A stretch of DNA of 64,000 bases from Paludibacter sp. GTDB taxonomy: Bacteria; Bacteroidota; Bacteroidia; Bacteroidales; Paludibacteraceae. The DNA is taken from assembly GCA_019163375.1 (NCBI GenBank), contig JAFLKK010000009.1:248001-312000 (forward strand), given 5' to 3'. Positions 1-64,000 of this stretch are shown piece after piece (position 1 is the first letter of the stretch; each line of letters opens with the position of its first letter). The position numbers were made by a program, and so were the translations under genes. The notes below the pieces were generated by a model, which was not told where the DNA came from, made no database searches, and worked only from the letters and a program-made list of their open reading frames with translations.

Positions 1-873
1 GTATTAGGTTTAGGGCGTCATCAGCAATTGGTAGAAGTGCAGTGTGCCCGTGAGTACGAAGGCAAAGGAGCTTTTCCTAATTATGTGGCGCATGGTGTGA
101 TTGATGGTTTTGAGGAGCACCAATACCGCAAAGATGCCGGAAAAATATGGAATATGAAAGAACTGTATGCAACCGGAAAAATGGTGGGAATGTGGACCTG
201 GAGCCGTGGAGGCGGATGGGAAGGACCTTATCCCAAGAGTGAATTGTGGTGTGAACTAAATGCCTGGGTAATGGCTCAATGGGCTAATCATCCTACGGAA
301 TCCGAAGAATCCATATTTAATCGTTATGCCCGCAATGTGTTGAAATTGAGTAAAAATGATGCAGCGAAATTCCGAAAAATAGCGTTGCTTTCCGAAAAAG
401 CCACACTGCGTGGAATGCGAAGTGCTGCTTATCCATCTGATGTTTTTGCCATGTGGGTACGCGACGAGTACATAACTTTCCCTGCTTTGCCTAAGGATGC
501 TAAAAAGGCTACAATTATTGTTGCCGAAAAAGTAGAAGCCGAAAAAATGTGGGATGAAATTGTAGATTTATCAAAGCAAATTAAGTTTAAAGATAAAACT
601 ACAGGTCGTGTGGTGCTTGTTACGTGTGAATATGGCCGACAAATGTTCCGTATTTTTAATGCACTTTTCCAACTTTCGTCCATCGATGCAGGATATTCTT
701 CTGCCGAAAATATCACAAAATATATCGGACATTACGATGAAGCCTGGAAAACATTGGAAACTTTGAAAATTCAATATCCCAATGAGTGCCCATCATTATT
801 TTCGAAGACTACGATTCGAAGAACATGGCCTACTGTTGCCGATGACAAAGTAAATCAAATGAGAAAGAAATAG
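1..873 (+). CDS. 3' part of an unassigned glycoside-hydrolase-like protein (5' end outside window)
   Basis: The reading frame is open from base 1 with no stop, so the start lies upstream; the visible part is about 290 residues ending at 873. It is rich in Trp and Tyr and contains VQCAREYEGKG, WTWSRGGGWEGPYPKSELWC and MWVRDEY, the aromatic/acidic style of a sugar-processing enzyme. The SRGGGWEGPY stretch vaguely recalls GH67-like proteins, but I cannot assign a family. It lies 110 bp upstream of cstA in the same orientation as the GH106 and GH43 genes, so a role in polysaccharide breakdown is inferred from context. Only the C-terminal part is seen, so no signal peptide can be checked. Confidence 0.55.
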   Translation, partial: VLGLGRHQQLVEVQCAREYEGKGAFPNYVAHGVIDGFEEHQYRKDAGKIWNMKELYATGKMVGMWTWSRGGGWEGPYPKSELWCELNAWVMAQWANHPTESEESIFNRYARNVLKLSKNDAAKFRKIALLSEKATLRGMRSAAYPSDVFAMWVRDEYITFPALPKDAKKATIIVAEKVEAEKMWDEIVDLSKQIKFKDKTTGRVVLVTCEYGRQMFRIFNALFQLSSIDAGYSSAENITKYIGHYDEAWKTLETLKIQYPNECPSLFSKTTIRRTWPTVADDKVNQMRKK

Positions 874-983
874 TTTAATTTTATATGTTAAGAATTTTTA
901 TGCTAAAGAATGATTCCGAATTAATAAAAATCATGTAATAATAAAACAGCAATAATTAATAGTAATTTTATAATTGTAATTTT

Positions 984-2816
984 ATGAATGCAATGCCTTT
1001 AGTGATAGGTGCTATTCTCTTTTTAGTAATTGCCTATCGATTGTATATTAGTTTTGTTGTAGCTAAACTAGCTACAATTAATGATTTGCGTGCCACGCCA
1101 TCAGGACGGCTTTACGATGGGCAAAATTATGTTCCAATGAGCAAATGGGTGCTTTTTGGTCATCATTTTGCAGCTATTGCTGGTGCGGGACCTCTTGTAG
1201 GCCCAGTTTTGGCAGCCCAATTTGGCTATTTCCCCGGATTTATATGGATGCTTGTTGGGTCGGTTTTTGCCGGAGCTGTACATGATTTCATTATTTTGTA
1301 TGCTTCTACTCGCTCCGACGGAAAATCACTGGCCGAAATTGCACGTGTAGAAATTAACAAAGTCAGTGGTTTTACTGCTTCTATTGCCATTTTGCTGATT
1401 TTGATTATTGCCATGGCCGGACTTGGATTAGTGGTTATCAATGCATTATCCGAAAGCTCTTGGGGTACATTTACCATTGCTTCTACTATTCCTATTGCTT
1501 TGTTTATGGGTGTTTGGATGTTTAAATTCCGAAAAGGAAAAACCGTGGAAGCTACCATTATTGGTGTTACACTACTCACTTTGGCTGTGATTTTTGGTCG
1601 TTATATTCCCGATTCTCCATTCGCATCATGGTTTACTTATGACCATAAAACACTTACAATTTTGTTGGTTTGCTACGGATTTGCCGCTTCTGTTTTGCCT
1701 GTTTGGTTGCTTCTTTCACCTCGCGATTATCTGAGTTCTATTATGAAAATTGCTGTAATTGGGATGCTTGCCGTGGGTGTAATTATTGTGGCACCAACTA
1801 TGCACATGCCTGCATTTACTGAGTTTATTCACGGTGGTGGTCCTATTATTCCTGGTACATTATTTCCATACTTATTTATCACCATTGCTTGTGGTGCAAT
1901 ATCAGGTTTTCATGCATTAGTAAGTTCGGGTACCACGCCAAAAATGATAATGAAAGAGTCGCATATCAAAAGTATTGCTGCCGGATCTATGTTGGTGGAA
2001 GCTATGGTGAGTGTCTTGGCTCTGATTGCTGCTTCAAGTTTGTTGCCGTTGGATTATTTTGCGATAAATGTTCCTGTCGAAAAATTTGCTGATATTTTAC
2101 CACAGCTTCATGCCATGGGTTTTACAGAGTCTAATCTAACGCAACTTTCGGCTGAAGTGGGCGAAAAAATCGTTGGTCGTACTGGAGGCGCTGTTTCACT
2201 GGGGGTTGGTATGGCGCAAATATTCTCTGCTATTCCTGGCTTAAATGGCTTAATGTCATACTGGTATCATTTTGCCATTATGTTCGAAGCATTATTTATT
2301 CTTACCACCATTGATGCCGGAACGCGCATTGGTAGGTTTGTTTTGCAAGAAATGCTCGGAAAAGTTTACGCACCGTTTGGTCGTACCAATTGGTTGCCGG
2401 GCAATCTTATAGCAAGTTTCTTAATTGTATTTTGTTGGGGCTATTTTATCTATACCGGTAGTGTTTCGACTATTTGGCCGATGTTTGGGACTGCGAATCA
2501 GCTGCTTGCGTCTATTGCGTTGGCGGTGGGAACTTCATATATCATCAACCATGGTAAAATTAAATATGCATGGATAACCATTATGCCATTTGTTTTTATC
2601 GGTTTTACTACCATTTATGCCGGTGTGACCAATATTGTAAATATTTATTTGCCACAAGTATATAAAAATGAAACTTTGGTGCAGGGAATAATAAATCTTA
2701 CATTATCAGGAGTAATATTATTCTGTGCCTGTGTGGTGTTTTATAATGCAATTCCTAAATGGATTAATGCCTATAAAAATAAGGATTCTATAAAAAGTGA
2801 TATGAATATTACTTAA
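984..2816 (+). CDS. cstA: CstA-family carbon starvation / peptide or pyruvate carrier
   Basis: A polytopic inner-membrane protein of 610 residues with at least a dozen hydrophobic segments. The CstA-family signature is clear near residues 58-80 ([18 protein letters not shown]), followed by [11 protein letters not shown] and, in the second half, [16 protein letters not shown] and [12 protein letters not shown]. Family members (E. coli CstA, BtsT) import peptides or pyruvate; the substrate here cannot be told from sequence. The start is the ATG at 984, giving [15 protein letters not shown], which enters the first membrane segment directly. It is followed after 108 bp by the GH106 gene on the same strand, suggesting use of products of saccharide degradation, though that is inference. 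Confidence 0.9.
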
Positions 2817-2924
2817 AAATATGTTCGGAAATTCGAATACAGATCAATATTATTTTAAAAAGTTTAAAAATTCAAAAAGAAGTCTAATTCCGATGCCAAA
2901 TTTTCAAATAATATTCAAAATATA

Positions 2925-5921
2925 ATGAACAGCAATCTTAAATCTATTTTTTTATCAGCTTTCATTTTCATCTCAATATTCACTTTGCAAGCTCAAAAAG
3001 TCCAAAAGTTGGATGATAATACCTTGTGTCAACAGTTCACTAATCCACCTACCGCAGCAAAACCTTATGTGTGGTGGCATTGGATGGGTTCTAACTTCTC
3101 TAAATCTGGTATTACCAAAGACCTCGAAGCCATGAAGGAAATGGGAATTGGTGGTGCTACAATTTTTAATCTAAGCTCGGCGGTGCAGGAAAGTCATGCG
3201 CCAACTCAGAATAATCCGTGGCCGGAACAAACCTATCGGAGCCCTGCTTACTGGGAAGCATTGAGGTTTGCTGCTTCTGAAGCACAACGATTGGGTTTGG
3301 AAATAGGGTTACATAATACCGTGGGTTATTCTACTACAGGTGGACCATGGATAGACGAGTCGCGCAGTATGCAACAGTTGGTGTGGAGCGATACTACCAT
3401 TGTGGGCAATGATAATAAAGCGCCAATTCAGCTTAATGCTCCAAAACTTATTGCAAATGAAGGCTGGGGAGCAACAGGACGTAAAATTTCATTTTATAAA
3501 GATTTGATGGTATTGGCAATTCCTGCTGATAAATCGGATTTGTCAATTGTAAATGTGCTGAACCTCACTGCTCAATATGATCCGATTAAAGGGCTACAAT
3601 GGAAAATTCCTAAAGGTGAAAAATGGATCATTTACCGTATGGGGCATGCTTCTACCGGTCGTCCACCGCATCCAGTACCTGATGATTTGATTGGCAAAAC
3701 ATTGGAAGCCGACAAAATGAGTGTAGAGCAAACTGTTTTTCATTGGAATACAGTACTCGACCCAGTGAAGCAATATCTGGGAGCATATTTGGGCAAGTCC
3801 TTTAAACACATGCTTATAGATAGTTACGAGGCTGGAAATCAGACTTGGACTCCCAACTTTACTGCTGAATTTATCAAGCTCAAAGGTTACGACCCAACTC
3901 CCTGGTTACTCACTTTTTGCAAAACAATAACCAATTATTCTAAAACTACATTACCCAGAACTTTAGGCACAGTCGACCAAACCAAACGCTTTGAATGGGA
4001 TTATAACGATGTGATAAATACGTTGTTTATGAATAATGGGTTTAAAGTAGGTAAAAGAATGCTGAATGATAGTAAGTTGTCCTTGCAATGGGAGCCTTAT
4101 GGCGGACCCTTTAATATACAACAAGGAGTTGCTATATCAGATTTGCCAATGGGTGAGTTTTGGTCGACAAGTAATGGTATGATAGATGCCACTATCTCAG
4201 CTGCTGCACGTGCCTCTGGAAAAACGATAGTTGGTGCAGAAGCATTTACCGGAAGACCAGAAGTGAGCAAGTATACTGAAGATCCAGCAATGCTTAAACA
4301 CTCGGCTAATGGTGCTTTTGCTTCGGGAGTAAACCGCTTAATATTGCATCATTGGGTGCACCAACCGTTCGACGATAAATATCAGCCCGGTATGGGAATG
4401 GGTTGGTGGGGTACGCATTTTGGACGTTACCAAACCTGGGCTCAGTCGGGTAAAGCATTTTTTGATTACTTGGCTCGCTGTCAGGCGCTTCTGCAACAAG
4501 GCGAAGGGGTCGCCGATTATCTTTGCGTGGAAAATCTGACTGGTTATGCCGATGTGTTTTCTATCAATGACTTTTTGTCATCTGAAATTGTAGTAAAAGA
4601 TGGTAAAATAGTGCTTCCTTCTGGTCGTGTTTACCCATTTATAGTTTTCATCAACAGTGTTATGCTGCCTGAAGTAGCTAAAAAAATCAAAAATTTAGTG
4701 GCAGATGGTGCAACTATTGTTTCACCAAAACCAACCCAATCGCCAAGTTTGGCAAATTATCCGGCTTGCGATGACGCGTTGAAACTTATAGGGGCAGTAG
4801 TTTGGGGTAACAATTCATCAAATAGTTACGGCAGAGGATTTGTTTTCACCAAATTGGATGATGCCAAAATGAAGTATAACATCACACCTGATTTTGTGGT
4901 AGAAAATGCTGAAAAAGCCGATGACATCAAGTTGAACCATCGCCACACCGAGAATGCAGATATTTATTATGTGGCCAATATGAGTAAAACGTCACAGGAT
5001 ATTTCCGTTTCGTTCCGCATTGCGGGCAAACAGCCAGAGCTTTGGCAAGCCGAAGATGGCTCGATGCGCAAAGCAGCAGTGTGGATCGAAAAAGAGGGGC
5101 GAACCTCTGTAAACCTGAAACTGCGTGGGTTGCAAACTGTTTTTGTGGTGTTCCAAAAACTAACCGATGTTACAGACCATTTGGTGGATGTAAAAACCGA
5201 AAAAACTACTGCCAATTACTGTATTACAACCGATAACAATGGAATCGCTTCTGTTCGTTCTACCGATACTATCAGTGCAATAGCTACTTATGCTTCGGGT
5301 AAACAAAAAACCATTAACATTAAGCCTACAATAAGTAAAGTTGTTGAGGGTGAATGGAATGTGGCTTTTGTGCCAAAACTCGGAATGCCATTTCAACGGA
5401 AATTTCCTGAATTAGTTGATTTCAGTAAACATACCGATAAAGAAATCATGTATTTTGCTGGAACGGCTACTTATACCAAAACGGTAAAAATTAGCAAAAA
5501 AGAATTTACTATAGGTAAGCGTATTTTGCTCGATTTGGGTGAAATGAACGATTTGGCGCAAGTGAAAATTAATGGTCTGGATAAAGGCACGCTTTGGTAT
5601 CCGCCTTTCAAAGTGGACATTACCGATGCGCTTAAAAATGGTGATAATATAATTGAAATAGCCGTGACCAACAACTGGGCAAACCGTCTGATTGGTGACG
5701 AAAAAGAACCTGCCGACTTTGATTGGGGAACCGATCGCGGAGTGGATAGAGGTCACGCTATGAAAGCCTATCCTGATTGGTTTCTGAAAAACGAAAAGCG
5801 TCCGTCACAAGGCCGCAAAGCCTTTACTGTTTGGTATTACTACCGCGATAACAGCCCGCTTCAACCCGCAGGGTTGGTTGGACCGGTGAAGTTGGTAAGT
5901 ATGGGAGAAGTGAAACTGTAA
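2925..5921 (+). CDS. Secreted GH106 alpha-L-rhamnosidase-like enzyme
   Basis: 998 residues with an N-terminal signal peptide (hydrophobic LKSIFLSAFIFISIFTLQ, then AQ). The N-terminal signature YVWWHWMGSNFSKSGI and the following EMGIGGATIFNL match GH106 alpha-L-rhamnosidases, as do IDSYEAGNQTWTPNF near residue 300 and GAEAFTGRPE near 440. The last 150 residues look like a beta-sandwich sugar-binding module (LDLGEMNDLAQVKINGLDKG). Family enzymes remove terminal L-rhamnose from pectic rhamnogalacturonans and similar glycans; exact linkage is unknown here. The gene ends 19 bp before the GH43 gene, so the two are probably co-transcribed. Length is normal for the family. No SusC/SusD pair is present in the window. 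Confidence 0.88.
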   Translation: MNSNLKSIFLSAFIFISIFTLQAQKVQKLDDNTLCQQFTNPPTAAKPYVWWHWMGSNFSKSGITKDLEAMKEMGIGGATIFNLSSAVQESHAPTQNNPWPEQTYRSPAYWEALRFAASEAQRLGLEIGLHNTVGYSTTGGPWIDESRSMQQLVWSDTTIVGNDNKAPIQLNAPKLIANEGWGATGRKISFYKDLMVLAIPADKSDLSIVNVLNLTAQYDPIKGLQWKIPKGEKWIIYRMGHASTGRPPHPVPDDLIGKTLEADKMSVEQTVFHWNTVLDPVKQYLGAYLGKSFKHMLIDSYEAGNQTWTPNFTAEFIKLKGYDPTPWLLTFCKTITNYSKTTLPRTLGTVDQTKRFEWDYNDVINTLFMNNGFKVGKRMLNDSKLSLQWEPYGGPFNIQQGVAISDLPMGEFWSTSNGMIDATISAAARASGKTIVGAEAFTGRPEVSKYTEDPAMLKHSANGAFASGVNRLILHHWVHQPFDDKYQPGMGMGWWGTHFGRYQTWAQSGKAFFDYLARCQALLQQGEGVADYLCVENLTGYADVFSINDFLSSEIVVKDGKIVLPSGRVYPFIVFINSVMLPEVAKKIKNLVADGATIVSPKPTQSPSLANYPACDDALKLIGAVVWGNNSSNSYGRGFVFTKLDDAKMKYNITPDFVVENAEKADDIKLNHRHTENADIYYVANMSKTSQDISVSFRIAGKQPELWQAEDGSMRKAAVWIEKEGRTSVNLKLRGLQTVFVVFQKLTDVTDHLVDVKTEKTTANYCITTDNNGIASVRSTDTISAIATYASGKQKTINIKPTISKVVEGEWNVAFVPKLGMPFQRKFPELVDFSKHTDKEIMYFAGTATYTKTVKISKKEFTIGKRILLDLGEMNDLAQVKINGLDKGTLWYPPFKVDITDALKNGDNIIEIAVTNNWANRLIGDEKEPADFDWGTDRGVDRGHAMKAYPDWFLKNEKRPSQGRKAFTVWYYYRDNSPLQPAGLVGPVKLVSMGEVKL

Positions 5922-5940
5922 ATTTATATAAGTATTTAAT

Positions 5941-7683
5941 ATGATAAGAAAAGCATTTTTAGTAGCACTGTTTTTTTTAGTATGCATTGGATTTTTTTCT
6001 TCGGTAGTTGCTCAGCATGATCCCAAACATTGGGGCGATTTGGGTAATGGACGTTATCGCAATCTGATTTTACCAGCCGATTACAGTGACCCGGAAGTGT
6101 TGCGTATGGGTAAAGACTATTACCTCATTTCATCCACTTTTCAATTCTCGCCGGGAATTGTAATTCTACACTCGCGCGACCTGGTGAACTGGAAAACGAT
6201 TGGCAGTGTAGTGAAAAATCTGCCTGAAGAATTGAAGGACGAACGGTTTAACTGGACAGTAATGGATCATTACAGCAAAGGGGTCTATGCTGCGTCGCTC
6301 CGTTATCATGAAGGTAAATTCTGGTGCTATTTTACAAGCTATAACAAAGGGGGAATTTATGTGGCAACGGCTAAGAAAATTACTGGCCCGTGGCACGTAC
6401 AACTCATGAAGGATAAAAACGGCAAAGAGCTTACAGGTATAAACTGGGATGATAACTGTCCGCTTTGGGACGACGATGGTAAGGCATACATGGTTACCAG
6501 CAATCCCGGCGAAAACTGGTATCCGATCCTCTTTCGTATGTCGTGGGATGGTACTCAACTCCTGGATGGTGATGTGGAGAAAATGAAAATTAAAACACTG
6601 GATCAAACCGACCGGGGTACTTTTATTCTTCCAAAATCCACCTGGGGCGAGGGAAATAAAGTTTTCAAGAAAGACGGTTATTACTATTTTTATCATAATC
6701 AGTGCTATCCGCCAAACTACGACCGACGTGCTACTATTGTTCGTTCTAAAAATATCTACGGAACTCACCCCGATGGCACGCCCGGCACACCGGGATATGC
6801 CGGATTGTATGATATGTCGCCTCAGGGCAATCAGGCTTATCTTTTGTTGCATCCCGATAGCACGGGAGCACGCTTCGATCAGGGTACAATTATCGATTCA
6901 CCCGATGGTAAAAAATGGTACTTTTTTACACATCAGGGCGAAGGTTATCAGTATGGAAGACCTAATGCACTGTTTCCTGTGAAATGGGTGGATGGTTGGC
7001 CGATGGCTGGAGTTGATCACGATAATGATGGTATTGGTGAGGCTCAATGGGAAATTGAGAAACCTGTTCAGGGGCAAAAACGCGACTTCCCGCAAGGAAG
7101 CGATGAGTTCAATTGCAAGCAGTTAGAACCGCAATGGGCCTGGAACTACCAGCCACGTGCTGATAAGTGGTCGTTGACCGAGCGAAAGGGTTATTTGCGC
7201 TTATATGCCTTTAAACCGTTGAAGGAAGGTACATTCTTTAAAGCAGGGAATACAATCTGCCAGCGTTACGTGTGGAGTGATACCACACAGGCTGACATTA
7301 AAATGGATATCTCGGGCATGGCTGTCGGGCAGGAGGCAGGCCTGAGCCACTTTAATGGAGGTTCAAATTATTGTACACTGAGTGTGAAGATGACCAATAA
7401 TGGAAAGCTCATTCGATACAATGATAACGGTAAAATAATGGAAGGGGAACTAATTCACTCCACAACTGTTTGGTTACGTTCTGTGGTAGATGCAAAATGC
7501 CAGAACTCCTACTTTTACAGTGTGGATGGAAAGACTTTCAAACCCTTTGGCGAGTTGTATAAATTGTGTTGGGGTGGCTTCCGTGGTGATAATATTGGTG
7601 TTTTTAACTATAATGACCTTGGCGAAGCGGGTTATGTGGATATTGATTGGTTTCATTACAGGTTTTTCAATATAAATATGTAG
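5941..7683 (+). CDS. Secreted GH43 beta-xylosidase / alpha-L-arabinofuranosidase-like enzyme
   Basis: 580 residues with a signal peptide (IRKAFLVALFFLVCIGFF to VVAQ). The five-bladed GH43 catalytic domain is recognisable: YSDPEVLRMGKDYYL with the predicted general base Asp near residue 50, NWDDNCPLWDDDGKAY with the pKa-modulating Asp near 168, and GEGNKVFKKDGYYYFYHN with the predicted acid Glu near 236. The C-terminal part from about 385 looks like the beta-sandwich (concanavalin-like) domain common in this family. All three catalytic acids appear present, so the enzyme is probably active on xylo- or arabino-configured glycosides. It follows the GH106 gene by 19 bp. Substrate specificity cannot be read from sequence. 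Confidence 0.87.
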   Translation: MIRKAFLVALFFLVCIGFFSSVVAQHDPKHWGDLGNGRYRNLILPADYSDPEVLRMGKDYYLISSTFQFSPGIVILHSRDLVNWKTIGSVVKNLPEELKDERFNWTVMDHYSKGVYAASLRYHEGKFWCYFTSYNKGGIYVATAKKITGPWHVQLMKDKNGKELTGINWDDNCPLWDDDGKAYMVTSNPGENWYPILFRMSWDGTQLLDGDVEKMKIKTLDQTDRGTFILPKSTWGEGNKVFKKDGYYYFYHNQCYPPNYDRRATIVRSKNIYGTHPDGTPGTPGYAGLYDMSPQGNQAYLLLHPDSTGARFDQGTIIDSPDGKKWYFFTHQGEGYQYGRPNALFPVKWVDGWPMAGVDHDNDGIGEAQWEIEKPVQGQKRDFPQGSDEFNCKQLEPQWAWNYQPRADKWSLTERKGYLRLYAFKPLKEGTFFKAGNTICQRYVWSDTTQADIKMDISGMAVGQEAGLSHFNGGSNYCTLSVKMTNNGKLIRYNDNGKIMEGELIHSTTVWLRSVVDAKCQNSYFYSVDGKTFKPFGELYKLCWGGFRGDNIGVFNYNDLGEAGYVDIDWFHYRFFNINM

Positions 7684-8120
7684 AATTATTGCTGCACATT
7701 TGATTAAATTTATGTGAATGATGACGGAATCGAATTTAAATGCTTTTTGTTTTTTGATTAAATATGATTTCTAGCACATTTGTAAAATTACGATAGATAG
7801 ATATTTTATGTAGATTCTGCTAGGTTTAAGATTAAATTTTTTATACATACTGTTATTATTGGTTGAATTGATATGGTGTTAAGCTATATTGCATTCGCGA
7901 AATATAAATAAAAAAATACTGGTTATACCAGTGAACAGGATACAGAATAAATTACATGAGGACTTCAAAATAGGTTTTCTAAATTGAAATTATTGACAAC
8001 TAAGCATGTTGTCGTGTAATTGCATTAGTTTTGATTGTCGACGAAATAATCGGGTTTTAGTAGATGAATATTTGTTGAAAATAGGTTGAGTTAACTGTTG
8101 ATATTAGTTTTTTTTAGGTT

Positions 8121-8162
8121 AGAAAGAATGTTTGACATGTCAGGCATTCTTTCTTTTTTTTT
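8121..8162 (+). terminator. Orphan rho-independent terminator
   Basis: AGAAAGAATG (8121-8130) pairs with CATTCTTTCT (8145-8154), with an inner palindrome TGACATGTCA (8133-8142). The stem runs straight into about ten T residues up to 8162. It lies 440 bp after the GH43 stop codon, so it either ends a long 3' untranslated region or a small RNA. Confidence 0.75.
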
Positions 8163-8515
8163 ACAAGAGATTATCCCACGGGCTTGATCGAAATTGAAAA
8201 AATACTTGTAATTAACGTTAGACTAGTACATATGAAGAATTCTACTTTAAAACTTAAAAGCAACCTTATCTATAAAAAGAGTATTGAGACCCTCTTTTCG
8301 AAACTTTGTAGTTAGTTTTTGATTTATAGAATCTACGTTATGTATTTTGATGTAAGTAATTAATATAGTTAATAAAAGCCGATGTGATTATTATTCTAAT
8401 GAAAAAAATATATAAGTATCAGAAGTCGGTAAAGTACTATTTGTTTAAAGACATAAAGGGTTATACTTATGTTCTATAACATATAAAATAGAATGTTGAT
8501 ATAGAGAAATTAAAC

Positions 8516-8541
8516 TATTTTTGCAGCATAGTTCAGCACAG
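8516..8541 (+). promoter_or_regulatory. fucR promoter -7 box with overlapping putative FucR operator
   Basis: TATTTTTG at 8516-8523 matches the Bacteroidetes -7 consensus TAnnTTTG, and GTTG at 8495-8498 is a weak -33 element 17 bp upstream. The start point would fall near 8530, inside GCAGCATAGTTCAGCACAG (8523-8541), two CAGCAYAG units 10 bp apart. A near-identical copy lies at 9548-9566 downstream of the gene. Position over the start site suits an autorepressor operator; binding is inferred. Confidence 0.55.
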
Positions 8542-8545
8542 TTGT

Positions 8546-9529
8546 ATGAAAGTCAGTTTTACTCATTCGAAATCTAAGATTAAAGCTTTAGCTGATGCAT
8601 TCTGTGAAGCTATAATGAATAATGAATTACAATTAGGAGATAATTTACCATCAATAAACGAAGCAAGCTTAATATATAACGTGTCACGTGATACAGTATT
8701 TAAAGCTTATAATGAACTTAAGAGAAGAGGATTGATTGATTCCAATCCAATGAAAGGATATTTTGTAATAGGGAAGGTTAATCATGTGTTATTGCTTCTA
8801 GATACCTATTCGCCATTTAAACAAATTCTTTATAATCAATTTGTTTCTTTTCTCCCAGAAAATTATAAGGTGGATTTGATTTTCCATCAATACAATAGTA
8901 GATTGTTTGATACAATTGTAAAAGAAAGTATTGGTCGATACAGTATGTATGTAGTGATGAATTTTTCTAATACTGAATTTTCAGAATCACTTAAAGAGAT
9001 TCCTCGAGAAAGATTATTGCTGCTTGATTTTGGTAAATTTGAAAAATTAAATTATTCATATTTTTGTCAGGATTTTGATGATGCATTTTATGAATGTTTA
9101 TCGACAGCTAAGCAGTTGTTAAATAAATACACAAAGCTGTGTTTCGTATTTCCGGAAAAGTTAAGTCATCCTGTGAGTTCAATAGATAGCTTTGTTAGGT
9201 TCTGCGTAGATGAACAATTTAGCTTTGAAGTTATAAGAAGAAATAGTGATTGGAAAGGGGTTGAAAACGGGACATTGTACCTTTGTATTCAGACCGAAGA
9301 TATGGTAAAAATAATTAAAGATGCTGATGTTGCTAACTTCAGGATAGGTTTAGATATAGGACTTATTGCCTATAATGAAAATCCAATACTTGAAGTTATA
9401 AAAAATGGTATAACTTCAATAAGTATTGATTTTGGGTTGTTAGGAGAAAAAGCTGCCAAATTCGTAGTTAGTAAAGAGTTGATTCAAGAATATTTACCCA
9501 CAAAATTTATTTTTAGAAATTCATTATAA
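8546..9529 (+). CDS. fucR: GntR-family repressor, FucR-like
   Basis: 327 residues. Residues 10-75 form a GntR winged helix (NNELQLGDNLPSINEASLIY, then VSRDTVFKAYNELKRRGLI). The remainder resembles a periplasmic-binding-protein/LacI-type effector domain rather than a FadR or aminotransferase domain. Bacteroides thetaiotaomicron FucR, the repressor of its fucose operon, is a GntR protein located next to fuc genes, so this is probably its counterpart, with L-fucose as inducer (inference). It reads toward the mutarotase-fucP-araC-fucI genes, but 650 bp separate it from them. Very short leader: the predicted transcription start is about 16 bp before the ATG. Confidence 0.75.
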   Translation: MKVSFTHSKSKIKALADAFCEAIMNNELQLGDNLPSINEASLIYNVSRDTVFKAYNELKRRGLIDSNPMKGYFVIGKVNHVLLLLDTYSPFKQILYNQFVSFLPENYKVDLIFHQYNSRLFDTIVKESIGRYSMYVVMNFSNTEFSESLKEIPRERLLLLDFGKFEKLNYSYFCQDFDDAFYECLSTAKQLLNKYTKLCFVFPEKLSHPVSSIDSFVRFCVDEQFSFEVIRRNSDWKGVENGTLYLCIQTEDMVKIIKDADVANFRIGLDIGLIAYNENPILEVIKNGITSISIDFGLLGEKAAKFVVSKELIQEYLPTKFIFRNSL

Positions 9530-10179
9530 TTTTTTTTTATATACAAAACAGCACAGTTCAGCACAGAGTGTAGATATATTTAACGCAGAAGTAGGATTGA
9601 CAAATTATTTATTGTGAATATTCTTGAAACTAAAAGTATATGAACAATATATGGTTCTTTTGAAAATGTATATTTACCAAATCAGTCTGTGTGTTTTTAA
9701 TATTACTATTGACATTAATAAAATAAATCCAAAGATATTGGGGATTATATTATAACATTATTTGACAATCAATTAAGGTAAAGAAACTGGGAGTTGGAGG
9801 TATCTCTAATTTGTGTACATATATGGGGAAGTAAATTCTGCGACGCTCTATACTGATGGTAAATTAATTGATACACCTTATTCATATGGTGATTATTAAA
9901 TAATTAACAATGCAGGGTTGTTTTATTTAAATTTTTCGGTTTGAGAATATTTTTTTCTATGGCGCTTTAAATCTGACATTTTGATAACCTTTTATAGTTG
10001 TTTGCACTTTCCGAATCAATTATGACATGAATTTTGGAACATATCTCATTTTGCATGCTGCTATTTTGTGTTTTATTGTTTCAAAAAATCCAACAAATAG
10101 ATAATTATCAGATAATCAGTATTTCTTAATTCTGATCGAATCATTTTGATTAAAATAATATTAATTGAATCATATAAAT
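9530..10179. other. Intergenic region upstream of the fucose mutarotase/transport genes
   Basis: About 650 bp, AT-rich, no supportable gene. Its main landmark is ACAGCACAGTTCAGCACAG at 9548-9566, 17 of 19 bases identical to the site over the fucR promoter. The promoter of the downstream genes should lie here, but I see no single convincing TTTG / TAnnTTTG pair close to 10180. Confidence 0.5.
9548..9566 (+). promoter_or_regulatory. Second putative FucR operator (direct repeats CAGCACAG)
   Basis: ACAGCACAGTTCAGCACAG: two exact CAGCACAG units spaced 10 bp apart (one helical turn), 18 bp after the fucR stop codon. It copies the site at 8523-8541 with two differences. Candidate operator for the downstream fuc genes, or the second half of a repression loop around fucR. 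No binding evidence. Confidence 0.45.
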
Positions 10180-10554
10180 ATGGAATCACCAAAAATTGTA
10201 AAACGTTTTAGTTTTCCGACAAGACGCTATTGCCAAACGCTGGAACTAAAAGATGATTTAGAGCTAATTCAAGAATATAGATATTGGCATAAGACCGAAA
10301 ATTGCTGGCCTGAAATTCCTGAAGGTATAAAAGAAGTAGGTATTCTTGAGATGGAGCTGTATATTTTCGAAAACAGACTATTCATGATAGTTGAAACTGC
10401 ACTGGATTTTGATTGGAATACTGCATTCGAGAAACTATCTAGTCTTAATAAACAGGCAGAATGGGAGGAGTTTATGTCGAAGTTTCAACATACAAAACTA
10501 GGTGCAAGCTCAGCTGAAAAATGGAATTTAATGGAACGAATCTTTAGTCTTTAA
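10180..10554 (+). CDS. RhaM-family sugar mutarotase (probable L-fucose mutarotase)
   Basis: 124 residues from the ATG at 10180; a TTG 15 bp upstream in frame is a less likely start. The sequence aligns by eye with RhaM/DUF718 ferredoxin-like mutarotases: YRYWHKTENCWPEIPEGIK with the family His, then ELYIFENRLFMIVET, and the C-terminal EWEEFMSKFQ. The family interconverts alpha and beta anomers of L-rhamnose or L-fucose in the cytoplasm. Position directly before fucP (40 bp) and near fucI favours L-fucose as substrate; that is inferred from context. A classical FucU fold is not implied. Confidence 0.8.
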   Translation: MESPKIVKRFSFPTRRYCQTLELKDDLELIQEYRYWHKTENCWPEIPEGIKEVGILEMELYIFENRLFMIVETALDFDWNTAFEKLSSLNKQAEWEEFMSKFQHTKLGASSAEKWNLMERIFSL

Positions 10555-10594
10555 TTATTTAACACGTAACTTCAAATCACGATATAAAAAAAAT

Positions 10595-11908
10595 ATGGGA
10601 ACACATAAAATAGTAAGCAGACAAAACTTAATACCCTTTATACTGGTAACAGCCCTTTTTTATCTTTGGGCAATACCAAACAATTTGAACGATATTTTAA
10701 TTCCTCAATTTATGAAATCGTTTGAATTAAATCGCTTTCAAGCAGGTCTCGTACAATCAGCCTTCTATTTAGGTTATTTTTGTATGGCATTGCCTGCTGC
10801 ACTAGTCATGGATAAATATAGTTACAAAACAGGTATTATAATAGGGCTATTACTTTTTGCTACGGGTGCATTTATGTTCTATCCTGCTGCCATGATAGGT
10901 AAATTTGGTATTTTTCTTTTTGCGTTATATGTTATTGCTTGTGGTCTAGCTTTTCTTGAAACTGGAGCTAATTCGTTTATATCTGTTTTGGGCGATCCTG
11001 ATACCTCTGCTCAACGACTTAATTTCTCACAAGCATTTAATCCACTTGGAGCTATGACAGGTGCTTTTGTTGGAAGTCAGTTCATTTTTTCTGGTATTCA
11101 ACATTCTGATGCGATTATTAATACAATGAAAGTTTCAGGTGTTTACAACGATTATTTACATGAAGAAATCTTGCGTGTTATACCTCCTTATATGATCATT
11201 GGGATAATCATTTTAGTTTGGGTATTCCTAATTTGGAAAGTGAAATTTCCTGCTGAGACTGATAATGTGATGAAAAGTAAAGATAAAACGGAAGATGGAC
11301 ATGGACATATCCTAAAGTTGATGAAATATCCCCATTTTTTAAAAGGTATTTTAGCAGAATTCTTTTATGTAGGCGCACAAGTTGGAACATGGAGTTTTCT
11401 GATACAATATGTAAAAGATTATATTCAGAAACCCGAAAAAGAAGCAGGTGTTTATCTTGTTTATGCACTCTTGGCATTTGGTGTGGGTCGTTTTGTTTCT
11501 ACAGCCCTAATGCGTGTGTTTAAACCCAATAAGTTAATGGGCGTTTTTAGCGTGCTAAATATTCTGATGGTTACCGTTGCAATCCTTCTTCCAGGTTTTT
11601 TTGGTGTTTGGGCATTGGTACTATCAAGCTTCTTTATGTCACTAATGTTTCCAACAATCTTTGCATTAGGCGTAAAAGGACTAGGACCAAATACAAAAAT
11701 AGGTGGTTCTATGATTATTATGGCAATTATAGGTGGAGCCATTTGGACTCCCATTATGGGATTTATATCTGACTATTCGCACAGTATGGCCTACGCAATG
11801 ATTATTCCTCTGATAAGTTATGTCTATGTCGGATACTATGCTTTTATTGGATCAAAACCATCCGGTCCGCTTTATAGTACTACGGATAAAGTGATTATTT
11901 CTCATTAG
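10595..11908 (+). CDS. fucP: L-fucose:H+ symporter (major facilitator superfamily)
   Basis: 437 residues with about 12 membrane segments. FucP hallmarks are present: IPNNLNDILIPQF near residue 27, where the Asp matches the essential Asp46 of E. coli FucP, and FLETGANSFIS near 122, where the Glu matches Glu135. GxLFYAAYFxGY-type sequence is replaced here by QSAFYLGYFCMALPAAL. It imports L-fucose with protons. It lies between the mutarotase (40 bp) and an AraC regulator (34 bp), consistent with one transcript. Its local GC content (about a third in a sampled stretch) is much lower than that of fucI. Confidence 0.9.
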   Translation: MGTHKIVSRQNLIPFILVTALFYLWAIPNNLNDILIPQFMKSFELNRFQAGLVQSAFYLGYFCMALPAALVMDKYSYKTGIIIGLLLFATGAFMFYPAAMIGKFGIFLFALYVIACGLAFLETGANSFISVLGDPDTSAQRLNFSQAFNPLGAMTGAFVGSQFIFSGIQHSDAIINTMKVSGVYNDYLHEEILRVIPPYMIIGIIILVWVFLIWKVKFPAETDNVMKSKDKTEDGHGHILKLMKYPHFLKGILAEFFYVGAQVGTWSFLIQYVKDYIQKPEKEAGVYLVYALLAFGVGRFVSTALMRVFKPNKLMGVFSVLNILMVTVAILLPGFFGVWALVLSSFFMSLMFPTIFALGVKGLGPNTKIGGSMIIMAIIGGAIWTPIMGFISDYSHSMAYAMIIPLISYVYVGYYAFIGSKPSGPLYSTTDKVIISH

Positions 11909-11942
11909 TTTAAGCCCTTTTTAAAAGCAATAAATTGTACAT

Positions 11943-12851
11943 ATGGACAGTGTCAAATTAGAATCTGAATTTCAGAATATTGTTATTGAAGACGATAATT
12001 TAAGTTTTGGCTTGACAATCAATTCAATAGGATGCAAGTCGATATTGCCCGACGAACACATTGCAAATTCAAATAAAATAAAAGACTTTAGACATCAATT
12101 TAAAAAAGGAAAAGAATCCGACGAGTTTAAACTAATATATATCACAAATGGAGTGGGTTATGTTCGTTTTGAGAATGGGAGTGAAATAGAAATTTCTAAC
12201 GGTAAGATATTACTTATTAATCCCCACCAAAAATATTCATATTATCATTTAAGGGATACCGAATGGAAAGAGTATTTTATGAGATTTGAAACAGATGTAT
12301 CTTTCAATCTTCTACTACACAAATTATTTCCAAAAGATTACTCAATTATAGATATTGGATTTAATGAGGAAATGGTTAGAATGTTTCAAAGGGCAACTGA
12401 TGTGGTGCAACATAAATTGAAGTCGTCGCATGTTTATTTATCAGGAATGCTTTTTCACATATTGGGATTAATAATCTTAGAATCCAACAACAAAACTTTA
12501 AAAAAGAAGGATCTTCAAAAAATCGAACAAGCAAAAATAATAATGAATGAGAATGTATTTATGGATATTTCTCTTCAAGATGTTGTTAAAAAACTAAATC
12601 TGAGTTATGCTCAGTTTCGTAAAAATTTCAAAAAATATACTGGTAAAACACCCGGCGTATACTTCGGCGATTTGCGTTTAAATAAAGCAAAACAATTACT
12701 GTTGGAGACATCATACTCAATTAAGGAGATTGCCTTTCTGCTAAAGTTCTCTAGTAAGGAACATTTTGCCACAAAATTCAGAAGAACAACTGGTTTATCA
12801 CCTAAGGATTTTAGATTAACAAGACCAGAACATAAACAGACCAATTTGTAA
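11943..12851 (+). CDS. AraC-family transcriptional regulator
   Basis: 302 residues. The N-terminal part (to about 150) has a cupin-like sensing pattern (FKLIYITNGVGYVRFENG, LLINPHQKYSYYH). The C-terminal 100 residues carry the double helix-turn-helix: DISLQDVVKKLNLSYAQFRKNFKKYTGKTP and SYSIKEIAFLLKFSSKEHFATKFRRTTGLSP. It sits inside the fucose gene cluster, 34 bp after fucP and 23 bp before fucI, so L-fucose or a breakdown product is the likely ligand, acting as an activator beside the FucR-type repressor. This is inference; effector and targets are not visible. Confidence 0.85.
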   Translation: MDSVKLESEFQNIVIEDDNLSFGLTINSIGCKSILPDEHIANSNKIKDFRHQFKKGKESDEFKLIYITNGVGYVRFENGSEIEISNGKILLINPHQKYSYYHLRDTEWKEYFMRFETDVSFNLLLHKLFPKDYSIIDIGFNEEMVRMFQRATDVVQHKLKSSHVYLSGMLFHILGLIILESNNKTLKKKDLQKIEQAKIIMNENVFMDISLQDVVKKLNLSYAQFRKNFKKYTGKTPGVYFGDLRLNKAKQLLLETSYSIKEIAFLLKFSSKEHFATKFRRTTGLSPKDFRLTRPEHKQTNL

Positions 12852-12874
12852 TTACATAAACACTTAAAACAATC

Positions 12875-14722
12875 ATGAAAGCAGGATCATTATCGGGTGA
12901 ATTTCCGGCAACCGGAACTACCCAACAACGGAACATTAAAACAGGAAGACTTCAGGGCGATAATCCAAAAATCGGCATTCGCCCCACTATCGACGGCCGT
13001 CAGGGTGGTGTGCGCGAATCGCTCGAAGAACAAACCATGACCATGGCGAACAGCCTGGCTGATTTTCTATCTACATCTCTAAAATACAGCGACGGCACCC
13101 CGGTAGAATGCGTAATTGCCGACACAACCATTGGACGAGTGGACGAAGCCGCTGCTTGTGCTGAAAAATTCAAAAAAGAAGGCGTAGCCATTACCATTAC
13201 CGTGACGCCATGCTGGTGCTACGGCAGCGAAACCATTGATATGGATCCGCACACCGTAAAGGCCGTTTGGGGTTTCAATGGCACCGAACGCCCGGGCGCA
13301 GTTTACCTGGCTGCTGCATTGGCCGGTCATAATCAAAAAGGACTGCCTGCATTTGGTATTTATGGTCACGATGTACTGGATGGCGGTGACACATCAATCC
13401 CTGCCGACGTTCAGGAAAAACTCTTACGCTTTGCTAAAGCTGCTATTGCAGTTGCTTCGATGAAAGGTAAATCATACCTATCCATCGGATCTGTTTCGAT
13501 GGGCATTGCCGGCTCTATCGTCAATTCCGATTTCTTTCAGGAATACCTGGGCATGCGCAATGAATATGTCGACATGAGTGAAATCAACCGCCGCGTACAG
13601 TTGGATATTTTTGATCCGGAAGAATTCAAAAAAGCAATCGAATGGACTGAGAAGAATTGCAAATCGAACGAAGGTGAAGATACCAACGAAGCCAACAAAA
13701 AGAAATCGCGCGAGCAGCTTGATAAAGAATGGGAATTTGTTGTAAAAATGACCATTATTATGCGCGACCTGATGATTGGAAATCCGAAACTTCGCGATCT
13801 AGGTTTTCTGGAAGAAGCATTGGGACATAACGCCATTGCGGGAGGATTTCAGGGACAACGCCAGTGGACCGACTTTATGCCAAACGGTGACTTTGCCGAA
13901 GCAATACTGAATACCTCGTTCGACTGGAACGGTATTCGCGAAGCATTCGTTATGGCAACTGAAAACGACTCGTTGAACGGCGTAGCGATGCTGTTCGGGA
14001 AACTGGTTACGAACACTGCTCAGGTATTTGCCGACGTACGTACCTACTGGAGTCCCGAAGCTGTTGAGCGCGTCACCGGACATAAAATGGAAGGACTAGC
14101 CGCTAACGGTTTGATTCATCTCATCAACTCCGGCTCGGCTGCATTGGACGGAAGCGGACAACAAACCATCGATGGTAAACCCGCCATGAAACCATTCTGG
14201 GAAATCAGTGAAGAAGAAGTACAAAAAACATTAGATGCAACAACCTGGTATCCGGCCGACTGCGGTTACTTCCGTGGTGGTGGCTTCTCTTCAAAATTCA
14301 TTTCAAAAGGAGGAATGCCGGTAACCATGTCGCGTATCAACCTCGTTAAAGGTCTCGGACCGGTGCTTCAGATTGCCGAAGGCTGGACAGCCGAACTTCC
14401 TGCTGAGGTTCATCAGGTATTGGACGACCGAACCAACAAAACATGGCCTACCACCTGGTTTGCTCCGCGCTTAACCGGCGAAGGCAATTTCCGAGATGTG
14501 TATTCGGTAATGAATAACTGGGGGGCTAACCATGGCGCATTCAGCTACGGACATATCGGTGCCGATTTGATTACACTGGCTTCCATGTTACGTATTCCGG
14601 TATGCATGCACAATGTCGACGAAGCAAATATATTCCGTCCAAGTGCATGGGCAGCATATGGCATGAATGTGGAAGGTGCAGATTATCGTGCTTGCCAAAC
14701 CTACGGTGCATTGTATAAATAA
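12875..14722 (+). CDS. fucI: L-fucose isomerase
   Basis: 615 residues converting L-fucose to L-fuculose in the cytoplasm with a divalent metal. FucI motifs: [55 protein letters not shown] and [12 protein letters not shown] near residues 312-345 (likely metal-binding Glu and Asp), and [15 protein letters not shown] plus [16 protein letters not shown] near the end. The family core begins at [10 protein letters not shown], so this protein has about 28 extra N-terminal residues; the next in-frame Met is too far inside to replace the start. GC content is clearly higher than in fucP and araC (about 55 versus 33 percent in sampled 60-base stretches). A terminator follows directly; fucA and fucK are absent. 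Confidence 0.93.
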
Positions 14723-14732
14723 AAGTAATATG

Positions 14733-14774
14733 ATCTCGCTTCTCTTACACATACGTGTGAGTGGAAGCGAGTTT
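14733..14774 (+). terminator. Terminator after fucI
   Basis: CTCGCTTC (14735-14742) pairs with GAAGCGAG (14764-14771), and CTTACAC (14744-14750) with GTGTGAG (14755-14761, one G-T pair), around an ATAC loop. A short T-rich stretch follows. It starts 11 bp after the fucI stop and would end the fucose transcript. Confidence 0.8.
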
Positions 14775-15539
14775 ATATGTCTTTTGTCGAGAAAATAATT
14801 AGAGTGATGGTACATGCACTTGCGGTCAGTTCATTTCGTCAGTTCATTTTGTTTCAGGTCTTCGTTGCACTTCGCTTCCCTACACTTTATTCTACTTCCG
14901 CTCATTTCACTCACCTCAGCGCCACCAAGCATAAGTAGCTTATTCATTCCGCTTCACAAATCAACCCACCTATTCCATATCGCTAAACGGCTGCTTTTTT
15001 ATCCTCCCTATCTATCTTTACACCAAAAAAATCTGCCGATTTGCTTCATTTCATGACAACCCACTGTTACGTTACACTCATTCACCACCCATGCCTCTAC
15101 ATCCACCTTTAAAATATCTTGTTGTTCTCATGCACTAAATAGGTCAATGTCAAACCTCAGTTTCCCCACCACCCATTAGCTGTACAGTCAACGATGCATA
15201 TCAGTTTTATTTTCATGTGCTTGCGGGAGGTTTAAAATAGTATTGGAGTGTTTATGGGGATTGTCTGTTTGCTAGCCTTTCTTTTTCTTGTTAGCTTCGT
15301 TTCATAAACCCTCCTCAGCACTGCACAGCATAAATAGCTTCCTCTTTCATACTCGCAAGCTCGTTCATTCGGTCGCTACACATGCCACTTTCCAACGCAC
15401 ATAAAACAGTCTGCTTTCGTTGACTGCGACGAGTTCGCCCCCAAAAGAAGTAGTTGGTATGATGGTTATTTTAGATTCATGTTCTATTGTTTATTGAGAG
15501 AAAGGAGTTTGAAATGGGAAAAGTTGAGTCTGAAATATT

Positions 15540-15768
15540 TCATCGCAAAAATAAAAAATATAGCCAAGATAGGGTGGCTTGCTCAAATCCACACTCATGG
15601 GCTGTAAAGGTCGAGCCCTTTGGGTTTAGAGAAAAATCTCCACACCTCACTTTTTCTAACTTTTATGACCTGTTTCGATCGCTGCTTTGTTCGGGTTGTA
15701 TTTTTCTCAAAAACCTTGACAGCCCAATCCATCCACCCTGATGGAAGGGCTATCTTTTTCTTTTTTTT
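15540..15768 (+). ncRNA. Candidate structured non-coding RNA ending in a strong terminator
   Basis: The stretch is more structured than its surroundings. GGGCT (15599-15603) can pair with AGCCC (15614-15618). Further on, AGCCC (15721-15725) and TCCATC (15728-15733) pair with GATGGA (15740-15745) and GGGCT (15747-15751), followed by a T-rich run to 15768, a textbook terminator. An 84-codon frame (15487-15741) overlaps it but resembles nothing known. No promoter is assigned. Family unknown. Confidence 0.35.
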
Positions 15769-15926
15769 AATGTTTTTTCTTTTCTTCTTTTGTGGAGGAA
15801 ATATTTAAATGGAGTGTTCAGACGGATTTTTGTTTTTTTCTGAATAAATAGATTTTGTGTTTCAGATTAGTTATTCTGAATTTAATTATACTATAAAGAA
15901 AGGAGGCCGAATGGTGGTAAATAGGA

Positions 15927-15983
15927 AACGAGACTAACTTATTTTTGTTTCCTTTGACAAAAATGTTAGTCTCGTTTTTTTAT
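15927..15983 (+). terminator. Long terminator hairpin beyond the end of the tra operon
   Basis: AACGAGACTAAC (15927-15938) pairs with GTTAGTCTCGTT (15965-15976); inside, ATTTTTGT (15941-15948) pairs with ACAAAAAT (15957-15964). Seven T residues follow on the plus strand. It could also slow leftward transcripts from traQ. Just upstream is an AAAGGAGG sequence and an eight-codon frame starting ATGGTGGTAAAT at 15911 that runs into the stem. Confidence 0.75.
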
Positions 15984-16005
15984 GTTTATGCAAATGTAAG
16001 TAACG

Positions 16006-16422
16006 CTATTCGCTACTGTCGTTTGTGAAGGTAATGCTCAGCTTAAATTCCTGATTGAAATTGTTTTTAAGGGTCAAATCAAGTACTTGCTGGTCCGCAC
16101 TAAGTGAGGTATAGTACAATCGGAATGTCTCCTTGCTTAATTCATAGAAGTCATTGGGCATAAATACTTGGCCGTTTTCGTCTTTCAGGATTCCTTTGCC
16201 TTCGGATTGGAAATAGCCGATAATGTACTTGCTATCTTCATATCTGCCTACACGATTGAGCTGGCAACGGATTTCTACCGTTTCACCTTTCTTGATCTTC
16301 TTTTGAACGGGCATGGTACTGAGCGAAAATTCATAGACCTGCTGAATATCCAGTTTGTCAGTACAGCCAACAAATACTACTGCCAATACAATTAGCACGC
16401 TTATTATAGGTATCATTCTCAT
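16006..16422 (-). CDS. traQ: Conjugative transposon TraQ-like lipoprotein (DUF3872)
   Basis: 138 residues. The N-terminus is a lipoprotein signal: hydrophobic IPIISVLIVLAVVFVG followed by Cys19. The mature part is a small all-beta-like domain (VEIRCQLNRVGRYEDSKYIIGYF) matching the DUF3872/TraQ family of CTnDOT-type elements. It is the last gene of the leftward tra operon, 12 bp after traO. In CTnDOT a primase gene, traP, lies between traO and traQ; it is missing here. TraQ's exact role in the transfer apparatus is not known. Confidence 0.8.
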   Translation of the reverse strand: MRMIPIISVLIVLAVVFVGCTDKLDIQQVYEFSLSTMPVQKKIKKGETVEIRCQLNRVGRYEDSKYIIGYFQSEGKGILKDENGQVFMPNDFYELSKETFRLYYTSLSADQQVLDLTLKNNFNQEFKLSITFTNDSSE

Positions 16423-16434
16423 ATTAGTCTCTTT

Positions 16435-16998
16435 TTAGTTGATGATATATTTCAAACCAATCCCCAATTGGGTGCTGAATTGTCCAATGGACGAACCCCA
16501 TACTACCCGCTCACGGGCATTGACCAGCAATATAATCCGGTCGGTGAGATAAACTTCCAGTTCTAATGTCAATGCTCCACCATACAGAAAGGCATCTTCG
16601 TTGCGAAGGGTTGCTCCATCAAAAAGGAGTTTCTTTCCCCAGTTACTCGTTTCATATCCTGCTAAAACGGAAGTCCCAACGGATAGGAGTAGGGTATTGC
16701 CCGGATCGGAAAGGAGATTTGAATAATACCCTCCTTCAATGCTAAATTGAGAAACAGGAATACTTATCTGTTTGTAATCAAACAGCTTTTGCAAATATTC
16801 TGCTCCAATGATCCAACGAGAGCCTTTTTGCTTGTAGGTAGACAAAGCGCCACCTATATAAAATGCTTGTTGCGGCTTAATTCCATTTACGGTTCCATAG
16901 CTAAGTTGTATTCCTCGTTGACTGGGCAGGTATCGTTGTGCATTGCTGGAAATTGAAATGGCAACAACTACAAATAATAGTGGGATAAACTGTTTCAT
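16435..16998 (-). CDS. traO: Conjugative transposon TraO-like outer-membrane protein
   Basis: 187 residues with a signal peptide (KQFIPLLFVVVAISISSNAQ). The mature part has alternating hydrophobic/polar strands and ends in an aromatic-hydrophobic C-terminus (GIGLKYIIN), typical of small outer-membrane beta-barrels and of Bacteroidetes TraO. It is directly downstream of traN (1 bp between the genes) and upstream of traQ, the order found in CTnDOT except for the lost traP. Presumably part of the outer-membrane side of the mating apparatus. Confidence 0.85.
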   Translation of the reverse strand: MKQFIPLLFVVVAISISSNAQRYLPSQRGIQLSYGTVNGIKPQQAFYIGGALSTYKQKGSRWIIGAEYLQKLFDYKQISIPVSQFSIEGGYYSNLLSDPGNTLLLSVGTSVLAGYETSNWGKKLLFDGATLRNEDAFLYGGALTLELEVYLTDRIILLVNARERVVWGSSIGQFSTQLGIGLKYIIN

Positions 16999-16999
16999 A

Positions 17000-17917
17000 T
17001 TACTTTATTTTTAGTTCGTTGATGACATTGGCTCTTACGATATCACTGTTCTCGACAATGAAACTTTGATGACGGCCACCATTTTTTTCAAATAGCTCTA
17101 CCACCAATTGTTTGTCGTCGGGAATCGTGAATTTCTCCATGGTAAAGACGGTACGTTCGTTACTATTACCTACTACTTGTGTAATGTAGTTGAAAGCTCT
17201 TATAGGGTAAATAACTGTTTCCTGAATCGCAGTACGCTTCGCAACTTTCTTGTCGACAATTTTGAAAGTAATAAAATCAATATCGAAAGGTACATTTGAA
17301 GTATTCTTGATTTGCGTGTGGAAATACAGCAGTCCGTTGTGGGTGTAAATTCCTTTCAAAAGGTACTGAATACCAAAACGCTTACTACCGATATGATTAT
17401 AGTCCCGGTGATCGTTTTTATAAATGGACTTCATAATCAGTCGAACAAGCATGGGGGATTCACTGCCCAACTCTTTGAGATAAACTTCCATCGCATTGTT
17501 CGGAAAATTCAGCGTATCACCATCGTGTACAAAATCCTTCATTTCCACATTGAGAAGAAGTGGTTCGTCTGCATACTTAACATTAAAAGTGTAAAAGCTA
17601 CCTTCCTCGGTAATTACCGAAAAGTTAGTTTCGCTTTTGAAATTCCGAATGGCGGCCTTGACGCGGATTACATTTTCTGCAGCGTCGGCTTTGCCGGCGA
17701 TGATATTGGCTGAACCCAAATCAATATACCGAATGGCGGCCGGGAAAATGATATGAACGGTTTTATCAAAGGTGACTTCCAACCCATAGGGTGGAATCAT
17801 CTTATCGTAAGTAATCTTTTTGCTAAGTCCATGATATAAATCGCCTTTTGAATCTTGTGCCCCAGTTGTGGCGATAGCTCCTAAAAGTAGAGCCATAATA
17901 CATATTGTTTTTTTCAT
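17000..17917 (-). CDS. traN: Conjugative transposon TraN (VirB9-like)
   Basis: 305 residues from the ATG at 17917; an in-frame start 21 bp upstream would add residues before the signal peptide and is less likely. Signal peptide KKTICIMALLLGAIATTGAQ. The sequence (TFDKTVHIIFPAAIRYIDLGSANII, then GLLYFHTQIKNTSNVPFDID) matches TraN of CTnDOT-type elements, usually equated with the VirB9 component of type IV secretion outer-membrane complexes. It follows traM by 52 bp. Full length for the family. Confidence 0.9.
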   Translation of the reverse strand: MKKTICIMALLLGAIATTGAQDSKGDLYHGLSKKITYDKMIPPYGLEVTFDKTVHIIFPAAIRYIDLGSANIIAGKADAAENVIRVKAAIRNFKSETNFSVITEEGSFYTFNVKYADEPLLLNVEMKDFVHDGDTLNFPNNAMEVYLKELGSESPMLVRLIMKSIYKNDHRDYNHIGSKRFGIQYLLKGIYTHNGLLYFHTQIKNTSNVPFDIDFITFKIVDKKVAKRTAIQETVIYPIRAFNYITQVVGNSNERTVFTMEKFTIPDDKQLVVELFEKNGGRHQSFIVENSDIVRANVINELKIK

Positions 17918-17969
17918 TTTGAGTAGTTGTTTGTGCAAGGCATAGCCTCGCGAGTTATTGATTGAATAA

Positions 17970-19316
17970 TTAGTCTATATTGGGAAGTAGCAAGACGGTA
18001 TAGCCTGCTTTGAGTTTGACCTTTACTTGCTGGAATTTTTTGGATAGGTATTGCGAACCGCTTTGGATGACTCCCTTTCCTAAGTCGGAAGCTATTTGCT
18101 GACCTGCCGACTGGGTAATGGAAATACTTGTGCCCATACTGGATCCGATATTAGCAGCCATTTCTTTAACTGCACTCATCTCCATGGAGCCGGGAATGAA
18201 AATACCTTTTTGCCCATCGATATCATACACCATTAGTTCTACCGGAATAATGTTACCTCCGTATTCAAGCGATTTGATCCCTATTTCCAAGCGGTCAGCT
18301 TGTATCTTGGCTTCACCCGTGATAATACTGTTGCGCGGAATAACTGTCGTTCCGGCTTGTAAAGGTTCAAGTAGACGTAACCGAACGCTTTGTCCTGTTA
18401 TCAGCGTGCAATTTTCATGAACACAGGCTTTGATGGTGTTTTTATCCTGTGCTGAGCTACCACCTGTAGCGGTATTGAATCCGATATTTCGGGGTTCTGA
18501 ACTACTGACTATAAAGCAGGAATCACTGATTTCTTGTGCTAATGCTGAGACAGTGCGTTCCTGTGCTTGCCTGACAGCTGTCAACTGTAGCTTTTGATTT
18601 GAATTTTTTGCTATTGTTGGAGTCACCTCAGAACTGATGGCAACTTTTGTACTTTGCCCACCGGGTAATGGTAGCTGGCTTTGTCCTTGTGGCATATATT
18701 TTGCTGCCATTTGATAGGATTTCTCCATTAATTCCAGTTGCTCGCCAACCGTACTCTTTCGATTTTCAGTCTCCTGAAGTTGTGCCGATAGTTCCTGCAC
18801 CTTTTGAGTTAGCTTTTCTTTCTCCGGATCATTCTTTGATGAATTATAAAAATTCCCCAGGTTACGGTTCATTTCACGATAGGCATTGTTTGATGTCTGA
18901 ATAGTGGCGAAAGGTTGCTTGCTGCCAACTGACTTTCTAATCTTTGTTGCAGGGACTTCGGCTGTCGTTTCAGCTTTTAAATCGTAACTATCCGATTTCT
19001 TCATTTCTGTACTAAACATGGAGCTAAGATCCTGCAATGAATGCATTCGCTCTTTGTTTCGTTCCTCCAGTTTTGCTTGCTCGTAGGCTTCCTTTTTATC
19101 CTTTACCAGTGAATTGCTTTTGGGTGAAGGAATGTCTGTATTGAATCCTTTTTGCTCCATTACTTTGTTGGGAGTGGGTGGTGCAAAAATGAGCCACATG
19201 CATAGCCCGAAAACAATAAACATCAGCGGAAAGACTAACATCTTTTTTTGTCGTATCTTTTGCTCTGCCGTTAGTGGGGGCTTTTGAGTTTTTTCGACCT
19301 CTTTATCTTCTTTCAT
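17970..19316 (-). CDS. traM: Conjugative transposon TraM (VirB10-like)
   Basis: 448 residues with one membrane segment near residues 31-47 (VFPLMFIVFGLCMWLIF), a long Gln/Lys/Glu-rich, coiled-coil-prone middle (residues 140-200) and a C-terminal beta domain (GQSVRLRLLEPLQAGTTVIP, ITGEAKIQADRLEIGIKSLE). This is the architecture of TraM/VirB10, which spans the envelope and links inner and outer parts of the mating channel. The start overlaps the traL end by 14 bp. Full length. Confidence 0.9.
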   Translation of the reverse strand: MKEDKEVEKTQKPPLTAEQKIRQKKMLVFPLMFIVFGLCMWLIFAPPTPNKVMEQKGFNTDIPSPKSNSLVKDKKEAYEQAKLEERNKERMHSLQDLSSMFSTEMKKSDSYDLKAETTAEVPATKIRKSVGSKQPFATIQTSNNAYREMNRNLGNFYNSSKNDPEKEKLTQKVQELSAQLQETENRKSTVGEQLELMEKSYQMAAKYMPQGQSQLPLPGGQSTKVAISSEVTPTIAKNSNQKLQLTAVRQAQERTVSALAQEISDSCFIVSSSEPRNIGFNTATGGSSAQDKNTIKACVHENCTLITGQSVRLRLLEPLQAGTTVIPRNSIITGEAKIQADRLEIGIKSLEYGGNIIPVELMVYDIDGQKGIFIPGSMEMSAVKEMAANIGSSMGTSISITQSAGQQIASDLGKGVIQSGSQYLSKKFQQVKVKLKAGYTVLLLPNID

Positions 19317-19572
19317 GTTGTTTTAATTTTAGTTGTTGTATACTATCATTGCCCTGTAGGTGCAGTTGTTCGATATGTTCTATCTCTATCTGCGGACCAC
19401 TTGCTTTGTTGATATTATAAAAGGCACTTACCGTTATGTAAAGTGATGCTATCCCGAAAAAAGAACTGAGGATAATCACCGAAAGAAGCCTCTTCTTTGG
19501 AGAGAGTGTATCGCAATAGTTAACTATGCTTTCCTCAATACTGATTTGAAATTGACTGATTTTCTTTATCAT
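19303..19572 (-). CDS. traL: Conjugative transposon TraL-like protein (DUF3989)
   Basis: 89 residues from the ATG at 19572, which lies just after the traK stop; an upstream start inside traK is unlikely. The protein has a single membrane segment near residues 29-50 (LLSVIILSSFFGIASLYITVS) and short polar flanks, as expected for TraL/DUF3989. Its position between traK and traM, with a 14-bp overlap into traM, is the conserved order. Function in the transfer apparatus is not established. Confidence 0.82.
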   Translation of the reverse strand: MIKKISQFQISIEESIVNYCDTLSPKKRLLSVIILSSFFGIASLYITVSAFYNINKASGPQIEIEHIEQLHLQGNDSIQQLKLKQHERR

Positions 19573-19576
19573 GGTG

Positions 19577-20200
19577 CTATCTGTTGATGACCTTGAGGTC
19601 TTTGTTTTCCAATATCTCAAAAGCTTCAATGCTAAATCCCTGAGGATTATTCTCGCTTCGTACGGAGTTAAGTAACTTACATCTTGTAATCAGACTTCGT
19701 TCCGTTACATTGCTTTCGCGAATAATCATTTGCCGGGCATAGGTTATGATCTTATAGGGATAGGTATCAAAATTGCAAATGATACTGTCCACCTGTATGG
19801 CCTGATTGATATTGCCCGAAACAATGCGGTTGTAGTAGCCTTTTTCCGATAAATCGGAGTAATAGTTGAAAGCACTCTTATCGGATAGGAACAGGGCTCT
19901 TTTGATATTACTCTCTATGGCATCCTTATCGGGCGAGAGGGTGAAGAAGAGCTCATGAAACCGTTTTACATGTTCTTTGGCTTCCACGGGTCTGTTCTGC
20001 GACAGATCCTGCGAGAGTGCGAGCATGAGCGATTTTCCACCGTCCAATACATAGATCCGTTGTCGCTGTGCTTCTGCAAAACTATAAGAACTCCATACGG
20101 AGTAGCTTGTAATGACAGCACACAATCCCAGAAAAATAATGCTGAAGAGCCTGATTTGCTTGAAACTAGACTCAATATTCTTTAATGATTTAAATTCCAT
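19577..20200 (-). CDS. traK: Conjugative transposon TraK (VirB8-like)
   Basis: 207 residues starting at the ATG at 20200 (MEFKSLKNIESSFKQIRLFS). One membrane segment follows at about residues 15-40, and the rest is an alpha/beta periplasmic domain, as in TraK of Bacteroidetes conjugative transposons, which are considered VirB8-like assembly factors. RQRIYVLDGGKSLMLALS and ALFLSDKSAFNYYSDLSEKG are family-like stretches. It lies 21 bp downstream of traJ and just upstream of traL. Confidence 0.88.
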   Translation of the reverse strand: MEFKSLKNIESSFKQIRLFSIIFLGLCAVITSYSVWSSYSFAEAQRQRIYVLDGGKSLMLALSQDLSQNRPVEAKEHVKRFHELFFTLSPDKDAIESNIKRALFLSDKSAFNYYSDLSEKGYYNRIVSGNINQAIQVDSIICNFDTYPYKIITYARQMIIRESNVTERSLITRCKLLNSVRSENNPQGFSIEAFEILENKDLKVINR

Positions 20201-20221
20201 ATCATTCAAATTATTTAATGA

Positions 20222-21232
20222 CTATTTTTCAAGTAAGCGACCGGCTATATTTCCGGCGGTAGCTCCCGCTACCCCACCAACAATTCCTCCGGCTTTGCTT
20301 GCTGTACTACTTACATTGCGTCCGTAATTTCCCATGCCTCCCGCTTGAATAATCCAACCGGCTACTGTGGGTATGGTGAAGTATCCGATAATGCCGATAA
20401 TCATAAAAATGATATAGACTCCGTTGGAGGCTTCTATTGAGTAGTTGGGATTATTCTGCAGCTCGGAAATATCATTTTGCAGCATAAGAACCTGTATTCT
20501 GGCTAGAATACTGCTGAATAAATCGGCAACGGGTAACCAGAGATAAACACTCACATAGCGGGTGATCCACTGTGTCATGGTAGACTGAAATCCATCCCAC
20601 ACGCTAATAGCGAAAGAAATGGGACCAAGAATAGCCAATACGATAAGGAAAAAGGTTCGTATGGTATCTATCACCAGAGCAGCGGCTTGAAAGAGCAATT
20701 CCAGCAGTTCCCGAAAGAAATCCCGAAAGGACTTTTTCATATTGTACATTCCTCTTTCTACATACATACCCGTCATGGTGGCTATATCTCCCGGATTCCA
20801 ACCTAACTCATCCAACTGTTTATCAAATTCTGTGTTGCTCACTAGATAGGCAGTCTCCGGATTTCGCAGCATGGCTGTATATTCCAGTTTGTCTTTTTGC
20901 TGCCGATACTTATTCATATCGAAAGTCTGTGACTGGAGCATTTGGTTCGTTCCCCTAACCACTGGGCTTAGTATGCCGTTTATAGTACCCAATACTATGT
21001 TTGGGAAAAATAGAATACAGAAGCCAATGGCAAAGGGGCGGAGTAGGGGATAGACATCGATCGGTTCGGCGCGTGCTAAGGATTGCCATACTCTGGAAGC
21101 TACATAAAACAAAGCTCCCAATCCCGCTATTCCTTTTGCTACTCCCGCCATATTGGAGCAAAGTGGCATCATCTCCACATACAGACTGCGTAAAATCTGA
21201 TGGAGGTTATCAAATTCGCTGGCTTGTAACAT
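20222..21232 (-). CDS. traJ: Conjugative transposon TraJ (VirB6-like inner-membrane protein)
   Basis: 336 residues with several membrane segments, including one near residues 80-100 (AIGFCILFFPNIVLGTINGI), 185-210 and 285-310. The C-terminus is Gly/Ala-rich (GGIVGGVAGATAGNIAGRLL). This matches TraJ of CTnDOT-type elements, the polytopic VirB6-like part of the inner-membrane complex. It begins 3 bp after the end of traI and precedes traK. Length is normal. Confidence 0.9.
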   Translation of the reverse strand: MLQASEFDNLHQILRSLYVEMMPLCSNMAGVAKGIAGLGALFYVASRVWQSLARAEPIDVYPLLRPFAIGFCILFFPNIVLGTINGILSPVVRGTNQMLQSQTFDMNKYRQQKDKLEYTAMLRNPETAYLVSNTEFDKQLDELGWNPGDIATMTGMYVERGMYNMKKSFRDFFRELLELLFQAAALVIDTIRTFFLIVLAILGPISFAISVWDGFQSTMTQWITRYVSVYLWLPVADLFSSILARIQVLMLQNDISELQNNPNYSIEASNGVYIIFMIIGIIGYFTIPTVAGWIIQAGGMGNYGRNVSSTASKAGGIVGGVAGATAGNIAGRLLEK

Positions 21233-21235
21233 AAC

Positions 21236-21865
21236 TTACCAGTATTTATCGTTAGCGTTACCGTACAAGGCCATCACTCTGTCAAGATCGCCGGTTCGTT
21301 TGGAACGGAGATAGCTCACCGCGATATTCTTGTTGGTGTAGTAGCTGACCAGGTTGCGGTATCGCTTTATGGAGTTGTACGTGCGGTCAATAATATCCAT
21401 TCGCTCTTTATCTGTCATCGAAAGTCCGTTGACACTGACTGCATTTTTTAACTCTACCAAAAGGTCACTGCTCTGTTCTAAAAGTTTGGCATAGCCAAAA
21501 GCAATGGCGCCCAATTCCTCCACGCTGTAGTTTTTATCCTGAAGCATGCGTTGAAAACTATGAATATAGATGTCTGAAATTTCACCAACAAGAAGGATGG
21601 TTTGTTGCACTTTCTTGGCATCTTTGACTAAATTACTGACTGATTTCAAGGCGTCATAATACTTCTTTCCCTGCTCGTAGAGCTTCACAGTTTCCTTGAA
21701 ATTCTTAATCATATTCGAAGCAGTGGAAGAGGCTTCGATAACTTGCTTGGTCGTATTCACAATACTTTGAGCCAGATTGGTAGGATCAAAGGTGACAAAT
21801 TGAGCCCTAGTGCTCAAAGTGGCGGTCATCAAAAGAAGGATGACTAAATAGATTTTTGTTTTCAT
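21236..21865 (-). CDS. traI: Conjugative transposon TraI-like protein (DUF4141)
   Basis: 209 residues from the ATG at 21865, which places a signal peptide at the start (KTKIYLVILLLMTATLSTRAQ); a longer version beginning inside traG would bury it. The mature part is mostly helical (SIVNTTKQVIEASSTASNMI, TVKLYEQGKKYYDALKSV), as in TraI/DUF4141 proteins, periplasmic and thought to be VirB5-like. It lies between traG (20 bp) and traJ (3 bp). Not a relaxase despite the name shared with plasmid F TraI. Confidence 0.87.
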   Translation of the reverse strand: MKTKIYLVILLLMTATLSTRAQFVTFDPTNLAQSIVNTTKQVIEASSTASNMIKNFKETVKLYEQGKKYYDALKSVSNLVKDAKKVQQTILLVGEISDIYIHSFQRMLQDKNYSVEELGAIAFGYAKLLEQSSDLLVELKNAVSVNGLSMTDKERMDIIDRTYNSIKRYRNLVSYYTNKNIAVSYLRSKRTGDLDRVMALYGNANDKYW

Positions 21866-21884
21866 TTTGAGTAGTTTTTTTAAA

Positions 21885-24383
21885 TTATTTTTTTGATTGT
21901 TTGGTTTCTGCAAGCTGTTTAATGGCTAGTTCTATATTGCCATCCAGCTTTTCCATAAGGTTGAAGAGCTCCAGTTTTTCGGACTCCTCTGTAGTGTAAG
22001 TCAGATACTCTTCCATTGATACTTCAGTGGCATACACAGCCGATTGTGTGCCACCCAGCCCAATCCAGACTTCTTTGTACAATCGATTTGGATTATTGGC
22101 CAGATTAATAGACAAGACCTGTGCTTTCTCCTTTTCCGTTAGCCCTAGCAGCGCCTGAATAGCATCAAACTTATTCATGTACTTGCGCTGATCCAACAGG
22201 ATTTTACAGTCGGAGTTATTGATAATGGATTCTTTGACGATGGGTGAAGCAATGATATCTTCTACTTCTTGTGTGACCACTATCGCCTCTCCGAAGAATT
22301 TACGAACCGTTTTAAACAGGTACTTGATATATTCGGCCATGCCTTCTTTGGCAATTGCTTTCCAGGCTTCTTCGATAAGGATTAATTTTCGTACTCCCTT
22401 TAGCCGTCGCATCTTATTGATGAAAACTTCCATAATAATGATGGTGACGATGGGGAATAAGATAGGATGATCTTTGATGTTGTCAAGCTCGAAAACAATA
22501 AAGCGTTTGGAGAGTAAATCAATCTGTTTATCGGAATTGAGAAGATAATCGTATTCTCCGCCTCTGTAATATGGTTCAAGAACATTCAGGAAGTTGGCAA
22601 TATCAAAATCCTTTTCTCTTACACTTTTGGCTATTAGTATTTCCCGATAATCGGTTTTTACAAACTCATAGAAGGTATCAAAACTCGGTATCAGTTCGTT
22701 GTTCTTGATTTTTTCTATATAGAGACTCACAGCGTTTGAAAGGGCTACTTCCTCGGATCGTGTTGGAGGTTCATTATCCCTCTTCCACAGCGTCAAAATC
22801 AGGGTTTTTATACTTTCCCGTTTCTCGATATCGTAGATACCATCTTCAGTAAAGAAAGGATTAAAGGCAATCGGATTCTGTTCGGTATAAGTAAAATAGA
22901 CCCCATCTTTTCCCTGCGTTTTTCGTTGAATCATTTCGCAAAGTCCGAGGTAACTATTTCCTGTATCCACTAAAAGCACATGTGAACCTTGTTCGTAGTA
23001 CTGCCGCACCATGTGATTTGTGAAAAACGATTTGCCACTGCCCGAAGGTCCAAGGATAAACTTGTTACGGTTGGTGATAATGCCTTTTTTCATCGGTAGG
23101 TCGGAAATATCCACATGCAAGGGTTTACCGGTGAGTCTGTCGACCATCTTTATCCCGAAGGGAGAAATTGAGCTTTTATAATTTGTTTCTTGGGTAAAGA
23201 AACACAAGCCTTGCTCAATGAAGGTGTAAAAGCTTTCCTCAGCCGGAAAATCAGCTTGATTTCCCGGGATAGCCGCCCAATAGAGGGTAGGGGTATCCAC
23301 TGTATTGTGCCGGGGTTTACATTCCATTAAAGCCAGCTGGCTTCCCACATCGTTTTTGATATGCTTGAGTTCATCCCTGTCATCACTCCAAGCCATCACG
23401 TTACAATGACAACGGATAGAGGTCAGTCCAAAGCTATGGGCTTCGTTCAGGTATTGATCGATCCACTCCTTGTTGATTTGGTTTCCACGACTGTATTTCG
23501 AGAGTGACTGCATGTTACGCGCCATCTTCTCAAACTTACGAAGGTTCTCAGCACTGTCATCTATAAACAGGTATTGATTATAGATGTGGTTGCAGGAGAG
23601 CATCAACCCAACGGGCGAAGCAAATGATAGGCGGCAATCGGAACGGTCGGTGGACAGTTTCTCATAACGCGAATCCGTTCCTACGCGTGTGGGTAGATCT
23701 TCTACATCCGATAAGGTATGCAGGCATAAGATATTATCACCTATACGCATTTCTTCTGCTTTGAGAGTGATATCCTTTAGCGTGGTGGTATTTTCCTGCG
23801 ATAAGGCGAAATACTTTTCTACTATACCTGCTTGCTCATCAGTTCCAATAATTTCATCCGTGCTCAGTCGGGTGAGGGTGATGAACTCGTTGTCGTTCAC
23901 GATCCGTTCAAACTGTCCAACCGCTTCCAGAAACTTCAAGATAATCTCATTATCCCGAAATTCTTTGGGGATAATGGAACCACGACACAGAGTAGAAAAG
24001 TTACTTTGCATTCGTGCCCGTTCTTTGGTGGTCTTGGTCAGGAAGAGATAGCAGCTGTGGTTCAAAAAAGGTCGTTCGTTGAAATGCCGCTCAAAGCTTC
24101 GGGAAAGAAAGCTAATATCCTCCTTATTGATATTTGGTTGATATTCTTCACGGATATACCAGTCTTGCTTATGCACTACAGAATAATCGGGAAGGACCTT
24201 TATGGCCTTTGTCCAAGCTGAATGAATCGCTTCGTACTCTAACGAGGTGACGGTAAACAGTTCGGGAAGTTCAACTTTGAAGGCGACAGTAATGTCGGCA
24301 TCTTTGGAAATGATACAATTCATTTCTACACCCCAGAGCGGAAACTTACTTTCAAGTGTTGTTGCTTTTAATACATTTTTCAT
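21885..24383 (-). CDS. traG: Conjugative transposon TraG ATPase (VirB4-like)
   Basis: 832 residues. The Walker A motif is LGPSGSGKSFFTNHM near residue 446 and the Walker B region KLILIEEAWKAIAKEG near 666, followed by the sensor-like VVTQEVEDI. The N-terminal half is the CagE/TrbE-type VirB4 domain (FPLWGVEMNCIISKDADITV, RFNERPFLNHSCYLFLTK). VirB4-type ATPases power assembly and transfer in the mating channel at the cytoplasmic face of the inner membrane. Naming warning: in these elements the coupling protein is MobC, not this gene. The gene starts 9 bp after traF. Full length, no broken motif. Confidence 0.94.
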   Translation of the reverse strand: MKNVLKATTLESKFPLWGVEMNCIISKDADITVAFKVELPELFTVTSLEYEAIHSAWTKAIKVLPDYSVVHKQDWYIREEYQPNINKEDISFLSRSFERHFNERPFLNHSCYLFLTKTTKERARMQSNFSTLCRGSIIPKEFRDNEIILKFLEAVGQFERIVNDNEFITLTRLSTDEIIGTDEQAGIVEKYFALSQENTTTLKDITLKAEEMRIGDNILCLHTLSDVEDLPTRVGTDSRYEKLSTDRSDCRLSFASPVGLMLSCNHIYNQYLFIDDSAENLRKFEKMARNMQSLSKYSRGNQINKEWIDQYLNEAHSFGLTSIRCHCNVMAWSDDRDELKHIKNDVGSQLALMECKPRHNTVDTPTLYWAAIPGNQADFPAEESFYTFIEQGLCFFTQETNYKSSISPFGIKMVDRLTGKPLHVDISDLPMKKGIITNRNKFILGPSGSGKSFFTNHMVRQYYEQGSHVLLVDTGNSYLGLCEMIQRKTQGKDGVYFTYTEQNPIAFNPFFTEDGIYDIEKRESIKTLILTLWKRDNEPPTRSEEVALSNAVSLYIEKIKNNELIPSFDTFYEFVKTDYREILIAKSVREKDFDIANFLNVLEPYYRGGEYDYLLNSDKQIDLLSKRFIVFELDNIKDHPILFPIVTIIIMEVFINKMRRLKGVRKLILIEEAWKAIAKEGMAEYIKYLFKTVRKFFGEAIVVTQEVEDIIASPIVKESIINNSDCKILLDQRKYMNKFDAIQALLGLTEKEKAQVLSINLANNPNRLYKEVWIGLGGTQSAVYATEVSMEEYLTYTTEESEKLELFNLMEKLDGNIELAIKQLAETKQSKK

Positions 24384-24392
24384 AGCTATGGT

Positions 24393-24710
24393 TTATGAGT
24401 GTTGATTGAACAAGCGTTGAATCCGTTTACGATTGAGAAGGTAGATTGGATGATTTCGATTGGCACCTAATTTCATAAGTCCGTGTTCGCCATATTTTTC
24501 ATTCATGGCAAAGGTTTGCCATACGAGCAATGACGCTGCAATGACTCCCAAAGAAATGCAAAACCATTGACTAACATCCACCATAAACAGAATAACAAAG
24601 AGGATGAAAATGCTTAGCAACCCACCGGCAAAGATGAAAAGGTACTGACTTTTCAGTCCTTTGAACTCTACCGGTTTACCAATTCCTTTGTTAATTGGAT
24701 AGTCTGCCAT
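24393..24710 (-). CDS. traF: Conjugative transposon TraF-like protein (DUF4133, VirB3-like)
   Basis: 105 residues from the ATG at 24710, giving MADYPINKGIGKPVEFKGLK, the usual start of this family; the longer upstream frame lies over traE. Two adjacent membrane segments follow (YLFIFAGGLLSIFILFVILF and FCISLGVIAASLLVWQTF), then a basic tail. Small two-helix proteins of this type are DUF4133/TraF and probably VirB3 analogues. The start is 4 bp after the traE stop and the gene ends 9 bp before traG. Confidence 0.88.
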   Translation of the reverse strand: MADYPINKGIGKPVEFKGLKSQYLFIFAGGLLSIFILFVILFMVDVSQWFCISLGVIAASLLVWQTFAMNEKYGEHGLMKLGANRNHPIYLLNRKRIQRLFNQHS

Positions 24711-24714
24711 AACA

Positions 24715-25017
24715 CTACAAAAAGAAGGAACGTAGAATGGTAGCGGCAACAATAAGGAAGATGCAGGCTCCGAACCACGAAGCTGCCGTTTTACTTGTAT
24801 CGGGATCCCCCGATGAGAATTTTCCATACACTTTTACACCACCAATCAGACCCACAACGGCTCCAATGGCATATATCAATTTAGTGGCAGGATCGAAGTA
24901 GGAGGTTACCATAGAGGTGGCTTCACTGATACCTGCCATGCCGTTCCCTTGTGCGAGAACAATGGCGTTTGCCGCCAATAAACCGGCGGCCAGGAGATAA
25001 TACTTTCTTTTCAACAT
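24715..25017 (-). CDS. traE: Conjugative transposon TraE-like protein (DUF4134, VirB2-like)
   Basis: 100 residues from the ATG at 25017; the frame is open upstream but those residues lack family resemblance. A signal peptide (LKRKYYLLAAGLLAANAIVLAQ) precedes GNGMAGISEATSMVTSYFDP and two hydrophobic stretches (LIYAIGAVVGLIGGVKVYGK, WFGACIFLIVAATILRSFF). This is the pilin-like layout of DUF4134/TraE. It is 4 bp before traF and 134 bp after the TraD-like gene. Confidence 0.88.
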   Translation of the reverse strand: MLKRKYYLLAAGLLAANAIVLAQGNGMAGISEATSMVTSYFDPATKLIYAIGAVVGLIGGVKVYGKFSSGDPDTSKTAASWFGACIFLIVAATILRSFFL

Positions 25018-25151
25018 AAAATCATTTTTTAAGTGTCCCGGAAACTTGACGAACCAAGACGGTGAATAACTGGAATAAAACCGGACTGTGTGCAAAAGCA
25101 CGTCCGCTAGCCATAATCAATCTTTTTCATTTTGTTGCGGGTGTTTTATTG

Positions 25152-25841
25152 TTATAAAAAATCAGTTATCTCAAACTGTTGAAAGTCACTACCGGGAGTG
25201 TCTGCTTGAAATAGGTTTTCTTCAAAAGCATCTAGTTTGTATTTGTCAAGCATGGCTACTACTCGCTGTTTTCCACCTTCAATCTGTGAGATGACTTGTT
25301 CAAATAATTCGGTTTGATCTATTTGGAGTAAGGTATTTACTGCTTTTTGCTCGACAGCTTCCAGTGGTTTGGATTGTTGAATGGCTTGTACCATTTGTAT
25401 CATGTCGTCAAACTGAATTCCGGCTGACGACTGAGGCTTTTCGTCGCCCCAAAAACAAATCAATTCTTCTTCCTCCAGCAATTCTTCTTCACTGAATTCT
25501 AATTCTACGTCCAACTCCATGGGTTCGGGTGAATCAGAAAATGCGGTATCCAGTTCACTGTTTTCAACCACTGGCGACCTGTTTTTTTCGTTCGACGGAG
25601 CAAATATAACGGCTTTTTCAATCAGTTTTTTAAACTGTCTTTGCGTGTCATTATTTGGCTCAAATTGACCTATTTGCGTTTTTGTTTTACCCATGATTTC
25701 ATCTTCATTCCACACTACTGGATTTTTTTTTAATGGGGGCTCTTTTTTCAAAAAGAAGAACTTTTTAATTCGTTTGCGTTGCAGATAGAGTGCTGTCCAA
25801 ATCAAGTAGACCAGCACGGATAGTAGTAGAGGGCGTATCAT
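25152..25841 (-). CDS. Conjugative transposon TraD/TraC-region protein
   Basis: 229 residues. A membrane segment at the N-terminus (IRPLLLSVLVYLIWTALYLQ) is followed by a basic patch (RKRIKKFFFLKK) and a long acidic, Glu-rich region (VELEFSEEELLEEEEL, near residue 140). The position, between traB and traE, corresponds to traC/traD in CTnDOT, and the layout resembles proteins annotated TraD there; I cannot say which by eye, so no symbol is given. Its start overlaps the traB stop (TAATG), so the two are probably translationally coupled. Function unknown. Confidence 0.65.
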   Translation of the reverse strand: MIRPLLLSVLVYLIWTALYLQRKRIKKFFFLKKEPPLKKNPVVWNEDEIMGKTKTQIGQFEPNNDTQRQFKKLIEKAVIFAPSNEKNRSPVVENSELDTAFSDSPEPMELDVELEFSEEELLEEEELICFWGDEKPQSSAGIQFDDMIQMVQAIQQSKPLEAVEQKAVNTLLQIDQTELFEQVISQIEGGKQRVVAMLDKYKLDAFEENLFQADTPGSDFQQFEITDFL

Positions 25842-26260
25842 TACGGAATTGGTTTTTTTACTGTTGCTTCATTATACAAATTGTTGATTTCGACTTTGTT
25901 ACTTTCAAGATGGTGTCGGATGATGTTTTCGGCATAACTTCCAATGTTAGCATTGCGTCCACCGATGGTATTGACCAGGTTCGTAAGAGTTTGGTGAGTT
26001 TCCCGCGTAACATAGAGTGGCTGCCTGTCCATGAGGTCTACTTTCTCAAAATAAATCAGATAATCACTATGTTCTGTTCGCTCTCTTTTCCGTTTTACAG
26101 TTTCCTTCGGTTTGGTATTTTCAGCAGTTGTCTTTTCTTCACTGACGAGGACTGTATGGGTTATTTCCTTTAGGTTTTCCCGGTTCATTGGAAACCCCTG
26201 GGAAATAACTTCTTTCATGAATTCCTCATCTATTTTTGGGATACTTGTTTGCTTTGCCAT
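25841..26260 (-). CDS. traB: Conjugative transposon TraB-like protein (DUF3408)
   Basis: 139 residues. The C-terminal half (QPLYVTRETHQTLTNLVNTI, then NIGSYAENIIRHHLESN) is a ribbon-helix-helix-like DUF3408 domain; the first half is basic and polar. DUF3408 proteins partner a ParA-like protein at the start of tra operons in Bacteroides elements. The start overlaps the traA end by 31 bp and the stop overlaps the next start, so the first genes form a tightly coupled unit. A DNA-binding role is plausible but not shown. Confidence 0.8.
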   Translation of the reverse strand: MAKQTSIPKIDEEFMKEVISQGFPMNRENLKEITHTVLVSEEKTTAENTKPKETVKRKRERTEHSDYLIYFEKVDLMDRQPLYVTRETHQTLTNLVNTIGGRNANIGSYAENIIRHHLESNKVEINNLYNEATVKKPIP

Positions 26261-27027
26261 AAACCTTGGGGTTGGATAATGTTTGCGATTTCAATTAAGA
26301 GTTCTTCCAGATGAGTGCCTTTAACGAGTCGCTTGTCAGCAGGAAATAAGGTGGATCGAAACACCGGTTTCCGTTCATTGGATAGCTCTTTGTTGAAGCG
26401 TTTTGTGTCCGGAATAAAGGTGCGAAGCATGGGCAATCCGAACTCCTTGATGGTTTGTTCATAGATCCCATAGAGATCGGTCTTTTCCCTGCCATCCACC
26501 TGATTCCAAAAGAGATGCAACCCTTTCAATTTCAAGGATGCGTTATTGACTAATAATTCATTGATGCTCAGCGAAAAGCTCAGTGTGCTTTCCATAACGA
26601 GCCGATCGGCTATAATGGGAGTGAAGATGTGATCCATATTCGCAAGGGATTGCAATACACCGGCACTATGCACTGTACCCGGCAAATCGAAAAAGAGAAT
26701 GTCAAACTCCTGATCTGTAGAAGCCATAAAACTATTGGCAGACTTTAAGGCTTCGTCAGGGTTGCAACTGATAATAGGATAGGCCTTTTTCCCCAGTGAT
26801 TTGAACTGGTTATAAGCCATTAATTTGTAGTAGTCATCCTTTTCTACTTGCTGAGTATCCCGCTTTCGCATGGCATTTATGCTATGCTGTGGATAATCGC
26901 AATCCATCACTGCTACATTATAACCCTTGAGATAATGTAAATAACTTGCCGCTAAAACGGTAAAGGTCGTTTTGCCAACTCCTCCCTTTTGGGTGGAAAA
27001 AGCAACAAACAATGGTTCTTTCTTCAT
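26230..27027 (-). CDS. traA: Conjugative transposon TraA, ParA-family ATPase
   Basis: 265 residues from MKKEPLFVAFSTQKGGVGKT at 27027; in-frame starts at 27033 and 27036 add two or three residues. The deviant Walker A motif KGGVGKTT near residue 13 and DCDYPQHS near 44 identify a ParA/MinD-type ATPase, with FFDLPGT as Walker B. It heads the leftward tra operon. In these elements ParA/TraA is thought to help position or start transfer rather than segregate plasmids. The 600 bp upstream is shared with the rightward mob genes. Confidence 0.88.
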   Translation of the reverse strand: MKKEPLFVAFSTQKGGVGKTTFTVLAASYLHYLKGYNVAVMDCDYPQHSINAMRKRDTQQVEKDDYYKLMAYNQFKSLGKKAYPIISCNPDEALKSANSFMASTDQEFDILFFDLPGTVHSAGVLQSLANMDHIFTPIIADRLVMESTLSFSLSINELLVNNASLKLKGLHLFWNQVDGREKTDLYGIYEQTIKEFGLPMLRTFIPDTKRFNKELSNERKPVFRSTLFPADKRLVKGTHLEELLIEIANIIQPQGLWQSKQVSQK

Positions 27028-27480
27028 GTTCATCAATTTTTATGTTTATAAATAGGGATTACAATATTGCTGGAGGGCTTACTTTCAGTCAACAGAACCT
27101 GCTTACTTGTTTTGCTGCAATTCTGCAATCTTGTTTTCAATATTTCAGTATTTCAATATTTCAAGCAATCATGTTTTCTATAATTCTATCATACATGATA
27201 TCCTCTTTTCAAGTATTCATTTTTGAAAGTATTCTTTCCAACATTCCGGTTTTATGCCTTCCATAAAATCTCTACAGCAATATTTCAAGCAAATAAAATC
27301 AGAATATTAATCCCTTTTACAAACCGTCTCTGTTTGGCACTTCATGGCCTTGATTGTCGTATAACCATCTATAGTTCAGATAAAATACGAAAACTAATTT
27401 TGCAAGGTCATTTTAAGAGCAAACTTTCGGATGACCACCAAGGCAGTCAATATGGCTAAATACATTTGCAAGAAGCAAAT
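27028..27480. promoter_or_regulatory. Divergent tra/mob control region with 8-bp iterons
   Basis: About 450 bp between traA and the candidate oriT with no supportable gene. Four tandem 8-bp units, TTTCAATA, TTTCAGTA, TTTCAATA and TTTCAAGC, occupy 27135-27166. CAATATTTCAAGCAA at 27154-27168 recurs exactly at 27278-27292. In CTnDOT the tra promoter is controlled by excision proteins binding upstream; these repeats are candidates for an equivalent site. No promoter boxes are assigned. Confidence 0.45.
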
Positions 27481-27573
27481 GGCAAGTTGTATCTTGAGCG
27501 GCTCGAAATTCTTTCAGCCGCTCAAAATGACTTGCCCTTTCAGGGGAAAAAGCACCTCCAAAGTCGGTGCTTT
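27481..27573 (+). other. oriT: Candidate origin of transfer (oriT): nested inverted repeats
   Basis: An outer arm GGCAAGT (27481-27487) pairs with ACTTGCC (27530-27536). Inside it TTGAGCGGCT (27494-27503) pairs perfectly with AGCCGCTCAA (27516-27525). A second hairpin, AAAGCACC (27549-27556) with GGTGCTTT (27566-27573), follows, with CCC-TTTCA-GGG between them. It is 50 bp upstream of mobA, where oriT lies in related elements. A nick site cannot be assigned from the sequence. Confidence 0.55.
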
Positions 27574-27623
27574 AATAGAATGATTAATGGAGCATGTCGC
27601 TCAACAAATAGATAAAATACAGT

Positions 27624-28091
27624 ATGAAAAGAGGAGATAATGATGCCGCTCAAAGAGCTAAACCGGGTAGATATAAGAAGAGTAATCCTGCCAAATTCAG
27701 GTGCTATATTCGGTTTAATGAGATAGAATACGCAGCCTTTTTGGCTCGTTTTGATGAGTCTGGAATGAAGGTAAAAGCACATTTTATTATAGCTTGTATT
27801 TTCAGAAAACCTATTCGGGTGATTAAATTGGATAAAGCAGCAATGGATTATTACATGCGATTGACCACTTTTTATTCGCAGTTTCGTGCTATTGGTGGCA
27901 ACTACAATCAGGTGGTAAAAGCAATACATAGCACATTCTCAGAAAAAAAAGCCCTGGCTTATCTGGCAAAACTGGAAAAAATAACCTTTGAATTGGTGAT
28001 TTTGAATCAACAAATTATGGATTTGACACAGGAATTTGAAGCTAAGTTATATGGTTCTGAACTTGCAGAATCGACAACCGATGATAAATAA
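27624..28091 (+). CDS. mobA: Mobilisation protein MobA-like relaxosome accessory factor
   Basis: 155 residues, basic. The N-terminal part (RYKKSNPAKFRCYIRFNEIEYAAFLARF) resembles a ribbon-helix-helix, MobC-type relaxosome protein; the C-terminal half is helical (LEKITFELVILNQQIMDL). In CTnDOT-like elements this small protein, called MobA, binds oriT and helps the relaxase MobB. It starts just downstream of the hairpins proposed as oriT and ends 19 bp before mobB. Note that MobA in IncQ plasmids is an unrelated relaxase. Confidence 0.8.
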   Translation: MKRGDNDAAQRAKPGRYKKSNPAKFRCYIRFNEIEYAAFLARFDESGMKVKAHFIIACIFRKPIRVIKLDKAAMDYYMRLTTFYSQFRAIGGNYNQVVKAIHSTFSEKKALAYLAKLEKITFELVILNQQIMDLTQEFEAKLYGSELAESTTDDK

Positions 28092-28110
28092 TATAGTCAG
28101 TTAATGTGTT

Positions 28111-29361
28111 ATGGTTGCCAAAATAAGTTCAGGGAACTCCATTTTCGGAGCTCTTTCCTACAATCAGAAAAAGATGGATGAACAGCATGCAAAGGTTCTT
28201 TTTACCAATCGTGTGATTGAACCAGCCGATGGAAAGTACGGCTTGGGTATCTGTATGCGTTCATTTGAACCTTACCTGATTGCTAACCAGAAAACCGAAA
28301 ATCCGGTTTTGCATATTTCTCTGAATCCTGATCCGAAAGATATCTTGACTGAAAAACAGTATGCGAAAATTGCATACGAGTATATGCAACAGTTAGGGTA
28401 TGGCAACCAGCCTTTTATTGTCTACAAACATGAGGATCTCGATCGCCATCATCTTCACATAGTATCGGTTCGGGTGGATGAAAATGGGCGGAAACTGGAT
28501 CACAACTTTGAACGTCGTAAATCGATGGAGATTTGTCGGAAGTTGGAACAAGCTTACCATCTGATACCGGCGGATAGGAAAGAAGGATGTACCGAACCGG
28601 AACTAAAAAGAGTACAGTATGGGGAGGAAAATTTGAAAGGACAAATCGCCGGTATTATTCGTTTAATAATGAAAACTTATCACTTTCAGAGCTTAGGAGA
28701 ATACAATGCCTTGTTGTCCCGGCACAATATCACGGTCGAAGAAATTAAAGGTGGAGTGGGAGATAAGCCTTATGCTGGTCTGGTCTATTCAGCTCTCGAC
28801 GAAAAAGGAGCGCGCGTTGGCAAAGCTTTCAAATCATCTTTGTTTGGTAAAACCGTCGGATATGATGCTTTGCAATTGAGAATAAAGCTATCTGGTGAAA
28901 TTATCAAAGAAAAGCAATTGAAAGAGCGAACAAAGGGTGTTATACTGAAAGTCATGCCACAGCAACTTTGCCGTGCAGACTTTGAAAAAGCGCTGTTGAA
29001 AAAAAGTATTGATGTAGTTTTTAGAGAAAATGAAACAGGGCGTATCTATGGTGTTACATTTATAGATCATCAAAGTAAATGCGTGCTCAACGGTTCCCGA
29101 TTGGGAAAAGAGTTTTCGGCGAATAGATTTAACGAGCTGTTCTCTGCCCCTCACATGGGACATGAGAAGCAACCACAGCACCATAGTAGTGCGGGGCACG
29201 GACTCTCTTTTGATCCTGACTTCGTGGCTCAACGAGAAACCGATGCCGGCACCGAGTCGACTTTCCACATTTTTAGCATGGAGAACAACGGCATTGATCC
29301 GGAAGAAGAGGCCTTTATCCGCAGAATGAAGAAAAAGAAAAAACCGAAGAAGAATATGTGA
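28111..29361 (+). CDS. mobB: Relaxase / mobilisation nuclease MobB
   Basis: 416 residues. The N-terminal ISSGNSIFGALSYNQKKMD carries the likely catalytic Tyr17, and YKHEDLDRHHLHIVSVRVD near residue 105-120 is the HxD...HxH metal-binding motif of Bacteroides MOB relaxases. It nicks oriT and leads the strand into the recipient. The C-terminus is Lys-rich (KKKKKPKKNM). It lies between mobA and mobC, and the catalytic motifs are intact, so the element probably still can be mobilised. Confidence 0.9.
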   Translation: MVAKISSGNSIFGALSYNQKKMDEQHAKVLFTNRVIEPADGKYGLGICMRSFEPYLIANQKTENPVLHISLNPDPKDILTEKQYAKIAYEYMQQLGYGNQPFIVYKHEDLDRHHLHIVSVRVDENGRKLDHNFERRKSMEICRKLEQAYHLIPADRKEGCTEPELKRVQYGEENLKGQIAGIIRLIMKTYHFQSLGEYNALLSRHNITVEEIKGGVGDKPYAGLVYSALDEKGARVGKAFKSSLFGKTVGYDALQLRIKLSGEIIKEKQLKERTKGVILKVMPQQLCRADFEKALLKKSIDVVFRENETGRIYGVTFIDHQSKCVLNGSRLGKEFSANRFNELFSAPHMGHEKQPQHHSSAGHGLSFDPDFVAQRETDAGTESTFHIFSMENNGIDPEEEAFIRRMKKKKKPKKNM

Positions 29362-29416
29362 TAAGTATTCTTATCTAAATAATTGAGGAACCAGAATCAA
29401 CTTAATAATAAAGAGT

Positions 29417-31420
29417 ATGCAGCAAGAAGACGATTTAAGAGGCTTGGCAAAAGTGATGGAATTTATGCGAGCTATTAGTATAGTATTTGTACTGATGAAT
29501 ATCTATTGGTATTGTTATGAAGCTTTTCAGGAGTGGGGGATAAGCGTTGGAGTAGTAAATAAGATACTCCTGAATTTTCAACGAACAGCAGGACTGTTCT
29601 CGTCCATCCTGTGGACTAAATTGTTTGCCGTTGTTTTTCTGGCGTTGTCTTGTTTAGGTACTAAAGGTATTAAGGAAGAAAAAATATCATGGACTAAGAT
29701 CAATACTTTTTTGAGTATTGGCAGCGTGCTTTTTCTACTTAATTGGTGGCTGCTCGCATTACCGTTGCCCATGGTTGCAAATGTAACTTTTTATATTTCA
29801 ACAATGACAATAGGGTATATTTGTTTGTTGATGGCAGGTTTATACATGAGTCGACTGTTGAAGAATAACTTGATGGAGGATGTATTCAATAACGAAAATG
29901 AAAGCTTTATGCAAGAAACGCGATTGTTGGAAAATGAATACTCCATTAATCTACCAACGAAGTTTTGGTATCAAAAGAAACAATGGAACGGTTGGATAAA
30001 TATCGTCAATCCCTTCCGGGCCACCATTGTGTTGGGAACGCCCGGTAGTGGCAAATCTTACGCTGTGGTCAATAATTATATCAAACAGCAAATTGAAAAA
30101 GGCTTTGCCATGTATATTTATGATTTTAAGTTTGACGACCTTTCTACCATTGCTTATAATCACCTACTCAAGCACAGAGATAAATACAAAGTACTTCCCA
30201 AATTTTATGTGATCAATTTCGATAATCCGCGAAAAAGCCATCGTTGCAATCCTATTAATCCCATTTTTATGACGGATATCAGTGATGCGTATGAAAGTGC
30301 ATATACCATTATGCTTAATCTCAATCGCAGTTGGATACAAAAGCAGGGTGACTTTTTCGTGGAATCGCCGATTATTTTGTTGGCTGCCATTATCTGGTAC
30401 CTGAAGATTTATAAAAATGGTGTGTATTGCACTTTCCCTCATGCCATTGAATTTCTGAATAAACGATATGCAGATACCTTTACTATTCTGACTTCGTACC
30501 CTGAATTGGAAAACTATCTGTCACCCTTTATGGATGCCTGGGAAGGTGGGGCGCAAGATCAATTGCAAGGACAAATTGCATCAGCTAAAATCCCCTTATC
30601 GCGTATGATTTCTCCACAGCTTTATTGGGTAATGACGGGAGATGATTTTAGTCTGGATATCAATAACCCCGATGCCCCCAAAATCCTTTGTGTGGGTAAC
30701 AACCCGGATCGGCAGAATATCTACTCTGCAGCATTGGGTTTATACAACTCTCGTATCGTGAAGTTGATTAATAAGAAAGGACAACTCAAAAGTTCGGTTA
30801 TTATTGATGAGTTACCGACTATCTATTTCAGAGGATTGGACAACCTTATTGCTACTGCGCGAAGCAATAAAGTAGCTGTGTGTTTAGGATTTCAGGATTA
30901 TAGCCAACTGATTCGGGACTATGGTGATAAAGAGGCGAAAGTAATACAAAATACGGTAGGCAATATCTTCAGCGGGCAAGTGGTAGGTGAAACGGCCAAA
31001 AATCTTTCCGAACGGTTTGGCAAGGTGTTGCAAAAGCGTCAATCTATGACTATCAATAGGCAGGATAAATCAACATCCATTAGTACTCAAATGGATAGTC
31101 TTATTCCTGCTTCAAAGATTAGCAATCTTACTCAGGGTATGTTTGTGGGTGCTGTTTCAGATAATTTCGAAGAACGTATTGAACAGAAGATCTTTCATGC
31201 GGAGATAGTAGTAGATAACGCCAGAGTAGCTGCTGAAACGAAGGCCTATAAAGTGATACCGGAGGTTGCTGTTTTCGAAGACGCTGAAGGTAAAGATATT
31301 CTAAAGCAGGAGATAGATAGAAACTACAATCAAATCAAGCAGGATGTTGCTCAAATCGTTATCGACGAGATGGAACGCATCAGGAATAATCCTGAATTAA
31401 GTCATTTAGTGAAGAAATAA
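29417..31420 (+). CDS. mobC: Type IV coupling protein MobC (TraG/VirD4-like)
   Basis: 667 residues. The N-terminus has several membrane segments and the IYWYCYEAFQEWG stretch typical of the YWFCY domain found in Bacteroides coupling proteins. Walker A is LGTPGSGKSYAVVN near residue 208 and the Walker B region is SSVIIDELPTIYFRG near 460, followed by VCLGFQDYSQLI. It links the relaxase-DNA complex to the tra mating channel. It follows mobB by 55 bp and is the last gene of the mob group. Confidence 0.9.
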   Translation: MQQEDDLRGLAKVMEFMRAISIVFVLMNIYWYCYEAFQEWGISVGVVNKILLNFQRTAGLFSSILWTKLFAVVFLALSCLGTKGIKEEKISWTKINTFLSIGSVLFLLNWWLLALPLPMVANVTFYISTMTIGYICLLMAGLYMSRLLKNNLMEDVFNNENESFMQETRLLENEYSINLPTKFWYQKKQWNGWINIVNPFRATIVLGTPGSGKSYAVVNNYIKQQIEKGFAMYIYDFKFDDLSTIAYNHLLKHRDKYKVLPKFYVINFDNPRKSHRCNPINPIFMTDISDAYESAYTIMLNLNRSWIQKQGDFFVESPIILLAAIIWYLKIYKNGVYCTFPHAIEFLNKRYADTFTILTSYPELENYLSPFMDAWEGGAQDQLQGQIASAKIPLSRMISPQLYWVMTGDDFSLDINNPDAPKILCVGNNPDRQNIYSAALGLYNSRIVKLINKKGQLKSSVIIDELPTIYFRGLDNLIATARSNKVAVCLGFQDYSQLIRDYGDKEAKVIQNTVGNIFSGQVVGETAKNLSERFGKVLQKRQSMTINRQDKSTSISTQMDSLIPASKISNLTQGMFVGAVSDNFEERIEQKIFHAEIVVDNARVAAETKAYKVIPEVAVFEDAEGKDILKQEIDRNYNQIKQDVAQIVIDEMERIRNNPELSHLVKK

Positions 31421-31543
31421 GAGTGCAGATAATAATTTTTCATGTCGCTTCAGTCAGTTTAAAGCTGACTAATACGATATGAAACACCAATTTAAGCGTT
31501 CTGTTGGAATTACATTACAATTAACTATATTTCTCAGTCATAA

Positions 31544-32374
31544 TTAAAGGAAGACAATCATATCAACTAACTGTACAAAGTAATCTGTTGACCAAATGTC
31601 AAGTTGTCCTGAGTCTTTGAGAAAAGGTTTTACATCCGCTTTTACCAACTCCATGTTTGTGTTGGAAATCTTTTCTTTTAATAATTTTTTAAATGATTCA
31701 GTCGACATTTGTTCCAAATCTTGAGATTCAAATTGCCGGGTTCGTTCACAGAAGTGAGTAAAGTCTAACCGAATATTATTTTTCACATACCATTCAAAAT
31801 CATACCAATCACGTCCTTTTACTCTGGTATTCCATTTTCGGAAAAGCAGAGCGTGCATTTTACCTGCATATAAACTAGGCATGCTGTAACAGCGGGTCAT
31901 AAAAGAATAAGGCAACAAGAGCAACTTTGATTCCGTTGAGAATCCTAAGGGTGGATTTATATCCAATTCTAGTTTTATTTTAACGCTGCGTTCCGTTCTG
32001 AATTGCAAGTTGTATATCGCTGTGTCATCTTTAAGGAAAGCAGATTCAATATTTGATTGATTTTTCTTCTCCTTTTTATTGATAATAACCTCCCTTCCTA
32101 GTGCGGTGAACTCATTTATTATTGACTGAAAGTAGTCTTCCAGCATGAATTCTTTGTTTGGCTGCAATAAAGAAAAGTCCATATCTTCCGAAAACCGTTG
32201 GAGTTGATGAAATATTCGAAGACATGTGCCACCATAAAATGCTGCATGTTCAAAGAATCCACCTCTATAAAGCCCTGCCAATGCAATTTGCTGCATGACT
32301 TCATGTAAGGCGTTGGTGTAATCATCATTCGTTTTTATCTCATAGCGAGATAACATGGTGTCAAATACGTTCAT
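31544..32374 (-). CDS. abiEii: AbiEii-type nucleotidyltransferase toxin
   Basis: 276 residues. GGTCLRIFHQLQRFSEDMDF near residues 49-68 carries the GG(T)xLR and SEDxDF motifs of the AbiEii/AbiGii nucleotidyltransferase family, and VKGRDWYDFEWYVKN near 192 is the later conserved region. AbiEii toxins stop growth, in known cases by modifying tRNA, and can abort phage infection. Its start overlaps the abiEi stop by 4 bp (ATGA). It is inserted between mobC and the topB region and transcribed opposite to both, so it looks like cargo within the conjugative element. Confidence 0.88.
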   Translation of the reverse strand: MNVFDTMLSRYEIKTNDDYTNALHEVMQQIALAGLYRGGFFEHAAFYGGTCLRIFHQLQRFSEDMDFSLLQPNKEFMLEDYFQSIINEFTALGREVIINKKEKKNQSNIESAFLKDDTAIYNLQFRTERSVKIKLELDINPPLGFSTESKLLLLPYSFMTRCYSMPSLYAGKMHALLFRKWNTRVKGRDWYDFEWYVKNNIRLDFTHFCERTRQFESQDLEQMSTESFKKLLKEKISNTNMELVKADVKPFLKDSGQLDIWSTDYFVQLVDMIVFL

Positions 32375-33006
32375 CGTTGCAGTAATTTATAAAGTAATGT
32401 GAGTTCTCTTTTTTTCTTGCTTACAGCAATACACTCTTTGATAATCTCTACATCGTAATGGGCTATTGTAGATAAATCAATTCGCATATCTTCTTCAAGG
32501 TATACTTGCATTGCTTTAATAGATTGTAATCTTAATCCGGCTGTTTGTACAATCATATCGCACATTGCTTTCTCGGGACTGGCAATTAGATAAGCATATT
32601 CATTATTTACAATTTCTTGCCGCACACCTATTGCAAAATACTCTTTGGATATGCCTATATAGTCAAAATCTCCAAGCGGAGTTGTAAAATGTCGACTTCG
32701 CTTGATAGTCATGGAACTAACTATATAAACCCTCTCAGGTATTAATCCGTAAAATGAAAGTGCAGTTTGAAGGGATACATATGATGGCCCGTATAGGTGA
32801 TTTGCAATCAACTCTTTTGATAAGGGTTTGTTTTGCAACTTCGGCGCAACGACAAAGAGTCCCCGCTTCAAACGAATCAAAAATTCTGCTTGTTTTAGCG
32901 AAGCTCTCTTATCTTTAGGTGACTTATAATCATTAAGTACCCCGGTCAATGTAGCTGTGTCAAAAGGAATAATTCCAAATTGCTTTAGTATATCCGTATT
33001 TGCCAT
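32371..33006 (-). CDS. abiEi: AbiEi-type antitoxin / autorepressor
   Basis: 211 residues. The N-terminal 75 residues look like a winged helix (KQAEFLIRLKRGLFVVAPKL), followed by the AbiEi core (NHLYGPSYVSLQTALSFYGLIPE, then YAYLIASPEKAMCDMI). Known AbiEi proteins neutralise AbiEii without direct binding (type IV) and repress their own operon by binding inverted repeats in the promoter. A 45-bp perfect palindrome lies 38 bp upstream of this start and overlaps a -7 box, fitting that model. Overlaps abiEii by 4 bp. Confidence 0.87.
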   Translation of the reverse strand: MANTDILKQFGIIPFDTATLTGVLNDYKSPKDKRASLKQAEFLIRLKRGLFVVAPKLQNKPLSKELIANHLYGPSYVSLQTALSFYGLIPERVYIVSSMTIKRSRHFTTPLGDFDYIGISKEYFAIGVRQEIVNNEYAYLIASPEKAMCDMIVQTAGLRLQSIKAMQVYLEEDMRIDLSTIAHYDVEIIKECIAVSKKKRELTLLYKLLQR

Positions 33007-33043
33007 TTATTTATTTTAAATATGTATGGTGCAAATATAGTGA

Positions 33044-33090
33044 TTTTTGCACAGATAATCGAATTTAATTCGATTATCTGTGCAAAAATA
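33044..33090 (-). promoter_or_regulatory. abiE promoter with 45-bp palindromic operator
   Basis: 33044-33088 is a perfect inverted repeat with 22-bp arms around a single central T (33066). The left arm begins TTTTTGCACAG and the right arm ends CTGTGCAAAAA. On the minus strand TATTTTTG (33090-33083) fits the Bacteroidetes -7 box TAnnTTTG, so the transcription start falls inside the palindrome. GTGCAAA at 33030-33036 repeats the outer half-site closer to the gene. Candidate AbiEi autorepression site. Confidence 0.7.
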
Positions 33091-33430
33091 GCTTTTCTGT
33101 AACTAATGCAGATATCAATAACCATTGGTAATGAATAGTAGCATCACTAACGTTACGATTGAAGATTATTGGAGTAATTTAGTTTTTAATAATTTATTAT
33201 CAATTAGTTAGACTTGTATTTTAGCGGTTTATTTCATAAAAAGAGTCAATGTTTGTAAGATAAATTACTGTTGAAAAATATTATTTCAAAACAGACTAAA
33301 ATATATTATTTAGATTTGATATTAATATGTGAATAATTTATTTTGAATTTATCCTTAAATGATTATATTTGCAGGAAATATACCGACTGTATATCTACAG
33401 CCAATTATAAACTAAACACTGTTCGAGAAA
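33091..33430 (+). promoter_or_regulatory. AT-rich spacer carrying the histone-gene promoter
   Basis: Very AT-rich 340 bp with no gene. TTTG at 33342-33345 and TATATTTG at 33364-33371 are 18 bp apart and match both Bacteroidetes promoter elements (-33 TTTG, -7 TAnnTTTG) exactly. Transcription would begin near 33378, giving a leader of about 50 bases before the small gene at 33431. Confidence 0.7.
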
Positions 33431-33607
33431 ATGGAAGAATTAGTAAACAAAATCAAAACCGAATTTGAAGCTCTGGCTACAGATGCAAATTTGCAAATTG
33501 AGAAAGGCAACAAAGCTGCCGGTACTCGCGCACGCAAAAGTTCTCTGGACTTGGAGAAACTATTGAAAGAGTTCAGAAAAGTGTCGTTGGAAGCTTCAAA
33601 GAAGTAA
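33431..33607 (+). CDS. Histone H1-like DNA-binding protein
   Basis: A 58-residue basic protein, MEELVNKIKTEFEALATDAN onward, with KGNKAAGTRARKSSLDLEKL and a C-terminus KEFRKVSLEASKK. This closely matches the short histone H1-like (Hc1-type) proteins that are abundant in Bacteroides and frequent on their mobile elements. Such proteins probably bind and compact DNA. An excellent promoter precedes it and a terminator follows at 33633, so it is a single-gene transcript. Easily missed because of its size. Confidence 0.88.
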   Translation: MEELVNKIKTEFEALATDANLQIEKGNKAAGTRARKSSLDLEKLLKEFRKVSLEASKK

Positions 33608-34289
33608 TAGACACTTTTTTCTGAATATACAGAGCTTTCCTTTAAAAGGAGAGCTTTTGTTTCTTTATAGAGTCTTATAGCTTTACGAATAAGAACTCTT
33701 TCTAGCAAAATACAAATTATAATATATGATATATCAAACATTATATATGCTTTTGTATTGAAATATCAGTTGTTATGAAACTCTTCTTGCCAAGGGCAAG
33801 AAGAGTTTCGTGTAACATTGATATAAAATCAAACAATAATCACATGAAATCAAAAGGAACAAGTTATACTCAATGAAGAAATAATATTTCTTCATTTCTT
33901 CTCAATAAATAAAGCTTTCTTCAGAAATGGGGAGAGTTTTTGTTTTTACTACATGTCTAGTCTTTTATCCTAGCGTACTTTTGAATAAGCATATTCCTTT
34001 TACAGTATCTGTACAAAATATGCTTGTTTTATACATGGGAGTTCAAATTTAGCTGACACTTTCAATAATAACATTTGATTCGCGATTTGCGAATTGCAAA
34101 CGTGTTACAATTTAAACGTAAGTTCTAACTTCTATTGCCTGTTTTTAATTCTCAAATTTAAACTGTTTTATGCCATTCAACGTCATACTCAGCCAAGTAA
34201 TGCCAACCCTTTATAATATGATAATTATTTGATTTTACATATATAACTTTGGACCTGAATTAAATATTTACCACTAAAATTCTAAAGTT
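33608..34289 (+). other. Non-coding region with three successive hairpins
   Basis: About 680 bp. First hairpin: AGCTTTCCTT (33633-33642) with AAGGAGAGCT (33646-33655) and a T-rich tail, the histone-gene terminator. Second: GAAACTCTTCTTGCC (33777-33791) pairs perfectly with 33795-33809 around an AAG loop, without a T run. Third: AAGCATATT (33987-33995) with AATATGCTT (34017-34025), enclosing TACAG-TAT-CTGTA (34001-34013), then GTTTT. The last two may bracket a small RNA. No protein gene is supportable. Confidence 0.55.
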
Positions 34290-35675
34290 ATGGACGAGAA
34301 ATTAAATGACCAAGATGTATTATTGGTTGCAGACAAAAAGGACGACAAATTAAATGTTGTAACAGGAATGGGAGAAGACGGCAAGCTAAAATCAGTTAGT
34401 CCGAAGCCCGAAAATGAACCCCAATTTTTGAAACTAGACAAGCATGGAAATATCTTAGAGAATTTCCTGACGAATTTTCACCGACAGTACAAGGATCCAA
34501 CCCATTTTCAATTCTTTAAGGTGCCGGTAAACATGGTTGAAAAGATGTCTTCTTCTTTGCAAGACATGCTCAAACAACCTGAAGTTCCCTCAAACAAAGA
34601 AACACTTGATAAACATCGAGTATTATTGGATGAGAATTCAACAAAACAAGCCTATAAACCCATCGATGAAAGCCGTATTGACTGGAAACAGTTGGAGCGA
34701 CTTGGTGTAACACGTGATACATTGGAGAAAACAGGTAGTCTTGATCCAATGCTTAACTGGGGCAAATCACCGGTATTAATTCCCATTTCTCCTAAGTTTG
34801 ATGAAGTAACGCTTCGAACTGATGCTCGTTTATCTTTTCGTGAAACGACCGATGGAAAACTAACAGTTGCTATTCATGCAGTGCGTAAAGAACCGCAACT
34901 GGATAAACCGTATTTTGGGGTAAACTTCACAGAAGAAGACAAAAAGAACTTGCTCAAAACCGGGAATGTCGGTCGACTCCTCAACTTTGAACAGACCGGT
35001 CAAAATCCGACACCAGCCTATATCTCAATTGATAAACTAACCAACGAGTTGGTAGCCGTCAGAGCAGATAAGATTCGTATTCCAAAAGAGATAAAAGGAG
35101 TAAAGCTCGACGATAAACAAATGCAGGTACTGAAAGAAGGTAAGCCCATATATTTGGAAGATATGCTGTCTAAAAGCGGAAAGTTATTTAGTGCAACCGT
35201 CCAAGTAAATGCGGATAAAAAGGGTATTGAGTTCCGTTTTGATAGCGATCAGAAGCAGTCGCAAAAGCAATCCAATGCAACAACTTCCAATCAGGAGTTT
35301 ACTGTACCTAAAAAAATCGGTGGCGTCGAATTATCAGACGCTGATCGAACCCAGCTTAAAGCGGGAGAAACAATTTATATCTATGGAATGAAAGATAAAC
35401 AAGGGCAGGAGTACAATGCTTATGTGAAACTGAATCCGGATGAAAATAAACTCAACTTCTACCGATGGAATCCGGATAAGTCAAAAGCAAAAGAAGTAAC
35501 CCCGGATAATGCCAGTAAAACTCAGGTGGCCGTAAATTCAGAGGGCAAAACCAATGAAGCGACTAAGAACGTAAAAGAGCCATTAAAGCAAGGTCAGAAT
35601 AAACCTACTGAAGACCAGACAAATAAAAATGAAGACCAAAAAATTCCAAGACCACGGATCCGAATGAAAAACTAA
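34290..35675 (+). CDS. DUF4099/DUF3945-type conjugative element protein
   Basis: 461 residues. Residues 125-200 (IDESRIDWKQLERLGVTRDTL, GKSPVLIPISPKFDEV, ARLSFRETTDGKLTVAIHAV) resemble DUF4099. Two later repeats, GVNFTEEDKKNLLKTGNVGR near 215 and GVELSDADRTQLKAGETIYI near 343, are DUF3945-like, and GVKLDDKQMQVLKEGKPIYL near 270 is another unit of the same kind. The C-terminus is low-complexity and basic. Such proteins regularly precede topB in Bacteroides elements; their function is unknown. It ends 12 bp before topB, so they are likely co-transcribed. Confidence 0.82.
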   Translation: MDEKLNDQDVLLVADKKDDKLNVVTGMGEDGKLKSVSPKPENEPQFLKLDKHGNILENFLTNFHRQYKDPTHFQFFKVPVNMVEKMSSSLQDMLKQPEVPSNKETLDKHRVLLDENSTKQAYKPIDESRIDWKQLERLGVTRDTLEKTGSLDPMLNWGKSPVLIPISPKFDEVTLRTDARLSFRETTDGKLTVAIHAVRKEPQLDKPYFGVNFTEEDKKNLLKTGNVGRLLNFEQTGQNPTPAYISIDKLTNELVAVRADKIRIPKEIKGVKLDDKQMQVLKEGKPIYLEDMLSKSGKLFSATVQVNADKKGIEFRFDSDQKQSQKQSNATTSNQEFTVPKKIGGVELSDADRTQLKAGETIYIYGMKDKQGQEYNAYVKLNPDENKLNFYRWNPDKSKAKEVTPDNASKTQVAVNSEGKTNEATKNVKEPLKQGQNKPTEDQTNKNEDQKIPRPRIRMKN

Positions 35676-35687
35676 ACACTAGAAAAG

Positions 35688-37757
35688 ATGAAAATCGCAA
35701 TTATAGCAGAAAAACCGAGCGTAGCTCGTGAAATAGCTTCTATTGTTGGAGCAACAGATAAACGTGATGGGTTTATACAAGGTAATGGTTATACGGTTAC
35801 CTGGGCCTTTGGTCACTTGCTAGGTCTGGCAATGCCGGTAGAATATGGAGTAAGTGGTTTTAAACGGGAGCATTTACCCTTATTACCTAACCCGTTTGTC
35901 CTAACTGTTAGGCAAGTAAAAATGGATAAAACGTATAAACCTGATAGCGGTGCATTGAAGCAATTGAAAATCATCAAAAAAGTATTTGATGACTGTGATA
36001 AAATTATTGTTGCAACTGATGCAGGTCGCGAAGGAGAACTAATCTTTCGGTATATCTATGGCTATTTGGGCTGTGCAAAACCTTTCGACAGACTTTGGAT
36101 CAGCAGTCTGACAGATAAAGCTATTCGGGAAGGACTACAGAAGCTCAAATCAGGTAGTGCATACAATCAATTATATGCAGCAGCCAAAGTTCGTAGTGAA
36201 GCTGATTGGTTGGTCGGAATCAATGCGAGTCAGGCATTAAGTATTGCCGGTAGAGGAACATTTTCATTGGGAAGGGTTCAAACGCCAACATTGGCTATGA
36301 TTTGTAGTCGTTTTCTCGAAAATCAACATTTTGTTTCGACGAAGTATTGGCAATTAAAATTACAAACAGAGAAAGGTAATGTAACCTTTTCTGCCGTCAC
36401 AGTGGACAGGTATACTGACCATGTTATTGTCAGCAAGCTTGTAGAAGATTTGCGGAAGCAAGATACCGTCAGAATTCAGTCGGTAGAAAGTAAGGTTGTT
36501 CACCAGGAACCTCCCTTGCTTTATGACCTGACCAATTTGCAAAAAGAAGCAAACATTAAGTTAGGATTCTCGGCGGACAAAACACTCAGTATTGCACAAA
36601 AACTCTATGAAGCTAAATTGATAACGTATCCAAGAACAGGAAGTCGTTATATTTCAGAAGATGTTTTTGAAACTATTCCGGAGCTAATTGAATCACTCAA
36701 AAGTCACAGTCGTTTTGGACCATATGCAGCCTCACTTTCTAGCCTCAATAGCTTATGTGTTGATGACAAGAAAATAATGGATCATCATGCCTTATTGATT
36801 ACGGAGAATTGTCCAACGAAATTATCCGATGCAGAGAATTCTATTTATGATATGATAGTCGGTCGTATGTTAGAAGCGTTTTCCGTAAAATGTGTAAAAG
36901 AGATCACTAGTATACTTATAAGTTGTGATGATGTTGTGTTTGGGGTGAAAGGAGCTGTTATCAAAGAAGCCGGTTGGAGTGCAGTCTTTAATTTGCAAGA
37001 AGACGGAGAAGAGAATGCTTTACTTCCTATCTTGCTGAAAGATGATATTTTGCCACTTAAAGATATTGAACTTCTCGAAAAACAAACCAAGCCCAAACCA
37101 CTTCATACTGAAAGTTCCTTACTTTCAGCTATGGAGAATGCTGGTAAAGAATTGGAAAACGAAGAAGAACGATTGGCTATGAAAGAATCGGGGATCGGAA
37201 CTCCTGCTACCCGGGCTGCCATTATTGAAACACTTTTTAAACGCGATTATATCCGACGTGAAAAGAAATCGCTCGTGCCTACCGAAAAAGGATTGAGTGT
37301 TTACACGATAGTAAAAGATAAACAAATTGCAGATGTCCAGATGACAGGAATGTGGGAAAACACGCTGTCAAAAATCGAATCAGGTGAAATGGCAGTTGAG
37401 ACTTTTCTCAGAGCCATCGAAATTCATACGGTTCAAATAACAGCTGAGTTGCTGGATACAAAGATTTCCACAGTTGGAACGTCTCAATGTTTATGTCCTA
37501 AATGTAAATCAGCAGAAATGCTTTTTTATGACAAGGTAGTGAAATGTAGTGATAAGGACTGCGCACTACTCGTTTATCGCAACAGAAGTGAAAAACAACT
37601 AACAGACAGCCAAATAATAGCATTACTTACAACAGGCAAGACGGATATTATCAAAGGATTCAAAAGCAAAGACGGTAAGTCATTTGAAGCTTCGCTGACT
37701 TTTGATGCTGAGTTTCATGTTGTATTTGAGTATGCTCAAAAGAAACCAATTAAATAA
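35688..37757 (+). CDS. topB: DNA topoisomerase III (TopB / CTnDOT Exc-like)
   Basis: 689 residues. The TOPRIM domain starts the protein (IAIIAEKPSVAREIASIVGA; ATDAGREGELIFRYI near residue 106). The active-site region is LITYPRTGSRYISED near 311 with the catalytic Tyr; GIGTPATRAAIIETLFKRDYI follows near 502. A C-terminal four-cysteine zinc motif (CPKCKSAEMLFYDKVVKC...C) is near 605. In CTnDOT the matching protein, Exc, is a functional topoisomerase III required for excision. The conserved YPRTDSR reads YPRTGSR here. The DUF1896 gene follows after 7 bp. Confidence 0.92.
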   Translation: MKIAIIAEKPSVAREIASIVGATDKRDGFIQGNGYTVTWAFGHLLGLAMPVEYGVSGFKREHLPLLPNPFVLTVRQVKMDKTYKPDSGALKQLKIIKKVFDDCDKIIVATDAGREGELIFRYIYGYLGCAKPFDRLWISSLTDKAIREGLQKLKSGSAYNQLYAAAKVRSEADWLVGINASQALSIAGRGTFSLGRVQTPTLAMICSRFLENQHFVSTKYWQLKLQTEKGNVTFSAVTVDRYTDHVIVSKLVEDLRKQDTVRIQSVESKVVHQEPPLLYDLTNLQKEANIKLGFSADKTLSIAQKLYEAKLITYPRTGSRYISEDVFETIPELIESLKSHSRFGPYAASLSSLNSLCVDDKKIMDHHALLITENCPTKLSDAENSIYDMIVGRMLEAFSVKCVKEITSILISCDDVVFGVKGAVIKEAGWSAVFNLQEDGEENALLPILLKDDILPLKDIELLEKQTKPKPLHTESSLLSAMENAGKELENEEERLAMKESGIGTPATRAAIIETLFKRDYIRREKKSLVPTEKGLSVYTIVKDKQIADVQMTGMWENTLSKIESGEMAVETFLRAIEIHTVQITAELLDTKISTVGTSQCLCPKCKSAEMLFYDKVVKCSDKDCALLVYRNRSEKQLTDSQIIALLTTGKTDIIKGFKSKDGKSFEASLTFDAEFHVVFEYAQKKPIK

Positions 37758-37764
37758 TACAGCT

Positions 37765-38208
37765 ATGGATAATAAAAATAGAACGATAGAACTATCCTAT
37801 TATGGTTGTTCCTTACTCTCTTTTCTGAAAGAAAGTCACCCCGAACTTGTATACGATGAAGATTACATTTCAGGACGTGCTAGTTTTGCAGCAGAAACCT
37901 ATTCGCAAGCAATAAAGGATGGATATTCCCATGATGAGGCAGAAGAAATGGCAAATGAGATGCTCTTTAAAGAATTGGGTTTCTCGAAATATGATAGCAT
38001 TGTCAATGTATTATGGAATGAATTTGCGGATGAAGTTCCACAAGGAGCTGCAAAAGAATTTGCTCAGAAAATACTCCCGGTATGTGAAGAAGTATTTGCA
38101 AAGTATCCGCTGACCGATGATTTTGCCTATGACCCTCAGTATGATCAACTTTATACAGAACTGACAGGTGCAATTGTTATTTGGCTAGAGGAACATGAGC
38201 TTCAATAA
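37765..38208 (+). CDS. DUF1896-type conjugative element protein
   Basis: 147 residues from the ATG at 37765 ([20 protein letters not shown]); a start inside topB is open but lacks resemblance. The protein is acidic and helical ([20 protein letters not shown], then [20 protein letters not shown]), matching DUF1896, a family found between topB and the large methylase/helicase gene in Bacteroides elements. Function unknown. Its end overlaps the next gene's start by 14 bp. Confidence 0.82.
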
Positions 38209-41200
38209 AAAGAAACATCTTAGTGCAAATATTGAAGCCATAAAATTGGCTTTTGTACTGGAGAAAGAGCACCGCCAGCCAACTGAAGAAGAGAAAGCAG
38301 TTATACGGCGATATTCAGGGTTTGGGGGATTGAAATGCATTCTCAATCCTACCCAAACCCTTGCTGATAAAGCAACCTGGCCAAAATCAGAGCTGGATCT
38401 TTTTCCATTGGTCTCAGAATTGCATGCTGTTATTCGGGATAATAGCCCTTCCGAACAAGACTATAAACACTATTGGAGTAGTCTGAAGAACTCTATTTTG
38501 ACGTCATTCTACACACCAACTGAAATTGTCACAACGCTAGCAGATGCTTTGGGCGATAGAGGAATCGTACCCTCTCGTTTTCTTGATCCATCTGCCGGAA
38601 TGGGAGAGTTTATTTCTGCCTTTCAACAATTATCGCCGACAGATACTTCAATAATGAGTTTTGAAAAGGATTTGCTGACAGGCAAACTCCTTTCACAACT
38701 TTATCCAAACAACAAACTTGAAATAAATGGATTTGAAGAGATAGAGTCGCGTTATAACAATTACTTCGATGTGGTATCGTCTAATATTCCCTTTGGAGAT
38801 GTTGCCGCCTTCGATGCAGGTTTTGTCAAGAGTAAAGATAAAGCAAAGCAACAATCTACCCGAACCATTCACAATTACTTTTTTATCAAAGGAGTTGATA
38901 CGCTCCGAGAAGGTGGCATTCTGGCTTTTATCACTTCGCAGGGAGTCTTAAACTCCCCACAAAATGAACCCATTCGCCAATGGTTGATGGACAATACTCA
39001 TCTCGTTTCTGCAGTGCGTCTCCCCAATAACCTGTTTGTTGATAGTGCCAATACTGAGGTGGGCAGTGATCTGATCGTTTTGCAAAAGAACACCGCTAAA
39101 TCAGAACTATCAAATGATGAAAAGCTATTTGTAAAAAGCTCACTTCTCAATAGTGGTTTCTTTATAAATAGTTATTTTCAAAGTACGCAGCGCATTGTTC
39201 ATACCAAAGGTTATACGGACACCGACCAATATGGAAAACCTTCCATGGTTTTCTTACACGAGGACGGCGTTTTAGGCATTGCCAATGATTTACAGAAAAT
39301 GCTCACCGATGATTTTTCGAAGCGACTGAGTATAGAGCTGTATAAACAGCACAATCCACAGTCGCAAACTCAATCTAATTTTCCTACTCTCAATGCACCT
39401 GCTACTGTCTCTCTACCGAACACAGTAGCAGAAGCACCCATTATGACACTCTACGACCTCTTTGAAATGACAACCCAAGAGCGATCGCAGGTAAACAATA
39501 CTATAAAAAATAAGCGAATATCACCTCGACCATCAGCAGGTCAATCAATCTTATTTAATGAGTTCTTCGAGTCGAACAAACAGCAACGACAAGTAGTCCC
39601 ATTTGTAACTCAACCTGAAATTGAAGTTCCATTGATGCCTTTTCCTTACACAGGAGTGCGGGAACCTCATCACCAACTTGGTTCGTTAGTATCCATTAAT
39701 TCGCAAATTGGGTTTCTGTCCGAAGTGTACAATGATGACGCAACATTTATGCCAATGTCACTTGCAAGTCATCAGAAAGAAAAGGCTCTACTCTATATTG
39801 ATTTAAGAGATGCTTATCAGCGACTTTATACCTATGAAGCAGATAAACATCAAGAGCATCCCACTTATCGTTTACAGTTGAATACCCTCTATGATGAATT
39901 TGTAAAAAGGTATGGCTTACTAAATAATCCAAAGAACCTGGATCTTATTAAGTTGGACAGTGGTGGGGGTAAGGACATACTCTATCTGGAACGCTCAGAA
40001 GATGGTCAGATGGTAAAAGCGGATATTTTCAACCACCCGGTTACTTTTAATCCGAATGAAATAAAACAAGTTGATAGCTCTGAAGAAGCGTTAGCTGCAT
40101 CACTGAATAAATTTGGAGAGGTAAACCTGGAATACATGATTTCCCTGTTGGAAGATAAAAATAGTGAAGAACTGGTTCAAGATTTACATGGACGCATCTA
40201 CTTTAATCCCTTGATTGATAATTATCAGATAACCGATAAGTTTATCGCAGGTAACGTTATTGAAAAAGTAGAATCAATTGAAGATTATCTGGCTCAGCAT
40301 CCGAGCGATATTCGTTCTCAACAATCATTGGCCGCTTTAAAGCAAGCTATACCTCGCCCCATTCCTTTTGAAGAATTGGATTTTAATTTTGGTGAGCGGT
40401 GGATACCAACCGGTATGTATAGTAAGTATGCTTCTTATTTATTTAACACAAATGTTGTCATCAACTTCTCTCCAAGTGCAGATGAATTTTCTGTAAACGC
40501 GACCCATCTCAACGCTAATATATACGACAAATATGCTGTAAAATCGCAGAGCCGTACATTTAATGGCTTGGCCTTGATGAAACATGCCTTGGTAAATACC
40601 TCTCCTGATATTACAAAAAGCATGATTTTTGGAGATAAAGAAGTTCGGGTTCGTGATTGTGAAGCCATTCAAATGGCAAATTCGAAAATTGATGAAATTC
40701 GTACAGGCTTTACGGATTGGTTGAATGAACAATCTCCGGGGTTTAAGGATAGATTATCCACTCTGTATAATCGAAAATTCAATTGTTTTGTCCGTCCGAA
40801 CTACGATGGCTCCCACCAGACTTTTCCTCAATTGAACCTAAAGAATTTGGGTATCTCTGATTTATATGCTAGTCAGAAGGATGCAGTGTGGATGTTGAAA
40901 CAAAATGGCGGCGGTATCTGTGATCATGAAGTAGGAGCGGGTAAAACATTAATTATGTGTTGTGGAGCATATGAAATGAAACGTTTAGGATTGGCCAATA
41001 AACCAATGATTGTAGCCCTAAAGGCCAATGTGCACGAGATAGCACATGCATTTCGTAGTGCTTATCCCAATGCACGTGTACTTTATCCCGGTAAAGAAGA
41101 TTTTACTCCCGAAAAACGAATTAAAATTTTTAATGATATAAAAAATAATGCTTGGGATGCGGTGATACTTACGCATGATCAATTTGGGATGATACCACAA

Positions 41201-43459
41201 TCCCCCGAAATTCAGCGAACTATTCTGCAGAAAGAATTGGAAAGTGTGGAGGAAAATTTAGAGGTGCTTAAACAACAAGGCAGGGAGATTTCGCGTGGAA
41301 TGCTAAAAGGAGTGATTAAGCGACAACAGAATCTGGAAGTGAGACTAAAGGTGATTGCAAATGATATTAATTCTCGTACTGATAAATTCGTTGACTTCAA
41401 TATGTTGGGAATTGATCATCTATTTATCGATGAAAGTCATCGTTTCAAAAACCTGATGTTCAATACCCGTCACGATCGTGTTGCTGGGCTCGGAAATTCT
41501 GAAGGGAGTCAAAAGGCCTTGAATATGTTGTATGCAATTCGCACCATTCAAGAGCGAACAGGGAAAGATTTGGGTGCCACTTTTCTGTCAGGTACAACCA
41601 TTTCTAATTCACTCACCGAACTTTACTTACTGTTTAAATATCTTAGACCAAAAGAATTGGAACGTCAAAATATCAATAGTTTTGATGCCTGGGCTGCCAT
41701 TTTTGCCAAGAAAACCATTGACTATGAGTTTTCTGTTACGAACCAGATTGTACAAAAGGAACGATTTCGATATTTTATAAAGGTGCCTGAACTAGCTGCA
41801 TTTTATTCAGAAATAACCGATTTTAGAACCGCAAAGGATATTGGTATTGATCGTCCAGAGAAGAATGAAATAATGCATAATATCCCACCAACACCCCAGC
41901 AGGAAGCGTTTATTGAAAAATTAGTCAAGTTTGCACAAACAGGGGATGCAGAATTATTGGGTCGTCCCCCTTTGTCAGAAACTGAAATGAGAGCGAAGAT
42001 GTTGATTGCAACCGACTATGCACGTAAGATGTCATTGGATATGAGAATGATTAGTCCACATTATGATGACCATGTGGATAATAAAGCTTCCCATTGTGCT
42101 GCTCAGTTAGCTGAGTATTATCGTAAATATGAGGGTCAAAAGGGAACACAGTTTGTCTTTTCCGATTTAGGGACATATAAACCCGGAGAGTGGAATCCAT
42201 ACAGTGAAATCAAGCGAAAATTGGTCGAAGATTATGGCATTCCTTCACATCAAATCCGGTTCATCCAGGAAGCAAAAACTGATAGGGTTAGAAAAGCACT
42301 TATTGATGGAATGAATGATGGAAAAATACGAATAATGTTTGGCTCTACTGAGATGTTAGGAACAGGGGTGAATGCCCAAAAACGAGCCGTTGCAGTTCAC
42401 CATTTAGATACCCCATGGAGACCAAGTGATCTTGCACAGCGAGACGGCCGTGCAGTAAGAAAAGGAAACGAAATAGCCAAGTTTTATGCAGAAAACAAGG
42501 TGGACGTAATTATCTATGCTGTAGAGAAGAGCTTGGATTCTTATAAATTCAATTTGCTTCATAATAAACAACTCTTTATCCAACAACTGAAAAACAATAA
42601 TATGGGTAGCCGAACAATTGATGAAGGCAGTTTGGATGAAAAGTCAGGAATGAATTTTTCCGAATATGTGGCTATTCTATCAGGCAATACAGACTTATTA
42701 GAAAAAGCAAAATTGGAAAAGAAAATAACCTTTTTGGAGAGTGAGAAACATGCTTTTAATCGAAGTAAATCGAGTTCAGTTTTTAAATTGGAGGATATTA
42801 TTCGAACCATGGATAGCAATAAGGAGATGATTAGCAGAATGAGCAAGGATTGGGCAGATTTTACGGACATATTGCAAATGGATAAAGAGGGGAATAAACT
42901 CAATCCAATCCAATTGGATAAAACCCATAGCTCTGACCTTAAGTTTATTGGTGTCAGATTAAATGAGATAAGTGATACTGCTCAAACCAACGGCGAATAT
43001 TTTAAAATTGGAACATTATATGGATTCAACTTGCTGGTTAAGACTGAAAGTAGTATGAAAGATAATTTTGACTTTCGTGAGAACCGTTTTTTTGTGGAAG
43101 GAAAGGGTAACATAAAGTATAACTATAATAATGGACATATTGCTTCCGATCCAAGGCTGGCAGCCTCTAATTTTCTCAATGCTTTGGAACGAATTCCTCA
43201 ATTAATTGAAAAATATCAGTCTGATACAGAAAAGATATCGAAAGATGTTCCCATTTTAAAAGAAATTGTGAATAGTTCTTGGAGAAAGGAGGAGGAAGTC
43301 AAAGGACTCAAAACTGAGCTTTCTATATTAGATCGTAGAATTCAGTTGTCACTAAAACCAGTTGAACAAGGTATAGATGATAGGGATGAACAAAGACAAA
43401 ATACGTTTAAAATAAATAGTTCAAATCCTACTGCAGTTGTTCGTTCTATCTCAGTTTAA
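38195..43459 (+). CDS. Giant N6-adenine methylase/helicase fusion of Bacteroides conjugative elements
   Basis: 1754 residues. An N-terminal methyltransferase domain has motif [16 protein letters not shown] near residue 128 and a motif IV-like SSNIPFGDV near 195; the usual NPPY/F reads NIPF, so activity is uncertain. The second half is an SF2 helicase: Walker [19 protein letters not shown] near 914, DExH-type [10 protein letters not shown] near 1077, SGTTISNS near 1130 and motif [15 protein letters not shown] near 1414. Such proteins may protect incoming element DNA or aid its processing; neither is shown here. The gene overlaps the DUF1896 gene. A long coiled segment follows the helicase. Intact. 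Confidence 0.88.
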
Positions 43460-43830
43460 TATAGCTATGAATTTAATTCTTAATTAGAATTCAATTCCAA
43501 TTCGAAGTTTTTTTTCTGCAAAATTCATTTGTGAGAGTATGCCGATTCTGTTATGGAATTTATGGCAACTTATTATTTTATATATGCTTACAAATATTTA
43601 ACACTATAATAAGCATTTTTCTTCACTTAATTATTGCTAATTTAAATTTCTATTGTACTTTTGTTAAACTTAATATAAAGTACAATTGTGGAAAAAATAA
43701 ATATATGTTTGTATTACAAACATATATTTATTATATACTTTAAATATAACATTACGAGAATTGCTTATATGCATCATGTCGACAGATATGTTTCGTATAT
43801 AGTGATCCTAAATAGTCACGTATATAAAAT
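43460..43830 (+). promoter_or_regulatory. rteC upstream control region with two long inverted repeats
   Basis: 370 bp without a gene. ATTGTACTTT (43652-43661) pairs with AAAGTACAAT (43677-43686). A 37-bp perfect palindrome follows at 43696-43732, 18-bp arms around a central T, with TATGTTTG at 43704-43711 matching the -7 box TAnnTTTG inside its left arm; by symmetry another lies on the opposite strand. The layout suggests a repressed or bidirectional promoter about 100 bp before rteC. Confidence 0.55.
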
Positions 43831-44685
43831 ATGTATATGAAACAATTTACCCTTAATCTGTTCGAGAAAGTCTACAATGAGATAAGCAAAATTGAATTGG
43901 AGGAAGAGTTCGTTTTTGAAAAATCAATAAGGATAATCCCAATACTTCATGAGGCTTATGACGAACTCAAAATATTTATTACAAGATATTCTTTCGAAAA
44001 CGATGATGAAGAAATTCTCTTTTTCAAAGAAATTAAACCTCAGATATTGAGTAATCTTATTTTTTATATAAGCATTCATGAATTTGAAATTAATCGCCCG
44101 ACTGGAAGTGATCTGGTACAAAAGGCGTATACAACTAGTCAACATGATAAGTTGAAGGATTTTTTTTACAATAATGTTGATTTTTACAGATATTATCGTG
44201 CAAGACGAACAGATCTAGATAAGTATTATTTTTTACGTAGGAAGCAAGATGTCCAATTATGCTTTGATAGTTTTTACTTTGAAAGGGATCCTACATTTTC
44301 TACAGGATTTGATTTGACTGTTGCTAAAATGCTAGCAAATGATATGTTGAGTGTCTATCTCAATAAAGAATTGGCAAAATTTGATATCCCTTCCATTAAA
44401 CAGTTGGAGATTCAAAATTACCCAAAGTTTAAAGAAACTTGGACTGACTCCAAAGCTTCTCTTGTGGAACTTATATATGCAATTTACACTACTGGAAGTA
44501 TAAATAACGGTAAATGTGATCTTAAGAGATTAGCCGCATATTTTGAAAATGTATTCAATATAGAGTTGGGTGACATATATCGTACCTTTATTGAAATTCG
44601 GGGGCGTAAAGGAAATCGGGTACAATATTTAGACGAGCTTCGAAAGAACCTAATTGCACGTATGGATGAATTGGATAATCAGTAA
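43831..44685 (+). CDS. rteC: RteC-family regulator of element excision
   Basis: 284 residues (a second Met at 43837 is also possible). Sequence features such as FKEIKPQILSNLIFYISIHE, NVDFYRYYRARRTDLDKYYF and SKASLVELIYAIYTTGSINN match RteC-domain proteins. In CTnDOT, RteC activates transcription of the excision operon xis2c-xis2d-orf3-exc. Here RteC lies downstream of exc/topB and just before two small HTH genes that may take the xis roles. The partner two-component system rteA/rteB and tetQ are not in this window. Function is inferred from the family. Confidence 0.87.
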   Translation: MYMKQFTLNLFEKVYNEISKIELEEEFVFEKSIRIIPILHEAYDELKIFITRYSFENDDEEILFFKEIKPQILSNLIFYISIHEFEINRPTGSDLVQKAYTTSQHDKLKDFFYNNVDFYRYYRARRTDLDKYYFLRRKQDVQLCFDSFYFERDPTFSTGFDLTVAKMLANDMLSVYLNKELAKFDIPSIKQLEIQNYPKFKETWTDSKASLVELIYAIYTTGSINNGKCDLKRLAAYFENVFNIELGDIYRTFIEIRGRKGNRVQYLDELRKNLIARMDELDNQ

Positions 44686-44971
44686 ATCAGATACTTGATT
44701 CCATGTTTTGTATTTTTATAAATCCCAAGTTGTTCCCAAGTTACATATCCCGATTTTGCATACAGGATGTTCATTTAAATGAGGTTTTAAGAGGAATTAA
44801 TTGATTTTTATTTCTTCTCCGAATACATCCCAAGTATACAAATTTATAATATCAAAAGTGACTTTGCCTAAATGCCTTATTTGTAGTCTATTAAATTTAT
44901 TTTTCAAAATAGTTTTCCCAACTTGTGAATTCCGTATTTCAAATACACTGAACTTTGTCCAAAAAAATATT

Positions 44972-45331
44972 ATGGACGTAATAACTATTGAATCAAGCGC
45001 ATTTAAAGAATTAGAGGCAAAAATAGATTTAATTGCCAAGTTTGTAACTGATCATAAAGTTGAAGTAATTGATAATCCGGATGAGACTTGGGTGGACAGT
45101 TACGATGTTTGTTCATTTTTGAAAATAAGTGAGCGTACATTGCAACGATTCCGTTCAAAAGGGTTAATCTCTTATTCAATTATTTCTGGAAAAACATTTT
45201 ATACAATAACTGAAGTTAAGCGGATGCTTAGTGATAGAATTGTCAGAAGAAACGAGGAATGTTTACAGGATTTAATTCGGAATCATAAATCGTATATCGA
45301 AAAAAGAAGAATCAACAAAGGTAAGAAGTAA
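44972..45331 (+). CDS. Small helix-turn-helix protein, excisionase-like (first of two)
   Basis: 119 residues from the ATG at 44972; the frame is open further upstream but that part has no resemblance to the family. The central region TWVDSYDVCSFLKISERTLQ followed by RFRSKGLISYSIISGKTFYT is a MerR/excisionase-type winged HTH, with a basic C-terminal tail (KSYIEKRRINKGKK). Paired proteins of this type occur near the integrase end of CTnDOT-family elements and act as recombination directionality factors or regulators. It precedes a related gene by 32 bp. Confidence 0.8.
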   Translation: MDVITIESSAFKELEAKIDLIAKFVTDHKVEVIDNPDETWVDSYDVCSFLKISERTLQRFRSKGLISYSIISGKTFYTITEVKRMLSDRIVRRNEECLQDLIRNHKSYIEKRRINKGKK

Positions 45332-45363
45332 AAAAAATGTGAGTTAACACTAAACATTTGACT

Positions 45364-45651
45364 ATGGAAGTTACTAACGAAACCTTTGAAGATTGGATGA
45401 GAAAACTCGTCGATAATCTCGAATTGACGAATAAAAAGATTGACCGTCTACTTAATCAACAAGCTTGTCTTGAAGGTGATGCTCTACTGGATAATCAGGA
45501 CTTAATTGGAATGCTTAAAGTAAGTCATCGTACGCTACAACGGTATCGTTCACAAGGTAAATTGCCATACTGTAACCTGAGTGGTAAATCGTTTTATAAA
45601 CTTACCGATGTTCAAAGGTTTATTGACAATCAATTTGCTGGAATAAAATAG
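45364..45651 (+). CDS. Small helix-turn-helix protein, excisionase-like (second of two)
   Basis: 95 residues from the ATG at 45364 (a TTG two codons earlier is possible). DLIGMLKVSHRTLQRYRSQG and KLPYCNLSGKSFYKLTDVQR form the same HTH as in the gene before it; the two share the pattern TLQR(Y/F)RS(K/Q)G. This suggests a tandem duplication with divergence. A good terminator follows at 45701-45743, marking the right end of the recognisable element backbone. Confidence 0.8.
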   Translation: MEVTNETFEDWMRKLVDNLELTNKKIDRLLNQQACLEGDALLDNQDLIGMLKVSHRTLQRYRSQGKLPYCNLSGKSFYKLTDVQRFIDNQFAGIK

Positions 45652-45700
45652 TTCGATGATTCTATCTTGAATTATGTTTGGTTACTAGCTTTGTGATATT

Positions 45701-45743
45701 GTTTAGGTAAGAGTACCATTACTTCTTGCCTAAACATTTTTTT
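45701..45743 (+). terminator. Terminator after the HTH gene pair
   Basis: GTTTAGG (45701-45707) pairs with CCTAAAC (45729-45735); the inner arms AAGAGTA and TACTTCTT extend the stem imperfectly. Seven T residues follow (45737-45743). It separates the element backbone from the hipBA genes. Confidence 0.75.
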
Positions 45744-45788
45744 ATCAATTAACCCCGTTGAACTTTCCTTAATTAAATACCATAATAC

Positions 45789-45849
45789 TATAGATAAATC
45801 TATAATATTATAATATATTTGGATATTATTGTAGATATATCTATATTTG
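45789..45849 (+). promoter_or_regulatory. hipBA promoter with paired palindromic operators
   Basis: TATAGAT-AA-ATCTATA (45789-45804) and TAGAT-AT-ATCTA (45832-45843) share the core TAGAT-N2-ATCTA. Their centres are 41 bp apart, about four helical turns. TATATTTG occurs at 45814-45821 and 45842-45849, both fitting the -7 box; the second operator abuts the second box. This layout is as expected for autorepression by the HTH antitoxin that follows. Confidence 0.65.
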
Positions 45850-45866
45850 TAAAAATATTATTGACT

Positions 45867-46160
45867 ATGTATACAGAACTATACGAACAATCGGGTAGCG
45901 ATATTATCCGACAGCTGGGGAAACGATATAGTGACTATCGTAAAAGAATGGGATATACTCAAAAGGATGTCGCAGAGAAATCAGGTTTGAGCATATTTAC
46001 AATCAGTTCTTTTGAGAACGGTTCTTCTACCGGGCTTACATTTGCTTCGTTTATCAAATTGCTACGGTCTATCGATAGCCTTGACGAAATTGAGAAACTG
46101 TTGCCGGAATTGCCGGAAAGTCCTCGTACATTATTTAAGAAACAGCAGAAAGAAAAGTAA
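45867..46160 (+). CDS. hipB: HipB-like HTH antitoxin
   Basis: 97 residues from the ATG at 45867; a TTG 48 bp upstream would start within the operator region and is unlikely. LGKRYSDYRKRMGYTQKDVA then EKSGLSIFTISSFENGSSTG is an XRE-type helix-turn-helix. It lies 2 bp before hipA, as HipB antitoxins do. HipB neutralises the HipA kinase and represses the operon; the paired TAGAT-N2-ATCTA sites upstream are the likely targets. Confidence 0.87.
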   Translation: MYTELYEQSGSDIIRQLGKRYSDYRKRMGYTQKDVAEKSGLSIFTISSFENGSSTGLTFASFIKLLRSIDSLDEIEKLLPELPESPRTLFKKQQKEK

Positions 46161-46162
46161 TT

Positions 46163-47416
46163 ATGGAAACGAATGTAGTAATGGTAAAACTATGGGGGAT
46201 GTCGGTAGGCTATCTTTCATGGGATAAAAAAGCAGATGTAGCTGTTTTTGAATATGAATCAGAATTCTTAGACAAAGGTTTGGAAATTGCTCCACTAACA
46301 ATGTCCATTAATTCGCCCCGAAGCAAGAAGCATATTCCCTGGACAGGTGATAAAGATAAATTGTATTTGGGACTTCCACCCATGATTGCCGATTCACTCC
46401 CTGACAAATGGGGTCATTCTCTTTTTAGAGCCTGGCTGCGAGATAATCATATTCCGACGAAGAAAGTAAGCCCGGTTGATCATCTTTCGTTTATTGGTAG
46501 TCGCACAATGGGTGCACTTGAATATGAGCCAGCTCAAAAGCTAGGTGACGACTCGGTTTTTTCGGTAGATATTGAACACCTATATGAGTTTGCTAAACAG
46601 GTATTAAATGAACGTGAAACAACAGTACTCAATTCAGAAAACTCAATTTTGTGGCAGGATTTGATAAAGATAAGTTCATCCCCGGGAGGTAAGCGTCCGA
46701 AAGCAATTGTCGCGGTAAATAAATCTACAGGCGAAGTAATTTCTGGACAAGGAAATATCCCTGAAGGGTTTGAACACTTTATTCTTAAATATGATGATAA
46801 TTCATCCTATCCATTGGCCAAATTGGAGTATGTTTATTACCAAATGGCTTTAGCTGCGGGAATAAATATGATGCCATCCGAATTACGTTCATACGGAAAT
46901 GTTACCCATTTTCTTACCCGCCGGTTTGACCGTGTTGGTAATGATCGAATACACACGCAAACCCTAGCTGCTATGTCACCAGGAAGTGATAGTTACGAAG
47001 ATTTATTTGCTGTAATACGCAGGCTTAATTTGCCGTACGAGGATAGCCGTCAACAATATCTGCGGATGGTATTTAATGTACTTGCACGTAATGTGGATGA
47101 CCATTCAAAAAACTTCAGCTTCTGCATGACTCCTGAGGGCGTGTGGCGTTTATCTCCGGCTTATGACTTAACTTATGGCGTTGATCTTTCTGCTCCGGCA
47201 TATATGAACAAACATTCTATTTCTATTAATGGCAAAACTGAGGATATAACCCCTGAAGATTTGGAAACGATAGCTCAGCGAAATGATATTCAAGATTATA
47301 AGTCTTTAATTGATATGGTAAGCAATGCTGTTGGTAAATTTAGGGAGTTTGCAGCCGAATTGAAAATTGACGAACAATTAATTGATAGTATTGAATCTGA
47401 TTTTGTAAGGGTATAA
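46163..47416 (+). CDS. hipA: HipA-family serine/threonine kinase toxin
   Basis: 417 residues, close to full length for HipA. The N-terminal beta subdomain (VKLWGMSVGYLSWDKKADVA) is followed by the Gly-rich loop SSPGGKRPKAIVAV near residue 172, the catalytic segment NVLARNVDDHSKNFSF near 306-321 with the predicted catalytic Asp, and the metal-binding-type LSPAYDLTYG near 330. E. coli HipA phosphorylates glutamyl-tRNA synthetase and induces dormancy. All key motifs are present, so the toxin is probably active. It runs convergently into the old end of the CRISPR array, only 27 bp away. Confidence 0.88.
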   Translation: METNVVMVKLWGMSVGYLSWDKKADVAVFEYESEFLDKGLEIAPLTMSINSPRSKKHIPWTGDKDKLYLGLPPMIADSLPDKWGHSLFRAWLRDNHIPTKKVSPVDHLSFIGSRTMGALEYEPAQKLGDDSVFSVDIEHLYEFAKQVLNERETTVLNSENSILWQDLIKISSSPGGKRPKAIVAVNKSTGEVISGQGNIPEGFEHFILKYDDNSSYPLAKLEYVYYQMALAAGINMMPSELRSYGNVTHFLTRRFDRVGNDRIHTQTLAAMSPGSDSYEDLFAVIRRLNLPYEDSRQQYLRMVFNVLARNVDDHSKNFSFCMTPEGVWRLSPAYDLTYGVDLSAPAYMNKHSISINGKTEDITPEDLETIAQRNDIQDYKSLIDMVSNAVGKFREFAAELKIDEQLIDSIESDFVRV

Positions 47417-47443
47417 ATCTATTGCGTATCCTACATTCAATAT

Positions 47444-50400
47444 ATTTCAATTCCATTAGGTACGATTGGAAGCGTAGCTCAGGCGTTTGCCGTCGATAGT
47501 AAACATATATTTCAATTCCAGTAGGTACGATTGGAAGCAATAACTATTGACTCAGGTAAGGAAACTTTACAAGATTTCAATTCCATTAGGTACGATTGGA
47601 AGCTAATCTGCTCATAACGAGAGATTAGCTTTTTTAAAATTTCAATTCCATTAGGTACGATTGGAAGCATCTTCTTCCGGTGGAACGGACATTATCATAA
47701 CATTTCAATTCCATTAAGTACGATTGGAAGAAATAGCCGGCTGTCAACCCGCATTGCTCAAGCTCATTTCAATTCCATTAGGTACGATTGGAAGGCTATG
47801 CCGTTGCCCGCTGCCATCTTAGCGATAATTTATTTCAATTCCATTAGGTACGATTGGAAGAAAGGCATTGAATACAAAAAAGAAGTGGTTACGAAATTTC
47901 AATTCCATTAGGTACGATTGGAAGCTTTTCTGACCATAAAGATAGCCGGCGAAACCGGATTTCAATTCCATTAGGTGCGATTGGAAGTAATACAAATAAA
48001 AAAAAGCCGCGTTTCACAACGATTTCAATTCCATTAGGTGCGATTGGAAGTCCGTACCGATAACGAAGAGAAAGTTTTCTACTTGATTTCAATTCCATTA
48101 GGTGCGATTGGAAGTGGCTGCGTTTTCCAAAGTAACAATAACATTACTATTTCAATTCCATTAGGTGCGATTGGAAGACCACTTTCGGCAGGGCGATGTT
48201 CTTTTATACCGTATTTCAATTCCATTAGGTGCGATTGCAAGAAACGGTTTTTTAGTGTCGACCGCGTCCTTTGCTTGATTTCAATTCCATTAGGTGCGAT
48301 TGGAAGAAATTTCACTTGCAGAAGGTACAAATCAAATCCTTATTTCAATTCCATTAGGTGCGATTGGAAGAGGATCATAACCCATCACTAAACAAAAGCA
48401 TCTACCATATTTCAATTCCATTAGGTGCGATTGGAAGCAAAGCTTCGATACCACTTTTGCCAATCTTCCTCATTTCAATTCCATTAGGTGCGATTGGAAG
48501 CAATTCTCTTAAATTTGTGAATAATGATTTTCATTATTTCAATTCCATTAGGTGCGATTGGAAGTGGCTCGCTCTTCAGTGTTGAAACTGGATAACCTTA
48601 TTTCAATTCCATTAGGTGCGATTGGAAGCTTCTTTTTCGAGTGATTCGCACGGCTCCTTAACTTTATTTCAATTCCATTAGGTGCGATTGGAAGGCATCT
48701 ATGAACGGGGCTGAGATCATGTCAATGTCTTATTTCAATTCCATTAGGTGCGATTGGAAGTTTTCGTATGCTTTCAATCTCCTTCAATATTTTCTTATTT
48801 CAATTCCATTAGGTGCGATTGGAAGCATCCTCGTACTGCTTAATGGACTCGTTGTTTATCTATTTCAATTCCATTAGGTGCGATTGGAAGACCTTTATGA
48901 AAACGAAGACCCTCGATTCTCTTTTACATTTCAATTCCATTAGGTGCGATTGGAAGTTTGGAGTTTACAATCCCCTTGGAACGGTTTTACTGTATTTCAA
49001 TTCCATTAGGTGCGATTGGAAGTCCGAAAAGGCTGATGTAGATAGTAAATATTCTGCAATTTCAATTCCATTAGGTGCGATTGGAAGAATACGGCTTTCA
49101 AAGGCATTATTGAAGCACTTGGATTTCAATTCCATTAGGTGCGATTGGAAGAGTTATTTCAGGAAATGATGGTGCGGCTAAGAAATATTTCAATTCCATT
49201 AGGTGCGATTGGAAGCCAGCAAGTTACGACAACACGATTAGTTTTTACAAATTTCAATTCCATTAGGTGCGATTGGAAGTTGCGACATGGTTGCTGACTG
49301 CTTTTCGTATGCACATTTCAATTCCATTAGGTGCGATTGGAAGCGTATTCACTAGCACACGAGATACCTTTTCATTGTATTTCAATTCCATTAGGTGCGA
49401 TTGGAAGTGCCATTTACTCAAATCATTACTATACTTTTTCCCATTTCAATTCCATTAGGTGCGATTGGAAGCTATCTCGGCCACGTCGTCCGTAGTAGTA
49501 GATTTATATTTCAATTCCATTAGGTGCGATTGGAAGTGATTACTCAATTGCTTCATACTTACAATATCGTATTTCAATTCCATTAGGTGCGATTGGAAGA
49601 AATTGTAACTCAAGCTTATTATTACATTCAACCTTATTTCAATTCCATTAGGTGCGATTGGAAGCTATTCTCATTTTTTTAATCTTATGTATAATTTTAT
49701 TTCAATTCCATTAGGTGCGATTGGAAGGATTTGATAGATACGGTTCATCCGCTATAACTGGATTTCAATTCCATTAGGTGCGATTGGAAGTTTTTGAGGT
49801 TCTTCAGCACTGGATCCTTCCAAAATTTCAATTCCATTAGGTGCGATTGGAAGATTACCCCCCCATATATGAAGATTTGAACTACTTGTATTTCAATTCC
49901 ATTAGGTGCGATTGGAAGGAGTACTGAAAGTGTGTCCTACTTATCAAAAATTTCATTTCAATTCCATTAGGTGCGATTGGAAGAACTGCATTTTTACTTA
50001 CTCTGTGTCCTTTAAAAAATTTCAATTCCATTAGGTGCGATTGGAAGTGGATGCCGACCTATTGTTTGCGCCGCATGAAACGTAATTTCAATTCCATTAG
50101 GTGCGATTGGAAGGGGTCGGTCGATTTTAGACCAACCCTCTTTATTAAATTTCAATTCCATTAGGTGCGATTGGAAGTTGGCAATATCGACATTTTTTAA
50201 TCAATGTATTACATTTCAATTCCATTAGGTGCGATTGGAAGCGGCATCACCGACAAGGCAACGCTTGATATCCTGAATTTCAATTCCATTAGGTGCGATT
50301 GGAAGTTTGCTTGGTACGGTTGAACGCACCGGCATATTTGAATTTCAATTCCATTAGGTGCGATTGGAAGTACCCATCGTATCTGCGCTTGCATAGACCC

Positions 50401-53400
50401 GTTTAAAATTTCAATTCCATTAGGTGCGATTGGAAGGCCGTTTCTTTAAATCCCATACCAAGAGATTTACCACATTTCAATTCCATTAGGTGCGATTGGA
50501 AGTGTTTACTAAGTGATGTTCAACTTCCATTTCCATATTTCAATTCCATTAGGTGCGATTGGAAGGCTCGAGGGCGTGAATGTTCGTAAGGCTCTTACTA
50601 TATTTCAATTCCATTAGGTGCGATTGGAAGAATACGTAATTTCTAAACCGGTATAGTGGTATGTTATTTCAATTCCATTAGGTGCGATTGGAAGACATTC
50701 CCGGATAATAATGCATCGATCATCGCCAATTTCAATTCCATTAGGTGCGATTGGAAGGTTCTCCACCATGTACTAAGCAATGATCTATTTTTAAATTTCA
50801 ATTCCATTAGGTGCGATTGGAAGTTATTGATTAGGAAAATATTACTTGCTTTTATATCATTTCAATTCCATTAGGTGCGATTGGAAGCGATAACCCTAAA
50901 ATGGAGCGAGGAACGATTTACACATTTCAATTCCATTAGGTGCGATTGGAAGAGTTGTCACGCCAAAATCTGTCTTCAGTATTTTTTATTTCAATTCCAT
51001 TAGGTGCGATTGGAAGTCTGCATAGCATTCGACTACAATGGTAATATCAATATTTCAATTCCATTAGGTGCGATTGGAAGAAACCTTTTCATTCCTCATA
51101 TGCGCTCCCTTTCCCATTTCAATTCCATTAGGTGCGATTGGAAGTATTCCTGAAGGGAATATTACAAATCATATTATCCATTTCAATTCCATTAGGTGCG
51201 ATTGGAAGGTCTGTTTTACACAGGCGAGATTGTTACCGAAGAATTTCAATTCCATTAGGTGCGATTGGAAGACTTAGTGCTGCTAAGTATCGAAAAGAAT
51301 TACTCATTTCAATTCCATTAGGTGCGATTGGAAGCCTCCATGTGCTTACGCTTCATGTCGCGTATAGCTAATTTCAATTCCATTAGGTGCGATTGGAAGT
51401 GTCAATGCGAGCGTTTAATGCTTCGTTTTGTGCATTTCAATTCCATTAGGTGCGATTGGAAGTACAATGTGTGGGGTACAATGTACAACGCTCAAAAATT
51501 TCAATTCCATTAGGTGCGATTGGAAGCCCATTACGGCTTTGCTATAGTTCGATGAAGATAGATTTCAATTCCATTAGGTGCGATTGGAAGCTATCTTCGT
51601 GTCGCATAAGAAGCGTTATTCGTTTATTTCAATTCCATTAGGTGAGATTGGAAGGGTTTTATTTCGGTTGACGGTGGCTCCGGTGTTGGATTTCAATTCC
51701 ATTAGGTGCGATTGGAAGAATAGGATTACCATTTTCATCAAGTTGTGGAGTATTGTATTTCAATTCCATTAGGTGCGATTGGAAGATTTATTGAATGCAT
51801 CCAAAATCACTACTACAGTATTTCAATTCCATTAGGTGCGATTGGAAGTATTAAGCACTAATTAAAGTAATCATTCGTTTATGATTTCAATTCCATTAGG
51901 TGCGATTGGAAGTCATTGTGCTCCCATCGTATCTAACTGTAAATCCATATTTCAATTCCATTAGGTGCGATTGGAAGTCATTGTGCTCCCATCGTATCTA
52001 ACTGTAAATCCATATTTCAATTCCATTAGGTGCGATTGGAAGTAACCTTTTGCAATAAGAGAAGCTACTGTTACTGTATTTCAATTCCATTAGGTGCGAT
52101 TGGAAGAATGGTATCGCACGGTTGGAATATGGTTTTCACATATTTCAATTCCATTAGGTGCGATTGGAAGTCGTAAATTATTTAATTAGTAAAAGTGCTA
52201 GTACTAATTTCAATTCCATTAGGTGCGATTGGAAGGATGAAACGTATAGGATTAAGAATAATGGTTCTTTGATTTCAATTCCATTAGGTGCGATTGGAAG
52301 AAAAAAAATATATAGGCAATGCTGTAGAGGTAACCAATTTCAATTCCATTAGGTGCGATTGGAAGCATTTTTGTAATAAAGTAGCGTAGCGGTTATTAAT
52401 GATTTCAATTCCATTAGGTGCGATTGGAAGCTTTATGGCTAGCGAGTTTGCGCTTTCTTTACTTTATTTCAATTCCATTAGGTGCGATTGGAAGAAAGGC
52501 GGGTTAATGCCTCCACCGCCTGTCTGTGGCATTTCAATTCCATTAGGTGCGATTGGAAGTTGTTTTTGCTGAATTTGAAACTCCTTTCATTTCTGTATTT
52601 CAATTCCATTAGGTGCGATTGGAAGTAAATAATCAGTTAGTTGTGTAAATTCTACATCTGTATTTCAATTCCATTAGGTGCGATTGGAAGTCACTGTTTT
52701 TGCGTCAGTGAATTCTTCGGTTGAATTTCAATTCCATTAGGTGCGATTGGAAGTTAGGAAGCGGAGATATTCAAATCGTTTCAGGCGGATTTCAATTCCA
52801 TTAGGTGCGATTGGAAGATCTGAGGCTTACTAAAATGCTTGCCATAGGCCAATTTCAATTCCATTAGGTGCGATTGGAAGGTTTCTGTGCTCTGTAGCAT
52901 TACTAGAGAATAACATATTTCAATTCCATTAGGTGCGATTGGAAGAATGCTCCATGTATGGGGTGATTGGCAACTTCGAAATTTCAATTCCATTAGGTGC
53001 GATTGGAAGTAGAAGTACTTATCTTGTCTGCTGCTGGACACTAATTTCAATTCCATTAGGTGCGATTGGAAGATTTTCCAATTTACTGCCGGCGCTGAAG
53101 TACGTACATTTCAATTCCATTAGGTGCGATTGGAAGTTGTCGAAGCATCTTTTGTCTTGGTTCTTGGTTCTATTTCAATTCCATTAGGTGCGATTGGAAG
53201 GAGTAGCGTTGGTGCGTGGTATTGAAAGCTTATTATTTCAATTCCATTAGGTGCGATTGGAAGTAGCGAAATAACTAAAACTACAGGTACGTTTTTAGAT
53301 TTCAATTCCATTAGGTGCGATTGGAAGTTTTCTGCTTTTACAGTGAAGCGGTGTAATTCTCATTTCAATTCCATTAGGTGCGATTGGAAGTTAAAGCCTT

Positions 53401-56400
53401 TCCTGCTGCCATCTTCTGTTCTTCCATTTCAATTCCATTAGGTGCGATTGGAAGTCTCTTGTCGGATTTTCAAGACTTCGAGCACGAGATTTCAATTCCA
53501 TTAGGTGCGATTGGAAGTCAATTTTCTCTCCGGTCTCCAAGCTCCTTCTTAATTTCAATTCCATTAGGTGCGATTGGAAGAAAGCACAAGATTTATTAAA
53601 TATTGTATAATTGTTATTTCAATTCCATTAGGTGCGATTGGAAGATGTTTTGCGTATAGGCCTCATTCCAAACATCTGAATTTCAATTCCATTAGGTGCG
53701 ATTGGAAGATTTATTTTGTTTTCTTTGTTTTCTTAGATTGTTATTTCAATTCCATTAGGTGCGATTGGAAGGTGACATACATTTCGGATTTATAAACTCT
53801 AGGTTCATTTCAATTCCATTAGGTGCGATTGGAAGACCCTCGGACTGGCTAGATACAACGTCAGTAGCCTATTTCAATTCCATTAGGTGCGATTGGAAGT
53901 CGGAGTTTGTGGAGCTCTTCGACCGTGTGCTTGAAATTTCAATTCCATTAGGTGCGATTGGAAGAAAAGAACGCGTTCGGGTATAGCTTGTGCACGATCA
54001 TTTCAATTCCATTAGGTGCGATTGGAAGTGTTGAGGCCTAACTGTAGCGCGGCCCTGTAGCGCATTTCAATTCCATTAGGTGCGATTGGAAGTCCTTATC
54101 CAGTTCGAACCAAAATGGTTTCATGACTATTTCAATTCCATTAGGTGCGATTGGAAGTACTTTCATCCGACACGCGTAAACTTGATCTTGCCAATTTCAA
54201 TTCCATTAGGTGCGATTGGAAGGAACTAGAGCAGGCCAACAACGAGCTCCAACAACATTTCAATTCCATTAGGTGCGATTGGAAGCACAGCTAGCTAAAT
54301 TGCTCGTAAAAACTTACGGATTTCAATTCCATTAGGTGCGATTGGAAGTTTGTTCGAGTATTGTTAAACGCTCTTTGAAATACTTATTTCAATTCCATTA
54401 GGTGCGATTGGAAGTTTAGGTCGAACTGGTTCATCTGTTAATCATTTCTAATTTCAATTCCATTAGGTGCGATTGGAAGCACAACTTATAAACTTCGTCA
54501 AAACTTATTTGAATATTTCAATTCCATTAGGTGCGATTGGAAGAATAAACGCACCGCCTGACTGGACAATAGATGTTCATTTCAATTCCATTAGGTGCGA
54601 TTGGAAGTCCATATACCGGCAGCCTTAATAAATACTAAGTTATTTCAATTCCATTAGGTGCGATTGGAAGCAATGTCAGAGCGAAATTATCCCCACCTTT
54701 AGCGTATTTCAATTCCATTAGGTGCGATTGGAAGAATTATACCAAGTCAGTGGATAAGGTGTCTATTCAATTTCAATTCCATTAGGTGCGATTGGAAGCA
54801 TTGCTGCACTGACTGACTTCTTTTGCTCCCTTGTATTTCAATTCCATTAGGTGCGATTGGAAGGACTAGCGAAAGGGTATTTGGCAAGCGGAATTACTCA
54901 TTTCAATTCCATTAGGTGCGATTGGAAGAAACATAGTAGTCTTTGAATTTGAATGCGAAACCGATTTCAATTCCATTAGGTGCGATTGGAAGAGTACGAC
55001 AAAAAACACAAAAACGTAGTAACATCAATTTCAATTCCATTAGGTGCGATTGGAAGTCTGTTATCGTTGAGTTAGGCAACGGTACTTTTGTTATTTCAAT
55101 TCCATTAGGTGCGATTGGAAGTTTTTAGCTTAATGATCCACATCGCTGGTGCGAAATTTCAATTCCATTAGGTGCGATTGGAAGCAGCTATGGCATTGCC
55201 CCATATTTCACTCTCCGAAATTTCAATTCCATTAGGTGCGATTGGAAGCAAATTGCAAAGATGTTTTCTTTCAAGAGACCTACATTTCAATTCCATTAGG
55301 TGCGATTGGAAGTTTTTATATGTTTATTTATTCCCCTGGGGGTTCGATATTTCAATTCCATTAGGTGCGATTGGAAGACAGATAAGGAGATGGTAAGACA
55401 AATAAGATATATATTTCAATTCCATTAGGTGCGATTGGAAGCTTTGTGTGGTTTCAAAATCAATCGTGACATTTCTATTTCAATTCCATTAGGTGCGATT
55501 GGAAGTCGGTACTGTTTAGATGAGTAATCGAAACATCCCCATTTCAATTCCATTAGGTGCGATTGGAAGCGGTACTGTTTAGATGAGTAATCGAAACATC
55601 CCCATTTCAATTCCATTAGGTGCGATTGGAAGCATAAGCCCGGACACCGATAATACGCCGGTACTTCATTTCAATTCCATTAGGTGCGATTGGAAGCTGG
55701 ATCCAAACCAATGGGAGTGCACAATGGTACATTTCAATTCCATTAGGTGCGATTGGAAGACCCAAAGACAGTGGCCTCATGGGGTTTGAATCACTTATTT
55801 CAATTCCATTAGGTGCGATTGGAAGGCTTTTGAGACTGGAATACTAACCGATTGTGTGTTATATTTCAATTCCATTAGGTGCGATTGGAAGCTTTGTGAT
55901 GCTAACCTTCGTAATGCTAACCTTTGATTTCAATTCCATTAGGTGCGATTGGAAGTAGCCTTTAGCGATAAGAGAGGCGACTGTTACTATATTTCAATTC
56001 CATTAGGTGCGATTGGAAGTTTGATGTGGAACGGAAAAGGACGCTGCTATTTCGAATTTCAATTCCATTAGGTGCGATTGGAAGCTTCAAATGAAATTTG
56101 AATTGGTCGATTGATTGAAATTTCAATTCCATTAGGTGCGATTGGAAGTCCCCAAATCTAGTTTTTGTCAAAGCTGCTGGTGCAATTTCAATTCCATTAG
56201 GTGCGATTGGAAGAAGTTTTAGCGGAACAGTTACTGCATCTTCTTTTAGATTTCAATTCCATTAGGTGCGATTGGAAGCCTGATGCAATGAACGCTGTAG
56301 GGTTGTCAAACACGAATTTCAATTCCATTAGGTGCGATTGGAAGAACCAAATCTTGTAGATTTTTTAATTGCTCGGCATTATTTCAATTCCATTAGGTGC

Positions 56401-58081
56401 GATTGGAAGACGATTTTTCAGCAGTTCCGCAATGTTTTCCTGAGAATTTCAATTCCATTAGGTGCGATTGGAAGTGTTTTTCGCCTTGCAATAAAAGACA
56501 AATTTATTGAATTTCAATTCCATTAGGTGCGATTGGAAGATTTTAGCGTATTGACAACAAATCCAATTAAACAAATTTCAATTCCATTAGGTGCGATTGG
56601 AAGTTATTTCGCTTAAAAATGCATACCGTGTTAACTTCATTTCAATTCCATTAGGTGCGATTGGAAGCAGGAGCAAAAAACCCAAAAATAATTACAATTC
56701 AATTTCAATTCCATTAGGTGCGATTGGAAGAAGCACCGGAGCAACAAGAAGAAGAGGTTGACGGAATTTCAATTCCATTAGGTGCGATTGGAAGTTCCGG
56801 AACTTACTCCTTACGAAGATGTTACCGAATTTCAATTCCATTAGGTGCGATTGGAAGAATTTTAGCGTATTGACAACAAATCCAATTAAACAAATTTCAA
56901 TTCCATTAGGTGCGATTGGAAGTGACTTAAAAGCTCCGTAACTTTTCCGACTATCCTTATTTCAATTCCATTAGGTGCGATTGGAAGTTAAACTTTGGCG
57001 ATTTGGGAATGGCTCGGACAATATTTCAATTCCATTAGGTGCGATTGGAAGCCTTCTGCAAGGGTTTGCATTGCAAGTGTACTATATTTCAATTCCATTA
57101 GGTGCGATTGGAAGCAGTGTTAGTGCGAAGTTATCCCCACCCTTAGCATATTTCAATTCCATTAGGTGCGATTGGAAGATTGGATTGGCTCAAAATCAAC
57201 TTCAATGCTTTCAAATTTCAATTCCATTAGGTGCGATTGGAAGTGCAAACGTAAGGTCAAATCAAAAGTTTGGAACGTTATTTCAATTCCATTAGGTGCG
57301 ATTGGAAGTATTACTTGTGTCGACACCAGTAGTAGATAATCCTGATTTCAATTCCATTAGGTGCGATTGGAAGCAAATCCTGCTTTTCTTGCATCAGGTA
57401 TTATTTTATTTCAATTCCATTAGGTGCGATTGGAAGCATAAGCTAACAGGGGTTAAAGCTGAAATAGCAATATTTCAATTCCATTAGGTGCGATTGGAAG
57501 GTTTGCTTGGTACGATTGAACGCACCGGCATATTTAAATTTCAATTCCATTAGGTGCGATTGGAAGCGTAGATCCGTCGCCAGAGAATACACGATCGTAC
57601 TTATATTTCAATTCCATTAGGTGCGATTGGAAGAATAGTATTCAACTATCACACGACTCACTACCGGATTTCAATTCCATTAGGTGCGATTGGAAGATTT
57701 CTACGGTGGCTATCATTATCCATTTATTCCATATTTCAATTCCATTAGGTGCGATTGGAAGAGCTTTCAGGGTCAAAACAGTTGATTGTTTTTACACATT
57801 TCAATTCCATTAGGTGCGATTGGAAGCCGCTGCATAAGACCAAAACAGACAACCATAGCGAATTTCAATTCCATTAGGTGCGATTGGAAGAAATCCTGAA
57901 AGTACAATGACTATGCTTCAAAGTAATTTCAATTCCATTAGGTGCGATTGGAAGAGACTCTCCATCTGTATTTACCTTTTCCGGAAGATATTTCAATTCC
58001 ATTAGGTGCGATTGGAAGATATAGGCAATAGTATCAGCTTTGTTTGGTACATATTTCAATTCCATTAGGTGCGATTGGAAG
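47444..58081 (-). CRISPR. Very large type I-B CRISPR array, about 166 repeats
   Basis: A 29-bp repeat, on the plus strand ATTTCAATTCCATT followed by AGGTGCGATTGGAAG, occurs about 166 times by hand count, with spacers of about 34-38 bp (average period near 64 bp) and no interruption over 10.6 kb. On the minus strand the repeat ends ATTGAAAT, the usual 8-nt type I crRNA handle, so transcription is leftward from a leader at 58082-58292. Repeats 1-8 (47444-47924) carry GGTACG instead of GGTGCG, one with AAGTACG; further single variants end at 48241 (TTGCAAG) and 51654 (GGTGAG). These mark the old, leader-distal end at 47.4 kb. Open frames inside the array, encoding runs like FNSIRCDWK, are artefacts. 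Confidence 0.98.
47601..47635 (+). terminator. Spacer that forms a terminator facing hipA
   Basis: AGCTAATCT (47601-47609) pairs with AGATTAGCT (47622-47630), extended inward by CTC/GAG, and six T residues follow (47630-47635). Most of it is the third-oldest spacer; the first AG belongs to the repeat. It would stop plus-strand read-through from hipA about 200 bp past its end. On the minus strand no T run follows, so crRNA transcription should not be ended there. Confidence 0.5.
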
Positions 58082-58292
58082 CCGTCAATTACGGCTAAAA
58101 AAACAGCTGAATATCAGCTGCATAAAAATTTATTTTGTATCATTTTTTGTTTTTTTTGTTGTCGATGTGGAATGATACAAAAACTCCGGGACATCGACAA
58201 TATATATAGTTCGTTGATTTTCAATACGTCAAAGATCTCTTGTCGTATCTTTAAAGTAAAGATATGACGAATTATATCTAATCGACAAGTCA
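58082..58292 (-). promoter_or_regulatory. CRISPR leader with interlocked inverted repeats
   Basis: About 210 bp, AT-rich, between cas2 and the newest repeat. Next to the repeat, GCCGT (58081-58085) pairs with ACGGC (58091-58095), using the repeat's terminal base. CAGCTGA-ATA-TCAGCTG lies at 58104-58120. TTTTGTATCATT (58133-58144) pairs with 58171-58182, and TTGTCGATGT (58159-58168) with ACATCGACAA (58191-58200), so the two pairs interlock. TCGTATCTTTA near 58243 and TAAAGATATGA near 58257 form another stem. Expected roles are crRNA promoter and Cas1-Cas2 integration signals; no box is assigned. Confidence 0.7.
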
Positions 58293-58556
58293 CTACAGAA
58301 AATTGTCAGTGCTACAGCGCTCTTTTCCAATTACTTGTTTGTCTAACCATTTTTCTGTTCGTCCTGAAAAAATTATCAAACTATCTTCATCTTCATCCAT
58401 AAAATCTTTCGCTTTCAAAGTTAGTTCTTTTAATTTTACTTCCGAAATTTCGCCCTCAAAAACCGAATTCTGTATCCAGTTTAAGTATTTACGGCATAGT
58501 TTCAGCATTTTTCCAACGCGTTTCTCGCCACAATCGTACACTAATATTACATACAT
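58293..58556 (-). CDS. cas2: CRISPR-associated endonuclease Cas2
   Basis: 87 residues. The ferredoxin-like start MYVILVYDCGEKRVGKMLKL includes the conserved Asp8, and KYLNWIQNSVFEGEISEVKL is the typical second strand-helix of type I-B Cas2. Cas2 is the structural centre of the Cas1-Cas2 integrase. The gene is last in the cas operon, 3 bp after cas1 and directly before the leader. Confidence 0.94.
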   Translation of the reverse strand: MYVILVYDCGEKRVGKMLKLCRKYLNWIQNSVFEGEISEVKLKELTLKAKDFMDEDEDSLIIFSGRTEKWLDKQVIGKERCSTDNFL

Positions 58557-58559
58557 AGC

Positions 58560-59576
58560 TTACCACCACATTTTAAAAGGTTTATATTCCTCCATACCTA
58601 AAAGATGTTTACTCATTTTGTAACATTCCAATTTTATTAAGTGGCGATAGCTTACGTTACGTTTCAGAGCCCGATGTTGAATTGTTTCGTTCAGTCGTTC
58701 TTCGAATGCTTGAACAAATATTTTTTTTCCACTGGGGTTCAAAACGCACTTGTTAAGTTTTTTATCAAAATGTTTTTCTTGAATTTCTCGTTTGTTCAAT
58801 ACTTTGAAAATCACCCTGTCTACCAGTATCGGTTTGAATATCTCTGAGATATCAAGCGAAAGTGAATAACGGCGTTCACCAGGGGTATGTAGATAACTAA
58901 TTGTCGGATTCAATTGCGTTTGATGAATTGCACGTAAACATTGACTGTAACACATCATATTGCCAAACGAAATTAATGCATTTACTTCATTTAGTGGTGG
59001 CTGTTTAGTTCTGTTGCCCATTTCAAAATCATTCAAAATCAGATCAAAACCTTCATAGTAAGTTTGGCGTATGTTTCCCTCTAGCCCCATCAATTCATCT
59101 ACTGCATTTGTTGAAGGGATATTGGCAGCATAACTTTCTACACGATGGATGATATCTGCAAGCTCTTTACCACGTTTATCATAGTATTTTAGATTTTTGA
59201 CCATATTGAACGCAGCACCTTCAATAAATTTACGAGCAATGACAATTCTCTTTTTCTTGTCTTGATAGAAAGCTGTTTGAGCAAGGAGCATTCTGCCAGA
59301 CAATAAACTATCCTTTGGCATAAACGACCCGGTATAGTTTTCATAATAGTCGAAAAAATGAACCGCGATATCGTTCTGTCCCAGAAAATTATACAAAGCA
59401 CTATTGGCAGTTAGTGAGCCAAACGCATAAAACTCAGCAATATCTTCGACCGGCAAATAACGAGGTTGACCGTTTCGTTCGATACCATTGTCGTCTTCCT
59501 CAACGGGTGTAAACTTAAGAGTATTATCCTTGCGTTGTAAAGTGCCGGGGTTAAATAAATAATAGGTTTTTTTCAT
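58560..59576 (-). CDS. cas1: CRISPR integrase Cas1 (type I-B)
   Basis: 338 residues from the ATG at 59576 (MKKTYYLFNPGTLQRKDNTL); an upstream in-frame start overlaps the cas4 end and is unlikely. Catalytic metal ligands are visible: Glu166 in LMGLEGNIRQTYYEGF, His230 in ISYLHTPGERRYSLSLDISE and the acidic residues Asp242/Glu245 after it. It inserts new spacers at the leader-proximal repeat with Cas2; Cas4 upstream probably trims prespacers at the PAM. Length and motifs are complete, so adaptation should be functional. Confidence 0.95.
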   Translation of the reverse strand: MKKTYYLFNPGTLQRKDNTLKFTPVEEDDNGIERNGQPRYLPVEDIAEFYAFGSLTANSALYNFLGQNDIAVHFFDYYENYTGSFMPKDSLLSGRMLLAQTAFYQDKKKRIVIARKFIEGAAFNMVKNLKYYDKRGKELADIIHRVESYAANIPSTNAVDELMGLEGNIRQTYYEGFDLILNDFEMGNRTKQPPLNEVNALISFGNMMCYSQCLRAIHQTQLNPTISYLHTPGERRYSLSLDISEIFKPILVDRVIFKVLNKREIQEKHFDKKLNKCVLNPSGKKIFVQAFEERLNETIQHRALKRNVSYRHLIKLECYKMSKHLLGMEEYKPFKMWW

Positions 59577-59587
59577 GACAAAATTGA

Positions 59588-60088
59588 TTATTCTGTGACA
59601 TAACAAAATTCGTAATAACTACATTGCTTGCATATCTTAGCATTTATAACGGATGGACAATTATCATCGGCAATTATTTTTGCAATATCCTTTTCCATTT
59701 CACAGATTTTTTCGCGATCAATATTCGTCAAAAATACTTTGGCGGTTTGCCGTAGGGTAGGGTATTCCAAAATTCCTGTTACATTATCTACACCATTCCG
59801 TTCGAGTACATAAATATAGTATTTCAGCTGCCATTCGTGCGCAGTCTCGATTTTGTCCGACTTTTTGATCTCATGAATCACTTTGTTGCGGGCATCATAA
59901 TAATCGAGTTTGACACCTTCAATCTCCAGCTCCTCGTAACGTTCTGAACGCTGGGGATAGCTCGTTTCGTGAATCAACTTGCCTTCGTACACCAAATCCG
60001 ATGTGTGCTCCATGTTGATGCCATTAGCAAACAACCATAATTTGCGCTTGCAAATCTGATAATAATTGAAATGAGTACCGGTAATCAT
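59588..60088 (-). CDS. cas4: CRISPR-associated exonuclease Cas4
   Basis: 166 residues. Four cysteines for an iron-sulfur cluster are at Cys13 (YYQICKRKLWLF) and Cys153, Cys156, Cys162 (AKICKQCSYYEFC). The RecB-nuclease core is EIEGVKLDYYDARNKVIHEI then KKSDK near residue 55-80. Cas4 helps select PAM-bearing prespacers and sets spacer length and orientation. It lies between cas3 (21 bp) and cas1 (11 bp), the usual I-B order. Confidence 0.94.
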   Translation of the reverse strand: MITGTHFNYYQICKRKLWLFANGINMEHTSDLVYEGKLIHETSYPQRSERYEELEIEGVKLDYYDARNKVIHEIKKSDKIETAHEWQLKYYIYVLERNGVDNVTGILEYPTLRQTAKVFLTNIDREKICEMEKDIAKIIADDNCPSVINAKICKQCSYYEFCYVTE

Positions 60089-60109
60089 ATTATATTTTTT
60101 GGACAGAAT

Positions 60110-62419
60110 TTATAGGTAAATGTCTTTAGAATTTATTTGTGTTTCTTCTTCTTTTAATTGCAAACCTAATTCGTTCGTATATTTCCGTTTTATTACAAAA
60201 TAACTTGTCTGAACAACTTTGTCTTCATTTTTTGCTTCATATGCGTGAGTTCTTCGTTCTATTACACCTGAATTGATAAAACCTGCAAAACGTTTTTTTG
60301 AGATTTGAACTTTCAACGATTCTGCTTTTATAAATTCATACTGATTCAGGAATGTTTTGAATTCTGTTTCATTAATTGCAGGCAATACCTTGATTCCATC
60401 AAATTTAGAATAGAAGTCTTCTTCCGATTTTGGAGAATATATAAATGGAGATAGTTGGTTTTTTACCAGATTGTTCAAAGTATCATAAACTAAATCATAT
60501 TCTTCTTTATCTTTTGAATCCCAAGTCGGATATACGAAGTCAATAGCCTTTTGTAGTTCCTTTTCTTGAACACTTTCACCAAACCAACTAAGGGCTTCCA
60601 AGGTTCGGTCTATTATACCCTGATTAGTGTAAATATACTTCGAATCAACTTCATTACGTTCTTTAAAAACATTACAGCCACTGATACCTTTCTCTCTTTT
60701 TCTATTTACGCGTCCAAATCTTTGAATTAGAGCATCAATAGGAGCTGGCTCTGTGTAAATTACATCATAATCAATATCTAAACTAACTTCGATGGCTTGT
60801 GTTCCTACTAATAACCGAATATCATCTCCATTCAAGTCTTGTTCTTTTCTATTCCTGTCAATAGCATTAAAATTACTATGAAGCAACACCTTCTTATCAG
60901 ATAGTAATGTATTGTAGACTTGTTGCGACTGTTCTACGGAATTGCAAACAACCAATACCTTTTTATCACTATCCAGCTCTGCTTGAATCAAATCTAAATT
61001 ATCGGCTAATAAACCTTCATGCAATACAACTCTATGACGGGTAAATCTCTCATACAATTCATCTTTTGCTGATATTTCTGAATGAGTGCCTACTGCTTTC
61101 TCTAATTCTAGTTTCAGAAATTGAGGTAATGTGGCTGTCATTATAAACACTTTGACCTTAAGATATTTTACTGCAAATTCTATCAATACTACGATTTGTG
61201 CAAAGACATCCGGTTGATAAGCGTGTATTTCATCGAAAATAAAATAGCCTCCAACCCATTCAAAAATTCCTTTCTCGAAACCTTTCAACCCGAAAATATT
61301 TTTGAGCAGTTGAAAGGGTGTTACAACTTTAATCGGTGTTACAATTGTTCTGTAGTCTTCTCTTAGTTTGTATGTCAGGTATTGTCTTTTTTCTTGTGAA
61401 ATTGTTGGGTTTTCTCTTTCAACTAAACTCTCAAGATATTCCGTCAACTTACCGTGAACTAATCCAACCTTATCTTTATTGCCAATGTCATTTCCAAGCC
61501 GTTCATACATGGCATTGATGGATGCTGTGAAAGGCAGTATATAGAATACACGTCCCTGACCGTTTAGTTGCATTTGTTTTTGTAACCAAAGAAATGATGT
61601 TTCAGTTTTGCCTGAACCTGTTGGAGCTGTTAGTATTACATTGCATTCGCTGGTTGTTGCTTCTAATTGATGTGGATAGAAATCATATCCTTTATTCTGT
61701 AAAGCAAGTCTTTTGGCATTGAGAAATTCAAAATCTGAATTTTCCAATAGTTCAATCTTCGAAATAAAGGCAGAGGACAAATGATCACATTGCTTAAAGC
61801 CACCAGCCATCAGAAGTAAATCCAAGTAGTTTGATTGTTCTAACGTTGCAGGATTCCGTTGGTATTCCAGTATCAATCTATTGGGTAAACCCGAAGTAAA
61901 TCCACTAAGATCAATATCAAACTGTTTCAACAGCGAACGAATAGAATCGCTATTTATATGCTGTTTAAACTCTGTTTCAAAGGATAGTTTCGTGTCTTCA
62001 ACGAATTCAAACAAAAAGCTATTCATGCTTTTTTGTTTATAAGAGTGTCCAATAAAACCCAATAAATCATCATAGCTTTTATGATGACCGGCAACCACTT
62101 GTTTAATTATTTTTTTTTCTGAATCCGTCATATTCAGACCGTCAATAAACGGAATCGAATATAATTCATGACGTTGCTTAAGCCAGTTATGTCGTTCGCC
62201 TCGTAACATGTGTTGAAACTCAGCATGTGACTTTCCTAAATCATGACAAATGATACACAAATAGAGCAAATGCCAGAAATGTTCAGCATCTGCCACTGGT
62301 AGATTGGGAAAACCTTTTTTCAGGTTATCCAATAGTTTCAATCCATCTTGAATGTGTTGTTTTAATGTAACCTGAGGTTCTGACTTTGCCAAAACCTCAG
62401 GTTTATTTAAATTATCCAT
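60110..62419 (-). CDS. cas3: CRISPR helicase-nuclease Cas3
   Basis: 769 residues from the ATG at 62419 (MDNLNKPEVLAKSEPQVTLK), which overlaps the cas5 stop by 8 bp; a TTG 18 bp upstream is the alternative. The N-terminal HD nuclease has CIICHDLGKSHAEFQ near residue 55 and QRHELYSIPF after it. The helicase has Walker A LTAPTGSGKTETSFLW near 265, FDEIHAYQP near 393, TATLPQFL near 425 and the C-terminal QRFGRVNRKREKG near 560. Cas3 unwinds and degrades target DNA after Cascade recognition. All motifs are intact. Confidence 0.95.
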   Translation of the reverse strand: MDNLNKPEVLAKSEPQVTLKQHIQDGLKLLDNLKKGFPNLPVADAEHFWHLLYLCIICHDLGKSHAEFQHMLRGERHNWLKQRHELYSIPFIDGLNMTDSEKKIIKQVVAGHHKSYDDLLGFIGHSYKQKSMNSFLFEFVEDTKLSFETEFKQHINSDSIRSLLKQFDIDLSGFTSGLPNRLILEYQRNPATLEQSNYLDLLLMAGGFKQCDHLSSAFISKIELLENSDFEFLNAKRLALQNKGYDFYPHQLEATTSECNVILTAPTGSGKTETSFLWLQKQMQLNGQGRVFYILPFTASINAMYERLGNDIGNKDKVGLVHGKLTEYLESLVERENPTISQEKRQYLTYKLREDYRTIVTPIKVVTPFQLLKNIFGLKGFEKGIFEWVGGYFIFDEIHAYQPDVFAQIVVLIEFAVKYLKVKVFIMTATLPQFLKLELEKAVGTHSEISAKDELYERFTRHRVVLHEGLLADNLDLIQAELDSDKKVLVVCNSVEQSQQVYNTLLSDKKVLLHSNFNAIDRNRKEQDLNGDDIRLLVGTQAIEVSLDIDYDVIYTEPAPIDALIQRFGRVNRKREKGISGCNVFKERNEVDSKYIYTNQGIIDRTLEALSWFGESVQEKELQKAIDFVYPTWDSKDKEEYDLVYDTLNNLVKNQLSPFIYSPKSEEDFYSKFDGIKVLPAINETEFKTFLNQYEFIKAESLKVQISKKRFAGFINSGVIERRTHAYEAKNEDKVVQTSYFVIKRKYTNELGLQLKEEETQINSKDIYL

Positions 62420-63095
62420 AATATGAACTAAAATCAAGTTCGTGAAAATATATATGAACTTCTTTCCCTAATTTGGGATAATCAATGTATGCAGTAAGAC
62501 TTGTTTGTACGTCCACAGCACTATAGCTTATAATAGAATATGCTTCTGTACCCAAATTATTGCGAGGAATACTATCGGAGAAGTACTTTGGTAATGGCTG
62601 GATGAGACCTGGTAGAAAGTTCCCCATAAGTGGAATTATTTGTCCTTTAATCTTTTCAGCATTATGTATTTCTTCCAAATTTACTTCGATAATGCTATTT
62701 ACTGTTGCCAAGTCATTGGAACGGCCTAATAATAATGGATAAACAGGTAAACGAAAATAATCAACTATCTCTTCATCTTGTACATAGAGTATCAAATGAT
62801 TATTAAACAAAAACTCTCTGTTTATAATGTTCGATTTCGCCGTATTCTTCGGGTAGCCTTTGTCGTGCGCTTCAATTTGATAAATTGTTTCTAAATCTAT
62901 TTGTTTAGCGTCAAACTCAAAGTAATAACCTATTTTCAGTTTTTCATGCTTCAAATACTTTCCTGCGGCGGCATTAATTAATCCCAAAACTGTACTAATT
63001 GGAGGTACTTCTAGTGTTGGTTGAAATCCCGAAATAAGATTGGGATACTTGAAACTCGAAGTCCATGAAGTTATGTCAATTTTGAAGACTTCCAT
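62412..63095 (-). CDS. cas5: Cascade subunit Cas5 (type I-B)
   Basis: 227 residues. The N-terminus VFKIDITSWTSSFKYPNLIS then GFQPTLEVPPISTVLGLINA is the Cas5 RAMP signature, with the Pro-Pro-rich loop and GLI(N/S)A motif. Cas5 caps the 5' handle of the crRNA in Cascade. The start is 1 bp after the cas7 stop and the end overlaps cas3 by 8 bp, so the three are probably translated from one message. Confidence 0.93.
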   Translation of the reverse strand: MEVFKIDITSWTSSFKYPNLISGFQPTLEVPPISTVLGLINAAAGKYLKHEKLKIGYYFEFDAKQIDLETIYQIEAHDKGYPKNTAKSNIINREFLFNNHLILYVQDEEIVDYFRLPVYPLLLGRSNDLATVNSIIEVNLEEIHNAEKIKGQIIPLMGNFLPGLIQPLPKYFSDSIPRNNLGTEAYSIISYSAVDVQTSLTAYIDYPKLGKEVHIYFHELDFSSYYG

Positions 63096-63096
63096 A

Positions 63097-64000
63097 TTAC
63101 AATTGGGTTTTCAGTTGCGCTGTATATTGGTCAATAGCCTCATTAATAGAAACAACTTTCACGTTAGAAAATTTAGCTTCCAGTTGTTTCAGACTGTTTG
63201 CTTTTTCATCTAAGAATCCACTCCGACGACCGATAAATACAGTTCCTTGAATATTATCTTTATAGTCAGATAATACTTCAGTCAAAGCATCAATATTTAA
63301 ATCTACAACGTCATTTTCTCTTCCGTTCGCCGAAGCAATGTGCGAAAATGGATGATTTCCACTATTAAGAGTTGCTAGAATGATAAACTTAGGTGTCACA
63401 TCCCCCATATTATTAGTCTGCATAGCTCCTCCCGAGATATACTTTAAGGCTTGTATTGTTTCCACTACTCTTTTCTGACGAACAGCAGGTGCTAGACGCA
63501 CCAATTTGTATGGATTTCCTTTTTCATCTTTCAAAAATTTATCTTCCACTTCAGTTGCTCCATTTTCCAAAGCATCTTTTTTTAAAGCTTCGGTCAAGTT
63601 TTTAAAACCTGTCTTATTATATGTTGCAAAAGTTCCTGCTTGCTCTAAATCAAGACTAAACATACCTTTCAAAATAGCACTGTATTCTTGCTTCCCATAA
63701 GGCACTGAATCCCCATCTTGACGGGCCATACTCGACCAGTTTTCAACAGGGCGAACCGAACCTACTGAAACTAAAACAGAATTTTTCAGCGGAGAAACTC
63801 TTGTAACAGTAATATTCTCTTTTTTTACTTTTCCTTTATCATCGGTTACTTCTTCCGTTGCAGCTTTCATATATCCGAAGATATCATCATCGGCATATTC
63901 TATTGGATTAGCAGATGTAAAAGCAATTTTAGCTTCACGAGTAATTGGAGATAAATTCCAGTTAAATGATTTTTGCAATGTATCACGCCACCAATAACGC
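63097..64000 (-). CDS. cas7: Cascade backbone subunit Cas7 (Cst2/DevR type), 5' end outside window
   Basis: About 301 residues visible. The frame is open to the window edge (upstream codons read RYWWRDT before LQKSFNW), so the true start is outside. Cst2/DevR-like features include TSANPIEYADDDIFGYM, RQDGDSVPYGKQEYSAILKG and KYISGGAMQTNNMGDVTPKF. Cas7 forms the helical backbone that covers the spacer part of crRNA. Type I-B operons normally carry cas8b and cas6 upstream of cas7; they are expected just beyond 64 kb on the same strand. Confidence 0.92.
   Translation of the reverse strand, partial: RYWWRDTLQKSFNWNLSPITREAKIAFTSANPIEYADDDIFGYMKAATEEVTDDKGKVKKENITVTRVSPLKNSVLVSVGSVRPVENWSSMARQDGDSVPYGKQEYSAILKGMFSLDLEQAGTFATYNKTGFKNLTEALKKDALENGATEVEDKFLKDEKGNPYKLVRLAPAVRQKRVVETIQALKYISGGAMQTNNMGDVTPKFIILATLNSGNHPFSHIASANGRENDVVDLNIDALTEVLSDYKDNIQGTVFIGRRSGFLDEKANSLKQLEAKFSNVKVVSINEAIDQYTAQLKTQL

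Follow-up and report, generated by a model that had tools for sequence, protein, structure and literature searches.

Why would a single CRISPR array carry two spacers, dozens of units apart, that encode nearly the same peptide with almost only synonymous differences between them? The question arises in the window, a stretch of 64,000 nucleotides of Paludibacter sp. DNA (GCA_019163375.1, contig JAFLKK010000009.1), where the initial annotation had singled out such a pair. We found both spacers where it had placed them, on the minus strand: S72 at 52043-52077 and S133 at 55956-55990, each 35 bp long. They differ at six positions (3, 9, 12, 21, 24 and 34 on the plus strand; 33, 27, 24, 15, 12 and 2 in crRNA orientation). 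The peptides that it had read from the minus strand were also confirmed, TVTVASLIAKG-TA for S72 and IVTVASLIAKG-TA for S133, where TA is the remaining pair of bases; five of the six differences are synonymous third-position changes, and one exchanges T for I. The two are the 72nd and 133rd of 165 spacers and thus 61 apart, in agreement with its count of about 60.

The array (47444-58081; inferred transcription strand, minus) consists of 166 repeats of 29 bp and 165 spacers of 34-38 bp. Most repeats (156 of 166) are identical; the eight leftmost carry G19A, two of these with a second change, and two repeats elsewhere have one change each. A search of 19 other genomes for the repeat, allowing up to two mismatches, gave no match. 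To the right lie the cas genes, all on the minus strand: cas2 (58293-58556), cas1 (58560-59606; I-B model TIGR03641), cas4 (59588-60088), cas3 with helicase and HD parts (60110-62437; TIGR01587 and TIGR01596), cas5b (62412-63095; TIGR01895) and cas7/Cst2 (63097-64000, continuing beyond the window end; TIGR02585). After cas7, outside the window, we located cas8b1 (TIGR01908, Cas8b1/Cst1) and cas6. The I-B hallmark genes are all present (Cas3, Cas8b, Cas7, Cas5, Cas6, Cas1b, Cas2 and Cas4), and the operon adjoining the array is, as judged from its sequence, a complete type I-B set. Two cues bear on polarity: the altered repeats lie on the left, and cas2 lies on the right. Since 211 bp separate cas2 from the last repeat, we presume that the leader occupies 58082-58292 (minus strand), between cas2 and the first repeat to be transcribed, and that spacers become older leftwards; on this anatomy S72 would be the older and S133 the newer. 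The machinery and the immunity are thus those of an ordinary type I-B system, and it is the record kept in the array that is unusually long and legible.

All 165 spacers were mapped ungapped on 25 phage records or loci, a set that excludes some short or duplicate loci; reversed spacers served as the control (best control, 0.765). Nineteen spacers exceeded the control, at 17 distinct sites, and the triplets upstream of these sites were CCA at nine, CCG at four, and CAG, TCA, GCA and CAA at one each. CCA makes up 1.2% of strand positions, so that the chance of 9/17 is about 1e-13, for a motif picked after the data had been seen. All four sites that match at 97% or more (five spacers) have CCA. 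Among the closest matches, S5 fits at 34/35 behind CCA, and S44 (50242-50276, minus) and S46 (50371-50407, minus) fit the group-K phage K1 at 35/35 and 37/37, each behind CCA. With S45 between them, these neighbours (50242-50407) match record G358 at 35/35, 35/36 and 37/37, on one strand and with CCA. The 17 sites, which lie in relatives of the donors, point to CCA as the 5' PAM; CCG may be accepted too. The phages fall into two groups, T and K, whose markers match their own group only (20 group-T and 5 group-K sequences), and K1 gave no blastn match to group T at 1e-5.

Where do S72 and S133 come from? Among 22 loci read for relatives of VTVASLIAKG, VTATSLIAKG occurs in three (L014, L027 and L029) with a score of 36, the next best being 27, and in a relaxed scan four IMG/VR contigs in all, identical in that gene, carry such a relative. 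It forms the start, MAIP-IVTATSLIAKGYP, of a group-T protein of 148 amino acids, which begins MAIPIVTATSLIAKGYP; the gene lies downstream of the terminase and head-protease genes, and its product had no Pfam or PHROG match. The spacer site starts directly after the CCA of a Pro codon, and the final TA of both spacers fits the next residue, Tyr. At this site (T1 11779) S72 matches the group-T phage T1 at 24/35 and S133 at 25/35, with CCA in front. Because the matches are no better than this, the phage is not the donor, and the located group-T phages are, on sequence comparison, relatives of the source with the donors not among them. By nucleotides alone both spacers (S133, 0.714; S72, 0.686) fall below the best reversed-spacer control (0.765). 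When CC[AG] is required, S133 beats every control (0.714 versus 0.686; peptide score 40 versus 38), and S72 ties the best nucleotide control (0.686) and exceeds the second best (0.676), its peptide score of 35 lying between the best (38) and second-best (33) controls. The relative at the start of a phage gene supports the proposal that both spacers come from corresponding positions in a homologous gene carried by two diverged elements, and the CCA directly before the homologous site bears out a PAM-anchored choice. Repeated encounters with one element family are likewise borne out, ten other spacers matching group T above control, and the searches made brought up no matches to unrelated non-coding sequence.

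Two more spacers map to the 148-aa gene. S18 (48565-48599, minus) matches at 27/35, just above the unconditioned control; its flank in T1 is CAA, not CC, and S18 begins with the same 7 letters with which S72 ends. S82 (52691-52724, minus) lies 108 bp further on and matches at 25/34 behind CCA; it passes only when the PAM is required, falling short of the best control otherwise, and its peptide score of 36 is less than that of the best control. S18, S72, S82 and S133 thus map on one strand, with three start points within 108 bp. Elsewhere in T1 (G360), S115, S16, S110, S148 and S15 fall within about 660 bp (3302-3962), mapped mostly by translation; this may be another capture cluster or, alternatively, a gene that is well conserved.

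The pair is not alone in the array. Six spacer pairs stand clear of shuffles, with scores of 23 to 36, and the next real pair scores 14; S72/S133 has a local score of 23, whereas the highest scores after shuffling all spacers, done three times, were 15, 14 and 13. The five others, absent from the initial annotation, are S70/S71, S126/S127, S142/S147, S45/S157 and S113/S151. S113 (54671-54705, minus) and S151 (57115-57149, minus) share a site in the group-T terminase gene, AKGGDNFALTL, and each matches the phage locus L034 at 32/35, S113 with CCA. Of their six differences five are synonymous in frame, and the sixth falls in a partial codon before the frame and would also be synonymous with AA at the start of that codon, which is what L034 has (P = 0.0006). 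For S72/S133 the corresponding P is 0.017 (six random changes, best of six frames), so that its synonymous pattern taken alone is only moderately unlikely by chance; it gains weight because of the second pair, S113/S151, and the located gene. S45 (50306-50341, minus) and S157 (57501-57537, minus) share a group-K site, KYAGAFNRTKQ, matching K1 at 35/36 and 36/37, both behind CCA; they differ by two changes (P = 0.30 for the synonymous pattern). L030/K1 is one base from S45 and one base from S157, and L034 is three bases from S113 and three from S151; known phages are therefore intermediate between the members of a pair.

In the three pairs that differ by one base in length (S126/S127, S142/S147 and S45/S157) the PAM-side end is constant, as expected if the PAM fixes it; for the first two, both without a located protospacer, the PAM side is taken from the array orientation. 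S126/S127 (55506-55603) and S142/S147 (56540-56893) are identical save for one extra base at the inferred PAM-distal end, which suggests separate captures of one site each. S70/S71 (51913-52013) are adjacent 36-mers with the same sequence, which probably arose when one repeat-spacer unit was duplicated in tandem.

We also searched for the donors and their hosts. The strict peptide VTVASLIAKG gave 0 matches in viral contigs and 0 in genome contigs, and in 358 genomes of the family the sole match for the S72/S133 search was the array itself. When the array was compared by blast with phage records in two overlapping pieces, only weak matches were obtained (best E 0.7 and 0.9; 32 and 78 records). 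Against plasmids, the piece 50306-58081 matched 18 records. One is a Hymenobacter plasmid, matched in six pieces (E 0.004), which may carry a similar array; the other 17, from Borrelia, matched weakly. Peptide scans of the viral contigs returned 3 stretches for S45/S157 and 19 for S113/S151, the latter all in an open frame and all on contigs matching the terminase alignment; the gene of one of the 19 is a terminase large subunit by profile. The group-T terminase had no relative in genome contigs, and in 48 genomes of the genus a single distant match only, in the window's own genome; we therefore name no host for group T. That match (L063, at 21-323 of contig C18; E 1.1e-6) is possibly a prophage or phage contig.

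Together, these results very probably mean that S72 and S133 are separate captures, made at different times, of one PAM-defined site close to the start of a virion-region gene of two diverged group-T phages. The spacer sequences, the PAM and the homologous gene with its phage group were found directly; from them we infer the donors, the order in time, the loss of protection and any priming of the second capture by S72. Cas1, Cas2 and Cas4 are the type I-B adaptation proteins, which select sites. Captures from homologous genes would begin at one codon because these proteins would select sites at a 5'-CCA PAM, and selection on the phage protein would have left mostly synonymous differences between the donors. 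Spacer position 2, beside the PAM, belongs to the seed region. S72 may have stopped protecting because of its six mismatches with the later donor, position 2 among them, and the new capture, S133, may thereby have become possible. More generally, the evidence is good that PAM-defined sites were captured repeatedly from relatives that had diverged. Pairs that mark one site at different ages serve as matched fossils: they record the PAM, the frame in which unknown phage genes are read, and the bases changed between encounters.

How such a site came to be captured twice admits more than one answer. The chances are about even that it was coincidence: a large share of the 165 spacers may come from groups T and K, some sites being hit twice independently. 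We modelled this with assumed 40-kb genomes and the CCA density of T1 and K1, about 870 to 1030 CCA sites each. With the detected numbers of spacers, 0.19 same-site pairs are expected and the probability of at least three is 0.001, which speaks against coincidence, as does the probability of 0.046 with twice as many. The detected numbers are, however, lower bounds, since 139 of the 165 spacers have no accepted match, and the expectation rises to 0.79, 1.80 and 3.22 at two, three and four times as many; three pairs were seen. Independent sampling at PAM sites may be enough for the three pairs, and priming or hot spots may add to it. These numbers also qualify the description of spacer choice as very reproducible: repeated capture at PAM sites stands, but high reproducibility does not follow, because chance could produce three coincidences if far more spacers come from these phages than were detected; at two to three times the detected numbers, about 0.8 to 1.8 of the three pairs would be expected.

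Primed re-adaptation, which we consider a serious candidate though somewhat short of an even prospect, would make the same-site pairs a product of priming and not of independent sampling: a mismatched older spacer, S72 or S18, would have directed Cascade and Cas3 onto the diverged phage, with new spacers taken near and at its site. The three distinct sites within 108 bp of the 148-aa gene argue for it (P = 0.01 with 11 hand-listed T1 sites; P = 0.026 with 15, four more having been added), but this cluster had been noticed before its test. By eye, the K1 spacers S44, S45, S46, S157 and S159 lie on one strand and to one side of the older S5, in keeping with priming, whereas the K2 sites S62 and S161 break this pattern and both strands carry group-T sites around S14 or S18. 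Priming is a strict requirement in a haloarchaeal I-B system, according to the available text of PMC3936756. Spacers of the same group also occur in runs, as priming would produce, but repeated infection alone would also produce them.

We assessed these runs with the PAM required, under which the nucleotide or peptide score of 26 spacers (17 of group T and 9 of group K) exceeds that of the second-best control; one or two of them are probably false, S43 being among the doubtful. Group-T and group-K spacers form alternating runs, 5 in array order against 12.8 expected (P = 0.0005). The strict set of 19 likewise gave 5 runs against 10.5 expected (P = 0.008), and the 15 of these that remain without S45, S157, S113 and S151 gave 5 against 8.5 (P = 0.054). 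Only S45/S157 spans two runs, two K runs with one T run between them; S72/S133 and S113/S151 both fall inside a single long T run (S72 to S153), amid many unmatched spacers. A bolder reading, which we think unlikely, is that the array chronicles alternating waves of the two phage groups, with re-capture from diverged descendants preferentially where position 2 of the old spacer was mismatched, so that re-capture records escape from, or priming by, a failing spacer. Position 2 from the PAM does differ in all three diverged pairs; a special role for it was set aside, since the chance that all three pairs have some position in common falls short of significance (P = 0.057). With three same-site pairs and two phage groups in runs, the array could be used to test re-capture after seed mismatch against re-capture by priming.

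Duplication within the array, with one spacer copy mutating afterwards, is very improbable and was rejected as the origin of S72/S133, although the exact neighbours S70/S71 resemble a tandem duplication. The 35 bp of S72/S133 show six changes, of which five are synonymous, while the repeats beside them are identical; phage homologues of the sister site S113/S151 carry further synonymous variants; and in three pairs one end varies in length.

The preferred reading, separate captures of one PAM-defined site, has counterparts in the published texts available to us. The type I-B system of Bacteroides fragilis has a repeat, ATTTCAATTCCATAAGGTACAATTAATAC, that resembles the present one, and the sections of PMC9367070 at hand give its PAM as G at positions 2 and 3 downstream of the protospacer in the authors' orientation, which would be CCN upstream in crRNA orientation and equivalent to the PAM here; host and spacers are other ones, and the B. 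fragilis I-B arrays are described as low in heterogeneity and turnover. I-B systems of Moorella, with a CCA PAM, and Clostridium, with CCN, agree with ours in subtype and PAM (PMC8482600, in the part available), whereas the PAM here derives from 17 sites in donor relatives, and CCG may be accepted. For Legionella, the passages of PMC5071653 available describe several spacers against one recurrent element, LME-1, and a plasmid experiment in which two independently acquired spacers fell on one protospacer; that system is type I-C and one sequence was hit twice, whereas here the system is I-B and the versions are diverged. In the I-B system of Haloarcula hispanica, an old spacer that matches a virus in part sets off further capture from it (PMC3936756, available text); the subtype is the same, and capture there depends on the older spacer. 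By eye, the strands here show no clear pattern. Going by these texts, recurrent capture, two spacers on one protospacer and I-B priming have already been described, and S72/S133 is not a new kind of system.

Beside the old end of the array, 29417-47416 is occupied by mobile-element genes, including a coupling protein (T4SS), DUF4099/DUF3945 and a topoisomerase, together with a 1754-aa methylase-helicase, RteC and a HipBA-like pair. The same region carries an AbiEii-type toxin gene at 31544-32374.
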